From positions 80,918 to 144,917 of the forward strand of contig CAMPDV010001090.1 in NCBI GenBank assembly GCA_946699065.1: a DNA stretch of 64,000 nt, read 5' to 3'. Positions 1 through 64,000 of this stretch are shown here, piece after piece. A model generated the notes under the pieces. The model saw only the letters and a list, made by a program, of their open reading frames with translations, ran no database searches and was not told the DNA's origin. Source of the DNA: Loxodes magnus (Eukaryota; Ciliophora; Karyorelictea; Loxodida; Loxodidae). Both the position numbers and the translations under genes were made by a program. Position 1 is the first letter of the stretch. Each line of letters begins with the position of its first letter.

Positions 1-3000
1 CTTAAAAGGATAGTAGTTTCCAGTATGAACATTCTTAGAACTTGATGTAAGTGTCTTTTTCAACAACCGAAAATAAGCCTCTGATAAAGTGTACTTAAAT
101 ATAACCAGTAATAAGGTATCTCCAGTATCTATAGTGATACAGAATAATGAATATAACATAGTAAATCCAGCTAATGTCTTTATACTGTATGGAGTTGCTT
201 CTATCTCAAGTGTAGATATCTAGACAGTTTCTTGATACCAAAGTCCTGGTAGCATTTGATAATCTGCTACCTTCCTTGCCACTACATTGTTTATATAAAT
301 AAATGCTTAATAACTGGAGTAAGGGAACTACTATACATTCACTTTTGAAGTATAAGGAGTGACTAAGTATACTAGCCAAAAAGTAATCTATGTTAACAGA
401 GCTCCTTAAGCTGAAAATTTTATAGTGAGCTCTCAAAAAGGAAAAGCGTGGGATAGCCTATTTACTCTAAAATGTGATGATGCTACTGATTTAGATGAAG
501 ATTATCCATTAAGATACCAGTTCTTTTACATAGGATCGTTCAATCAGGAGTTTCCTTTAAATTAGATAGAGGAATATTACATCAAAAGCTTTAAGTTACC
601 TTAAGTAGATTATAACAGTTCATTAGTAGTAGGAGTTACCATCTATGACTAGTTTAACGCATCTACTAAAATGTTTTCCACTATCTAAGTAGAAAGGACA
701 TTATAATCCATATCACAGGAAATCTAAACCCTATAAACTAGATAACTCGCCTCAGATGTAGAAGCTTAGAATTTTATGCATGACTTAGCTATTCAAATAA
801 GTACCAGTGCTCCTAATCTTTCTCCTCTAGATATGAAACAGTTCTTATGATATCTATCCTAAAAAATAGAGAACCAAGAATAGATAACAATACCAGTTTC
901 AAGCTACTATGAAGTAAGACTAAACGTAACATCTGAAAACCTGCAGAACTATATAGACAGCATCTACCAATGTCTTAACTAGTAAACAAAGTACCAGATA
1001 TCCTAAAATTAGATGTCTTAGCTTATGCAGATCATTAAACAGTTCTACTATATAAAGCTTAACATCGAACAAGAAGTATAAGCTAGTCTAATAACTAGAA
1101 GAAGTACCTTTAACTATACAAACGATCATACTTTAACCTATCAAACTTCTAAAGTCTAAATTTGATAAATCTTGCAAGTAATTCTTCTATCCTATACAAA
1201 GGAGAAGGAAATCCCTACTTAAGAAATAGAGCTATGAGACTAGAGTCTTTTCTTTTTTATGATCTAAACTGTTGAAACTCTAAAGGAGAAGTAATGATAG
1301 TATTGGAATTTCTCTGCCTAAGTACTAAGCTACTCTAATGATCTCTAAGGAAGCTTTGTTGTAATCTTTACTATTTGAAGAAACAATCCATGTGAGATGG
1401 ATGATTTGAGCTATATCAATTATTTAAGTCTTGAAGTATACTAAATATCTGAAAAGACGTAAGAAGGATTCTATATCAAGAAGGATAGTCTGAAGAAAGT
1501 GAACATCTAAGTTGAGTATGTTCTGAACTATACCCAAACTTAGACATCTTCAAACGTAGTATGCCAAATGTGAGATATCAACGAATATAAGTGAGATAAT
1601 GGAACTTCATGCTATATTGAAAAAGCCCAACTAACTAACTATTACAGGTGTAAATGTAGCTAGTCAGGACTTATTAGACTCGCTTCAATTGTATAAGAGG
1701 TAGAAGAATAAGAAAATGAGGAGCAAGAGGAACAATAGGAGGAAGAGAGTGGAGAAGAGCAAGATTAAGAGGAATAAGTTTAGGAAGAAGAAAATGAAGA
1801 AACGTAAAATGAAGAAGAATCAAACTTAGACCTTAATTTAGATGAAAAAAGAAAGCATGAAAATTAATCAAGCTATAAGCATCCAGTTCCTGCTTACTTA
1901 TTAGTAATCTTATGTTTCATATTTTTTCAACTTAGATGCTTATAATTCTGATTGTAGTGTCAAAAGACAAAAGAAAATTTAGATTAAGCTTTAGATTTTA
2001 GTTCTATAAATCTACCAAAACTATTCCAATGAGCATCTTATGCTTCCATAATAAGCCCTTGAGTAAGAGTTCAATCCCAAACTCTAAGAAAAACTTCATT
2101 TTTATATATAGACTTTACTATTACCATCTGATACTTACTGATAAATCTTATAACTACTACTTAATAGACAAGATTAGGGTAATTTAAAGGTTAAGATTTT
2201 GGAGTTGCGGTTTTAGTAGGTTTAGGAATGTCTGTATGAAAGTAGATATGCAAAAAGATCCTAATCTAGTGTTAGAAAATCTAGTAAGTCCTTATTTTCA
2301 TCTACTGCGTTTCATGCTTAATTGTCATTTCTTGCGTTTGCGCTGCTTTTAACACAGCAGAAACTCTTCCTTGAATACCTTGTCTCTTTATCAGCTACTT
2401 TTTCTACTATCTCCTATTTGATCCTATTCTGGTCTTTTGATTATGATATTATGCTCCAATAAGATATTTAGATCTACAAGTGAATAAACCAAATCCTAAG
2501 TGTCATAGCCAGTGCATCCATCTTAAGATGGTAAGTAGATGAATGAGGGTTAGAAGGAGAAAAAGAGCGACATAGCTAACCTGATAAGTAACTTCTAGAT
2601 CGATGTTATGGTTGAAGATAGAACTTCCTACTTGAATAAAGACACACTATAGCAAACATAAATTACTTCCCAACGTGATGTTAATGAATCTTATTTGTAT
2701 CAGAAAATTAAAGGTCAATATTTGGATAGTATTCATATCAATAATGGTGGACAGATAAAGGATAAAGCAGATAGAGGGACAGACCATTGAAAAGGAAAAC
2801 CCGGAGACTAAACAGAAAATTTTAAATCAGTCTGAAGACGCATAAACCTGTATGCAAAACTAAGAAGAAGTAATCATTCCTTCTTACTCTAGTTCTTCAC
2901 TTAAATATCCTCATTCTAAAAAGGAAGTTTAGAACCCTCAAGATGAAGAAAAAAAAATGATAAATATGCTTTAATTTAGATCAATGGATGTAGAAGACTA

Positions 3001-3900
3001 TAATGAAAGAATCAACTTAGACCCATTGAAAAATAGCCAATATTGAAAATGAAATCTATACTTAAAACAAAGATATTGATTATCCTTATTTCTATAAGTC
3101 TATTTATCTTCAAGCTTTTAAAATTGGTTTAAGTATCTATTATCAGTATGTAAGAGCAACCTAAATAACAGGTAGTAAGAGCTAACCTGTTAGCTTAAGT
3201 GAATTGAAGTGAGTAATTATAGCTTCAGTTTAAACTTATAATAGGCTTTGGCCTAAACCATCCTATGAGGAAAGCAGCAAGAATGAGACTTGATATCAGG
3301 AACTTTATTTTATGTCATACCGTTTCGTTCCAAATCCAGGTATTAAACACCAAACACTATGCACTCACTTTAAAAAAGGCTTATCAGGCTTTTCTAAAAG
3401 CTGCTTAAATTGCTATTTCTTGTCTTTCTTCTTAGCTAACTTTTTTCAGGACTAGCAAGACAATAAAGTAGAGTTAGGGGAGATAAGGAAAGGAGAGGGA
3501 AATAGATCCCAATAGGACTCTTTGAGCTAAACTCATAATCCTAGGCTAAAAAACTAGGCAAGAAAATGGTTAAAGAGCTAAAGACAAAGGAATGCAAGAT
3601 GCTTAGATTTTATGCTTAATGGTATGAAGATTTAGTAAGGAGATCAAGAATACTAAGCTAGTAAAAGGAACCGAAAGTAGGAGTTGGATTGGAAAAACTG
3701 GAGTAACTCTCATATCAAAATATCGGTTTTAATGGAAGAGTAAGGAAGCTTATACGATCATCTTAAAGGTTTAAGAGAGGTATAAAGAGACTGGGGTAAT
3801 ATCTGGAAAAATATCCCAGGCGGTAGCTTTCATTGCTAGATATAAAAGCGAAAATATTGTAAAGCTACAATTTTTACAAGCTACAATACAACAAAGCTTA
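1..3900 (+). CDS. Polycystin/REJ-type membrane protein with GPS motif (5' partial)
   Basis: The window opens inside this gene. Frame 2 reads as clean protein from base 2 to 2530 only if TAA/TAG=Gln and TGA=Trp. The N-terminal part (about 1-1500) looks like the extracellular REJ/GAIN-type region of polycystin-1-like proteins. A GPS autoproteolysis motif lies at about 1562-1690, with two Trp encoded by TGA and the C-x-C pair in YRCKCSQSGLIRL. A Glu/Gln-rich linker follows (1697-1830), then hydrophobic segments starting PAYLLVILCFIFF, fitting a multi-pass C-terminus. Three introns (2531-2553, 2747-2774, 2990-3020) restore the frame each time. The 3' end is uncertain: the plus strand stays purine-rich to about 3850-3900, where coding switches strand. 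Family assignment is from GPS plus architecture; the channel-like role is inference. Confidence 0.7.
2531..2553 (+). other. Intron, 23 nt
   Basis: Begins GTAAGTAG and ends GGGTTAG. Removing it joins HLKM to KEKKSDIANLISNF in frame; the genomic frame is otherwise broken here. Confidence 0.7.
2747..2774 (+). other. Intron, 28 nt
   Basis: Begins GTGGACAG and ends GCAGATAG. Removal joins DSIHINN to EGQTIEKENPETK in frame (phase 1). Confidence 0.6.
2990..3020 (+). other. Intron, 31 nt
   Basis: Begins GTAGAAG and ends AACTTAG. Removal joins FRSMD to THWKIANIENEIY and moves the reading into frame 3, which stays protein-like to about 3450. Confidence 0.6.
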
Positions 3901-4400
3901 AAACTAAGTTCTAGTTTATATTCTAAACATCTTAGGATTAGATAAAAGAAGGATAGCTCAAGAGTCTTCTCTTTTAGCCCTTCTCAAACACATCATTCTT
4001 ATTTAATAGTAAACCAGCTAATGGAGCTATAAGCTAAACCTTTTAAGGAGTATGAGCATCAGCAAATCTCCAGAATGACTCTATCTTCATCTACTTCTCT
4101 TCAGCTAAAGCATAAAACCTCAGCTTTATACTTAAACATTTCAAACTTCTTCCACTTTAAGCTTAAATATATTAACCTTGATAAAATAAACCCCTAAGGT
4201 GAGGTAAAAAAGGACAAAGCACCTCTTAAAGAGAAAGCCAAACACCAGCTAAACTCCACATACTTCATATACCATCTAAAAGCTCCTTTAAGGGCATCAA
4301 ATCATCTAATATCCAGCTTTCAAACCTTAAGACTAGAAAATTCCCAGATTTATATTGAAATTCAATTGATTTCTGATCTAACAAGCTTAGTTTCTTTAAT
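3870..4400 (-). CDS. Small hypothetical gene, convergent with the polycystin-like gene
   Basis: The plus strand turns pyrimidine-rich here and the minus strand reads as good protein with reassigned stops, including segments LAEEKQMKIESFWRFADAH and QKVQLIAPLAGLLLNKND, then RRLLSYPSF. No family is recognised. A candidate start is the Met of MPLKELLDG at about 4300, but protein-like sequence (FQYKSGNFLVLRFESWILDD) extends upstream towards 4400, so a 5' intron or another start is possible. It is head to head with the RING gene starting at 4443. Its end, somewhere near 3870, overlaps the tail of the polycystin-like gene in the reading used here, so both ends are approximate. Confidence 0.5.
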
Positions 4401-4442
4401 AAAGGTACACTATAAATTTGCCTTACTTTTATACCCTTAAAA

Positions 4443-5462
4443 ATGTAAACTAATTAAGCTTAAATTTAAGGATTGTGCTGCTATTGTAGGAGTAAGACTG
4501 TATATGAAGCTTAGGTTTTGATATGTAAGCATGGGTATTGTAAGGACTGTTTCTTGGAGGTTTATGTAAAGAGTAGGTAGAGTTAGCAGAAACTCTAGGA
4601 GTTGGACTTTTTGTGTCAGGTTTGTGAGTAAAAATCAGAAATTACTGACACAGAGTTGATAAGTATACTCCTAGCCAGAGCTAAAATACCATTCTAAGGG
4701 AATAGTGAATTTGTATCTACCTAAGGAGCTGAGTATAGATAAGCACCTATGATCTGCTAGCAATGCTAGAGAAAGGATTAGGAAATTGAATTCGTAGAGA
4801 CTAAGTTAGACAAGCAGACTTAGGATTACTAGGAGCTTTATAACCAGAACTAGTAGTATATGGATTTAATAGAGCAGATGAATGAAAAAAAGGAGAATTA
4901 GCAAAACTACTAGCACGAGTAGGAGAAGCTAATAGAGTGATATGTAAGTTTAATTTAGCCTTGGTATATAGAAGTAAGACCACTAAAGCTATAAAAATAA
5001 CTATTAAAACTTAATGCAAGAATATGCTTAATTCAGGAGCAGCAAGTCTAATATAAGGAGAAGAACTAAAGATTATAAAAAGAGTTAGATGAAATTGACT
5101 AAAAAATTCTGGAGAGCAATTAGATGCTCCTAAACTATTAGCATGATAGTGCTCTAAAATCCTAAGAGCTTGAATCCTTTATTTAATAACTATAAGCAGA
5201 GTTAAATAAAAAGAAAGGGCTGATTATAGAATAAGAGAAGTAAATAAACCAGGTTAAAGAGGATAAAACCAAAGTGTTAATATCTGACTAGCAGTTTTAA
5301 GATTTGTAGTAGGAGAGTTAAAGCCTCATTGCTGAGATTTTGAAACTTAAGAATGAAAAAGAAAAATAATTGAAGCAACTTGAGTGTGTAAATCAAGGCT
5401 TGAAATTAAAAGGTCTTAAGTATGCATTCCTAATATTAAAGAAAATAAGATTGAAAAAATGA
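4443..5462 (+). CDS. RING-finger coiled-coil protein
   Basis: ATG at 4443 opens a frame of 340 codons including the TGA at 5460-5462. A RING finger lies at residues ~13-62: CCYCRSK, then CKHGYCKDCF, then CQVCEQK, giving the C-x2-C / C-x-H-x2-C-x2-C / C-x2-C spacing of C3HC4 RINGs. A second Cys pair (MICQQCQRKD) follows, then a long Gln/Glu/Lys-rich coiled coil to the C-terminus. It uses many TAA/TAG as Gln and a few TGA as Trp. A GTAAGTTTAATTTAG stretch at about 4940 is in frame and 15 nt long, so it could be an optional tiny intron. RING proteins are usually E3 ubiquitin ligases; this role is inferred from the finger only. The reading stays open beyond 5462 but the protein character weakens. 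Confidence 0.7.
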
Positions 5463-5846
5463 GTATTTAAAAGAAAATTCCAGTAATTTGGATTAAAAAT
5501 AAACGTTATAAGATAAGCAACAACTTATTTCAAGTAATTTTGAAATGATAAGATAAAGCAGGATCAGAATTTTAATTAGCGAAGCTTTATCTTAAATTTA
5601 CTTATTTCTTTTGAATTATTGACTGTTATCTTAAAGAGATATAATTGATAAAAAATTTAAGATATGCAGCTTTTTGTTCTTTAATTTTGTGATAAAAAAT
5701 GAATCAGATATATCCAAAGATAATTAGATTCATAGTTTAATCAAAATCCTACAAAGCTAACAATTCTAAGGTCAGAAAAATAAAAAGAACGTAATCATCT
5801 AAACGAAAAAAGGTCATAGCTTATAGATTTTGACTAATCATTTAAA

Positions 5847-6850
5847 ATGTCAGAAAGTGAGTTTTAGTTCGAAGAGAATAATTAATTCCCGCATGAAAAA
5901 GACTGAAAGTTGTTTAGTCTCAGTAGGTTTCTTCTGTACTCTCTTTGAGTAAAATAAATTAAAAAATTAAATTAAAACAAAACGAGTGTTTAAATTTCCA
6001 AGGATCTTGTAGAAAGCTTTGAGGTTAGACAGTTTATAAGTAAACTATCTTATTTTTTAAGTTCTTTAAAAGGAATGATAACTTTGCTTCTTTAAGATGA
6101 AATAGGAGAATAAATAAATATAAAGAAGATAATTATCCTGACAGACTCGATTCTATCCTTATCAGCAACTTTTTTTAGCAGTTAAGCAAGTGAAAATAAC
6201 GTCATGATAATTTATTCTATCCCTTCTAATCTCATGAATGATTTAAGAATGAAATTCAAAGATTAAGTAAGATAAAAAGTAAGAAGTAAACAGCTAAATC
6301 TCCTTCGCCATAACTAAGATATAAAAATAAAAAATAAGTTCAGAAAAAATTAAACGAAGAAAAATTTTAAGTAGAAGTGTGAAAGATAGAAAACAACTAT
6401 AGCTTAAGTAATATGAGAAAGAAGAACAAAAAAGTCACAAGTCCCATATTCAAACATATCTAGTATATTTTTTATTAATATATCATTATCGTAAAATATA
6501 CTCACTTAGTAAGATAAGGTTTTGTACTATTTTTAATAAGTCTAATTAAGTAACTATGAAAATAATAAAGAATGAAGTTTATTTATAGATGTTAACCTAC
6601 TTACTTTTAGTCTAATGTTTTGTAAAGATATATAGCAATTAGCTGGTATAGCTTTAAGTATTTGAACGATATGAGTACTTTAAAAGTATTAAAGAGATTT
6701 GAGTGAATGAAGATAGAGACAAAGTTAAATGATGAATGATAATGAGGATAATATGTTAAATAATAAGAGCCAGGATCTATATAACTATGCCAGCAAGAAA
6801 AAGATTTGACTGATACAGATAGGATATCAAACATTCTAATCCACTTGATC
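5847..6850 (+). CDS. Possible hypothetical gene downstream of the RING gene
   Basis: An ATG at 5847 begins MSESEFQFEENNQFPHEKDW, an acidic, protein-like start. The same frame continues with segments such as KDLVESFEVRQFISKLSYFL and ENNVMIIYSIPSNLMNDLRM. No family is recognised. It shares the frame of the RING gene, so it could also be an extension of that gene if the TGA at 5460 is read as Trp. Several in-frame TGA codons occur towards 6850, any of which might be the stop. Codon quality is poorer than in the genes to the left. Confidence 0.3.
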
Positions 6851-6875
6851 ATGATCACATGATGTAATATAGCCA

Positions 6876-6906
6876 ATTAAATTAAATTAAATTAAATTAA
6901 ATTAAA
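6876..6906. repeat. (TTAAA)n microsatellite tail of the LINE
   Basis: Six or so tandem TTAAA units at the 3' end of the LINE; tails of this kind are common in non-LTR elements. Confidence 0.6.
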
Positions 6907-7099
6907 TAATGTTCGCCTTTCAGCTTAATAAAATAATTTTTATGATATCACTCTCATTCTGAAACTCTTAGGTCTTCATTATTGTTTTGATTTGATTTTT
7001 TTTAGTTTAGTTTCTCTTCTTCTTGTATCTTCGTTCATTCTAAAAATGATTATTTTAAGTCTTCTTTATTCAAATATTACTAATGGATTTATTTTTCCC

Positions 7100-9578
7100 T
7101 CAATCATTCTTAAAATCAAGTTATTTGTTAATGCTTTTGTTTTATGCTAGACCATGTTTTTTTAATCTTAAGATCAATATCTTCTAGGATTTATTTATTC
7201 TTTTTTGTTTCTTAATTTATTAATATTGATTATATTCTATCATTTCTTTTAAATTTTTCTCTATTTTTTATTAGTTTCATTGTTTATTGTATATTTATTA
7301 TTTCCTCTTTTCAGATTTATGTTTATGTGTAAGTTTTATAATGTTTCTTGTATCTGAAGACTGTTTTCTTATATAATTTATCTGTAATACTAGCAATCAA
7401 AGACGTGTTCAAATTTTTCTTATTGCTAACAAATGCATAGTATCTACTCTTAATCAATATGTCTTTTTGAGAGATCAGCTCTAAAAAATATTAATTGCGT
7501 TCTTAGTCTATAAATTAATTTTTATTCTTTTATTAATTCTTTGTTTGTTGTTATATAAGTAATTTTTTAAAATTTAGTCTCATTTTTATATTGTCTATAA
7601 ATTATTTCGGCTGTTTTCATATTTTATATTCTCTATATTGTTTCCTTGAAAAATTTTTTTGTATTTTTTTTAGATTTCTTTAGTATAATTATTTATGTTA
7701 AGATCTTTTATTTATTCATTGTTTATTTCATAGTATTTTTCAATTTTTTTAATGCTTTTTTTATATTTTGAGTTCTATTTTTAACTCTGTTTGAAAAGTT
7801 ATTAGAATTTTGTATCTTATCTACTTTTTTCTTTTTCTTGATAATTTCTGAATTAATCTTATAACTTTTTGTAGAATTTTAAAAATCTTTATGCTGTTGA
7901 ATCTTCAAATTTACATCGGTTGAAATCTATATACTATATTTCTTTAAATGATACTTGTGGAATTTTCAAGTATTTTCTTAGGATTTATCTTTGTGCTATT
8001 TAGATTTTATTTTTTCATTTTGTTATTCCTAATTGAATACTATATGGGATTAATTCCGAGTAGTATTCTAATTTTGGCATTATAAATAATCTGAATAAGT
8101 TCTTAAAGTTAATTGGCTATGTTTTGTTATAGTTTTTAAAGAATTAGGATTAGAATATAAATATTATTAAAATTTCTTGAAGAGGTACTCAATCTGAACC
8201 TTTTCTTCATTAAGTTAGTTTATTTGATATCCTAGGTATTAAATTTGTTATTTCTATTGAATTTTTTTTCCTAATAGAAAAAGTTCAATATCTTTGTTCG
8301 TTGTGTTTCTATTCTTGAGTATTTATATAAATTCGCATTTCTCCGTGTTAATATTAAGTCTTATTAATTTAAAAATGTTTTCAGTTTCGTTTAGTAAGAT
8401 TTACATATTTTTTTGATTATTTGATATTAGTATTAAATCATCTGCTCAAGCAAGTTTAGCATGATAATTTTTTTGAATTTTATGCCCTAGTTTTTCATAT
8501 TTTTCTAAATACCTTAATACTATATCATAGTATATTATTGCTAATATTGGTCCACTTGAGCTGCCTTGTAAGACTCCATTTACTTACCGAATTTTTCTAG
8601 TTATTTCTTTATCAAGATAGAAGTTAATTTATACTTTTTAATATGTATCTTTTATTATATTAATTATATTTTACGAAACGTTTAATCTTTTCATCTGGTC
8701 AAATAAAAATCTGCGATTTATTATGTCGAACATTCTTTCTATATCAATTAACGTGATTAATAAGTCTTCATTACAATTTTCTTTTTTCTTTTTATTTTTA
8801 TAGTTTTCTATGATTTGTTTTAATTATCATATATTATTAGCAGTTTGCATCTTTTTTATAAATCCTTTTTAATCTTTGTTTAATATATCTTAATATTATA
8901 TTTCTTAGTATAATTGGTTAGTTACTAATTTATCAAATATTTTTTAAATTACGTTTATGAGTGCTATCGGTCTATAATTTTTTCAATTTTATTTGTTTCC
9001 TTTTTTGTGAAGCATTATTACTTTAACTTTGTTCATATTTTTAGGTAGTTTTTATTGCTTCTAACAATTTTAGAAAAATTTGAATAGTATTTATCATAGT
9101 TCGTGTGATGCGTTTTTTATTAGTTCATTTGATATTGAATCAAATCCTTGAACCTTATTGTTAGGTAAAAATCTTATTACATCTCATACTTAGTAGTATA
9201 GAATATTTTCTCATTTTTTATTTTTTTTTAATCTTTCTTTAATATTAGTTCCATAGATTTTGTAAATTTCTTTATTAATTTAGTCATTTTAGTTTAGAGA
9301 AAGATTTTATTATTTATTAAATACATTTTTCTCCCAATTTTGAATGAAGTCTTCTTATTACATTTTCGTCAGGTTAATTTTTGTTCCTTTTTTTGGGTTT
9401 AAAATATTTTTGGGTTAATTGGGCATTTCTTGATTATTAGCATTTAGGAATATTGATTAATAATTAGTATTTTGCTGTTGTTGTTCTTTTTACATTTTGG
9501 TGTACTAGTTTTTTTCTTTTAAATATATCTTTTTGAGTTTTAATATGTAATCGTTATTTCTATTATATTAATTTATTT
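7100..9578 (-). CDS. LINE reverse transcriptase ORF (5' partial)
   Basis: One minus-strand frame, open with reassigned stops, shows RT motifs in order: a leader with FLPNNKVQGFDSISNELIK, KVIMLHKKGN, NWKNYRPIALINV, the first catalytic Asp in LITLIDIERMFDI, NGVLQGSSSGPILA, and AKLAWADDLILIS, where the Trp is TGA. INTEKCEF and IQYLGYQINQ follow (thumb). Near the C-terminus LCICQQQEKFEHVFDCQYY matches the C-x-C...H...C finger found at the end of many LINE ORF2 proteins. The likely stop is TGA at 7102-7100. I saw no frame break across about 800 codons, so this copy looks recently active apart from its missing 5' end. It uses the host's code, meaning it has lived in this lineage for long. Confidence 0.8.
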
Positions 9579-9729
9579 CTTACCTTATTTACTGATCTAT
9601 AGCTACTAATACTTGACTATTAACTTAACTATCTAGCCAAGTATTTTAACTCTCTCTATTTAACTCTCTCTATTCTTGAAAACATATTGGTTGAGATTAT
9701 TTATTAGGTAAAAAATAAGATTTCCTTGC

Positions 9730-10110
9730 TACTTAAACAATAACGTCTATGCTGAAGGGATTTTAGTCTAATAAGCTTAAAATAAAGTAATGGTACTTTG
9801 TATCCCCTTTTGCTCTAAAGGTTTAAGTAATTATTCATCTTTCTGTAAATTAAAAGTATGTGTCTTATGGATCAATTAGCAAGATTAGTCTAAACATTTG
9901 ATGCTCAAATTTTTCTAGAAATAATAAGATGCGCAAGTGAGAGAAATATTGTGGTTACATGGAAGAAGCATGGGGACTTTGATCTATGGATATCTGGGTT
10001 GGAAGATTGACATTTAAGGTAATTAGTTTGATGATGATTTTTAGAAAATGAATGGTTAGCTTAGATGAGTAGAATTAGCAGAATTAAAGAAAAAGAATAA
10101 TAAAATATTA
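9730..10110 (+). CDS. Possible small gene in the large repeat
   Basis: Two overlapping plus frames read as protein. One contains MDQLARLVQTFDAQIFLEII followed by RCASERNIVVTWKKHGDFD; the other contains HLMLKFFQKQQDAQVREILW and ELAELKKKNNKILK. No family is recognised. In copy 2 (38515-38890) a 4-nt deletion near the middle shifts the frame, so at most one copy is whole. It could equally be a gene remnant. Confidence 0.3.
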
Positions 10111-10119
10111 AAGTTACTA

Positions 10120-12540
10120 TCTTATTTTATATATCTATTACTATATAATAATTATTAAAAAGAATTAATTTTTATATTAATCTTAAGCAATAAAAATATA
10201 ATTAAAATATCATTTTATTAAAAAAGGGATTTTTGAAAACTTTAATTATCATAAATACTTTCTTTATCAAAAGATCTTTGCTAATATTTTTAATCATTTA
10301 ACTATTAACTTTTAATATTCCAGAAAACTAATTCTCTTCCTACTCTTTTTTCTGCATGTATTTTTAATGGTCATTATATGTAAATTCTGCTAATTGCTGC
10401 AAACAGAGAATACATTAAGTAATAAATATAAATTAGAAAATTTTAATATATAACCATTACTAAAACCAGATAATCTTCAACATTTACCCTTCAAAATCTT
10501 GGATCCAATCAGAGAACTCTCTTAGATTAGAAATATAATCACATTTAAAAATAGTTGTATCACAATTTTTTGATGATGGTAATTTTTGTAATTATGCCTT
10601 ATATCTGATAATTAATAATTGGATCTTTCTGGTGTTCTACTTGTTGAGGTTTGTTGATTTCTAGTATTGAAAATGTTATTGATTTTAGCATGGTGTATAT
10701 TTTGATTTATAGACAATAAATATTAAATTAATGATTTTACTAAATCAATTTAATTTTTTTACTAATATTATTATTTTTCTTCTAATTTTAGTTCAAAAAT
10801 CTAAATTTAAAATAAGTACCTTTCATTATGTTAATAGATTTAATCTAGTTCAAATTTATAAAAATTAAGGATATTTAAAAAATTTAGTTTTATAAATTAA
10901 AAAGAGTAATTTATTAGTAACATTATAAAATATAATTATAATTAACAATTGTATCATTTAAAAAACTATTATTCAAATTATGTCTTAATTATACATTTTT
11001 TAGCTCACATCATTGTGCACAAAGCATAAACTTCAAATTATATCAAACCTTTATATTTTTAAATCATAGATATTCAATTACTATATTCACATTTAGAATT
11101 AATCAATATCCAAATTCTAAATTTATCTTCTATTCAAAAATTCCTTAAACAAATCAAAAAACTAACCAAGTCTTTATTAGTGGATCAACAGATATTCATA
11201 AGTTCTAACTTGAAACATTTTAACTTTTTTGCTAATTAATATGTTTTTTCACTCATCTATTTGTTAAATATTTATATTCAATTTATTTAACAAAGAAAAA
11301 TACATTTTTAGTTATAATTTTAGCAATTCTCAATTCATAAATATACATATCAAATCATTAATTGTCTTTTTATTACATTATCTTTACCTATATTAAATAT
11401 ATAACTAAATTCATCAATTCTTATTTTAAAAAAACTAAACATTCTATCAAATCACTAATAGGATCAATATTTCAAATCCATTATTCAAATATATATCCAA
11501 TATTTACTATTAAAACACTAACCTTTTCTTCATCTAAATTCTTACCAAAAACAATAAATTAATCTTATAACTATTTTAAATATTAAACATCCTCTAATAC
11601 TTATTATCTAATAATTTTTAACTTTATCATTATTTTATTTTTATTATCATTTTTTTAGCCTAAATAATAAATAAAAAAATTCAGTACAAAAAATATTCTT
11701 TAGTATAAAAAGCTGAACAAAAAGCGAAAATTATTTGTTTAGTTTAAAAATACCTAAAAGTGAATATAAAAAACTTTCTTAGACATATTATATTCAGTTT
11801 TTAAAAATTTTATTTTATTTTCACAAAATCTTTAAAATTTTCTTTTGAATTAAAAATGACAATTTGATTTGCAAGCTTTTTAACACATAATATTGAAAAA
11901 ATTTAATTTTTTAAATTGTCGATTTCTTAACTATTAAATAATTTTTATCCACTCTTTAATTTCCAAAAAATTAAGAAATTTTTTATTATTTTAAACCTTT
12001 TAAAAATTTAAATAAATGAATTCGCATATTATCTTTAAAACTTTTCGAATTCTATAATAAAAAGCATATCAATTTATGCTTATTATTGAAAAAAAATTTA
12101 ACTCTAACATAAAACTAAAATTTTTCTCTTTTTTTGAAATTAAAAATCCTTAAAATATTTCTATCTTATTTGCATATAATATATAAAAAAAATTTAATTT
12201 TAAATATATGCTTTTTCAAAACAAATTTTCACACACCACAACCACCCTTTCAAAACATTTTAAAAATTTTAACTTCTTCATATATAGACCTAAAATAGCA
12301 GAAAATAAATCAATTAGAAAACTTTGTGTCATTATTTAAAATTTTAATTTAGAAAAATTATATAAATACTTAGCACTCTTTACATTTTTTAAATTTTATT
12401 ATTACTTGCATCTTTTTATCCAGTTTTTACTTTATTATTCCGTTAAATAAGATCGAACTTGTGCTAATCGATAAGTTAAAAAAACAAAATAAAATTTTCG
12501 TAAATGTTTTAAGCAAAATTTAATAAAAAACAAAAAAATA
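10120..12540. other. AT-rich stretch, no gene recognised
   Basis: Very AT-rich sequence inside the large repeat. An open frame at 11362-11562 is identical in copy 2, but so is its surroundings, so this says nothing about coding. Around 11690-11760 there is a diverged version of the AAAACGCTGAGCAAAAA motif found in several other repeats of the window. Confidence 0.5.
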
Positions 12541-12544
12541 TCAT

Positions 12545-13360
12545 AACAAAATTGACCAAATTAACGAAATTAACCGAATCGAACAAATTAACCAAGCCAA
12601 CCAAATTAGCCAAATTGACAAAATTATACGAATTAACCAAAATAACCAAAATAAACAAATTAGACGAATTGACCAAAATAAAAAAATTAATCAAATTAAT
12701 CAAATTAACCAAAATATTAAAAAATAAACCGAATTAACCGAATTAATCGAACTAATTAAAGTGATCAAATTAACCAAATTAGCCGAATTGAACGAATTGT
12801 CCAAATCATGCGAATTAACTAAATTAACCAAATTAACTAAAGTGACCAAAATTAACTAAATTAACCAAATTAACTAAAGTGACCAAAATTAACTAAATTA
12901 ACCGAATTTACTTAATTAACCGAATCGAGAAAATTAACAAAATTAACTGGATTGACCAAATTATACGAATCGAGCAAATTAACTAAATTAACTGAATTGA
13001 CCAAATTATACGAATTAACCGAATTAACTAAATTAACTAAATTGACCAAATTGATCAAAATAAATAAATTAACCGAATTAACCAAATTAATCAAATTTTA
13101 CGAAAAAATCGAATTAACTAGATTAATCGAATTGAACGAATTAGCCAAATTAACTAAATTAACCAAATTATCCGAATTAACAAAAATAAACAAATTAACC
13201 GAATTGACCAAGATATACGAATTAACCGAATTAACCAAATTAACTAAATTGACCAAATTGATCAAAATAAATAAATTAACCAAATTAACCAAATTAGCCA
13301 GATTAACTGAATTGAGCAAATTAACCGAATTAACCAAATTAAACGAATTAACTAAATAAA
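12545..13360. repeat. 9-bp minisatellite, array 1
   Basis: Tandem 9-mers of the form AAATTRACY (for example AAATTAACC, GAATTGACC). Because the unit is three codons long, both strands read as simple three-residue repeats: T-K-L on plus, N-L-V on minus. These frames are by-products of the repeat, not genes. Array length differs from copy 2. Confidence 0.85.
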
Positions 13361-14173
13361 AAAATGATTTAAAAGTATAAAATTTTTAAAAAGCTCTTTT
13401 ATTTAAATTTAATTGATTCTAAATATAAAACTAATTAAAGATAAAAATAATTTAAATAGCTTTAAAAAATAGTATAATTAATTAAAATCATAATTGATTG
13501 TATTTTGTGTTTCAATTTTATAAAATAAGTAAACTTAGGCTTTATAAACTGGATATTTTTTCTATTAATAGTATTTAATAGTTTTAAGGTTTAGATTCTT
13601 ACTTTTATAGCCATCTTTAGCAATAAAGAATCTACACACTGATATTAGGAATTGGCGCTGTGCTTGAATAAAAATAGAGGATTGCGTTTAAGGTGATTTG
13701 TTAGGTTTAAAGTATAATAATTGATATATTAAATTTTGGTTAATTAGGTGTATTTAAATGATATTTGGAAAGTTGTATAGTAGTGAGTTAAAAAAATATA
13801 GTTAGAGCATGAGGAAAATAAATGATAATTAAGGTTCTAGGTTGTCTACAATTATAAATGATAAAATTTATCAAGCATCATAAGTTAAATTAAATTTTAT
13901 CAATAAATATATATATTTTATTATATTTGCTATTTTCATTAAATATATAAAACAACATAAATAAACTACAATAAAAACACTTTCTAATGCTCACAAATAA
14001 AGCTAATAATTGTTTATTATATACTTATAACCAACCTTTGAATACTCAAATAATCATTCTATCATTATATCTGATACTAATATAAACGTATAAAAAGAAT
14101 AATTATTAATATTTTTTAAAGATTTAAATTAATAAGATTCATAATTAAGTATATAGTTAGCCTCCTTATTTTA

Positions 14174-15590
14174 TCACTAAAGTAAATCAACACCACCTTT
14201 ATTTATATTAATCCACAAACTTACCCCCTTATTTTTTTAGATATTAACTTGCATTCTATTATAATAAAAAATAAATATGTTACCACCTAAAATTAAAATA
14301 ATCATAAACAAATTACAATCTATAAATGGAAGATATTCTATAAACTTTCTTACATCAAAATTAATTAAATTCCAATTACATTATATATTGGATTATTCAA
14401 ATCAAATTACCTCTAATATTGTAAAAAGTACAATCACTTTTACCAACTTTAAACATATGTCAAATTTTAAATTACTCACTTATTAGAATTTTAAATATTT
14501 ACTTTATTGGTCCATACAATATTAAATGTCAACTTACATCCTATGTGTAAAAAATCTTTAATGTCAACTTACTTCCTGTGTTTTAAGACAATATTTTTAA
14601 ATAAACCTACCTATATTAAAAATAAACTTTAGAAATGTGTCCTACATCCATTAATAAGATTATTTATTTTAAACTTACCATCTACATATTATTATTATTT
14701 TTAAAACCATTTCCATTACAGCTATTACCCATCATATTATAAGATCGTCTAGTTTCATTCTAACTCATTATTATTCTTAACCATCTTCAATCACCATGAG
14801 TATAACTTATTATATCATGTTCTTTAGTTACTCCATAGTACTATCTTATTTAACTGTTAGATTCACAGATTTATAATTCGGTGATATCGATATTTAGATT
14901 CCTTAATTTACGACCTTTTTCGATTAAGATTAGGAATCTTTCTCCTAGATATTTTAAATATTTTTAACTTGTTGATTTTAAGAAGTATTTATTGCTAGAC
15001 TTACTACTAACTTTATTAAACTTATATTTACATACTTTTAAGCTCATTCAACTAACATGTATGCTATTTTCTTTCCTGCAATAAAGTTTTGATCTATTTG
15101 GTAAATTAGATCTCTCCTATTATAAATTGATAATTTACTAACTTAACTCCCGATTGTATGAAAGATGATTATTGTTAAGCTTAGTAAGTAAATAAATTTG
15201 GCTTCTACGTATTAATCTAGTTTGTAGATGATTATGGTTTCTGTAAGTGTTATGTTTGTGTTTTTGATAGTAGTGTTTTTAGTGGTATAAAGATAAATTG
15301 CACTTATGGTTTTGTTTAAGAGTCTGTAACTGGTTGTAATGAATATTATGGTTTTGATATAAATTTTGGAATTAAATCTCTTAGACTATTCCTTTAACTT
15401 ATTTTTATAGTTTTATAATTTGAAGTTATTTTGTTACAAGATAGTATTTTACTGCTAGAACATTCTTTTACTCTATAATTCTATTACTTTCTAGTTGTGA
15501 GATATTTATATTCTTAAGTCATTCAACACCAAATCATCCAAATCATACTCATTAGTAGCTTAAAGTAATGTTTAAATCTATTCTTTAATA
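14174..15590 (-). pseudogene. TRIM-like/ubiquitin-like family, decayed copy A
   Basis: Homologous to the whole genes at 23309-25809 and 56356-60165 but lacking the RING/B-box half. The ubiquitin-like region is recognisable (KSVNLTVKQDSTMEQLKNMI) but then shifts frame, and about 180 nt of the coiled coil near 15180-15360 are foreign or lost. The terminal chain of intron-like units is still visible (14177-14685) with triplets gat, gaa, gat, tga, ttg, gtg, aat, ggg, gtg, then TGA. At least one unit has lost its AG end. I regard it as a pseudogene whose 3' part was also copied to 43.1-43.33 kb with the large repeat. Confidence 0.7.
14177..14685 (-). other. Chain of intron-like units, copy A
   Basis: On the minus strand, successive GT...AG units are separated by 3 nt, as in the whole genes. 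Unit sequences are much diverged from copies B and D (for example GTAAGTTGACAT...ACACATAG) but the spacing is kept at most junctions. The last exon begins TGA at 14176-14174. Confidence 0.65.
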
Positions 15591-15639
15591 AAAAAGATGG
15601 ACGAAATATAGAATTAACTAGTTTTTAATGTGACTCTTC

Positions 15640-16780
15640 TTTAATTAATTTCAAAAAAGCTAGAAATTCATAGGGAAAGCACAAACAGATGCAATAAACC
15701 TCCAAAAGATCTGGAGTTGCTATAAATTAAATAAATAAACCTAATAATTAATTTATTAAGGTAACTACTTAAAAATTGTAGTCAAAAACCGGAAAACTAA
15801 TTCATACGCGTTCAATTTAAACTACTTAGAAACTCTCTTCAACGTGGGCATTAATCGTAATTAAAAAGTAAGACTCTATTCAGGAACTTCAACCACATCC
15901 AAAGCATCAATAAAGGTAACGATTAAATCTTTTAAGACTTAAAATGGAAGAAGCATGAAGAATTAATAGGCAATATAAAGATACTAAAGTTGATACTGGA
16001 CAATGAGAAAAAGCATTAAGAATACGCAGTACATGAACAAACTTTAAGCAGTACTATAAATATATCAAAAGACTAGAAGAGTATTAGAAAAAGCATGCTG
16101 CAATCTAGACTTTTTATTAATTATAAATCTAATCTTCCAACTGTGTGCTTATAAGCCACCTTATTGGTGTCTCAAGTAATCTTACATAGTTCTTATTTAA
16201 AAACAGTCAGTGGTGTTTTAATGATTAGTTAAAGGAATTAAGCAATTAAATAGAAAAGCTCAAGGATAAAATTAAAACAAAAGCAGTAAATAAGTCATTT
16301 ACTTTATGGATATATTAGCACATAGCATAGAAGCAGAATGAGCATCTAAACTAGGCAGCGCTAGTCTTTCGTTAATAATTCATCCAATTAAACGAAGACA
16401 AATGCATGAATTTCTTAGTTTTATAGGTGATGAAATGCTAATAATAAGCATTAAAAAAGGAGAAGGGCATAGAGTAACCTCTTTAGTTAATGACTAAGAA
16501 AATATAAGCAAAAGTACTGGCAAAAACTGGATAGAGCGTATTATGAAAATGAAAGGAAGGTATAAAAAGATAAATGGCCTAAAATAGACAAAGGATTAGG
16601 AAATGTTTGTAAAAATAAGAAATAATGGTAGAAATTGAATTCTAAAGATATAGTTAAAATGGTAAATAAAGATATGCTTTGATGGTAGTAAAAAGAAGAT
16701 AAAAGAGTAATTTTGGAATAATAGTAATGAATAATAGTATTAAATGTAAAATAATGAAATTAGTGATAAAGCAATATTAC
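15640..16780 (+). CDS. Hypothetical coding region, introns unresolved
   Basis: The plus strand is A-rich and gives protein-like stretches in shifting frames: KWKKHEELIGNIKILKLILD (about 15950), YQKTRRVLEKACCNLDFLL (about 16060), then LKELSNQIEKLKDKIKTKAV and LNQAALVFRQQFIQLNEDKC (about 16230-16400). The frame changes fit short introns, for example a GT...AG stretch near 16190, but exact exons could not be fixed. No family recognised. After about 16780 the protein character fades. Confidence 0.4.
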
Positions 16781-16789
16781 TAATGCTGA

Positions 16790-18030
16790 TAATAATATTA
16801 TTTACCTTTAGCTTAAAATTAAACTGGTGACTTAAGAAATGTAATATAATGAATTAGTCTAATGAAAAGTGATTTACTTAATAAGATAATATGACTAATA
16901 GATAAGAAGCAATAATGAAATGCTAATTAATATAGCAAAATATGAACGAGATATTTAAACTTTGATAAGTAACTAAGAAATATCAAAAGTATATTGTAAA
17001 ACTTATATAAATAAAATGTATTAGAAATATAAACTATTATAGAATTATTTTTAGTCACTCAAATCTGATATATATCACAAAAAACTACCAAAATAACTAG
17101 TTCATTACTTAAACTAACTTCTCCACTTATTACAGTAGCTAAATCATGAAATAATTAGTATAGTTTAAGAAATGTAATAGCAAAACTATGAGAATTAAGT
17201 AAATTCAATAGATGAACTATAATCTAATTAAGAGATTTAAATTGAAGCCAATGCTAATTAAAGCTAAGCTTAAATGATAGCAGCAAATAATTCATAATGA
17301 TAAAACTTTAATAAAATTGAAATTTTACTAAACAGATCACTTTCTAAATAAAACTAATAATAGAATACAACTAATACAACAAATTACCTAATAACTAATA
17401 ATAACCTTAACTCATACTGTATCATTCTTAATATTCTATAAAACTAAAATAACTTTATAGATACAAAGCTTAAATGCAAATCTTTTCATCTTTAATTACA
17501 TTAGTAAACATTATCAATTATCAAATTAATATCACTTTTCTAAATTCAATTCTATTCAAATCACCAAATTCAAATTATTAAACTATTATTTTCCAATCTA
17601 ACATACAAAGGGAATTAGTAATTTTAGAAGAAGTAATATGTAAATTCATAAACTTAAACATTATATGCAAATATTTAAACTAAAGATAGTATTATCTAAA
17701 CAGATTATTTAAATCAATAATCAACAGTTCTTCTCTAAAATTTCTCAAACTAATATAATCAAACAAGTTAATTTCAACCATTAATACCAACCATTCAATC
17801 TATTATAACATAATATAATAACTAATACTCTCAAGATTAACATTATACTATACCATTAATATCATTACTTATATTTACAATACCCAAAATATCTTTATAT
17901 TCCAGATAAAAAACACCACTTTTAGAAATTTTATTCCAATTTCCAAATTATTTATTTAATTATCTGCTATAACCTGAAAAAACCATTAATCAAACTAAAC
18001 TTATTTTATTTACGCTATCTATTATTAAAA
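16790..18030. other. AT-rich stretch, no gene recognised
   Basis: Low-complexity AT-rich sequence; I see no convincing frame, repeat or RNA. Confidence 0.4.
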
Positions 18031-18039
18031 AAATGCAGC

Positions 18040-18760
18040 ATTTCTTGTAAAAAGTCTCTTAGGATCCATTCCAATTCATTTACGATTAGCAAAAAATGCT
18101 CTAAGAATTCAAAGCTATGTAATAGGAGAATTTTAAACTTTAAAGAAACATATAAGAGCTTGAAGGAAAAATCGCATACCTAATGTCTAACACATCAATA
18201 CTAAAAAATGAAGATTCCTAACCAGGTCAATCTGAGAATTGAACAAATGGAAGTCAAATTCAATCAATTAGCAGAATTGACTGAAAGCTTATTTCTAAAA
18301 AATACAACAACAAATGATCCCATGGATATGGAACCGAATATCCAACCAGCAAAATTCTGATAGTAAAGAATAGAAAGTAATGCTGGTATTGCAGGAAATA
18401 TGGTCATTTTTTAAGATATTGCTGAAAATTCTTATAAAATAAAAGTTTGAAAGCTATAAGTTATGAAAATCCATAAATAATTTATACTTAACTCCTGAAG
18501 GTTTATTATACAGAAAAATATGTACATAGGAAATGAACTCTTGAAGGACATCGCATTTTCTCAATAAAGAAAAATATTGAATATATTTTGAATCGAACTC
18601 GATTGAAGCAAGATACCTTTAAGTAAAAAGGATGAATGGAGTACTGCAAGATATATATCCTAAGAAGAAAAATTAGATGAAGATTTAAAATAGAATAATA
18701 CTTAAGATAATTTTAAACTTTAAACTTTTTGATTAGGGGCAAACCAAATAAAGGTGACGC
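18040..18760 (+). mobile_element. Gag-like fossil with CCHC zinc knuckle
   Basis: A coiled-coil stretch (DPFQFIYDQQKMLQEF, then QELEGKIAYLMS) is followed by CWYCRKYGHFLRYC, a C-x2-C-x4-H-x4-C zinc knuckle typical of retroelement Gag or ORF1 proteins, and then by KYVHRKWTLEGHRIF. A related piece lies on the minus strand at 49890-50580. The element appears broken, with a few breaks. No terminal repeats or polymerase were found next to it, so whether it is LTR-type Gag or LINE ORF1 is open. Confidence 0.45.
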
Positions 18761-18769
18761 CACGTAAAT

Positions 18770-19425
18770 AAATAATATTATGTTAAGTTATATTATCTAT
18801 ATATTTGAATTAATGATAGTCTATGTTAATATTAAATAAAAATTTAAGCTGATTTATTAGGTTAATCTGGTAATGTCTATCTTAGTAAAGTATGTATTTA
18901 AATATAATGTTTATATAATTATTTATTAGTTTATAAATTTTAAGATATTTTAGTTGGAATCAATAATTATAAACATTTAAATATTTAACAACATTATTTC
19001 AAATTACTATCTAATTTTACTAACTACAGATATCAAAACTATACAACATTTTAAATCACTAATTTCATTAACTATATTCAACAACTAATATACCAAAATA
19101 TCAATCTTCAAATTACCTATTTATTCTTATACTTTAAATACTTCCCACATAAATATACTAAATATATGTGTGCACCAAAATACATACACACATTTTCAAT
19201 CATCTCTACTTTTTATACATTTCCTTATAATAATTTGTAAAGAATACAAATATAAGACACGATCTACTTAAACTAACCATTTATTTTTAATCAAATATCA
19301 GAAATATATTTTCAATTATATTAAGATTTTACAAAGAAAAAGAAATTAAATATTTTAAAATATCTATTAAAATTAAATAGAGTTAAAGATATAATTAAAA
19401 TATAATTTTATAAGCGATGATAATA
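18770..19425. other. AT-rich stretch, no gene recognised
   Basis: No convincing frame, repeat or RNA seen. Confidence 0.4.
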
Positions 19426-19589
19426 AGCAAGAAGACTTAAGAAACAACATGAGAAAAGAAGTTTTATATTTTTAAACATACACTTAAATAAAGTGATGTT
19501 TCTGAATAAAAAAAGCTTCATTTAATAGCAATTTTATTAAAGTGAAATAATTATAAATTTTATAGTTTTAGATATATTAATTTATTATA

Positions 19590-19960
19590 TATAATTTTTA
19601 AAACCGCCATAGTTGTTAGAAGGTGAACAGCAAGGTCATCTTCATCAGAGGTTGGGGAAGTTAAGTACCCATAATTGACACATGTCGTCCTCTGCTTTGG
19701 TGATGCAATGAGACACAATCCTGCCATGTCCTTGGACCTCCAGCAAGTATTAAAGATTACGAGTATTCTAAAATTATATCAGTATTGAACATTTTTATCA
19801 GTACTGAATAATTATATCAGTATTGAACAAGATTTATCAGCATCTGATAATTTTATCAGTAACAAACATTCTTGTCAGTATGAAACATTTTTTTTAAAGA
19901 GGTGCGCACCAACGAGAGTGCTACGCGCTCTATAATCAAACTTATTTATTTATTTATTAA
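19590..19960 (+). mobile_element. SINE-like insertion with RNA-like head and hairpin tail
   Basis: Present in duplication copy 1 and absent from copy 2 at the same point, so it is an insertion. The first ~165 bp are far more GC-rich than anything nearby and contain GGGGAAGTTAAGTACCC, reminiscent of the conserved 5S rRNA A-half, though the 3' half does not match 5S. The body has about six imperfect copies of a TTATCAGTATTGAACA unit. The end (19897-19932) folds into a GC-rich hairpin (GGTGCGCACC...GTGCTACGCGCTC). Possible ATTTATTA direct repeats flank it. A second copy of only the tail, inverted, sits at 36723-36763, as expected for 5'-truncated retroposition. Confidence 0.5.
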
Positions 19961-20959
19961 AGATAAATCTCTGAATTAATCTTATTTAAATTATATTTAC
20001 TATGAAATATAAGGTTATTTTATTATTTCTTATGATTTAATTAAATATCTTGTACTTACTTTAAATAATATAAAACATTTATTCTTCTTTATATAGAATA
20101 CTTATTTAAGATCTTTTATTTTATTCTTAAACAAATTTATTACTAACCTCTTTAATTATTCGTTAAGTTAAAAAATTATTCCCCTTTTTTAATTTATAAA
20201 TTCTAAAATTACTTAATGAATATTTTTAAGAAATAAAATTTTATTTTTTATTTTTTTAAATACGACAAAATAAAATTTCTAAGAATTAAGAATCAACAAA
20301 ATTGAAAAATTTGGCATAAAATGTTAGATTAAGATTTATTACTTTATTTTATTTCTGAGTTTTTATAATTTATGATATTATATCAAAGTTATAGCTTTTT
20401 TATATTCAATTTTTATTAATTTATTAAAATAACTTTTTTATATTTGTTTTCTTATCATTATTTTTATTTATCTTTCTTAATTTTTTGTTGTATATAATTA
20501 AAGCTTTTAAAAGATGTTTTTATTTATAATTGTTCATTTATTTCTCTTTTTATTATAATATTTTATTTTTATGCTTTTGTTTTACTTTAATATATTATGA
20601 GAGTCAATTCTTTAATGATTAAGCCTCCAATATTATTAATTATGTGTTTTAATCAGTTTAAATAATACAATTTCATCTTTTTATTTTTTTTATTTTGTTA
20701 TATTTAATGCTATCTCATTCTGTAGTTTTACCTCAAACTTTCTTTTTTTGTTCTTAACTAATATATTTATCTTATAAAATGACTTATTCTGATGTAAAAT
20801 TAACATATATTATTATTTTATAAAGATTAGTTTTAATAATGACATTAATTAATTTTATTTAATAAGAATAATTAATTTTAAGTCTACACTTACAAATATA
20901 AATATTTCACAGGATTCTAAATTCAAAAATCTTTTAATTGTTGAAAACGGAGAAAACTT

Positions 20960-21263
20960 ACAAGGAAGAAGTAAAAGGTGAGAAGTAAATAAGATTTATT
21001 AATAAATGATTAATTTAAGGTGTAATAAGAAAATGAAGTAACTAAAATTTTAAATTGTGATAATATCTCTAATCTTGGAGAGTTACCCGGTGTATTCCAA
21101 GATTTTGAAGAAAGTTTGTTTGAAAATGATCTGACTTTATAAGGGTAAGAAGTTTATGATTTTCGAATTTATATTCATTACTCAATGTATTCTCTGTTTG
21201 CAAAAACTGATTAGCAGTAAATCTGTTATAACTATTTAAAATTTCATTAAGAAAAAGAAACAT
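20960..21263 (-). CDS. Small conserved open frame, duplication copy 1
   Basis: ATG at 21263-21261 begins MFLFLNEILNSYNRFTANQF and stays protein-like for about 64 residues, then weakens. The same frame starts at 53299 in copy 2; in the first 50 codons about half of the differences are silent third-position changes. That suggests past coding constraint. No family recognised and no clear stop. Confidence 0.3.
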
Positions 21264-21299
21264 GATGAGAACTACTTTTCACAAACATTAAAAGTTAAT

Positions 21300-22960
21300 A
21301 CTTCATTGACTAAAAAAATTTACAAGCATCTTTTGACAAATAAAAAAAAAAATTCATAGCTATTAAGCAAACTACATTATTTTTAATTTAATTTAATTTA
21401 ATCTTTTGGCAAATAAAGCATTTATAATAATAAACATTTTCAAAAACTTTTTTAGTTAAAAAATGTAAATTTAAAATTACTAATTAACTTTTATTATGCT
21501 ATGAGATTAAATCTACACAGAATAAGTTCAAACTTAAAAAATTAACTTTATTTAAAATTTTATCTTATAAATAAAAAAAGTAATCTTTTTTAGTAAAATT
21601 ATAGAATAATTATTTTAAAATTAACATTTAAATTGTATGACTTGAAAAAATTATTCAGATTATCTTTGTATTAATTAGAAATTTAGAGCTAGTATTATCG
21701 TTCACTAAGCATAAATTTAAAATTATTTAAAACGAACGATCTAAATTTTTTAATAAGTAGATATTAAATTATTATATTATAATTTGTTTAGAATTAATGA
21801 ATATCAAAATAATAAATTTTCATATCTTCAATTAAAAAATTAAATTATTTTCTCAAATTAAAAAATTAAACCTTTTAGTCTTTTATTAGTTGATCAACAG
21901 ACATTCAAAAGATCTAACTTGTAAGATTTTAATTTCTTTATTATTTAATATATTATTTTCTCTCATCTCTTTGTTAATAATTTATAATTAATTTATTTTA
22001 TGATGAAAAATAAATTTTTAATCATAATTTGTTTTTTAACATCTCTAAATTTCATAAATATACATGAAAAAATTAAATATTTTCTAATTGTCTTTTTATT
22101 AAATTTATAATCCTTACCTATAATAAATATCAAAAATAACAAAGTCAATAAATTCTTATATTAAAAAAGTAAAAATTGTATAAAATAAATCTATATTATA
22201 AATATTTTTATTTTTAATTTAGAGAGATATAATTAAAAAATTTATGTAGATAAAATTATTTACTTATTAAAATATATCTAAAAATATTTACTCTTTTTAA
22301 TATATATCTCCTTAAAAATTTTGTCCATCCTTAAAATTTCCCGAAGTGAAAATTCTGAGAAAAATAAGAAAGAAATTTTAAAAATATTTTTTTAATTACT
22401 AACTTCTCTAATACTTTTTATCTAAAAAATTTTATACTTCTAATGACTTTATCTTTATAAGAATATTTTAAGCCTTAGCATTAAAATTTTAAAAATTTTT
22501 ATTCCGTCCGAAAAATCTCTTGTAGTGTAAAACGCTTAGCAAAAAAACAAATTCTTTATTCTCATAATTTTTATACTATATAAAAACATTAATTTAAATA
22601 TAAAACTATTACACATCCTTAAATTATTAAACGTAAAATCTTTAAAATAAATAATATATAATAACTTTAAAAATAATAAAATTATAAAATTAAAATAATA
22701 AAATAATAATAATAAAATCAAAATTATAAAATTCTTTACTTTTACCTTCCTACCCTTATCCACGAAAAATTAACTTTTATTATCTAAAAAAATACTTTTT
22801 ACTCATTAAAAAAAAATTAATACCTTTAACACTCTTTATACTCCCTATATCCTAAATTCTCTCGTCACTCTATCACTCTTATCACTCTTTATAACCAACT
22901 TTTATTAACTAACCATCCGAACACTTTCCACACACACTCTCATTACATATTTTATTAAAA
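21300..22960. other. AT-rich part of the duplication
   Basis: No gene recognised. Contains one copy of the ATTCCGTCCGAAAAATCTCT ... AACGCTTAGCAAAAAAAC motif at 22501-22551, which recurs at 54445, 54753, 55250 and 43525. Confidence 0.45.
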
Positions 22961-22969
22961 TATTTTCAT

Positions 22970-23220
22970 TTAAACTTATACCCAATCTTTCATATATAAA
23001 TATATAAACTCATAAACTTATAAAAATATTTACATATATAAATATATACATATAAACATATAAACATATTAACATATTAACATATTAACTCATAAGCATA
23101 TAGACATATATATACAAATATACATATATATAAATATATATATATAGAAGAAGAAATCACTTTAATAAAAATATTTATGAAAACATATATATAAATATAA
23201 ACATATAAACATTTATATAT
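22970..23220. repeat. ACATAT/ATATAA microsatellite
   Basis: Irregular runs of ACATAT, ATATAA and TATATA just downstream of the TRIM-like gene B; a shorter version occurs at 56230-56285 beside gene D and at 36650-36700 beside copy C. Confidence 0.6.
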
Positions 23221-23308
23221 ATAGTAATTAATTTAATTTTTTTAATTAATAAGAGTTATTATTAAGTATATTGTTAATCACTATCACTATCAAAATCAGA
23301 CTTCTTCA

Positions 23309-25809
23309 TCACTAGAACCATGAAATTCTTACAACCTGAATTCACATTAACAAACTCACCCCCTTATTTCACAAAACATACACTCTATAACATTATCTTT
23401 AAACTCATTTGTACCAACTTATATTAATTAAAACTTACCATCTATTTAATTAAATCGTAAAAAGCAACCTTACATACTAATATTTACTCCAATTATTACA
23501 CCCTAAAATTAATATCTAATTCTTAAATACCTCTTTCTAATATTGATTAAAATATATTACTTGAGTAAACTTATAAGCATATGTTAAATTGTATATTACC
23601 ATCTGATCAGTAAATACTTACTTTCTATACAGTTAAGAAATATTAAAATGTTTACATCCTATAAGTTAAGAATATTAAATGCTTACCAGCTATAAGTTAA
23701 GAATATTAAAATTTTTACGTTCTATAAGTTAAGAATATTAAATGCTTACATCCTATAAGTTAAGAATATTAAATGCTTACAATCTATAAGTTAAGAAATA
23801 TTGAAATAACTTACGAGCTATAAGTTAAGAATATTAAAATGTTTACATCCTATAAGTTAAGAATATTAAAATGCTTACATTCTATAAGTTAAGAATATTA
23901 AAATGCTTACATTCTATAAGTTAAGAATATTAAATACTTACCTATTTTAAAAATAAAAGCTTAGAAATGTAACATACGTCCTTTAATTAGATTATTTACC
24001 ATCTACTTATATTATTTTGAAAAATTAACTCCATCTCATTTATAATTATTCCTCATCCATTATATTATAAGATTGCATCTTTTTGTTGTTCTCTAACTCA
24101 TTGCCATTCTTATATATGTCCAATGACCATCATCATAAATTTGTTTATTCTTATATCATGTCCCTAAGCTATCCAATAATAGTGTCTTTCTTAACCACAA
24201 GCTTCACAGACTTATTATTCGGAGATACAATCGATATTTCGATTTCATATTTTAATATCCTTGCTCGTAACTCATTCATCTAACTAGTTAACTATTCTCT
24301 TTCCTCCAATAAAATTTATATCTAGTTCTTCAAATTAGATCTCTCCTATTTCAAACTCTCTATCTACTAACCCAACTCATGATTTAATGAAATATTATTA
24401 TTATTATCCTTAGTAACCACATTCAAATCACTCTCTATCTAACTATTTTACTCACTCAATCTATTTATTTAAACCCTTAAATGATCATTGTCCTTTCTCT
24501 AAAGATCAAACTAACTCTCCAACTCTCTTATCCTTTACTCTTTCTATAAATCTTGCTTTTCATACTACTACTATTAAAATATATTCCTCTAGTCCTTCTC
24601 TTAAACAACCTATAACAACTCACTTATTCGCAATTGATATTAAACACCCTCATTCGATAAACTTTTTATTTACTCACTTGAAGCCTTAGACTATTCCTCT
24701 AACTTATTTTTATAACCTTATAACTCGAAATCTTTTTACTATAAGATAACATTCTACTACTAGATCAAACTCGTTTTTTATAATTATTGATCCTCTATTA
24801 CTTTCTAGTTACGAGATATTTATTCCCTCAAGTTAGCCAACAACATATCCTTATCTCTTATAACCTAAAGCAACTTTTAAATTTATTCTTAACTTTCCTT
24901 TTTTATACTCTCATATGATTTAGCCTACAACTATAACTCCTTTCATAAATGCTATATAGATCTCTAAAAAGATTATTTCTATTCTCTAACTCGCAACTCT
25001 TATAGTGGCTGAATCTCCTTTATCATTTTCTCAAAGACCTAAACTTCCATATTCTTTAAACTAAGAATAGCCTTATACTAAGAATATTTTTACTCATCCT
25101 TTATTCACTTCTCTTACAACTATACCTCCAATCTCTCTATCTCCACCTTCTTTTTCTCACATTACTATATAGTAACCTATTACATTGACCCGATACTCTC
25201 TAGTCTTTCAAAAAGATTATTTTAACCCATTTCCTACCTACACTATTCACCTTAGTCCTATACTCTTATCACAACCTCCTCACATGCTTACTCTAAACTT
25301 CTCCTGATTTTATCATAGATTTATACTATATATTTTATATTTATCGCATAATCCTCAGACAACTACTTTTATCATTGACCTAAAACAGAAGAATATTTCT
25401 TTAACCTCTCCTTTATAACACTCAAAGTCATTTACATACGAACTTACATAATAGGAACGATCTCCTCTTGTCTAACACATTGATGATCCTCATGAGAATC
25501 CTATTAACATTTTTTACATATTAATACACTGTCACTCAGACAATACAATGATAGAATCTCATTATGCTACTAACATATACTAAGTAAGTTTTATTTGGAC
25601 TCCTCTTAAAGATGTAAATCTAGTATTTCCAATTCTTCAATTGGTCTATCAGTGATAATGTTGTGCTTTCTACAGTTGAACATCAATTGGATATTGTAGA
25701 AACTCCTCAGGCATCTCTCACAGATGATACATCCACAATCACATCTTCTAGGCTTTAAAAGATCTTAGTTGAATTCTTCTTCACAAGCTTTACATTAAGA
25801 TGCTTGCAT
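23309..25809 (-). CDS. TRIM-like protein with ubiquitin-like C-terminus, copy B
   Basis: ATG at 25809-25807; 601 codons run uninterrupted to 24007, then the intron chain, then TGA at 23311-23309. Residues ~7-50 form a RING-like finger (CKACEEEF ... CDCGCIICERC ... CRKH). A B-box follows at ~80-120 (CQQHNEILSLYCLSDSVLIC, CKKC, HEDHQC). A long Gln/Glu/Lys coiled coil fills ~130-520. The last ~75 residues (NNKSVKLVVKKDTIIGQL ... YKNGNELENNKKMQSYNIMD) have the strand-helix-strand pattern and LxxYxNGxxL of a ubiquitin-like domain, ending LQMRW. TRIM proteins are RING E3 ligases; a built-in ubiquitin-like tail suggests a role in ubiquitin signalling (inference). The upstream part of the gene has no introns, which makes the terminal chain more striking. 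Confidence 0.75.
23312..24006 (-). other. Chain of intron-like units with single-codon exons, copy B
   Basis: Read on the minus strand from 24006. The first unit begins GTAGATGG and ends TTAAAG, in phase 0 after codon 601. Then come triplet gac, further GT...AG units, and a run of about nine units of 28-30 nt (GTAAG ... CTTAACTTATAG) separated by triplets such as aat, gat, att, aac, ctg and ctc. A more varied set follows with triplets aaa, atg, ..., ggt, tat, atg, ttg, agt, ggg, gtt. The last unit (GTAAGAATTTC ... GTTCTAG) ends at 23312 and the next exon starts TGA TGA. Each unit has GTAAG or a close 5' splice site, a CTTAAC-like branch sequence and a YAG or AAG end. Confidence 0.75.
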
Positions 25810-25814
25810 TTTAT

Positions 25815-28450
25815 TTTTTGAATAAACTAAAAATTAAAAGAAACTAAATTTATGGCTTAAGAGATACTTAGATATTAATAGGATTATTTTATTAACTTAA
25901 TACTTAATAAATAGAAGAATAATTACTATTAAAATTAATATATAAAATGGAAGAATTTTCCCTCTAAAATATTAGCTATATAAATAATATTTAGTTACAT
26001 AGCTCAAGGATACTATGAATTTTAGGGAAATATTGCGAAATTAGTAAGCCTAAATAAAAATTAAGCAGGATAGCTAATTGATACCTATACTAGCCTATAG
26101 TAGATAACTAAATTAATATGCGTGACATAATATCAAAGAAAAATATCAAATATTTCTATCATTACAGAATCTTAACTTAAGTTATAATCACATCCGAGGT
26201 TTCTCGCTTATTAACTACAAATAACTAGGAAAGCTGGTAGTTAGTCATAACTAAGTTTAACAAATTTTCTGAAATGCTGATCTCTTAGAGTTGACAGATA
26301 GATGATATTTCCTGAAATTAGTTGAAAAACCTAGAAAGACTGAAGAACTACATTTAGTGCTTGATACTTGCTATATTGAAATAGAGTCATAAAAGAAAAC
26401 GCAAGATAGCATATTAATTTTGACTTATCCTCAAAAAATAGACTTGAAATAGAACCTCTTTAATCTTAAGTATTATCCATACTTAGAATAGAAATTAAAA
26501 TTTTAAGAATAGATTAAGAGCCACTAACATTAGAAAAGTATGAGTAACAGAAAAAAAAATTTAAAGCAACAAGCAAAAGGACTAAGTGTAAAGGGATTAT
26601 TTTACAGTAGCATGTAGGATAGAAACATTAGAATGTTCTAATTTTAATGAATATATGAAAAATTAAAGCTTAAGTTAGCATGTTAGATAAATTGCAGATC
26701 TTTTAAGTGAGCGAAATAAAATCACAAGTTATTAAAAAGCTAGTATGAAGAAATTCAAACACCTTTAAAATTGATTATAGTTAGCTATTAAAAATGGTAT
26801 TACTCTTAATATAGAATACAGGGTTAATTTACAGAGAAGTGCAAAATTCTTCTTAATTTCCTACTTATTAGCTAAGATCCATTTTAAACATGAAAATCTG
26901 GATCTAACCTCATACTTATTAAGAATAATAAAAGTATTATAATCTTTATAGCTCTGTATGTGAAAAAACTTATCATTATTCTAGCTGAGAAACAAAAAAT
27001 GAACGAAACTTAATAATAGCAAGAAATAGACGCTCCAAAATAAGAAGAAATGCTCAATGGAGTAAAGGTAATCCATTCGAAATTTCTGAAATGATTCAAA
27101 GAATTAAAGATATTCAGATTAGTCTAAATCTTAATCTCAGGGAATAATTTAAAGTACTAATAGCCAATAAAGTAGAAGCAGTTTTATTAATCAAGGCATT
27201 TAAATTGAATAATTTTTTTTCATAACTACTTAAGATGAAAAATAGCACTGAAGAGGCAGAGTTTTAAACAGATTATTTTTAAAAAACTTAAAATAGATCT
27301 GCTGCTTCTTTTATCTTCAGGTGGATATTTAAATAATTGGAAAGATATTCTTCTGATAAACTTATAGAGCAGATAAATTTAAATGTACTTAACAGCTTTT
27401 CCAATAATGAAAGCTAAACTAAGAAACAGTAAATGAGTAAAAATAACTGAAAATTAGTAAGGTAAAATAACTAGAAATAAGGCAAATAAACCTTGCTATC
27501 CTTGGAGAAATAGCTAAATGAATGATTTTAAAGTTTGTTTGAAATTAATGAGCCATAAAAGGAATTGATTTTATAAGAGTATTAATAGATAGGTAACCAA
27601 AATGCAAGTAGAAATATATTGAGAATAAATTTTAATATCCTTTCAATTTATCCACATTTTCAATCTTTAGACTTTATCAAAGATACTAATTAAAGTAAAG
27701 TGATAAACTAAGTTAAAAAGTTAGAATGATCAAGATATGAGCGACAGGCAAAACAGTAATCGGAGTAAAAGCGAAAAATAATAAAAGTAAATTAGACAAA
27801 GGATATAAAACCAGGCTACTCAAAAATTTCTAATTAAAAAACTTGCAAATACTAGTCAAATTTAAAAATCTATTTAAGCTCTAATTTGCAAAAATTATAA
27901 GTAAGCAGAAAAACTTACTTAAGTTTTAAAAAACCTACTATGATATTAAAATAAAAAGGAATTAAAGCAACGCCAAATGAATATAAGAGTTAGAGAATAA
28001 ATCAGTTTCGCTATTAACTTGAGATAAGTATCCTAGAAATCAGGGCTACATAGAAAGAAGGCAAGTGTCTGAGAATAAAAAAATGATAACAGAAAGAAAT
28101 AGTAGGATTTGGCTAAAGAATACAAAATCAAATAAGAAAAGCCTAAATATTAATTTTCTCGTTTTTCTATATAAGATAATACCACAAAAAATAAAGCTAT
28201 AAGGAATTGACAAAGCACTTTGAAAGAAACTTTAGTATCTAGAAAAATATTGAAAACATATCAACTAAACACAATAGTAAGAACTTGTATAGAAAGACGA
28301 AGAAAAGTTAAAAAAATTGAAGAAAATAATTAAAAAGCAGTTTAATAAGGGAAAAAATTGAGATAATTTGTCGAAAGCAGAAAATAAAAGTGAAAAGAGC
28401 AGTCAAGGTCAAAGAGAATTATGTAGGAGAGTTTAAATTAATCTGATTAG
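25815..28450 (+). pseudogene. Decayed coding-like DNA upstream of TRIM-like gene B
   Basis: The plus strand is A-rich and gives protein-like pieces (for example EELHLVLDTCYIEIES at 26340, KAKLRNSKWVKITENQQGK at 27410). The homologous stretch in the second duplication (60170-62800) carries several 1-nt indels relative to it, so the frame is not conserved and at least one copy is dead. No family recognised. Confidence 0.35.
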
Positions 28451-28479
28451 TAACTCTAAAATTAGTATTTAAAGATGTT

Positions 28480-28995
28480 TTAGAACTTTTGAGATAGAAA
28501 TAAAATGATTATTATTATAATCATGTTTTAAAGTTCGAAAAAGTGAATAAACCAGTTCGTACTGCAAAAAACGAGCAAAGAAGCCTTTAAATTCAGAGAT
28601 GGTATTGAATAAAAATTTTAATAGTTAGATTGAAAGGTGAAGTAGTTTCAATAAGTGTGATCAGCTAATAAACTACTCATCAATCTTATTGAACATAATA
28701 AGACCTATTTCATGAGCAGAAACGTGTTTAGTTTAGTAGATAATTTTCTCATTTTTAAAAGCTTAGAAATGAGTTAACCTAATCTTAATAACTATTTTCT
28801 TACCAGCAAAGATTTCAGACATATTCCCCTTCAATTACTTTTCCAATCAAGCTAATAATGTCTTTCGAGAATCTCTCATTTTTTGTTTACAAAGCGAAAT
28901 TCTTCCCTCTTTTATGTTGGGTAAAGGAATAATAAAATCGATGATCTCTTAAGCAGCAATTCTGGTAGGATCTGATTTTAAGCAAGACAAAATTT
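28480..28995 (-). CDS. Small hypothetical gene, duplication copy 1
   Basis: Minus-strand frame with segments SDPTRIAAQEIIDFIIPLPN, MRDSRKTLLAWLEKQLKG, NMSEIFAGKK and HVSAHEIGLIMFNKIDEQF. The Met of MRDSRK is at 28879-28877, but good protein sequence lies upstream of it, so the true start is probably near 28990 or beyond. The second duplication (62850-63340) has 1-nt indels that break this frame twice, so only this copy could be functional. A GTAAG...TTAG stretch inside could be an intron. No family recognised. Confidence 0.4.
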
Positions 28996-29134
28996 AATTT
29001 TTTAACCTGAATTAGCAAAGTTTTGGATGAAATTCTATATGTTAAGTATTAAGCTATGAAATTAAGCTTAGCAGGATTATAAAACTTATACCTATAAATT
29101 ATATAGATTTATTAATAATAATGCCGGCTGAATT

Positions 29135-29480
29135 TGCTTCTGTTTAGTGAAAATCCCTGTACATTTGGATAAATAATAAACTCCTGCTAAAATTTAAAGC
29201 TAAAAGAAGTCCTTTGTGCTAAGATAATTATAAGCAATAATAAAAGCAAGATATAGATTGAACGCAATAAACATGGCTAGCATTTCTTTGTATATCGACA
29301 TAGAAAATTCTACAATTTGAGAGCTTTAGCCAAATAATTACTCCTAAAATATGAGAAATTAAACTAATATGCTACGTATTTGTTAAGGTTACCATTATTT
29401 AATCTTTAATAATAAAATTTATTTCGGTTCTTCTATATCTACTTCCTTTGATAGTATAGAGAATAAACTCAGCTTTGCTC
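29135..29480 (-). pseudogene. ABCC transporter fragment, end of second membrane domain
   Basis: On the minus strand a frame with SMSIYKEMLAMFIAFNLY, LAFIIAYNYLSTKDFF and QILAGVYYL resembles the last helices of the second transmembrane domain of ABCC/MRP transporters (RxD...FIAF...STKD...LAGVAISYAL). It ends exactly where the long duplication copy 1 ends. The nucleotide-binding domain that should follow is at 63490-64000 in the opposite orientation. The call rests on pattern resemblance; upstream (29480-29650) is less clear. Confidence 0.45.
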
Positions 29481-29649
29481 TCTTATGACTGCAAATCTTG
29501 ACAAATTCTAACTAAAATAGACATTCTTCTTATATGTAGGATCATATATAATATTTATTTAAACAATAGGTTTGAGGTAACTTAGCATCTTGTATTTCTT
29601 TAGTTTAGTAATTTAGGATATAGGTTTGTTTGTTGCTATCTTGATATAT

Positions 29650-30475
29650 GTGATTTAAAAAGAAATGAATTATAATTAGTTGTAGTTAATATGTAATAAA
29701 GGGTAATAAAGAGGAGCAATGTTAAAGGTAGAAAGCAGTATTTAAAGTGATATATTAGTTTTATTATAATACTAGTGGGTATATTGGTAGTAATATTGGA
29801 AGTAATTAGAATGTTGTTAGGTTCTGTTGATTAGTTAGTATTAGTAAAGGTTTGATATAGTTAAAAGGAGGTATTAGTTTGGTTTAAGTGTAGATAGTTT
29901 GGATTAATTTTAGATAGTATTGAATTATAGGAAGTAATGAAGGTAATAATTGGTATCCCACTTATAATAACTATAATAGCTTTATAAGATTAACTAAAAT
30001 ATGGTTTAGACCTATGATTTGATATGGTATTAAATGTTATAACTAATATAGTAATAAGACTCCTAACTGATTGGTATAATATACTCTGTATTATAGTATT
30101 AAAATACTTAGAACATTATTTAGATAAATAGTAATAATTATTAATAAAAATAGCTTATTAACTACTTAATTATAACTAAACTAATTAACTACTTTATATA
30201 CTAAGTATACCCAAGATATCAATCATATTTAATAATACCTATTATTATTACCTATCTAATAGATATCATATCTATGTCATACTTAATTCATCATTATTAA
30301 TCTCTCTATATTCATTTTATTACTATTTTAACTCTAACTCCTAAAACTAATTCATTCTTATTACTTATATTTTCATATCATCCTTTTATCATATCTCCAA
30401 CTACTATGCTACCTATCCATTCATTTTGTAAACAGTACAATTTTTAATGCAACTAAAAATAGTTTAAATAACAAA
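29650..30475. other. G/T-rich then C/T-rich stretch, no gene
   Basis: 29690-29960 is rich in G and T on the plus strand and full of TTAG/GTAG, then 30020-30420 is rich in C and T. I tested for intron-like chains with fixed spacing and found none. No frame stands out. Confidence 0.4.
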
Positions 30476-30482
30476 GATAAAA

Positions 30483-30880
30483 ATGGGTAAAAGCATCATT
30501 AGGATTAATTTTCTATAAAACACTTAACAAGTTTGCTCCTAAGATTTAGATTACATAAAGCAATCAAAACTGAAAAGTGATGAACTCGCATTTCCTGTTT
30601 GTTTCTGTATACTGAATAGCGATATAACTGAATCAGGTAAATTAAACTTAAACGAAGCTGTTAACACTGATATCTACAAATAATTCATTAAAATTTTGAA
30701 ATATACTGAATGTAATTATTCAAGTCACTTAACAGTACCTACAGTGCTTTTTATTATAACAAAAAGAGTTACAATAATGACTACTACAATCATGAATATT
30801 CTTATTATATTAGTTTAAGAGTCAAGACAAGGTCCACATTTATTTTCTCCTATAATATAAGTTTTTTTTAATTTAATTCA
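30483..30880 (+). CDS. Hypothetical gene, end unresolved
   Basis: ATG at 30483 opens MGKSIIRINFLQ, then SKLKSDELAFPVCFCILNSD and ITESGKLNLNEAVNTDIYKQ, convincing protein to about 30720. Past that, another frame (YYNHEYSYYISLRVKTRSTF) looks better, so an intron or shift lies near 30730. No family recognised. It runs towards the minus-strand gene ending near 30930. Confidence 0.45.
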
Positions 30881-30929
30881 TTTTGCAAGAAGGTTTTTAC
30901 TATATAGTAGTATAAATAAATAAATAAGC

Positions 30930-31260
30930 GTGGTACCAACCACCATTGTCTGGATCATTACGATTAATAAAGAAACCTAAATTTACTATCTGTATTAGTC
31001 TTGAAAATTTTCTTGTTTCACCTAGTCTCTTTGATTATCTTCTTCTTCACTCCGTCTTTAAAATCAAAATTGATTGCCTTCAATCTCTAATTCTTGAAAT
31101 CCTTTCCTAAGGTAGGATTTGGAAGGGATAAGAGAACATTCCGAAATTGCTTTAAATGAAGTATTCGAAATAAATTATCCTAGATAAAAGTTATAATTGT
31201 CTCAACCATGTATTAGATGCGTTCAAATTACTAATCAGATTAATGACATTTGAATCAAGA
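30930..31260 (-). CDS. Hypothetical acidic/Gln-rich small gene
   Basis: Minus-strand frame with SYLRKGFQELEIEGNQFWF, RRSEEEDNQRDQVKQENF at about 31140-31000, preceded by NTWLRQLQLLSRIIYFEYF in a neighbouring frame. Start, stop and introns are unresolved. It lies just downstream of the structured RNA candidate. Confidence 0.35.
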
Positions 31261-31284
31261 TAACTCTAAGATCTGGACATCAGT

Positions 31285-31443
31285 GCTCTAGTCAGATTCT
31301 CTACTGATAGGGAGAACCCTCAAAAACAAGTAAGGTTTATCACACAATGGATATATCCTTTCTTGCTTGTGGTGGCACCTATTGCAAGAGTACTTGCAAT
31401 ACAGACATGATTGCACCGGATTATCAACTCAGCTGACTAGAGC
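31285..31443 (+). ncRNA. Structured RNA candidate, about 160 nt
   Basis: A GC-richer island closed by a perfect 11-bp stem: GCTCTAGTCAG (31285-31295) pairs with CTGACTAGAGC (31433-31443). Inside are a perfect 9-bp hairpin TATTGCAAG-AGTA-CTTGCAATA (31380-31401), a TTCTC/GAGAA hairpin near 31297 and an imperfect stem ACAAGTAAGG/CCTTTCTTGCTTGT. No coding frame fits. It does not match U1, U2, U5, U6 or SRP by eye. Strand is uncertain since the folds are symmetric. Confidence 0.5.
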
Positions 31444-31789
31444 CGAGGATCCATTTAAAAAATATTATACAATAATAAGATAGATGAATCTTAGGTATTT
31501 AAATAGCATTTATTTATTTTTTAAATATAATTTTCAAATAATTAAGTCTCTAAATCAATTTTAGGTCTATTATTTTTATAATATTCTTAATTTTTATAAA
31601 TCGCTTTCTAAAATGTAAATGAATCTTTTAGAATATTTATAATTCTATTTATTCTTAGTTAGCAATACTAAAATAAATAAAAGATGTTACATAAACTTAA
31701 ATTAAAATAAATTTATTAATGTTTACCTGGGAATCATAGAATTTTTAAGATAAAAAAAGGATAAAAATAAAGAATAAAATTAAGTCTAT

Positions 31790-32074
31790 AGTCTTAGAGA
31801 AGAATTTCATAGTTAACTTATATTTATTCCTGCTCTCTCCTAAACTACTGGATATCGTAGGACTTCATTAGTCCACCATTCTTATCTTTCCCCTATATTA
31901 TAAAGTCCTTCTGGTTTCTTCTCCAATTGTTATTCTATTCGTTGGTTCTTGAGTTATAGAACTTCTTTCTGTATATATATCCTGTCTTTGTTGGTCAAAA
32001 GCAAAAAAGTTTTTCTAAGATTTATTTCTTATTATTTCTTATTATTTATTTCAATTTCTGCTTTCTTTTAACAT
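31790..32074 (-). CDS. Small hypothetical gene
   Basis: ATG at 32074-32072 opens MLKESRNWNKQQEIIRNK, continuing DQQRQDIYTERSSITQEPTN and RTLQYRGKIRMVDQWSPT, about 90 residues of good protein with TGA as Trp twice. No clear TGA stop in frame before the sequence turns AT-rich at about 31790. No family recognised. It lies downstream of the gene at 32252-33101 on the same strand, with a palindrome between them. Confidence 0.45.
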
Positions 32075-32190
32075 TTTTATCAGTAGTGATTCTTCTAATA
32101 TATGCAGCAACTGATTTTTATACGATAGAAATTTATCTTATTTGTATCTTATTATTAATTAATTAATTTTAACTATAAGGGTTAGGGCCA

Positions 32191-32226
32191 TCTTTAATTA
32201 GAGGAAATATTTCCTCAAATTAAAGA
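32191..32226. terminator. 36-bp near-perfect palindrome between two minus-strand genes
   Basis: TCTTTAATTAGAGGAAAT and its inverted copy ATTTCCTCAAATTAAAGA meet with no loop and one mismatch. It lies 26 nt past the TGA of the upstream gene (32254-32252) and 117 nt before the ATG at 32074. It could be a 3'-end or chromatin signal; the function is a guess. Confidence 0.4.
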
Positions 32227-32251
32227 CAATAAAAGTTTTTATATTCAATAC

Positions 32252-33101
32252 TCAGCTGTACATGTCTTCATCTAAATCAATTTCAAACTGAGATAATTCT
32301 TCTTTCTCTTCAATAAGCTCATAGAATTGCTCTTCCATCTTCTTGTAATTTTTCTCCAACTTTTCTAAACAAATTCTAAGGTCATTGTTGTCCTTTTAAA
32401 GCTATTTATTCAGTTACTATTAATTACCAAGATCCTGTTTGATTAGTGTCACACTTGAATCATCTAATATCAGCTTCTTTCTGTAAATACCTCCAAAGTA
32501 GTTACAATATAGCCTCCTCGATGTTCCAAATTATTTACGGTGTTGTTCAAGCACTCTTCTTCACTTCGGACATTACCTCCAAAAATGTCCAGCCTTTTGA
32601 CAACAATGGCAACGTTTTATTAAGGGCTTGAATTAAAATTTTTATTCTGTTTACATTTTTTCAATTTCCATCTTTTCTGATTGAAGTTAGTTTTTTTGAT
32701 TGGTAATCGAATTTCTTCTTTAATTTTCTATTGATTTGCTTCTAGGTTTTTTTCTAATAGTTCAAATTAGGAAGTTAAGGCTTCAATTTAAAACTAAATT
32801 TTACTTACCAAGTCTTGATCTTCCTTTTTTCTATCTTACAAAAGAAGCCGAAGATTCAAGTTTTCCGCCTTCAGGATCTATATTTCGGTATTCATTTTCT
32901 CAATTAATGAATAAAGCTAAATAATGCCTTGCTCGTGGGGTTTCTCAAGCTTTTTCAGTTTGCTAGGAAACTCCGTATTTCCCAATCCTTAACAGGAGTA
33001 GATTTATCTTTTTTGAATTCTTGGTTCTTGTTAGTTAACTGAGACTTAAGATTGATCTTTAAGGTTAGAATTCAAGGTTTAGATTCCCGGGTTTTTTCCA
33101 T
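32252..33101 (-). CDS. Hypothetical coiled-coil protein
   Basis: ATG at 33101-33099 opens MEKTRESKPWILTLKINL; the C-terminus KMEEQFYELIEEKEELSQ, FEIDLDEDMYS ends in TGA at 32254-32252. An intron of 23 nt (GTTAAGG...ACGGAG) joins KDKSTP to FPSKLKKLEKPHEQG, and a 28-nt intron (GTAAGTAAAAT...TTGAAG) follows DRKKEDQDL. At least one more frame change near 32480 is unresolved. The middle has NVAIVVKRLDIFGGNVRSEE. Mostly coiled coil; no family recognised. Confidence 0.55.
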
Positions 33102-33153
33102 TTTTTTATTTTATACTTTTTTTTATTTTGTATCTTATTATTAATATTCAGAT

Positions 33154-33315
33154 TCAATTTCCATTAGAATACTTGATTACTAATATAATGCTTTTTAAAT
33201 TACTGCTTATTATTATTGCTACTTGTCTTACAATTATTTTATTTGCTATTATAATTTATAAAATTGGATTAAAACATTTGAGGAATTCATTAAATTATTT
33301 GTCAATTTCTTCCAT
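33154..33315 (-). CDS. Possible very small gene
   Basis: ATG at 33315-33313 reads MEEIDKQFNEFLKCFNP then a hydrophobic stretch ILQIIIANKIIVRQVAIII, with TGA after 53 codons. It could be a short membrane protein or the 5' exon of the gene starting at 33101 on the same strand. Weak. Confidence 0.2.
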
Positions 33316-33319
33316 TTTG

Positions 33320-33880
33320 ATAACTATTTATGATTAAATTTTATTAAAAGTTTCTTCTATGGATGGAAATTATAAGTATAGTTATTCAATCAGATTTTCT
33401 AGCATACTTTTTAGTTTTTCTATATTTTATCTTTGTTATTTTAATTCCTATTATATGTAAGCTATTCCTTATTGCACCGATTATGCATATGATTCCTTAG
33501 TTTATATTTATTAAGCTTTTTGAGGCTCTTATTTGGATAGATTATATTATTATTCTTGTTTTTTAGGAATGAGTCAAGAGAAGACCATTTCTTTGATGCT
33601 ATTTTTTTAATACAGTAATAATAATAATTATTATTAATTATAGCGATTCCACTTTTCAGACAGGTTTATCACTGCAAAGTTTATTAGTTTTGCTAAACAT
33701 TCCGTTTCCAGTCTCCTTTAAAATAATCTTCTTTTAATAAATATTTTGCAGTAATTTGTTCACCATTTTTACTTAAAGATATCTTATTTCAGTCAAGTTC
33801 AATTCCAATCATAATAAAATTTCTTCTTTGTTGAGTAAAAGTAATGCTCATCAAGATTTCCCTCCCTTAGTATATTTTTT
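33320..33880. other. T-rich stretch, no gene recognised
   Basis: No convincing frame on either strand. Confidence 0.35.
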
Positions 33881-33889
33881 CTCTGTATA

Positions 33890-34420
33890 ATGGTCTTCAA
33901 GAAGAGGCTAATTGAAGAAATTAATAAGAGAATGATGGAAAACTTTAATAGTAGAGGAAATAAAGTATTAATTTAAGAGCTAAGAAAAAGACTTTAATAT
34001 CTTCCGAAATATTCACAAGACTAGAATACCCAATCATTAAGCTGGTAATAGAAACAGAAAAAACTGAACATTAGGATAGAAAAAATAGAAGAGAATCAAC
34101 AAAAATTTGCAGTTTTAAAAAGAACTATCAGAATAAGAAAATTAACAAATTATTATAGAAAGAGAAAAAATTAAAGATTTAAATCAAAAAAGAAGTAAAA
34201 AGATGCTATAACTTTAACTCTCGAAAGCTTCTGTGTAAAAGATGCTAGAAATTTCTTATTTTCAAAAAAGAATATTTATATTACTAAAAGAAGTTTGAGA
34301 ACAAAAAGAAGAAATCACATTAAATATAACTATAAAGAAAAAGAGATAAAAAATTTAATAAATAGTTAGGAAATGGCAAAAAATATGGTTATAAAAAAGA
34401 ATAAGATAAAAAATAAATGA
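33890..34420 (+). CDS. Small basic protein, 176 residues
   Basis: ATG at 33890 to TGA at 34418-34420, no intron needed. It starts MVFKKRLIEEINKRMMENFN, has a helical Lys/Gln-rich centre (KKLNIRIEKIEENQQKFAVL) and then ESFCVKDARNFLFSKKNIYI, ending in a Lys/Asn-rich tail. TAA and TAG are used several times as Gln. Very basic, so perhaps nucleic-acid binding, but no family recognised. It shows the gene model expected here: only TGA stops. Confidence 0.6.
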
Positions 34421-34665
34421 TAGAATGAAAATAATTAAACAAAAATTGAATATATAAAAAATGAAAATTCTTTTATAAATCAAAAATTTTCTACATAACA
34501 GAAAATAATTCAAATTTTATTTAATTTCACTCTTTAAGGTGTTGATTAATGATAAAAATTAATTTTAAATAAATTAATATTTTAGATTAATTTAAAAATA
34601 AAAGATAAGTTATATAGAAAATAACTCTTATAATAAATGCTTATTTTCTAGCTTATAAAATTTAT

Positions 34666-34929
34666 TCAAGATGTAACTCTTTTGATCTCTTAAATATAAA
34701 ATTGCATATCTTAATCCAATTTAAACTTCTTAATTTTTCTATTTTTTCTATCTTTTTTATTATTTTTTAGAAGGAATTTAAATTTAAATTTTTCAAGAGA
34801 AAATGAATCACCAATCTTTTTACTCCTTTTAGTAATTAGTTTTAAATAATTATTTAATATAATTTTATGCTTTTTAGCTAGTATTAAATTTTTTATACAT
34901 TTTACTATCTGAAGAAAAAATATGAGCAT
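34666..34929 (-). CDS. Small basic protein, 87 residues
   Basis: ATG at 34929-34927 to TGA at 34668-34666. Begins MLIFFLQIVKCIKNLIL (possible membrane anchor or signal), then Lys/Phe-rich sequence with two TAA as Gln near the end (DQDMQFYIQEIKRVTS). No family recognised; AT-rich composition makes chance possible. Confidence 0.35.
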
Positions 34930-34939
34930 ATAAATTTAG

Positions 34940-35310
34940 AAATAGTTAAAAAGAAATAATTATATGGTATAACTTCTAAAAATGGTGATAGTTACTAAAT
35001 AAGAAAGATAAAAAATAAAAAATAAATTAGACTCATTTAAATAAAACTACAAACTATATTTTATTTATTATCTATTTATTAATTAAATTTATAACAATTA
35101 AATAAATAATTTAAAATAATTAATTTAAAAAATATTAATGATAGAATTTAATTAATTTTGCTAAATATGTTTTAAATATTATGTTCTAAAGAAAATTTTA
35201 AAATTTATTTAACTAAGTTGTTTTAATAAATATGAAACTGCTTTTAACAGTTAAAATAGATAGAAATAATTTAACTTAAGATTTGTTTAATTTTATTAAA
35301 AATGTATACC
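34940..35310. other. AT-rich intergenic stretch
   Basis: No gene, repeat or RNA seen. Confidence 0.4.
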
Positions 35311-35313
35311 AGC

Positions 35314-36137
35314 TCATATTCGCTATATAAAATAAGTTTTTAAGCTCAGTTTCCAATCCACTTACTTCAATTCTTGTCTTATTTTGCCTTCAGTTCTTTT
35401 TAAAATCAGTCTCAGTAATTCTTGAGTTCCTTTTCTCTTGTATACATCTCCTTCGGGATTACGGTAGAGCTTTTCTCTCTTTTTTCTCTTTTTTCTCCTA
35501 AATTTAATATTTTTTTAAAGTTCCAAAATTTTCAGAATTATTCTGAAGATTCTATTAACTTTTGCAAAAGCAGCAACTTTTCCTAATTCTTATTTTTATT
35601 TTTGTCTTTGATAGGCGTTGTGTTATTTTTTCATTTGAGATTAATTTATTCCAACTTACTCTTTTTCCATTATTTTATTCCAGAAATTTTCTTTATTTTA
35701 ACTTTCCTGTTTCTGGCTCTGTAACTGGTTTTCTATCTATTGGCTTAATTCTTGAATTTTCTATAGCTTAGAGTTTGTCCGGCTGAACTACTCTCGCTAA
35801 TATTTCCATAAAATGTCAATTCCTTCTCCTTATTGGCCATTCTTAAATCCAACGTACCTTAGAGCTCATTAGAATTTTTCCTGCTGAGCTTCTTAACCTC
35901 TTCTTGGAGGTTTAGTACTACTTTGATGAACTGTTCCATGCTCATTCGGAAAGATTGAATTCCGATATCTCCTATCGTAGGACGGACTTTATCTATTTCC
36001 TCGGTTTCTCCCCTTGAAATTGATGCTATAGTAACAAGAGCTGCTTTTTGTTGCTTTTTGACCTCTTCACACTGCTGATAGGTTCCTGGACCCTACTTCT
36101 TTGGAACTGCGAGAAATTCCTTGGTGAATTAAAGCAT
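35314..36137 (-). CDS. Hypothetical coiled-coil protein, about 265 residues
   Basis: ATG at 36137-36135 opens MLQFTKEFLAVPKKQGPGTY, followed by GETEEIDKVRPTIGDIGIQS and SMEQFIKVVLNLQEEVKKLS. A 29-nt intron (GTACGTTGG...CAATAAG) then gives EGIDILWKYQREQFSRTNSK, a long coiled coil (LQKIQELSQQIENQLQSQKQ) and a basic stretch (IKFRRKKRKKREKLYRNPEG). The end is KTYFIQRI then TGA at 35316-35314. Without the intron the frame quality collapses. No family recognised. Confidence 0.6.
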
Positions 36138-36139
36138 TT

Positions 36140-36720
36140 TTGATATTTGAAGTTAAGGTAATTAAACATATAGGATTGTAAGTAAATTTATGGTAATGAT
36201 ATTAAAAGGATAATTTATGTTTTAAAGGATTAAAATGAAATAATGATAGATTGGAAAATGGAGACAGTGAAGATTAAAAATAATAAAATGAAGAAATAGA
36301 ATAACAAAAGAGAAAAGATAAAAGGTATCTATATATCCAAAGTTGTATACTACTAAATTGATTAAAGTATATAATTACAGTAGCTACAGAAATGTTTATT
36401 TAAGTTATCTACTCTTAATAAAAGATATCAAACATTATCATAAATGATATATAAATAAAACTTAAGTAAATTAATATATTTTAATACACTTACTATTTTA
36501 ATTAAGAATATATAAAATGCAGTAAATACACTTTCTAATAACCACAATAAAACTTAAAATAAAACTAATTCATTATTTAATATATTCATATAATCTACCC
36601 TTACCCAACTCCAATAATCATTTCTCTCTATTTTTATTTCTTATACTAATATATAATCAAATACATAAATATAGACATATAAATATATAAATATCTTTAT
36701 TATTATCATTAAAAAAAACT
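36140..36720. other. AT-rich intergenic stretch with microsatellite
   Basis: No gene seen; ATAAATATA-type repeats around 36650-36700. Confidence 0.4.
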
Positions 36721-36722
36721 AA

Positions 36723-36763
36723 GATTATAGAGCGCGTAGCACCTCAATGGTGCGCAGCTCTTT
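36723..36763 (-). repeat. Tail of the SINE-like element, truncated copy
   Basis: GATTATAGAGCGCGTAGCAC ... GGTGCGCAGCTC is the inverse of the hairpin end at 19897-19938. GAGC/GCUC and GCACC/GGUGC pair. Only the tail is present, at the 3' edge of TRIM-like copy C. Confidence 0.6.
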
Positions 36764-36830
36764 AATTAATAAGAGTTATTATTAAGTATATAAGTAATCC
36801 ACTCTCAGACTCAGGAATCAGAATCATCAA

Positions 36831-38365
36831 TCACTACAGTAATGAAATTTATTCTTACAACCTTGATTTCCAATAACATTCAAACTTACCCCCTTATTAA
36901 TTTTTACATTCATACATTCTATCATAATTACAATTTATAGTACCAACTAAAAATAGCCATAAAACAATTACCATCTATAAATAAAATATCCTATAAAGAC
37001 ACCTTACATTCTAAATTAATTAAATTCCAATTACATTCTAGTAAAATATGTAATGCTAAAATACCATAATCTAATATTGTTAAATAAATAACTATTACCA
37101 ACTTTAAAACATATGTCAAATTTTAAACTACTCCCTAAAATTATTAGTAGATGCTTACGGACTATGTAGTTAAGAATATTAAACCTTTACTTACAGGCTA
37201 TAGTTTTAAGATTATTAAATCTTTACTTACATGCTATAGTTTTAAGAATATTAAATGCTTATTTACTATCTATAGTTTTCAATATTAAATGCTTACCCTC
37301 TATAGTTTTAAGAATATCAAATCTTTAATTACTATCTATAGTTTTAGGAATATTAAATCTACCTATAGTTTTCAGAATATTCAATGTTACTTACCTTCTA
37401 TAGTATTAATAATATTCAATCTTACCTTCTATATGTTAACAATATTCAATCTTTAACTATATTAAATATCAACTTTAGAAATCTACCTCCTTTAATAACA
37501 TTATTTACCATCATATTATTTCCCAAATTTAACTCCATTTCAACCTTTTCCCCATCCATTATATTATAAGATCCTATAGTCTATTTGTTCTTTAACTTAT
37601 TGTCATTCTTAAAGATGTCTAATTATCATCATCATAAATTTGTTTATTCTTATATCATGTTCTTTAGTTATAGGATAGAGGAAATTTTATTTTACTGTAA
37701 GCTTCACAGATTTATTATTCAGAGATACTATCGACATTTAGATTTCTTATTTCATGACCTTTGTCGATTAAGAATAGGAAACTTACTACTATTATTATTA
37801 TTATGGCTTAACTTTTTATACCTCTTAAGGATTAACCGGCTTCAACATATTCTACTACTTGACCTCAGATAATTATTACTAAGGATACTATGTCGCAAGC
37901 ACCTATTTCTCATTCAACAGATACTAAACCTATTTCTCAACACCCATCTTCTAACTCTATTAAATTAAATTAAAAATAATATAGTTTGCTTAATAGCTTT
38001 GAATCTTCTAACTCTATAGGTCCTATAACTACTATCCCATCTACACAATCTTTCTGTCATTGTCAACACAAACCTTGTTAAGCTTCTTCAAAGCATCCTT
38101 AGTTACAACCAACTCATTTACTATTTGTGCTCTCTTCTATTAAATACTCGATACTTGCTAACTCAACTACTAAATCTAAGTAAGATAACTACCGTTAACC
38201 TGATTTAATGTATCCATTTAGACTTTCATTCTATCCCTCTCCTCACACACATTAATCGATACCTAGGAGATCTAGTAAAAGATTTTTTAAGATTCCTTAA
38301 CTAACTTTGATACCAACTACTCCACTCTAGGATGAATACTACTTTCTTAGGTGGCTTATTAAACA
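36831..38365 (-). pseudogene. TRIM-like/ubiquitin-like family, truncated copy C
   Basis: The 5' part is cut off by the 4.96 kb repeat at 38366. What remains is a coiled coil of its own sequence (MKVQMDTLNQVNGSYLTQIQ, NELVVTKDALKKLNKVCVDN, VLATQYPQQQLSEVKQQ) joined to the shared MSIVSLNNKSVKLTVK of the ubiquitin-like domain. One extra nucleotide then shifts the frame; the continuation KNDNKLKNKQTIGSYNIMDG is intact in the next frame. The intron chain (36834-37508) is well kept and ends in TGA at 36833-36831. It is a paralogue rather than a copy of B or D. Confidence 0.65.
36834..37508 (-). other. Chain of intron-like units with single-codon exons, copy C
   Basis: Read on the minus strand, more than 20 GT...AG units. 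Triplets between them in order include gag, tta, aag, aag, none, ata, agg, ata, cat, cct, tcc, gga, ttg, later aat, aat, atg, ttg, aat, ggg, gtt, then TGA. Units here are mostly 27-34 nt with a different core (TTTAATATTCTTAAAACTATAG), so they were not copied from B or D recently, yet the triplet spacing is the same. Confidence 0.75.
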
Positions 38366-41319
38366 TTACCTTATTTACTGATCTATAGCTACTAATACTT
38401 GACTATTAACTTAACTATCTAGCCAAGTATTTTAACTCTCTCTATTCTTGAAAACATATTGGTTGAGATTATTTATTAGGTAAAAAATAAGATTTCCTTG
38501 CTACTTAAACAATAACGTCTATGCTGAAGGGATTTTAGTCTAATAAGCTTAAAATAAAGTAATGGTACTTTGTATCCCCTTTTGCTCTAAAGGTTTAAGT
38601 AATTATTCATCTTTATGTAGATTAAAAGTATGTGTCTTATGGATCAATTAGCAAGATTAGTCTAAACATTTGATGCTCAAATTTTTCAAGAAATAATAAG
38701 ATGCGCAAGTGAGAGAAATATTGTGGTTACATGGAAGAAGCATGGGGACTTTGATCTATCGATATCTGGGTTGGAAGACATTTAAGGTAATTAGTTTGAT
38801 GATGATTTTTAGAAAATGAATGGTTAGCTTAGATGAGTAGAATTAGCAGAATTAAAGAAAAAGAATAATAAAATATTAAAGTTACTATCTTATTTTATAT
38901 ATCTATTACTATATAATAATTATTAAAAAGAATTAATTTTTATATTAATCTTAAGCAATAAAAATATAATTAAAATATCATTTTATTAAAAAAGGGATTT
39001 TTGAAAACTTTAATTATCATAAATACTTTCTTTATCAAAAGATCTTTGCTAATATTTTTAATCATTTAACTATTAACTTTTAATATTCCAGAAAACTAAT
39101 TCTCTTCCTACTCTTTTTTCTGCATGTATTTTTAATGGTCATTATATGTAAATTCTGCTAATTGCTGCAAACAGAGAATACATTAAGTAATAAATATAAA
39201 TTAGAAAATTTTAATATATAACCATTACTAAAACCAGATAATCTTCAACATTTACCCTTCAAAATCTTGGATCCAATCAGAGAACTCTCTTAGATTAGAA
39301 ATATAATCACATTTAAAAATAGTTGTATCACAATTTTTTGATGATGGTAATTTTTGTAATTATGCCTTATATCTGATAATTAATAATTGGATCTTTCTGG
39401 TGTTCTACTTGTTGAGGTTTGTTGATTTCTAGTATTGAAAATGTTATTGATTTTAGCATGGTGTATATTTTGATTTATAGACAATAAATATTAAATTAAT
39501 GATTTTACTAAATCAATTTAATTTTTTTACTAATATTATTATTTTTCTTCTAATTTTAGTTCAAAAATCTAAATTTAAAATAAGTACCTTTCATTATGTT
39601 AATAGATTTAATCTAGTTCAAATTTATAAAAATTAAGGATATTTAAAAAATTTAGTTTTATAAATTAAAAAGAGTAATTTATTAGTAACATTATAAAATA
39701 TAATTATAATTAACAATTGTATCATTTAAAAAACTATTATTCAAATTATGTCTTAATTATACATTTTTTAGCTCACATCATTGTGCACAAAGCATAAACT
39801 TCAAATTATATCAAACCTTTATATTTTTAAATCATAGATATTCAATTACTATATTCACATTTAGAATTAATCAATATCCAAATTCTAAATTTATCTTCTA
39901 TTCAAAAATTCCTTAAACAAATCAAAAAACTAACCAAGTCTTTATTAGTGGATCAACAGATATTCATAAGTTCTAACTTGAAACATTTTAACTTTTTTGC
40001 TAATTAATATGTTTTTTCACTCATCTATTTGTTAAATATTTATATTCAATTTATTTAACAAAGAAAAATACATTTTTAGTTATAATTTTAGCAATTCTCA
40101 ATTCATAAATATACATATCAAATCATTAATTGTCTTTTTATTACATTATCTTTACCTATATTAAATATATAACTAAATTCATCAATTCTTATTTTAAAAA
40201 AACTAAACATTCTATCAAATCACTAATAGGATCAATATTTCAAATCCATTATTCAAATATATATCCAATATTTACTATTAAAACACTAACCTTTTCTTCA
40301 TCTAAATTCTTACCAAAAACAATAAATTAATCTTATAACTATTTTTAAATATTAAACATCCTCTAATACTTATTATCTAATAATTTTTAACTTTATCATT
40401 ATTTTATTTTTATTATCATTTTTTGAGCCTAAATAATAAAATTTAAAAAATTCAGTACGAAAATATTTTTTTGTATAAAATGCTGAACAAAAAGCGAATA
40501 TTATTTGTTTAGTCTAAAAATAATTAAAAGTGAATATAAAAAACTTTCTTAGACATATTATATTCAGTTTTTTTAAATTTTCTTTTATTTTCACAAAATC
40601 TTTATAAGTTCTTTTGAATTAAAATGACATTTTGATTTTCAAGTTTTCTAACACATAACATTAAAAAAATTCGATTTTTAACTTTTCGATTTCTCAACTA
40701 TAAAATAATTTTTATCCACTCTTTAATTTCCAAAAAATTAAGAAATTTTTTATTATTTTAAACCTTTTAAAAATTTAAATAAATGAATTCGCATATTATC
40801 TTTAAAACTTTTCGAATTCTATAATAAAAAGCATATCAATTTATGCTTATTATTGAAAAAAAATTTAACTCTAACATAAAACTAAAATTTTTCTCTTTTT
40901 TTGAAATTAAAAATCCTTAAAATATTTCTATCTTATTTGCATATAATATATAAAAAAATTTTTAATTTTAAATATATGCTTTTTCAAAAAAATTTTCACA
41001 CACCACAACCACCCTTTCAAAACATTTTTAAAAATTTTAACTTCTTCATATATAGACCTAAAATAGCAGAAAATAAATCAATTAGAAAACTTTGTGTCAT
41101 TATTTAAAATTTTAATTTAGAAAAATTATTTAAATACTTAGCACTCTTTACATTTTTTAAATTTTATTATGACTTGCATCTTTTTATCCAGTTTTTACTT
41201 TATTATTCCGTTAAATAAGATCGAACTTGTGCTAATCGATAAGTTAAAAAAACAAAATAAAATTTTCGTAAATGTTTTAAGCAAAATTTAATAAAAAACA
41301 AAAAAATATCATAACAAAA

Positions 41320-42270
41320 TTGACCAAATTAACGAAATTAACCGAATCGAACAAATTAACCAAGCCAACCAAATTAGCCAAATTGACAAAATTATACGAA
41401 TTAACCAAAATAACCAAAATAAACAAATTAGACGAATTGACCAAAATAAAAAAATTAATCAAATTAATCAAATTAACCAAAATATAAAAAAATAAACCGA
41501 ATTAACCGAATTAATCGAACTAATTAAAGTGATCAAATTAACCAAATTAGCCGAATTGAACGAATTGTCCAAATCATGCGAATTAACTAAATTAACCAAA
41601 TTAACTAAAGTGACCAAAATTAACTAAATTAACCGAATTTACTTAATTAACCGAATCGAGCAAATTAACTAAATTAACTGAATTGACCAAATTATACAAA
41701 TTAACTGAACTAACTAAATTTGCCGAATTTACTTAATTAACCGAATCGAGAAAATTAACAAAATTAACTGGATTGACCAAATTATACGAATCGAGCAAAT
41801 TAACTAAATTAACTGAATTGACCAAATTATTCGAATTAACCGAATTAACTAAATTAACTAAATTGACCAAATTGATCAAAATAAATAAATTAACCGAATT
41901 AACCAAATTAACCAAATTAACTAAATTAACCGAATAAACCGAAATGACCAAATTAAGCGAATTGAACAAATTAACTAAATTAACTAAAGTAACCAAATTA
42001 TACGAATTATACGAATTAACCGATTTAATCAAATTTTACGAAAAAATCGAATTAACTAGATTAATCAAATTGACCAAATTGACCAAAATATATTAATTAA
42101 TCGAATTAACCAAATTAACCAAATTATACGAATTAACCGAATTAACCAAATTAACTAAATTGACCAAATTGATCAAAATAAATTAATTAATCGAATTAAC
42201 CAAATTAGCCAGATTAACTGAATTGAGCAAATTAACCGAATTAACCAAATTAAATGAATTAACTAAATAA
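41320..42270. repeat. 9-bp minisatellite, array 2
   Basis: Same AAATTRACY units as 12545-13360, about 130 bp longer, with internal duplications and losses, while the flanking DNA is almost unchanged. Confidence 0.85.
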
Positions 42271-43069
42271 AAAAATGATTTAAAAGCATAAAATTTTTAA
42301 AAAGCTCTTTTATTTAAATATAATTGATTCTAAATATAAAACTAATTAAAGATAAAAATAATTTAAATAGCTTTATAAAATAGTATAATTAATTAAAATC
42401 ATAATTGATTGTATTTTGTGTTTCAATTTTATAAAATAAGTAAACTTAGGCTTTATAAACTGGATATTTTTTCTATTAATAGTATTTAATAGTTTTAAGG
42501 TTTAAATTCTTACTTTTATAGCCATTTTTAGCAATAAAGAATCTACACACTGATATTAGGAATTGGCGCTGTGCTTGAATAAAAATAGAGGATTGCGTTT
42601 AAGGTGATTTGTTAGGTTTAAAGTATAATAATTGATATATTAAATTTTGGTTAATTAGGTGTATTTAAATGATATTTGGAAAGTTGTATAGTAGTGAGTT
42701 AAAAAAATATAGTTAGAGCATGAGGAAAATAAATGATAATTAAGGTTCTAGGTTGTCTACAATTATAAATGATAAAATTTATCAAGCATCATAAGTTAAA
42801 TTAAATTTTATCAATAAATATATATATTTTATTATATTTGCTATTTTCATTAAATATATAAAACAACATAAATAAACTACAATAAAAACACTTTCTAATG
42901 CTCACAAATAAAGCTAATAATTGTTTATTATATACTTATAACCAACCTTTGAATACTCAAATAATCATTCTATCATTATATCTGATACTAATATAAACGT
43001 ATAAAAAGAATAATTATTAATATTTTTTAAAGATTTAAATTAATAAGATTCATAATTAAGTATATAGTT

Positions 43070-43328
43070 AGCCTCCTTATTTTATCACTAAAGTAAATCA
43101 ACACCACCTTTATTTATATTAATCCACAAACTTACCCCCTTATTTTTTTAGACATTAACTTGCATTCTATTATAATAAAAAATAAATATGTTACCACCTA
43201 AAATTAAAATAATCATAAACAAATTACAATCTATAAATGGAAGATATTCTATAAACTTTCTTACATCAAAATTAATTAAATTCCAATTACATTATATATT
43301 GGATTATTCAAATCAAATTACCTCTAAT
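43070..43328 (-). pseudogene. 3' tail of TRIM-like copy A, carried in repeat copy 2
   Basis: Duplicate of 14160-14417, including the last intron-like units and the TGA exon. Broken off at 43328, where unrelated AT-rich DNA begins. Confidence 0.65.
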
Positions 43329-43690
43329 GTCTTTTTTAATCTCTAAACTTTTTAGAAAATTTTTAATTCTCTCTACTTTTACTTCTCCTTTAAAAATAAA
43401 TCCATTCTCCTTTATATCCTTTACTTAAAAAACCTCGCTCTTTAATAAAATTCTATCAAAACTCCCTATCCCTTTTTACACTTTAATTAGTTCCACTTCA
43501 AATTTTTTTATCCAAACTTTCACACTTTTATTCCAACAGAAAAAATCTCTCATAGTGCAAACAATGAGCAAAAAAACAAATATTTTATTTTAACACAGAT
43601 TTTATACATTTAAACATTAATTTAAATATAAACTATTACACGTCATTAAATTATTTAATAACATTTTTAAAATAAATAATATATAATAAA
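43329..43690. repeat. Fragment related to the 54.4-55.9 kb repeats
   Basis: Contains TCATAGTGCAAACAATGAGC followed by AAAAAAACAAATATTTTATT, and neighbouring TTTAGTTCC...CACACTTTTATTCCAAC, matching 55180-55310. Confidence 0.5.
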
Positions 43691-43699
43691 AATTCTTTA

Positions 43700-46679
43700 C
43701 TTATAAATAATTAGCTTTCTTCTAGCTTACTTTCCCTAGATCTTATACTCATTAACTACTATTTTCTTTTAAGTTGCATAAGCAATTTTTAAGTTTCAAT
43801 GCTTTGCTTATCTACTGTCTCTGCCTCAATTGCATTTGATAGTAGCATATCTGTTGATATTTGCAGCCTTTAGTTTTAAGCTTGGATATGTTGCTTTAAT
43901 ATGCTAGGATCTATCCTTAGTTTATATTAGAACCTAAACAAATTAACTAAATCAGGTTCTATTTATTTTAGCAGCTTTTTATACCTAGACATGACTACTA
44001 GCCCTATAGTTAGAATGATCACTATACCTACTAAAAGTATTACTTGCAAAGTAATTCTATGATTATCACTTGCATTTATAGATATTCCTGATATAGTACC
44101 TACTAATGCTACTAGTAAAAGAAGAATAAACTATAGTCAGTTAACTTTCTAGTAAGTAATTACCTTTTTTATTAAAACTAAGCAAAAGTAAAGAAGGTAA
44201 TAGAGTATATGATAGCATGACTAATAGGATACAATTAAGTATCTAGTTAATAAGTACTAGAAATTAGCAAATCAAAGTCTTTAGAATTATGAATCATGTC
44301 TTCTACTTTATATTAATGGTGTCTTTCTGAACTTCCTATCAATGTGGACGAATCAATATAACTAGTGGAACATAGAAAAACAAAGCTAAATTACTAAATA
44401 TTATAGTTATTATATGAGGTTAAGAAAGACACTACTTGGAACAATCTAAGTCTAAAAAGGATTCTCAAACTTCTATTTCAAAGTTTAGATTACTATCCCT
44501 TCCATAACTACATCTCATTATTTAAGCTAGTAAGAAAATTACTCCTATCAAAGTTATTTCTATCAAAGCTGGAGAGCATTTATAAGTTAGTTTTCCTTTA
44601 TTTCTAAGTAACTTCAAATTATAATAGAACAGCTATTGCCAATAATACTGTTAAGAAACCAAAACAACTTCATAGCTTTATTATATCTCAGAACGCTAAA
44701 TCTGTTACTCTCGTTGTCAAATAACTAAACGAAATAGACTAAACAGAACTTATTTAGTATAGAAGTGGTCTTAAATCAGGTACTAATAAAATGTATTAGG
44801 CAAATTAAATAAAAAGTATCTATGAAAAGAATTCATCTTCACTTATCATTCATATTTCTTTGCTCAAAATTTCCTATTTTCTAGATTTTCATATTTTAAA
44901 TCCAAAAAGTGAAGTTAGCAAAGCTATACTAAATAGTACTACTTATTATATTATTATTGCGTTGTATCCTCTCTCATATTTTTTAACTCTCCGTACTGTA
45001 AAATCACAGTTATCACTATATAGTTCAAATTAATCTTTAGGAATGTTAGTTGTATTATCATTTAAAATTGGTTCATTATGTTTAGTTCAAACGATGGACA
45101 AGTTTGGCAGTACTCAAGATAAGGCACAAGATGTAGATTTCAGTTAGAATCATAGTAATTAATCATAAAGAAGAAGTTCTGATTATCTCTAAAGATGCTA
45201 TTTTTCTCAAATTTTATGCTTCCATTACATCCTAAAAATTTCTTATTTCTCATTTTTTAAATCAGATTAGCAGGAATATATTAGTCTAAGCCTTCTTCTA
45301 TGCATTGCTAAAGACCATATGCTAATATTATTGGCTATTCTAAGTAGTAGCAAGAAGTGAAATGAATAGAGCTATTACATTACTCTTGTATTTCTAGTAA
45401 ATTTTAGCCTTCTTCTCCTACATACTCAATTGGAGTTATGGTCATTAAACCATTTAAAAGTTTTCTTACATCTTTGAGTACTTCAGGCTAAATTTAAGCT
45501 TCGTAATTATAAGCATATATAAAACCACAAAATTAGTACCTCCCTCTTACCATCCTAGTTCCATTAGTTTATCAACTGAAAACCAAATAAAATTAGCAGC
45601 AGGTGAGGAAAAGATAATTTTGATTTCCCTTTGCATGATTTGATTTGCAAGTTGTTCATATACTTGAAGATTTCATACATTATCTCCTTTTATGAAAGTA
45701 GTATCATAAGAGTTCATTACAGTTCTATAAATTTCTTAAAGATTTTATATGCTAAAATTTCAAATTTATCTATTTGAAGGCTCGAAATCTTCGAAAAAAA
45801 TTCCAACTTTATTTAAATTAATTTTTTCAGTTAATTTGAGGTACATTATACCAAATAAATTTCAGGAAATGTAGTTATCTAGAACATTACTATAGAGATT
45901 GGTGTTGCTAAGTTGATCTTCTTTACTTGTAATAATATAAGGAATATTAATTCCAAGTTATTAGAAAGTAAAATAAACTGGACATCAATTTAATATAATC
46001 AAAGACGCTAAATGGCTAATTCCTATATCACTTTATTATCTGCAAGTACTTATAAAGTAAAGTTTAAGTTGAAATATAACCAACCATAGGACAGTGGATT
46101 CTCTTTAAGTAAAGATCTTCCTGGTATTATTTTTTATGTGTTTATGTAAGAAACTACACAAGGAATGTGATAAGAGGGTAATTAAAGAATCGATTAAGCT
46201 GAAGACATTTATGATCCGTTAGAGTTAGTCGAATAAGAAAAATCTATATAAAAATTATCAGGTGGAGTGTAAGTTTGTCCTGGATATAGCTCTGAATTCT
46301 TCTATATTACCCAATCCTAAGATATTTGAAAAACTTCATCAGGCTATCCTTTCTAGTTATTATAAACAGAAAACTAGGCTTTTATTTTATTATTTTGATT
46401 AAAGAGTTGTTTGAGCATTTGCTTATTGGTAAAGTAGCTTTCTTAAGAAACAAAAGTTAAGGAAAGTGTAGTATAGTATGCAGTCAATTCGAAATAAGAT
46501 TTCGGAATAAATCCTTTCGGAGTAATTCCAATAACTCCGTCGTCTAGAACATTGATATGAATTTAGGTATTGGATTAAACTAATTAAGTTACTTCTGGAT
46601 TAATCAAATAAGAAGATTCTAATCCTAATATCTAAAGGTATTTATCAGCTGTAATTTATAAAAGGTAAATTTAAAGCAT
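43700..46679 (-). CDS. Class-C-like GPCR: periplasmic-binding-type receptor with 7 TM
   Basis: ATG at 46679-46677 opens MLQIYLLQITADKYLQILGL. The extracellular half contains NVLDDGVIGITPKGFIPKSY, IPYIITSKEDQLSNTNLYS (about 45940), LTEKINLNKVGIFFEDFEP (about 45800) and EIKIIFSSPAANFIWFSVDK (about 45620), the order expected of an ANF-receptor/LIVBP-like type I binding fold. Cys-rich DSNWNLHLVPYLEYCQTCPS precedes the membrane part. TM segments follow: AIIIQQVVLFSIALLTSLFG (about 44940), SQILFIQFAQYILLVPDL, CFGFLTVLLAIAVLLQF, HAIIYSITFFTFAQF, LVALVGTISGISI and VILLVGIVIILTIGLVV (about 44020). A cytoplasmic coiled tail ends near 43700. Frame changes imply several short introns I could not place. 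The ligand is unknown; the sensor role is inferred. The stop is unresolved. Confidence 0.65.
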
Positions 46680-46689
46680 AGCGAAAGCT

Positions 46690-47370
46690 TATCAACAAAT
46701 ATCTGGTTATAGTAAACTACAGGAGCAGCATAGAGTCTTAGCATCTTAGTGATTTATTATGGAGTAGTATTTTATATTTATTAGTTGTAGCATTAAGTTG
46801 AATTTAATCCATAATAAGAGTGTAGAGGAATATTAACAGTGGTAGTTAGGTTTATTTGATTAGTATCAAAAGTCTCAAGAGGTTTATAAAATGTTTATTC
46901 TTATTGATATATTAACGAAAGGTGTTTAAAGTTTAGTTTGTCTAATAAAAGTTATAGCGGTTGTGGTTCCTATTGATAGGTTGGCATAATTAAATATAGA
47001 TTTTGTTGATAGAATTACTAGTCTGTTGTATAGCGTAGTGACTGTATTTAGGTTAGTTTATAGGTATAATAGACATTAAAGGTGATGTGTAGAATAATTT
47101 GAATGGTATAAGTTTGAATTTGATTTTGTATGTGTTAGATTTGTTTTGTTATAAGGATAAAGGCACTATACTGTACTTATCTATTGTATATGATACATAG
47201 TGATCTAAGTAAGTTGTTGTTGACTCTAAAGATAGCAATAAAGATTTGATTATAATGAATAAATAGTTGATATATTAAATGAACTATTGCTTTACATTAA
47301 GTATATGAGTTTGGTTTAAAAAAGGAAACATAATAATATTTGATCTTTTATTAGTTGTTAAATAAAATTG
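46690..47370. other. G/T-rich stretch upstream of the receptor gene
   Basis: Unusually rich in G and T on the plus strand with many TTAG, GTAG and ATAG. It resembles a decayed run of introns, but spacing between AG and GT is irregular, unlike the chains of the TRIM-like genes. No coding frame. Confidence 0.35.
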
Positions 47371-47377
47371 AAGAATT

Positions 47378-47917
47378 ATGGATAAGATTAAATTATTAGC
47401 AATCGAAAAAGATATTAATAATGATAAAAACTAAATTAAAAAGTTAAATTAATTTTAATTTAAGAAATATTTCATAAGGTGCTTATATCTATTTTTTCAA
47501 TAAATGCCTTAATCATTTGATAAAACTTAAATCATTTATAATATTTAATTTTAGTAAGAAGTGATTCATAAATTTAAACAGATCAGAGTATATATGAATA
47601 AAGTATTTAAGTTGATTGATAAATTAAAATAATTTAAGTATTATATTGATTTATTAGAGGATTAGAGGAAATTAAGCATAAAGTCTATTATAATATCTTA
47701 AGCGAATCATTTATTTTCAATCTATTAGCAACTCTACAATTAACGTGCTTGAATGTTTATTTATTGTACCTAAAATGTTTATTTAATGCATGCTAATAGA
47801 ATGTGGATTTAACTAAAGTTTTTATAAATAAAATAGAAATAAATAAATTAAAGAAATAAATTAAGATTAATTTTAGAATTCATTTTAAAGCTTTCAAAAG
47901 TTTTTACTCATCTGTGA
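47378..47917 (+). CDS. Hypothetical protein, 179 residues
   Basis: ATG at 47378 to TGA at 47915-47917 in one frame, no introns. Begins MDKIKLLAIEKDINNDKNQ; the centre has VIHKFKQIRVYMNKVFKLID and KYYIDLLEDQRKLSIKSIII, then NHLFSIYQQLYNQRAWMFIY, where Trp is TGA. Gln is almost always TAA or TAG. Helical, basic, no family recognised. It is divergent to the receptor gene, with the G/T-rich stretch between them. Confidence 0.6.
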
Positions 47918-47929
47918 ATAAATCAAATT

Positions 47930-49880
47930 TTGGATCATTAATTAACTTAGACATCTTTGTACTAAAGTTCGCGCTTAAGATGAGAAAAATACATTTTTAG
48001 GAAATTGAAAAGGAATTTTTTTAATTCTGGAAATAGTTGATTTGAGAAAAAAGAGAAAAAAAGAAAAGTAGATAAACTAATGAAGATAAAAATAGAAAAT
48101 AAATGTAAAATTTAAATTTTATTTTACTAGTTTATTTATAAAAAATTATTTTAGAATAAATTTATAAAAATTATAACCAAAAATTAACTGCTTAATTAAA
48201 TGTGACCATTCCTTTTTACACAGTATAAGGCTTAGTTATATATGAACCTAAAATTTCTATCAGTCAACTAAAAGATTTAATTTAATTAAATTAGGAGACA
48301 AATATTTCTCAGTTTTTAGGCTTTTTTGATTTAGTTAAATGACAGTAGCTGCATTTACTTATAACTACTAAAAACTGTTAATTAATTTGAAAAATTATTA
48401 TTAAAGTAAGTTGAAATATATAAAATAGTGTGCATACAAAATAATTTTTGGAATGATTAGAACTTATAAGAACCAATATTGTAATAAAATGCCATTAATT
48501 AAAATTTAATCTTTTCAATTGGCTTTGATAAATCAGTTCTAAAGCAGATGAACAGAATAGTGTTTAAAAGCAATAGAAGATTTTATGAAGTGTTCATGAA
48601 AGCTAATTAGTTATAATGAATATATTAAACTTTGAGTTTTTGTTGAACTGTTTAAGTTTAAATTTATAAATAAGATAAATGAATCAAACCTTTAATATAA
48701 AAATTAAATAAATAAATATAAGCTTAAAGAATTATATAATAAAGCTTTAATTATCTGGTTTTTCTATTTATTTTCATTAAAAAGGAAGATCAGATTAATT
48801 AAATAAACTTACAATCCTTTAAATAGAAAATGTTTTAAAAATTATAAAACTTAACTAAAATTTAACATTTTTCTATCAAATTAATTTAAGCTTAAAATTA
48901 TTTAGACTTTAACTTTATAGTTAAGAATAAACATTTCTTTAGAAAAAAGCATTTCTCTAAATTTATTTTAGAGATTAATATTTATAAAATATAATCTTAA
49001 TAATTTTTTATTAGTTTTTATTTAAAAATCATATATTTTATGGTTCCAACTAATATATAATTATAAGTATTTTAATATTCTTTGTTCAAAGTTTTGTTTC
49101 TAGGAGCAATCATTATTCATATTTCAATCTTTTAAGAAAAATTTAATATAGATAAATCCTAAATTATTAATAACCTTCATTATTATTCTTAAGCTTAATA
49201 CTTCATTATATGGTTATAATAAAGATTTATGTAGCTTTTTTCAATTTATGTGAAATAGAAGTCTATATAAATAAATTTAAGCTATATTTGAAGCTCATCT
49301 AGAAATCTATGTCCTTATGCTATTTAAATAAAATAAGGATTTAGTTTTTTAATTAGTTGCTTGAGTTTCTGACAGATACTAAAATATTAATTAATTAAAT
49401 TTGATTTCTATATTATAAGCTTTAAATCGTTATTTGAATGTATTCAATTACTACTAAATACATTTTCATATTTTATAATTGAAAATTCTTCCTGAATAGC
49501 TTTAAATAGAATATTTAATTTATAAGTAATTTTATAGAACTTCATTGTAAATAATATTAAGATAAATAAGCAATTTGCAGTTTATTTTAGCTATTTATTT
49601 TGATCTATATAAGTTTATAGATTCAATTTTAGCTTAATAGACCCAATATTAATACATTTTCTCTTTAATTTCAATATCAGATTTAACATCAAATTAGTAT
49701 ATCTTTAATAAACCTCCTATCAAATTATCATCCTCTTATTTTTAATTAACTAAATCATACACTAAATTAATACAAACAATACATCAAAGCTAGAATCATT
49801 TTATAAAACTGTAAGATCTATTCAATAAATATAAAAGCGAGTGCATTGCTAAACTAATAACCACAGATACAATAAATCAC
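47930..49880. other. AT-rich stretch, no gene recognised
   Basis: Long low-complexity DNA. Short protein-like pieces occur but none extends or repeats. Confidence 0.4.
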
Positions 49881-49889
49881 TACTTTAGT

Positions 49890-50580
49890 AATTCATTAAT
49901 CAATAGATTTATTTTCAAACTTCCAAAACTTAAACTTATATTCTTCTTTGTATGCTCTAGTTATTATATGCTCGCATCAAGACAAATACCTCAATAATAA
50001 GGAAAAACTGTCTTCCTTACTCAATTAAGAAATACTTTTTTAATCAAATTCTTCTAAGTATAAACTTTATATAAAGCTTAATAGCTCTTGGTATATTATA
50101 ATTACCTAAGCTTTTAATTATTTATTTTTCTTTTACCTTTAATACTTAAACAGCAGATTCAGAAGTTTTTTACAGAGATTATTTGGATATAATGTATACT
50201 GCACTCCTCTTAGCTATTCTTTTAAAACGTAGTGCTTATATTTAATATGATCAGTTTTCTTTTTTCACTTCTATAAGTAAATTTTTTCTGGTTGATCTCT
50301 AGGTCTAAATCCATTGACTAATTTTAAAGGAATATGCTTTCGGTTAGCACTGCAAATTGGCTGAATTTTGTTTCTAATTATTCGATTCTAATATTTGCTG
50401 AGTACTTATTTTAAGTCTTTTAGTATGCGATTTCCTATCATGCTCTCATACATTTCTTAAAAGCTTAAAATTCTCCTATTACATAATTTTAGTTCTTAAA
50501 GTAAATTTTGCTATTCGTATCTAGATTGGGATAGATCCTATTCAGCAGAGATTTTTGCGTAAAATGTTAGTTTTTTATAT
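49890..50580 (-). mobile_element. Gag-like fossil, second copy
   Basis: The minus strand shares DNA and protein similarity with 18060-18130 (coiled-coil start ISAEQDLSQSRYEQQNLLQE against the first copy), then continues with HYVLKEQLRGVQYTLYPNN and QELLSFIQSLYLEEFDQK. The zinc knuckle seen in the first copy is not recognisable here. The element is partial and probably broken; relation to a full retroelement is unknown. Confidence 0.4.
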
Positions 50581-50599
50581 AGTAGGTAGTGAAAGGATA

Positions 50600-51180
50600 A
50601 AAATAAGTGAATGATAAATTTAGTTTATAAGGTAAATAGTAAATTTTAATTGATTATTGTATATAATATTTAATTATTTAATTTAATTTTAACTTAAATA
50701 TATTTTCTAATGGATAGTTCGTTGATCTCTTTAAATAAATGGTAAAACAGTTTTGCTTATAGCATAAAAATCTAAAGGGATAAGCATTATATTTAATTTA
50801 AGTTATATAGAAATAATAGCAAAAATATAAGAAAATAAAATATTTTTCTTATATTTAAATGATTTAAAAGGATGTAAATATGTTTTAATAATAATATACT
50901 TATAAGTATAATTAATTAATTAATACTTTTATACTTAATTCTATTTAAACTAAGTCAGGATATTATTTTCCTTATATCAGATAATATAATTAAACTATTA
51001 TAAAGTAAGTTATAAAATTATAAATCAAAATAAAAATATATAATTTATTAAGAGTATCTGTTTAACTAATATTTTAAATTACCTAATTATTCTCTAGGTA
51101 AAATTACTTTTTTTCTTAAATATGAAATTCTACCTATTTTGTTTTTTAAAACTGGAAAATATAATCAACCACGATAAAAC
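50600..51180. other. AT-rich stretch, no gene recognised
   Basis: No convincing frame, repeat or RNA. Confidence 0.4.
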
Positions 51181-51189
51181 TAAAGGTAG

Positions 51190-51960
51190 GTCTTTAATAT
51201 TTAGATAGAATATTCCAAGAACATACGGTCCTGTATTGTCTGTAGCGATATCTAGTAACTATAATTGAATCGTATCGGGAAGTAGAGATAGAACGATAAA
51301 GATATGGGACTTTACAACTGGCTAGTGTAAGGTTACTTTATAGGGACATACGTATCCTTTATTATCTGTAGCGATTTCAAGAGACCAAAAAGAAATCGTA
51401 TCGGGAAGTTCTGAAGGTACGATAATGATATGGAACTTAGCAACTGGTTTGTTAAAAAGTTCTTTGTAAGGACACAAGAAAGGTGTAAATTCTTTAGCGA
51501 TATCAAGTGATTGGAATTGAATTTTATTGGGAAGTTATGATAAATCGATCAATAAATGGGACTAGCTAACGAAAGGGTTCTTTGTGGGGAGATACGAATC
51601 CTTTATTATCTGTAGCGATTTCGAGTGGCCAGAATTGATAATATCAGGAAGTATTGATAAGATAATCAATATATGGAAATCCACAATTAGTCAGCTACTT
51701 CGAACTCTTCAAGGTCATTCAAATAATGTATAAAATATTCAATTTAGTAATGCTTCAAGTGTTTCAATTTCTGGATCATGTAGATATGGAACTTTTATAT
51801 AGGTGAATGTATATAAACTCTTTAAGGCTAAAAAATGATCTAAATTCTATAGCATTGGGTAAGGACAACAAATAAATAGTATCAGAAGGATATGATAATA
51901 CTGTGAGAAAGTGGAAAATAATAAGTTGAGAGAAAGTAATAACTATTAAGACTTTTAATT
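51190..51960 (+). pseudogene. WD40-repeat protein pseudogene
   Basis: Five WD40 repeats are recognisable. Repeat 1: GPVLSVAISSNYNWIVSGSR then DRTIKIWDFTTG; repeat 2: EIVSGSSEGTIMIWNLATG; repeat 3: WNWILLGSYDKSINKWD; repeat 4 is frame-shifted at its start and back at LIISGSIDKIINIWK; repeat 5: RTLQGHSNNVQNIQFS. After that the frame is lost again although GYDNTVRKWKIIS can be read in another frame near 51890. Repeats 1-4 share nearly identical DNA (GTAGCGAT, ATCGTATCGGGAAGT), implying recent internal duplication before decay. It lies just left of duplication copy 2. Confidence 0.75.
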
Positions 51961-53099
51961 TTACAATTTAAGAAGTTTATTATTACTATTAGGTAAAGCA
52001 TACTATGTATTTAATTACGTATAAAAGCTTTAGATTATATAAACCAATTAAAAATTAAGATATTTACGCATGGTAAAAAACAAAAAGACTTAAGAAACAA
52101 CATGAGAATAGAAGTTTGACATTTTTAAACATAAACTTAAATAAAGTGATACTTCTGAATTAAATCAGAAGCTTCATTTAATAGGAATTTGATTAAAGTG
52201 AATTAATGATAAATTTGATAGTTTTAGGTTTATTAAATGATTATTAAAGATTTATCTCTTAACCAATCTGCTTTAAAACTAGATTTGGTATGAAATATAA
52301 GGTTATTTTATTATTTGTTATGATTTAATTAAATATCTTGTACTTATTTTAAATAAATATAAAACATTTATTCTTCTTTATATAGAATACTAATTTAAGA
52401 TCTTTTATTTTATTTTTTAACTAATTTATTATTAACCTCTTTAACTATTCGTTAAGTTAAACTAATTATTTCAATTTTTTAATTTTATAACTTCTAAAAT
52501 TACTTAATTAATATCTTAAAATAAAGATTTATTTTTTATAATACGACAAAATTAAATTTCTAAGAATAAAGAATCAACAAAATTAAAAAAAATAGACATA
52601 AGATGTTAGATTAAGATTTATAACTTTTATTAATTTCTGAGTTTTTATAATTTATGCTATTATAATAAAGTTTAAACTATTTTTATATTTAATTTTTATT
52701 AATTTATTAAAAATAGCTTTTTTATATTTGTTTTCTTATCATTATTTTTTATTATATATAATTAAAGCATTTATAAAGATATTTTTATTTATACATTTTT
52801 AATTTCTCTTTTTATTATAATCTTTTAATGCTTTTGTTTTACTCTAAGTATGAAAATTAATTCTTTAATAATTAAGCCTCCAATATTATTTAGTATGTCT
52901 TTTAATCAGTTTAAACAATACAATTTAGTCTTTTTATTTTTTCTTTTATTTTGCTATATTTACAGCTACTTCATTATGTAGTTTTTTCCTCAGATTTCCT
53001 TTTTTTGTTCTTAACTTGCGTTATTATGCTGTAAAATGACTTGTTTTAATGTAAAATTAACATATATTATTTTTTTTAAAGATCGTTTTAATAATGACA

Positions 53100-53299
53100 T
53101 TATTTAATCTTAGAGAGTTCCCCGCTGTATTTCCAAGATTTTGAAGAAAGTTTTTTTTTTAATTATCTGGCTTTATAAGGGTTAGAAGTTTATGATTTTC
53201 GAATTTATATTCATTACTCAATGTATTCTCTGTTTGCAGAAACTTATTAGCAGTATATCTGTTATAACTATTTAAAATTTCATTCAGAAAGAGAAACAT
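53100..53299 (-). CDS. Small conserved open frame, duplication copy 2
   Basis: ATG at 53299-53297 begins MFLFLNEILNSYNRYTANKF, matching the frame at 21263 with mostly silent or conservative changes for ~50 codons, then diverges into a poly-A/poly-T run. Probably a remnant of a small gene in the ancestral segment. Confidence 0.3.
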
Positions 53300-54429
53300 G
53301 ATGAGAACTACTTTTCACAAGCATTAGAAGTTAATACTTCATTGATTAAAAAAATTCGAAAGCATCTTTTGATAAATAAAGCATTTATAATAATTAAAAT
53401 TTTCAAATACTTTTTTAGTTAAAAAATTTAAATTTAAATTTAAAATTACTAATTAACTTTTATTATGCTATGAGATTAAATATACACAGAATTAATTCAA
53501 ACTTAAAAAATCAACGTTATTTAAAATTTTGTCTTATAGATTGAAAAAAGTAACCTTTTTAGTAAAATTATAGAATAATTATTTTAAAATTAACATTTAA
53601 AATTGTATTACTTTAAAAATTATTCAGATTATCTTTGTCTTAATTATAAATTTAGAACTAGTATTATCATGCACTAAGCATCAATTAAAATTATTTAAAA
53701 TTAACGATCTAAATTTTTTAATAAGTAGATATTAAATTATTATATTAGGATTTGAATTAATGAATATCAAAATAAATAATTTTCATATCTTCAATTAAAA
53801 ATTAAATTGTTTTCTCAAATTAAAAATTAAACTTTTTAAGCTTTATTAGTTGATCAGCAAACATTCAAAAGATCTAACTTGAAAGATTTAAATTTCTTTA
53901 CTATTTAATATATTATTTTCTCTCATCTCTTTTTTAATAATTTATAATTAATTTATTTTATGAAGAAAAATAAATTTTTAATCATAATTTGCTATTTAGC
54001 AATTCTGAATTCATAAATATACATGAAAAAAATTAAATATTTTCTAACTGTCTTTTTATTAAATTTATCATTCTTACCTATAATAAATATCAAAAATAGT
54101 TAAGTCAATAAATTCTTATATTAAAAAAGTAAAAATTGTATAAAATAAATCTATATTATAAATATTTTTATTTTAAATTTAGAGAGATGTAATTAACAAT
54201 TTATGTAGAATAAAAATGATTAACATTATTAAAATATATCTAAATATATTTATTCTTTTTAATATATATCTCCTTAAAAATTTTTCCATCCTTAAAATTT
54301 CCTGAAATAAAAAAAAAGAAATTTTAAAAATATTTTTTAATTACTAACTTCTCTAATACTTTTTATCTAAAAATTTTATACTTCTAACGTTTTTATCTTT
54401 ATAAGAATATTTAAAGCCTTAGCATTAAA

Positions 54430-55960
54430 ATTTTAAAAATTTTTATTCCGTCCGAAAAATCTCTTGTAGTGTAAAACGCTGAGCAAAAAAACAAAATAAA
54501 AATTTTTCCATTTTATTTCGATGTTATAGTTAAAAAATAACTGATAGAGATTATTAAATAACTTTATTAGACATTTTTTATTCAAATTGTCAAAATTTTT
54601 TCCAAAATTAAAAAAAATTATATTCAATGCTTAATTACATTATGGCTCCCCAAATTTTTTAACCCATAACCTTAAAAAATATTCATTTTATACATATTCG
54701 ATTATTTAAATTAAAAAATATCCGATCTCTTTAAATCAAAAAAAAATTTCTTATTCCGTCCGAAAAAACTCTTGTAGTATAAAACGCTGAGCAAAAAAAC
54801 AAAAATAAATTTTCACGCTTTTTGACTGTAAAAACCTTTTTTACTTTTTAAATATTTATTTTCGAAATTAATCTTAAAAAATTTTTAAATTCTTGAAACC
54901 AAAAAATACTTTGTTCTTAAAAAAAAAAATTAACTCCAAACTAAAACGAAAACAAATTTTGAATTTTTTTTTGAAATAAAAAATCTTAAAATTTTTTTGT
55001 CTTATTACAGTTCTAAAAAAAAAAAATTTTTAATTAAACAAAATTTTTTAATCCAACTTTTTATTCCCAATATTAATATAAACTTTTCACTAATTCCGTT
55101 TCTCCTTTTAAAATTTATCCATTCTCCTTCATATCCTTTACTTAAAAAACCTCACTCTTTAATAATTTAATCACCACTCTCATCCCTTATCCCTTTTTAC
55201 CCTTTTTTAGTTCCGTTTCAAATTTTTTTGTCCTAACTTTCACACTTTTGTTCCAACACAACTTTTCCCTATAGTGCAAAACGCTGAGCAAAAAAACAAA
55301 TATTTTATTTTCATTATTTTTATAACTCTTTTAAACCCTTTTCTACTTTTTCAATTCTTATTTTAAGAATTGTCTTAAAAAAAATTATATGTTCTTAAAT
55401 TCAAATAATATTCTTAAATTAAAAAAAATTACACTACTTAATTCTAAAAATTCTTTCTTTTCCTTTTTCAATTATCTAAAATTCAAAATTCTAAAACTAA
55501 TTTTGTCTTATTCACAAACTCAAAATATTTTTTTCATTTAGAAATATTTTTACTCTCCTCTCTTAAATTTAAAAAATATATAAACTCTCAACTAATTCCA
55601 TTTCTCCCTTTTAACTAATCCATTCTTAATCTTATTAACTTATACTTAAAAAACCTCACTCTTTAATAAAATTCTATCAACATTAACATCCCTTTTTACC
55701 CTTTTTTAGTTACGTTTCAAATATTTTTTGTCCTAACTTTCACACTTTTGTTCCCACAGAAACATTTTTTTTAGTAAAAAACAATGAACAAAAACAAATA
55801 TTTTATTTTCATTATTTTTAAACATTTAAAAACATTTAAAAACATTAATTTAAATATAAAACTATTACACACCCTTAAATTATTAAACATAAAATCTTTA
55901 AAATAAATAATATGTAATAACTTTAAAATAATTAAATTTAAATAATATTATAATTATAAA
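54430..55960. repeat. Repeats with an AACGCTGAGCAAAAAAACAA core
   Basis: Copies of a ~50-bp core at 54445-54494, 54753-54801, 55250-55310 and a diverged one at about 55750, spaced 300-500 bp with related AT-rich filler (CACACTTTTGTTCC, TTAGTTACGTTTC). The same core is at 22501-22551 and 43525-43580. No coding. Confidence 0.6.
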
Positions 55961-56355
55961 ATTATAACATCAAATTAATAAAATAAAAATAATTACCTTC
56001 CTTCTTTTATAAACAAACATTTAACTTTTATTATCTAAAAAACAATCTACTCATTAAAAAAAATACCTTAACACTCTTTATACTCTTTTCACTCTTTATA
56101 ATATTTATATTCCCTACACTCTAAATAGTATTTATACTCTAAATAGTATTTATAACCAACTTTTTTTTACTAACCATACACACACTAAATAGTATTTATA
56201 ACCAACTTTATTTAAACTTATAAACAATCTTTCATATATAAACTCATATACTCATAAACATATAAACATATATATATAAATATTATGTAATTAATAAAAG
56301 TTATTATTAAGTATATCAGTTGTTCACTCTCATACTTTGTGACCAGACTCCTTCA

Positions 56356-59300
56356 TCACTACAACCATGAAATTCATACAACCTGAATTCACATTAACAA
56401 ACTCACCCCCTTATTTCACAAAACATACACTCTATTACATTATCTTTAAACCATTTGTACCAACTTATATTAATTAAAACTTACCATCTATTTAATTAAA
56501 ACCGTAAACAACAACCTTACATACTAATTCTTACTCCAATTATTACATTCTAAAATAAAATATCTAAACTAAAAATACCTTATTCTAATATTGATTAAAA
56601 TATATATTACTATCCGAAACTTATAAACATATGTGTCAAATCGTATATTACCATCTAATCAGTAAATACTTACGTTCTATAAGTTAAGAATATTAAAATA
56701 ACTTACCTAAGTTAAGAATATTAAAATGCTTACTTTCTATAAGTTAAGAATATTAAAATAACTTACATGCTATAAGTTAAGAATATTAAAATACTTACCT
56801 TCTATAAGTTAAGAATATTAAAATACTTACCTTCTATAAGTTAAGAATATTAAAATATTTACTAACTATAAGTTAAGAATATTAAAATGCTTACTTTCTA
56901 TAAGTTAAGAATATTAAAATGCCTTACTTCCTATAAGTTAAGAATATTAAAATAACTTACCTAAGTTAAGAATATTAAAATAACTTACATGCTATAAGTT
57001 AAGAATATTAAAATATTTACTAACTATAAGTTAAGAATATTAAAATGCTTACTTTCTATAAGTTAAGAATATTAAAATGCCTTACTTCCTATAAGTTAAG
57101 AATATTAAAATAACTTACCTAAGTTAAGAATATTAAAATAACTTACATGCTATAAGTTAAGAATATTAAAATAACTTACGTACTATAAGTTAAGAATATT
57201 AAAATACTTACTCACTATAAGTTAAGAATATTAAAATAACTTACATGCTATAAGTTAAGAATATTAAAATGCTTACCAACTATAAGTTAAGAAATATTAA
57301 AATAACTTACCAACTATAAGTTAAGAATATTAAAATGACTTACCTAAGTTAAGAATATTAAAATAACTTACCAACTATAAGTTAAGAATATTAAAATGAC
57401 TTACCTAAGTTAAGAATATTAAAATAACTTACCATCTATAAGTTAAGAATATTAAAATAACTTACCTAAGTTAAGAATATTAAAATGCTTACCTAAGTTA
57501 AGAATATTAAAATAACTTACCTAAGTTAAGAATATTAAAATAACTTACCTAAGTTAAGAATATTAAAATAACTTACCTAAGTTAAGAATATTAAAATAAC
57601 TTACCTAAGTTAAGAATATTAAAATAACTTACCTAAGTTAAGAATATTAAAATAACTTACCATCTATAAGTTAAGAATATTAAAATAACTTACCTAAGTT
57701 AAGAATATTAAAATGCTTACCTAAGTTAAGAATATTAAAATAACTTACCTAAGTTAAGAATATTAAAATAACTTACCTAAGTTAAGAATATTAAAATAAC
57801 TTACCTAAGTTAAGAATATTAAAATAACTTACCTAAGTTAAGAATATTAAAATAACTTACCTAAGTTAAGAATATTAAAATAACTTACCTAAGTTAAGAA
57901 TATTAAAATAACTTACCTAAGTTAAGAATATTAAAATTACTTACATGCTATAAGTTAAGAATATTAAAATGCCTTACGATCTATAAGTTAAGAATATTAA
58001 AATGCCTTACGATCTATAAGTTAAGAATATTAAAATAACTTACCTCCTATAAGTTAAGAATATTAAAATAACTTACCTCCTATAAGTTAAGAATATTAAA
58101 ATGCTTACATTCTATAAGTTAAGAATATTAAAATAACTTACCTAAGTTAAGAATATTAAAATGACTTACTTCCTATAAGTTAAGAATATTAAAATAACTT
58201 ACAATCTATAAGTTAAGAATATTAAAATGCTTACATCCTATAAGTTAAGAATATTAAAATGCTTACATTCTATAAGTTAAGAATATTAAAATGCCTTACC
58301 TATTTTAAAAAATAAAAGCTTAGAAATGTAACGTACATCCTTTAATTAGATTATTTACCATCTACATATATTATAAAAAATTTACTCCATCTCATTTATA
58401 ACTATTCTCCATCCATTATATCATAAGATTGCATTGTCTATTTTTTCTTTAACTTATTGCCATTCTTATAGATAGCCAATGACCATTTGTATAACTTAGT
58501 TTATTCTTCTATCATTTCATATAGCTATTTGATAGTAGTGTCTTGCTTAACCGCAAGCTTCACAGATTTATTATTCGGAGATACTATCGATATTATGGTT
58601 TCATATTTCGTTATTCTTGTTCGTAACTCCTTCAACTAACTAGTTAACTATTCTCTTTCCTCCAATAAAATTTATATCTAGTTCTCCAATTTAGATCTCT
58701 CCTATTTCAAACTCTCTATCTACTAACCCAACTCATGATTCTATAAAATATTATCATTATTAGCATTAGTAACCACATTCAAATCATTCTCTCTCTAACT
58801 ATTTTGCTCACTCAATCTATTGATTTAAACCCTTAAATGATCATTGTCCTTTCTCTAAAGATCAAACTCATTCTACAACTCTCTTATCCTTTACTCTTTC
58901 TATAAATCTTGCTTTTCATACTACTACTATTAAGATTAATTCTTCTAGTCCTTCTCTTAAACAACCTACAACAACTCACTTATTCGCAATTTATATTAAA
59001 CACCCTCATTCGATAAACTTTTTATTTACTCACTCAAACTCTTAGACTATTCCTCTAACTTATCTTTATATCCTTATAACTCGAAATCCTTTTACTACAA
59101 GATAGCATTCTACTACTAGATCAAACTCCTTATTTATAATTATTGATCCTCTATTACTTTCTAGTTACGAGATATTTATTCCCTCAAGTCAGTCAACAAC
59201 ATATCCTTATCTCTTATTACCTAAAGCAACTTTTATATTTATTCTTCACTTTCCTTTTTTACACTCTCATATGATTTAGCCTACAACTATAACTCCTTTC

Positions 59301-60165
59301 ATAAATGCTATATAGTTATCTAAAAAGATTATTTTTATTCTCTAACTCGCAACTCTTATAGTGGCTGAATCTCCTTTATCATTCTCTCAAAGACCTAAAC
59401 TTCCATATTCTTTAAACTAAGAATAGCCTTATACTAAGAATATTTTTACTCATCCTTTATTTACTTCTCTTACAACTATACCTCCAATCTCTCTATCTCC
59501 ACCTTCTTTTTCTCACATTACTATATAGTAACCTATTACATTGACCCGATACTCTCTAGTCTTTCAAAAAGATTATTTTAACCCATTTCCTACCTACACT
59601 ATTCACCTTAGTCCTATACTCTTAACACCACCTCCTCACATGCTTACTCTAAACTTCTCTTGATTTTATCATAGATCTATACTATATATTTAATATTTAT
59701 CGCATAATCCTCAAACAATTACTTTTATCATTGAACTAAAACAGAAGAATATTGCTTCAACCTCTCCTTTATAACACTCAAAGTCATTTACATACGAACT
59801 TACATAGTAGGAACGATCTCCTCTTATCTAACACATTGATGATCCTTATGAGAATCCTATTGACATTTTTCACATATTAATGCACTGTCACTCAGACAAT
59901 ATAAAGCTAGAATCTCATTATGCTACTAACATATACTCAATTAGCTTTATTTGGACTCCTCTTAAAGATGTAAATTTAGTATTTCCAATTCTTCAATTGG
60001 TCTATCAGTGATGATGTTGTGCTTTCTACAGTTGAACATCTATTGGATATTGTAGAAACCTTTCAAACATTTTTCACAGATGATACATCCACAGTCCAAC
60101 TTTCTAGGCTTTTTAAGCTCTTAGTTGAACTTTTCTTCACAAGCTTTACATTTAGATGCTTGCAT
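56356..60165 (-). CDS. TRIM-like protein with ubiquitin-like C-terminus, copy D
   Basis: ATG at 60165-60163; 600 codons to 58366, then the intron chain, then TGA at 56358-56356. The N-terminus MQASKCKACEEKFNQELKK has the RING-like finger with DCGCIICEKC, the B-box is kept (SLYC-type spacing, CEKCQQDSHKDHQC), and the coiled coil matches copy B. The ubiquitin-like domain reads NNKSVKLAVKQDTTIKQL, YEMIEEQTKLYKWSLAIYKN, MQSYDIMDGEQLQMRW. One extra or missing codon relative to B, otherwise colinear; the multiple-of-three length between ATG and chain supports an intact gene. Differences from B are scattered, many silent. Confidence 0.75.
56359..58365 (-). other. Expanded chain of about 55 intron-like units, copy D
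   Basis: Read on the minus strand. Units begin GTAAG(T/C) and end CTTAACTTAG (28 nt) or CTTAACTTATAG (29-30 nt). The longer form is always followed by a 3-nt spacer (cat, aaa, aag, tta, gaa, tac, tga, ttg, atg, atc, gag, att, gat, aat seen); the 28-nt form abuts the next GTAAG directly. The centre (57330-57950) is mostly 28-nt units without spacer. The last set (56359-56670) is the varied one shared with B and C: triplets aac, atg, ..., aat, tat, atg, ttg, agt, ggg, gtt, then TGA TGA. Confidence 0.8.
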
Positions 60166-60169
60166 TTTA

Positions 60170-63100
60170 TTTTTTGAATAAACTAAAAATTAAAAGAAAC
60201 TAAATTTTAGCTTAAGAGATACTTAGATATTAATAGTATTATTTTTATTAACTTAATACTTAATAAATAGAAGAATAATTACTATTAAAATTAATATATA
60301 AAATGGAAGAATTTTCCCTCTAAAATATTTTAGATAGAATATTTTGTTACATAGCCAAGGGATAAGATAAATTTTAGGAAAATATCGGAAAATTAGTAAG
60401 CTTAAATAAAAAATTTAGTATAATAGCTAGATGATACCTATAATAGCCTCTAGTAGATAACTAAATTAATAAGCGTGACAGAATATCAAAGAAAATTAAC
60501 AAATATTTCTATCATTACAGAATCTTAACTTAAGTTATAATCACATCCAAGACTTCTCGTTTATTAACTACAAATAACTAGAAAAGCTGGTAGTTAGTCA
60601 TAACTAAGTTTAACAGATTTTCTGAAATGCTGATATCTTAGAGTTGATAGAAAGATGATATTTCCTTTAACTAGTTGAAAAACCTAGAAAGACTGAAGAA
60701 CTACGTTTAGTGCTTGAATCTTGCTATATTGAAATAGAGTCTAAAAGAAAACGCAAGATAGCAAATAAATTTTGGCTTATCCACAAAAAATAGACTTGCA
60801 ATAGAACCTCTTTAATCGTAAGTATTATTCATACTTAGAATAGAAACTAAAATATTAAGAATAGATTAAGAGCCACTAACATTAGAAAAGTATGAGTAAC
60901 AGAATTAAAATTTAAAGCAACTAGCAAAAGGAATAAGTGTAAAGGGTTTTAATTTATAGTAGCATGTAAGGATAGAAACATTAGATTGTTCTAATTTTAA
61001 TGAATATATGAAAAATTAGAGATTAAATTAGCATGTTGAATATATTGCAGATCTCTTAGGTGAAGAAAGTAAAATAACAAGATATTAAAAAGCTAGTATG
61101 AAGGAATTCAAACACCTTTAAAAATGATTATAGTTAGCCATTAAAAATGCTATTAATCTTAATGTAGAATACCAGGGTTAATTTCCAGAGAAGTGCAAAA
61201 TTCATTTTAATTTCCTACTTATTAGCCAAAATCCATTTCAACTATGAAAATCTGTATCTCACCTCATACTTATTAAGAATAATAAAAGTATTATAATCTT
61301 TATAGCTCCATATAGGTAAAAAATTTATCATTATTATAGCTGAGAAAAAAATGAACGAAACTTAATAATAGCTCGAAATAGCAGCTCCAAAGTAAGAAAA
61401 AGTGCTCAATAGAGTAAAGGTAATCCATTCGCCATTTCTGAAATATTTAAAAGAATTAAAGATATTCAGATTAGCTTAAATCTTAATCAAGAAAGTAATT
61501 TAAAGTATTAAAACCAATAAAGTAAAAGTAAGCTTTATTAATCAAGGAATCTAAACTGAATAATTTTTTTCATATCTACTTAAGATGAAAAATAGCAATC
61601 AAGAGGCAGAATTTTAAACAGATTATTTTTAAAAAACTTAAAATATATCTACTGCTTCTTTTATCTTCAGGTGAATATTTAAATCATAGAAAATAAATAC
61701 TTCTGATAAACTTATAGAGCAGATAAATTTAAATATACACAACAGTTTTTCCAATAATGAAAGCTAAACTAAGATACAGTAAATGAGTAAAAATAATTGA
61801 AAATTAGTAAGGTAAAACAACTAGAAGTAAGGTAATTTAAACCTTGGTATCCTTGGAGAAATAACTAACTGAATGTCTTTAAAGTTTACTTGAAATTAAC
61901 GAGTCCAAAATAAGTTAAACTTAAAAGGATAATAATAGATAGGTAACCAAACTGCTTAAAGCAAGTAGAAACATCTTGAAGATAAATTTTTTATCTCCTT
62001 TCAATTTATCCACATTTTCAATCTTTAGACTTTATCAAAGATACTAATTAAAGTAAAGTGATAAACTAAGTTAAAAAGTAAGAATGATCAAGATATGAGT
62101 AAAAGCAAAAAATAGTAAAAGTAAATTAGACAAAGGATATAAAGCCAAGCTACTAAAAAATTTCTAATTTAAAGAACTTGCAAATCATAGTCCAAATTTA
62201 GAAAATTATTAAAACTCCTAATTTGCAAATATTATAAGTAAGCAGAAAAACTTACTTAAGTTTTTAAAAAACCTACTATGATATTAAAATAAAAAGGAAT
62301 TAAAGCAACGCCAAATGAATATAAGAGTTAGAGAATAAATCAGTTTTTCTATTAACTTGAGATAAGTATCCTAGAAATCAGGGCTTCATAGAAAGAAGGC
62401 AAGTGTCTTAGATTAAAAATGATAACAAAAAAGAAATAAATAGTAGGATTTGGCTAAAGAATACAAAATCAAATAAGAAAAGCCTAAATATTAAATTTCT
62501 CGTTTATCTATATAAAAATAATACCCAAAAAATAAAGCTATTAGGAATTGATAAAGCACTTTGAAAGAAACTTTAGTATCTAGAAAAATATTGAAAGCAT
62601 ATTAACTAAACTACAAAAGTAAATACTTGATAAAAAGTACTAAAAAAGTTAAAAAAAATTAAAGAAAAAGATTAAAGAGCAGTTTATTAAGGAAATAAAA
62701 TTGAGATAATTTGTCGAAAACAGGAAATAAAAGCGAAAAGGAGTAGTCAAGGTCGAAGAGTAATGTAGGAGAGTTTAAATTAATCTATTAGTAACTCTAA
62801 AATTAGTATTTAAAGATGTTTTAGAACTTTTTAAGATAGAAATAAAATGATTATTATTATAAATCATTTTTTAAAGTTCGAAAAAGTAAATAAACCAGTT
62901 TCGTACTGCAAAAAAACGAGCAAAAGAAACCTTTAAAACTCAGAGATGGTCTTGAATAAAAATTTTAATAGTTAGATTGAAAGGTGAAGTAGTTTCAATA
63001 AGTATGATCAGCTAATAAATTACTCATCAATCTTATAGAACATAATAAGACCTATTTCATGAACCAAAACGTGTTTAGACTATTAGATAATTTTCTCATT

Positions 63101-63340
63101 TTTTAAAAGCTTAGAAATGAGTTAACCTAATCTTAATAACTATTTTCTTACCAGCAAAGATTTCAGACATATTCCCCTTCAATTACTTCTTCAATCAAGC
63201 TAATAATGTCTTTCGAGAATCTCTCATTTTTTGTATACAAAGCGAAATTCTTCCCTCTTTTATGTTAGGTAAAGGAATAATAAAATTTGATGATCTCTTA
63301 AGCAGCAATTCTGCTAGTACCTGATTTTAAGCAATAGCAA
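60170..63340. pseudogene. Decayed coding-like DNA upstream of TRIM-like gene D
   Basis: Homologous to 25815-28995. Single-nucleotide indels against that copy destroy both the plus-strand pieces and the small minus-strand frame near 62850-63340. Confidence 0.4.
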
Positions 63341-63489
63341 GACAAAATTTAATTTTTTAACCTGAATTAACAAAGTTTTGGATGAAATTCTATATGTTAA
63401 GTATTAAGCTATGAAATTAAGCTTAGCAGGATTATAAAACTTATACCTATAAATTATATAGATTTATTAATAATAAAGCCAGCTAAATT

Positions 63490-64000
63490 AGCTTTTCATT
63501 GTTGCATATGCTTATCCATTACCTGAATCGATGATTAAGTCAGTTTAAACAGATAGTAGAAACAGAAATTTAATGATAAGTATAGAAAGATGTCATTATT
63601 ATGCTTAAGCTGATATAGAGAAATCAGTTCGTTCAGATAAAGAAACTGAAAATGGTTAAATTAGCTAAGGGAAAATTGAGTATAGAAAACGTATAATTGG
63701 ATTATATACCTTAGCTTTCTAATATACTCAATTTAGTTTATTTCATAGTTTAGGCTCATTAGGAAATAGGAATAGCAAGCAGAACTGGATCGGAAAGTCA
63801 TCCATTTTCTTATGATTATTTAGAATAGTAGAAGTAGAAAATGGAAAAATTATTATTTACGGAATGAATATATAAGACATATCTTTACATTCACTAAGAA
63901 AGTAGTTAAGTGTTATTCCTCAAGACCCCATAATATTTATTGGAAGTTTGAGAATGAATTTAGATCCCTTTGATGATTATGATGATTAAGCAATTATTAG
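63490..64000 (+). pseudogene. ABCC transporter second nucleotide-binding domain, frame-broken
   Basis: Starts where the long duplication ends. The frame reads PLPESMIKSVQTDS, SIERCHYYAQADIEKSV, SDKETENGQISQGKIEYR as in the linker of ABCC/MRP transporters. One nucleotide too many then moves the frame to NVQLDYIPQLSNILN ... IGIASRTGS. One missing nucleotide inside Walker A (expected TGSGKSS) moves it back to GKSSIFLWLFRIVEVENGK, NIQDISLHSLRKQLSVIPQD and GSLRMNLDPFDDYDDQAII. The two shifts compensate but alter about 40 residues including Walker A, so this is a young pseudogene or a sequencing error. Continues off the window. Confidence 0.75.

Follow-up and report, generated by a model that had tools for sequence, protein, structure and literature searches.

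A TRIM-like gene with a predicted protein tail joined codon by codon across dozens of ultra-short introns

INTRODUCTION

Extremely short exons and closely packed splice sites have been described in several systems. Schistosome micro-exon genes (MEGs) carry many consecutive, very short exons, mostly multiples of three in length; the account in PMC10526429 gives 10-20 exons of 6-81 bp (3-81 bp in its abstract; mostly 15 bp) separated by introns that range from 100 to almost 5000 bp, describes the products as secreted, and discusses protein variation by alternative splicing. Single micro-exons of 1-3 nt, for example in Arabidopsis APC11, are isolated as presented in PMC4674806, where intron definition and successive removal are argued for a one-nucleotide exon. 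In recursive splicing through zero-length exons, an acceptor is directly followed by a donor and the intron is removed stepwise (PMC5126111). Known zero-length cases subdivide long introns. Stwintrons are two nested introns that are also removed stepwise. Dozens of consecutive related introns occur in the snoRNA host SNHG14 (29 and 48 introns), whose introns carry RNAs according to PMC11608373. In Cryptococcus, intron gain by duplication of an intron-bearing repeat is reported to have added two introns (PMC2395259).

Here, we describe gene A, located on the minus strand of a 64,000-nucleotide stretch of DNA (the window). From its sequence, we read gene A as a functional TRIM-like gene (probability about 0.68) that would encode a B-box, coiled-coil, ubiquitin-like protein with a 45-residue tail, joined codon by codon from 42 exons across 66 ultra-short spliceosomal introns with 23 intron-intron boundaries. 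Like MEGs, gene A has many consecutive exons in multiples of three, but 40 of its 42 exons are a single codon, and the long-intron feature is absent, as its introns measure 19-37 nt. Its micro-exons stand dozens in a row rather than alone. As in recursive splicing, acceptors run directly into donors, here at 22 zero-length boundaries placed among one-codon exons in one array; these one-codon exons also set the array apart from stwintrons. Unlike SNHG14, the exons of gene A are in frame with a conserved stop, and the repeated unit is an intron plus a codon, present in up to 53 copies rather than the two introns gained in Cryptococcus. A first-pass annotation had stated that no described gene is known to have dozens of consecutive one-codon exons, and our search of the literature on one-codon, micro- or zero-exon arrays, mainly open-access, found nothing like the tail of gene A. 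We have filed this predicted tail as an extreme form of micro-exon gene.

RESULTS AND DISCUSSION

Architecture of gene A

The first exon of gene A comprises 600 codons (58366-60165, minus strand). It was modelled without an intron, and the intron density of the gene is therefore restricted to the tail. The exon encodes a RING-like, Cys-rich start, a B-box, a putative coiled coil, and a ubiquitin-like domain. Pfam identified the B-box at 9.6e-8 (above the Pfam cut-off), Rad60-SLD at 1.8e-7, and ubiquitin at 4.4e-6, and returned no RING match in the first-exon protein. The RING-like Cys/His cluster was recognized by eye, with a weak TRIM21 match over residues 18-112; the coiled coil has a weak TRIM72 match over residues 66-224 and was otherwise assigned by eye. 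All 16 PDB matches of the exon are weak and comprise TRIM-family proteins and a ubiquitin. Gene A has the B-box in common with TRIM/B-box proteins, and may also share the candidate coiled coil and RING-like Cys cluster that were judged by eye; it differs in its C-terminal ubiquitin-like domain and in the predicted codon-by-codon tail.

The intron chain opens in phase 0 with intron 1 (26 nt; 58340-58365, minus strand), whose donor reads TAT followed by GTAGATGG; this phase 0 donor is common to A and its paralogue B and was read by eye in copy D. The first one-codon exon (58337-58339, minus strand) is GAT in A, GAC in B, and GAG in C. Intron 2 (37 nt, 36 nt in B; 58300-58336, minus strand) abuts the first array unit with zero exon between. 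The regular array that follows (56677-58299, minus strand) consists of 53 contiguous introns of 27-31 nt. Its internal boundaries are 0 nt in 22 cases and 3 nt in 30, with no other length, and the junction between intron 2 and unit 1 brings the zero-nt boundaries of the gene to 23. The thirty 3-nt spacers comprise 14 different triplets. Each unit has GTAAG (GTAAA in two), 2-3 bases ending in A, the constant TTTTAATATTCTTAACTTA (with an extra T in one copy), and TAG or G. As the array is unbroken from end to end, units with an altered core cannot have escaped notice. The GTAAG...TATAG ends of many units equal the intron motif given for Oxytricha/Stylonychia in PMC5014332. One array codon (57212-57214, minus strand) is TGA, either sense or stop.

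Downstream lies an irregular chain of 11 introns of 19-33 nt (56359-56676, minus strand), whose exons are, in order, AAC ATG TTTCGGATA AATAAG AAT TAT ATG TTG AGT GGG GTT. A TAG acceptor then precedes the TGA that opens the last exon (56356-56358, minus strand), followed by a second TGA. In total, the chain has 66 predicted GT-AG introns (2, plus 53 in the array, plus 11 irregular); the GT start and AG end of these and of the 23 introns of copy B are built into the model. Exon spacing is 0, 3, 6 or 9 nt, and the 42 non-empty internal exons include 40 of 3 nt, one of 6 and one of 9. The predicted 45-codon tail reads D NDIENEEIIHMMLLLH(TGA)YHEKLHEKLKKHK N MFRINKNYMLSGV, a pattern of D-(30 array codons)-N-MFRINKNY-MLSGV.

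With the array split by its core, the location, minus-strand orientation, phase 0 and unit anatomy proposed in the first-pass annotation are borne out. Its estimate of about 55 units falls short of the predicted total of 66 introns, 53 of which are regular array units. Likewise, its rule of exactly 0 or 3 nt between units holds inside the array, but 6 and 9 nt occur outside, and its unit size of 28-30 nt is close to the 27-31 nt of array introns but not to the 19-37 nt found outside. The branch-like CTTAAC, described as present in every unit, was found in the array units but is weak or unclear in several irregular introns.

Paralogues within the window

Four further copies of the gene lie in the window. 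Copy B is near-complete (25809-23312), with a first exon of 601 codons (24007-25809, minus strand) and a chain of 23 introns, 10 of them array-type, with exons of 0, 3, 6 or 9 nt, ending in TAG followed by TGA (23312-24006, minus strand). Its tail reads D NNDLIDNLD K MFTQKEGYMLSGV, then TGA TGA, or D-(9 array codons)-K-MFTQKEGY-MLSGV. Copy C (36834-37508, minus strand) has about 21 introns with diverged bodies and the same codon-sized exons and ending. One of these introns is 58 nt, the donor there apparently being lost. The upstream part of C differs, and its ubiquitin-like region is, by eye, likely frameshifted. Copy D is degenerate (14174-14681, minus strand), and copy E (43085-43330, minus strand) is a 3' fragment near-identical to it. 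Both end in the exons ATT GTG AAT GGG GTG then TGA, with one GC donor. D and E are not independent, since E sits in a 95% identical duplication of D.

The ending ATG TTG AGT/AAT GGG GTT TGA (M-L-[SN]-G-V-stop) is common to A, B, and C, and is related in D and E. The number of array units is 53 in A, 10 in B, and about 8 in C. Between A and C, irregular introns differ in length in 10 of 11 cases, and exon lengths are kept save one (9 vs 3 nt). The reading first proposed for gene A, a phase 0 series of one-codon exons running to a terminal TGA, is thus supported at the level of sequence by the same structure in B and C, and the related ending of D/E and the frame constraint between the upstream exons of A and B (below) also favor it.

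Some further observations concern these copies. One irregular-intron donor (56610-56585 in A, 37098-37071 in C) seems shifted by 6 nt in A and B relative to C, with the frame kept. Genes B and A, together with decayed neighbours, are held in a segmental duplication (23617-29139 and 57973-63494, 90.5% identical). The duplication that includes D and E pairs 9580-14417 with 38366-43328 at 95% identity; 9-bp TAACCAAAT arrays are present at 12544-13357 and 41312-42268.

The intron chain against chance

We searched both strands of the window for chains of GT[AG]..[TCA]AG units of 17-40 nt with gaps of 0, 3, 6 or 9 nt. The longest chains were 67 units in A (beginning at an alternative donor, 58385), 23 in B, and 19 in C, and the next best in the window was 4. 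Ten Markov shuffles, one strand each, gave longest chains of 3 or 4. In the irregular tails of A, B, and C and all of D, the arrangement [TCA]AG-N(k)-GT[AG] occurred 36 times at k=3, compared with 5, 3, 2, 0, 3, 3, 1, 1, 4, 0, 2 and 2 times at k=0, 1, 2, 4, 5, 6, 7, 8, 9, 10, 11 and 12.

A splice-signal parser, in which exon length was free from 0 to 15 nt, placed internal exons in multiples of three in 66/66 cases in A, 22/22 in B, and 20/20 in C (108/108 together), where the start and end points were chosen by the analyst and units within an array are not independent. The introns in these parses spread over all classes modulo 3. Among 60 control segments outside these genes, 129/361 exons were multiples of three. 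A complete parser path was not found for copy D. Chance or base composition as the source of the chain is ruled out by the shuffles and the parser control. We also rejected the idea that the 3-nt rule stems solely from one homogeneous minisatellite, because the irregular introns and copy C keep the rule with diverged bodies.

Arrays away from any gene had been named in the first-pass annotation as evidence against a gene-based reading. Elsewhere in the window, allowing 3 mismatches, the 19-nt unit core was found 3 times, roughly as often as chance would give. Within the window the array unit thus occurs in this gene family alone, an observation that bears on a comparison with introner elements, whose copies are inserted in many genes.

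Constraint on the first exon and the reading of TGA

The first exons of A and B differ by 138 substitutions at 1800 aligned sites, a few of which arise from a 3-nt insertion misread by the ungapped comparison. Omega, the ratio of amino-acid to silent change, is 0.49 with TGA taken as Trp, and 2% of 500 neutral simulations reach the observed number of silent changes. The sole indel is that in-frame 3-nt insertion, in B near the exon end, and none breaks the frame. By our own count, the adjoining duplicated DNA (60300-63560) has 39 indels and 293 substitutions, and about 18 indels would be expected in the first exon at this neighbouring rate. Therefore, the first exon is under constraint.

There are 37 in-frame TAA and 43 in-frame TAG codons in the first exon of A, so numerous that TAA and TAG must be sense, as in ciliate-type codes. 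In-frame TGAs number 2 in A, both common to B, and 5 in B. Because the frame constraint continues past the two common TGAs, TGA is probably sense in the host organism, and our guess is that it is read as Trp, as in karyorelicts; Loxodes introns, however, are shorter, with a mean of 19.3 bp given in PMC11441545. On the same grounds, we do not favor reading TGA as an ordinary stop. If TGA were not sense, the first-exon and array TGAs would truncate the protein, and if the array TGA at 57212-57214 stops translation, the tail of A ends after 17 residues.

With TAA and TAG as sense codons, the array could in principle be translated unspliced as a repetitive polypeptide, and beyond the donor the frame does stay open, for 568 codons in A and 216 codons in B. 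We consider this scarcely credible, because with unit lengths of 27-31 nt the frame changes from one unit to the next and from copy to copy, and because C meets TGA after 20 codons, though that TGA may be sense.

The array could also be a decayed or non-coding minisatellite, that is, 3' flanking repeats of dead genes that look intron-like through descent from one intron. The window is rich in duplicated, decaying DNA, in-frame TGAs are present, and C and D look damaged, all of which fit such an origin. We nevertheless hold it to be quite unlikely in view of the frame constraint on the first exon, the GT..AG ends and multiple-of-three spacing kept where intron bodies have diverged, the ending common to A, B, and C and related in D/E, and the near-chance frequency of the unit core away from these genes within the window.

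Fixed introns and changing codons

The array triplets show pairwise differences of 0.66 in A (30 codons), 0.60 in B (10), and 0.79 in C (7). In contrast, the 19-nt core of array A has 0 substitutions in 1007 nt over 53 units, with one 1-nt insertion, and array introns, compared over their whole length, differ by 0.042 in B and 0.147 in C. Simple mutation after tandem duplication fails to explain an unsubstituted core beside near-saturated triplets, and the contrast is a question in itself. The options we considered are strongly constrained cores, diversifying selection on the codons, homogenisation of the introns, and a process in which intron RNA is copied and the junctions gain untemplated bases. 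We know of no precedent for fixed introns beside changing codons. With near-invariant introns and near-saturated codons, the tail of gene A may be hypervariable.

It is also conceivable that the introns themselves are the product, with each transcript yielding dozens of near-identical 27-31-nt RNAs in the manner of a snoRNA host and the exons being by-products. A core unchanged in 53 units of A apart from the single insertion, against 66% triplet difference, and introns of B that differ by 4% against 60% for its triplets, are what such a gene might show. On the other hand, the exons stay in multiples of three and end in a conserved stop, both needless for a host gene, the introns of C have drifted (15%), and the core gave chance-level matches outside these genes within the window and no Rfam match. 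We regard this alternative as very unlikely.

We then compared the exons and introns of the irregular tail between copies. In a division into five and seven exons that was picked after inspection of the data, and with an exon of unequal length omitted in comparisons with C, the five exons adjoining the array change faster than the introns among them, at 10/24 sites vs 12/124 for A-B, 7/15 vs 23/123 for A-C, and 12/15 vs 25/121 for B-C. By the same division, the last seven exons (MLSGV-stop and a neighbour) change more slowly than introns in comparisons with C, at 2/21 sites vs 47/143 for A-C (p 0.04) and 2/21 vs 42/142 for B-C (p 0.07); A-B is uninformative (0/21 vs 6/146, p 1). When the irregular tail is left unsplit, A-B exons differ at 10/45 sites and introns at 18/270 (p 0.0024), but a single 6-nt stretch, in which the donor has apparently moved by two codons, accounts for half of these exon differences, and 5/39 exon sites differ when it is left out (p 0.19). 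Unsplit comparisons of A-C and B-C, in equal-length exons, show no significant difference between exons and introns (p 1.0 and 0.11). Conservation of the tail end (MLSGV-stop) is therefore moderately supported by these sequence comparisons, and diversification of the tail middle is suggestive. The excess of codon change over intron change in the arrays fits a diversifying, recognition-type tail on an E3-ligase-like protein.

Proposed splicing of the tail

We propose that each intron is recognized as a unit in itself (intron definition) and that the introns are removed in succession. According to PMC5014332, ciliates have very short introns, and recognition across the intron is the mode presumed for Paramecium. 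As the exons measure 3 nt, two spliceosomes on neighbouring introns are not expected, which makes successive removal the natural model. Where an acceptor meets GTAAG, each removal would restore the next donor at the junction, as in recursive splicing through zero-length exons. Given a chain in phase 0 whose exons are all multiples of three, the tail would read in frame to the conserved M-L-[SN]-G-V-stop of A, B, and C, a step that the sequence supports. The copies probably came to differ in array size through tandem duplication of an intron plus a codon, each added unit costing one residue or none. With such exon lengths, the frame would also survive if any stretch of units were skipped, which might account for the expansion of the array. 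Gains and losses of units as well as errors in splicing would then be tolerated, and the tail could vary in length and sequence. As a tentative extension, the recognition tail of this TRIM-like family might be stored one residue per exon between interchangeable introns, such that array growth, array loss, and alternative splicing add, remove, or alter single residues while the frame is never broken and MLSGV-stop stays fixed.

Splicing might instead skip most of the array, with the donor at 58365 or an early array donor joining a late acceptor. The array would then behave as a single long intron whose many splice sites are interchangeable, and most of its codons would be missing from the protein. 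Donors and acceptors are near-identical and any joining keeps the frame, which would permit such skipping, and the near-saturated triplets of A, B, and C are as expected of unused sequence. Even so, the arrays hold to spacers of 0 or 3 nt, and every unit of A and B retains its intron signals. A 2-kb intron would also be unusual if the host resembles P. bursaria, whose introns are given as 15-100 nt, most < 40, in PMC12862383. Overall, we consider array skipping unlikely.

Finally, the units could be IES-like germline segments cut out at the DNA level, the window then being micronuclear. PMC1805493 describes the IESs of ciliates as AT-rich and as able to lie at intron positions, but the units have GT..AG ends with a donor consensus, and removal at these ends restores a frame common to the paralogues. 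This explanation seems to us highly improbable.

Several points sit less well with codon-by-codon splicing of a working gene. Introns in multiples of three are reported as depleted in ciliates (PMC5014332, PMC11441545). Such introns are not depleted in gene A (26/66), a misfit with the usual ciliate picture. Introns > 26 nt splice less well in P. bursaria as reported in PMC12862383, and, if this species is a guide, all 53 array units exceed that length. We also counted against the working-gene reading the in-frame TGAs, the confinement of the intron density to the tail, the lack of a complete parse for D, and the apparent upstream frameshift of C. The repeat array may contain assembly errors, but copies B and C make it unlikely that an artefact accounts for everything.

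If the tail is spliced as predicted, some 2 kb of transcript would present the spliceosome with 66 introns, separated by 3-nt exons or by no exon at all. This would be a severe natural test of intron definition and of the mutual avoidance of such close splice sites. Should RNA confirm it, gene A would stand as an extreme example of an interrupted gene, and its protein tail might be free to change residue by residue. Introns interleaved every ~30 nt would serve as nearby controls for the mutation rate, against which selection on single codons could be measured directly. Gene finders and read aligners easily miss such exons, and similar tails may therefore be overlooked elsewhere.

Searches for relatives and other features of the window

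Searches of viral and genome contigs with the array unit patterns gave 0 matches. The protein pattern gave 4 matches in viral contigs and 14 in genome contigs, none confirmed as a relative, and a plasmid search gave one match covering 8% of the query at 68.6%. No tRNAs were found, nor Rfam families at the gathering threshold. Pfam scans of window parts, in which frames were taken whole with introns left in, yielded only an LRR match below the Pfam cut-off, a WD40 fragment, and noise.

Other parts of the window also carry coding-like sequence. An ABC-transporter nucleotide-binding region was recognized by eye at 63640-63990; it is apparently split between frames at Walker A, it has an in-frame TGA, and it looks decayed. 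A Pfam scan of its frames, up to 63902, did not find an ABC match. On the plus strand, 4485-5420 holds a Cys-rich, coiled-coil-like frame with one in-frame TGA and no Pfam match at 0.01. WD40 repeats (Pfam WD40, 1e-26) in 126-bp tandem units occupy 51150-51840; two in-frame TGAs fall at an identical position of the repeat, and the frame seems to shift. Lastly, a repeated block, partly inverted and ~67-95% identical, occurs at 10200-12000, 21050-22550, 39000-41000, and 53100-55000.
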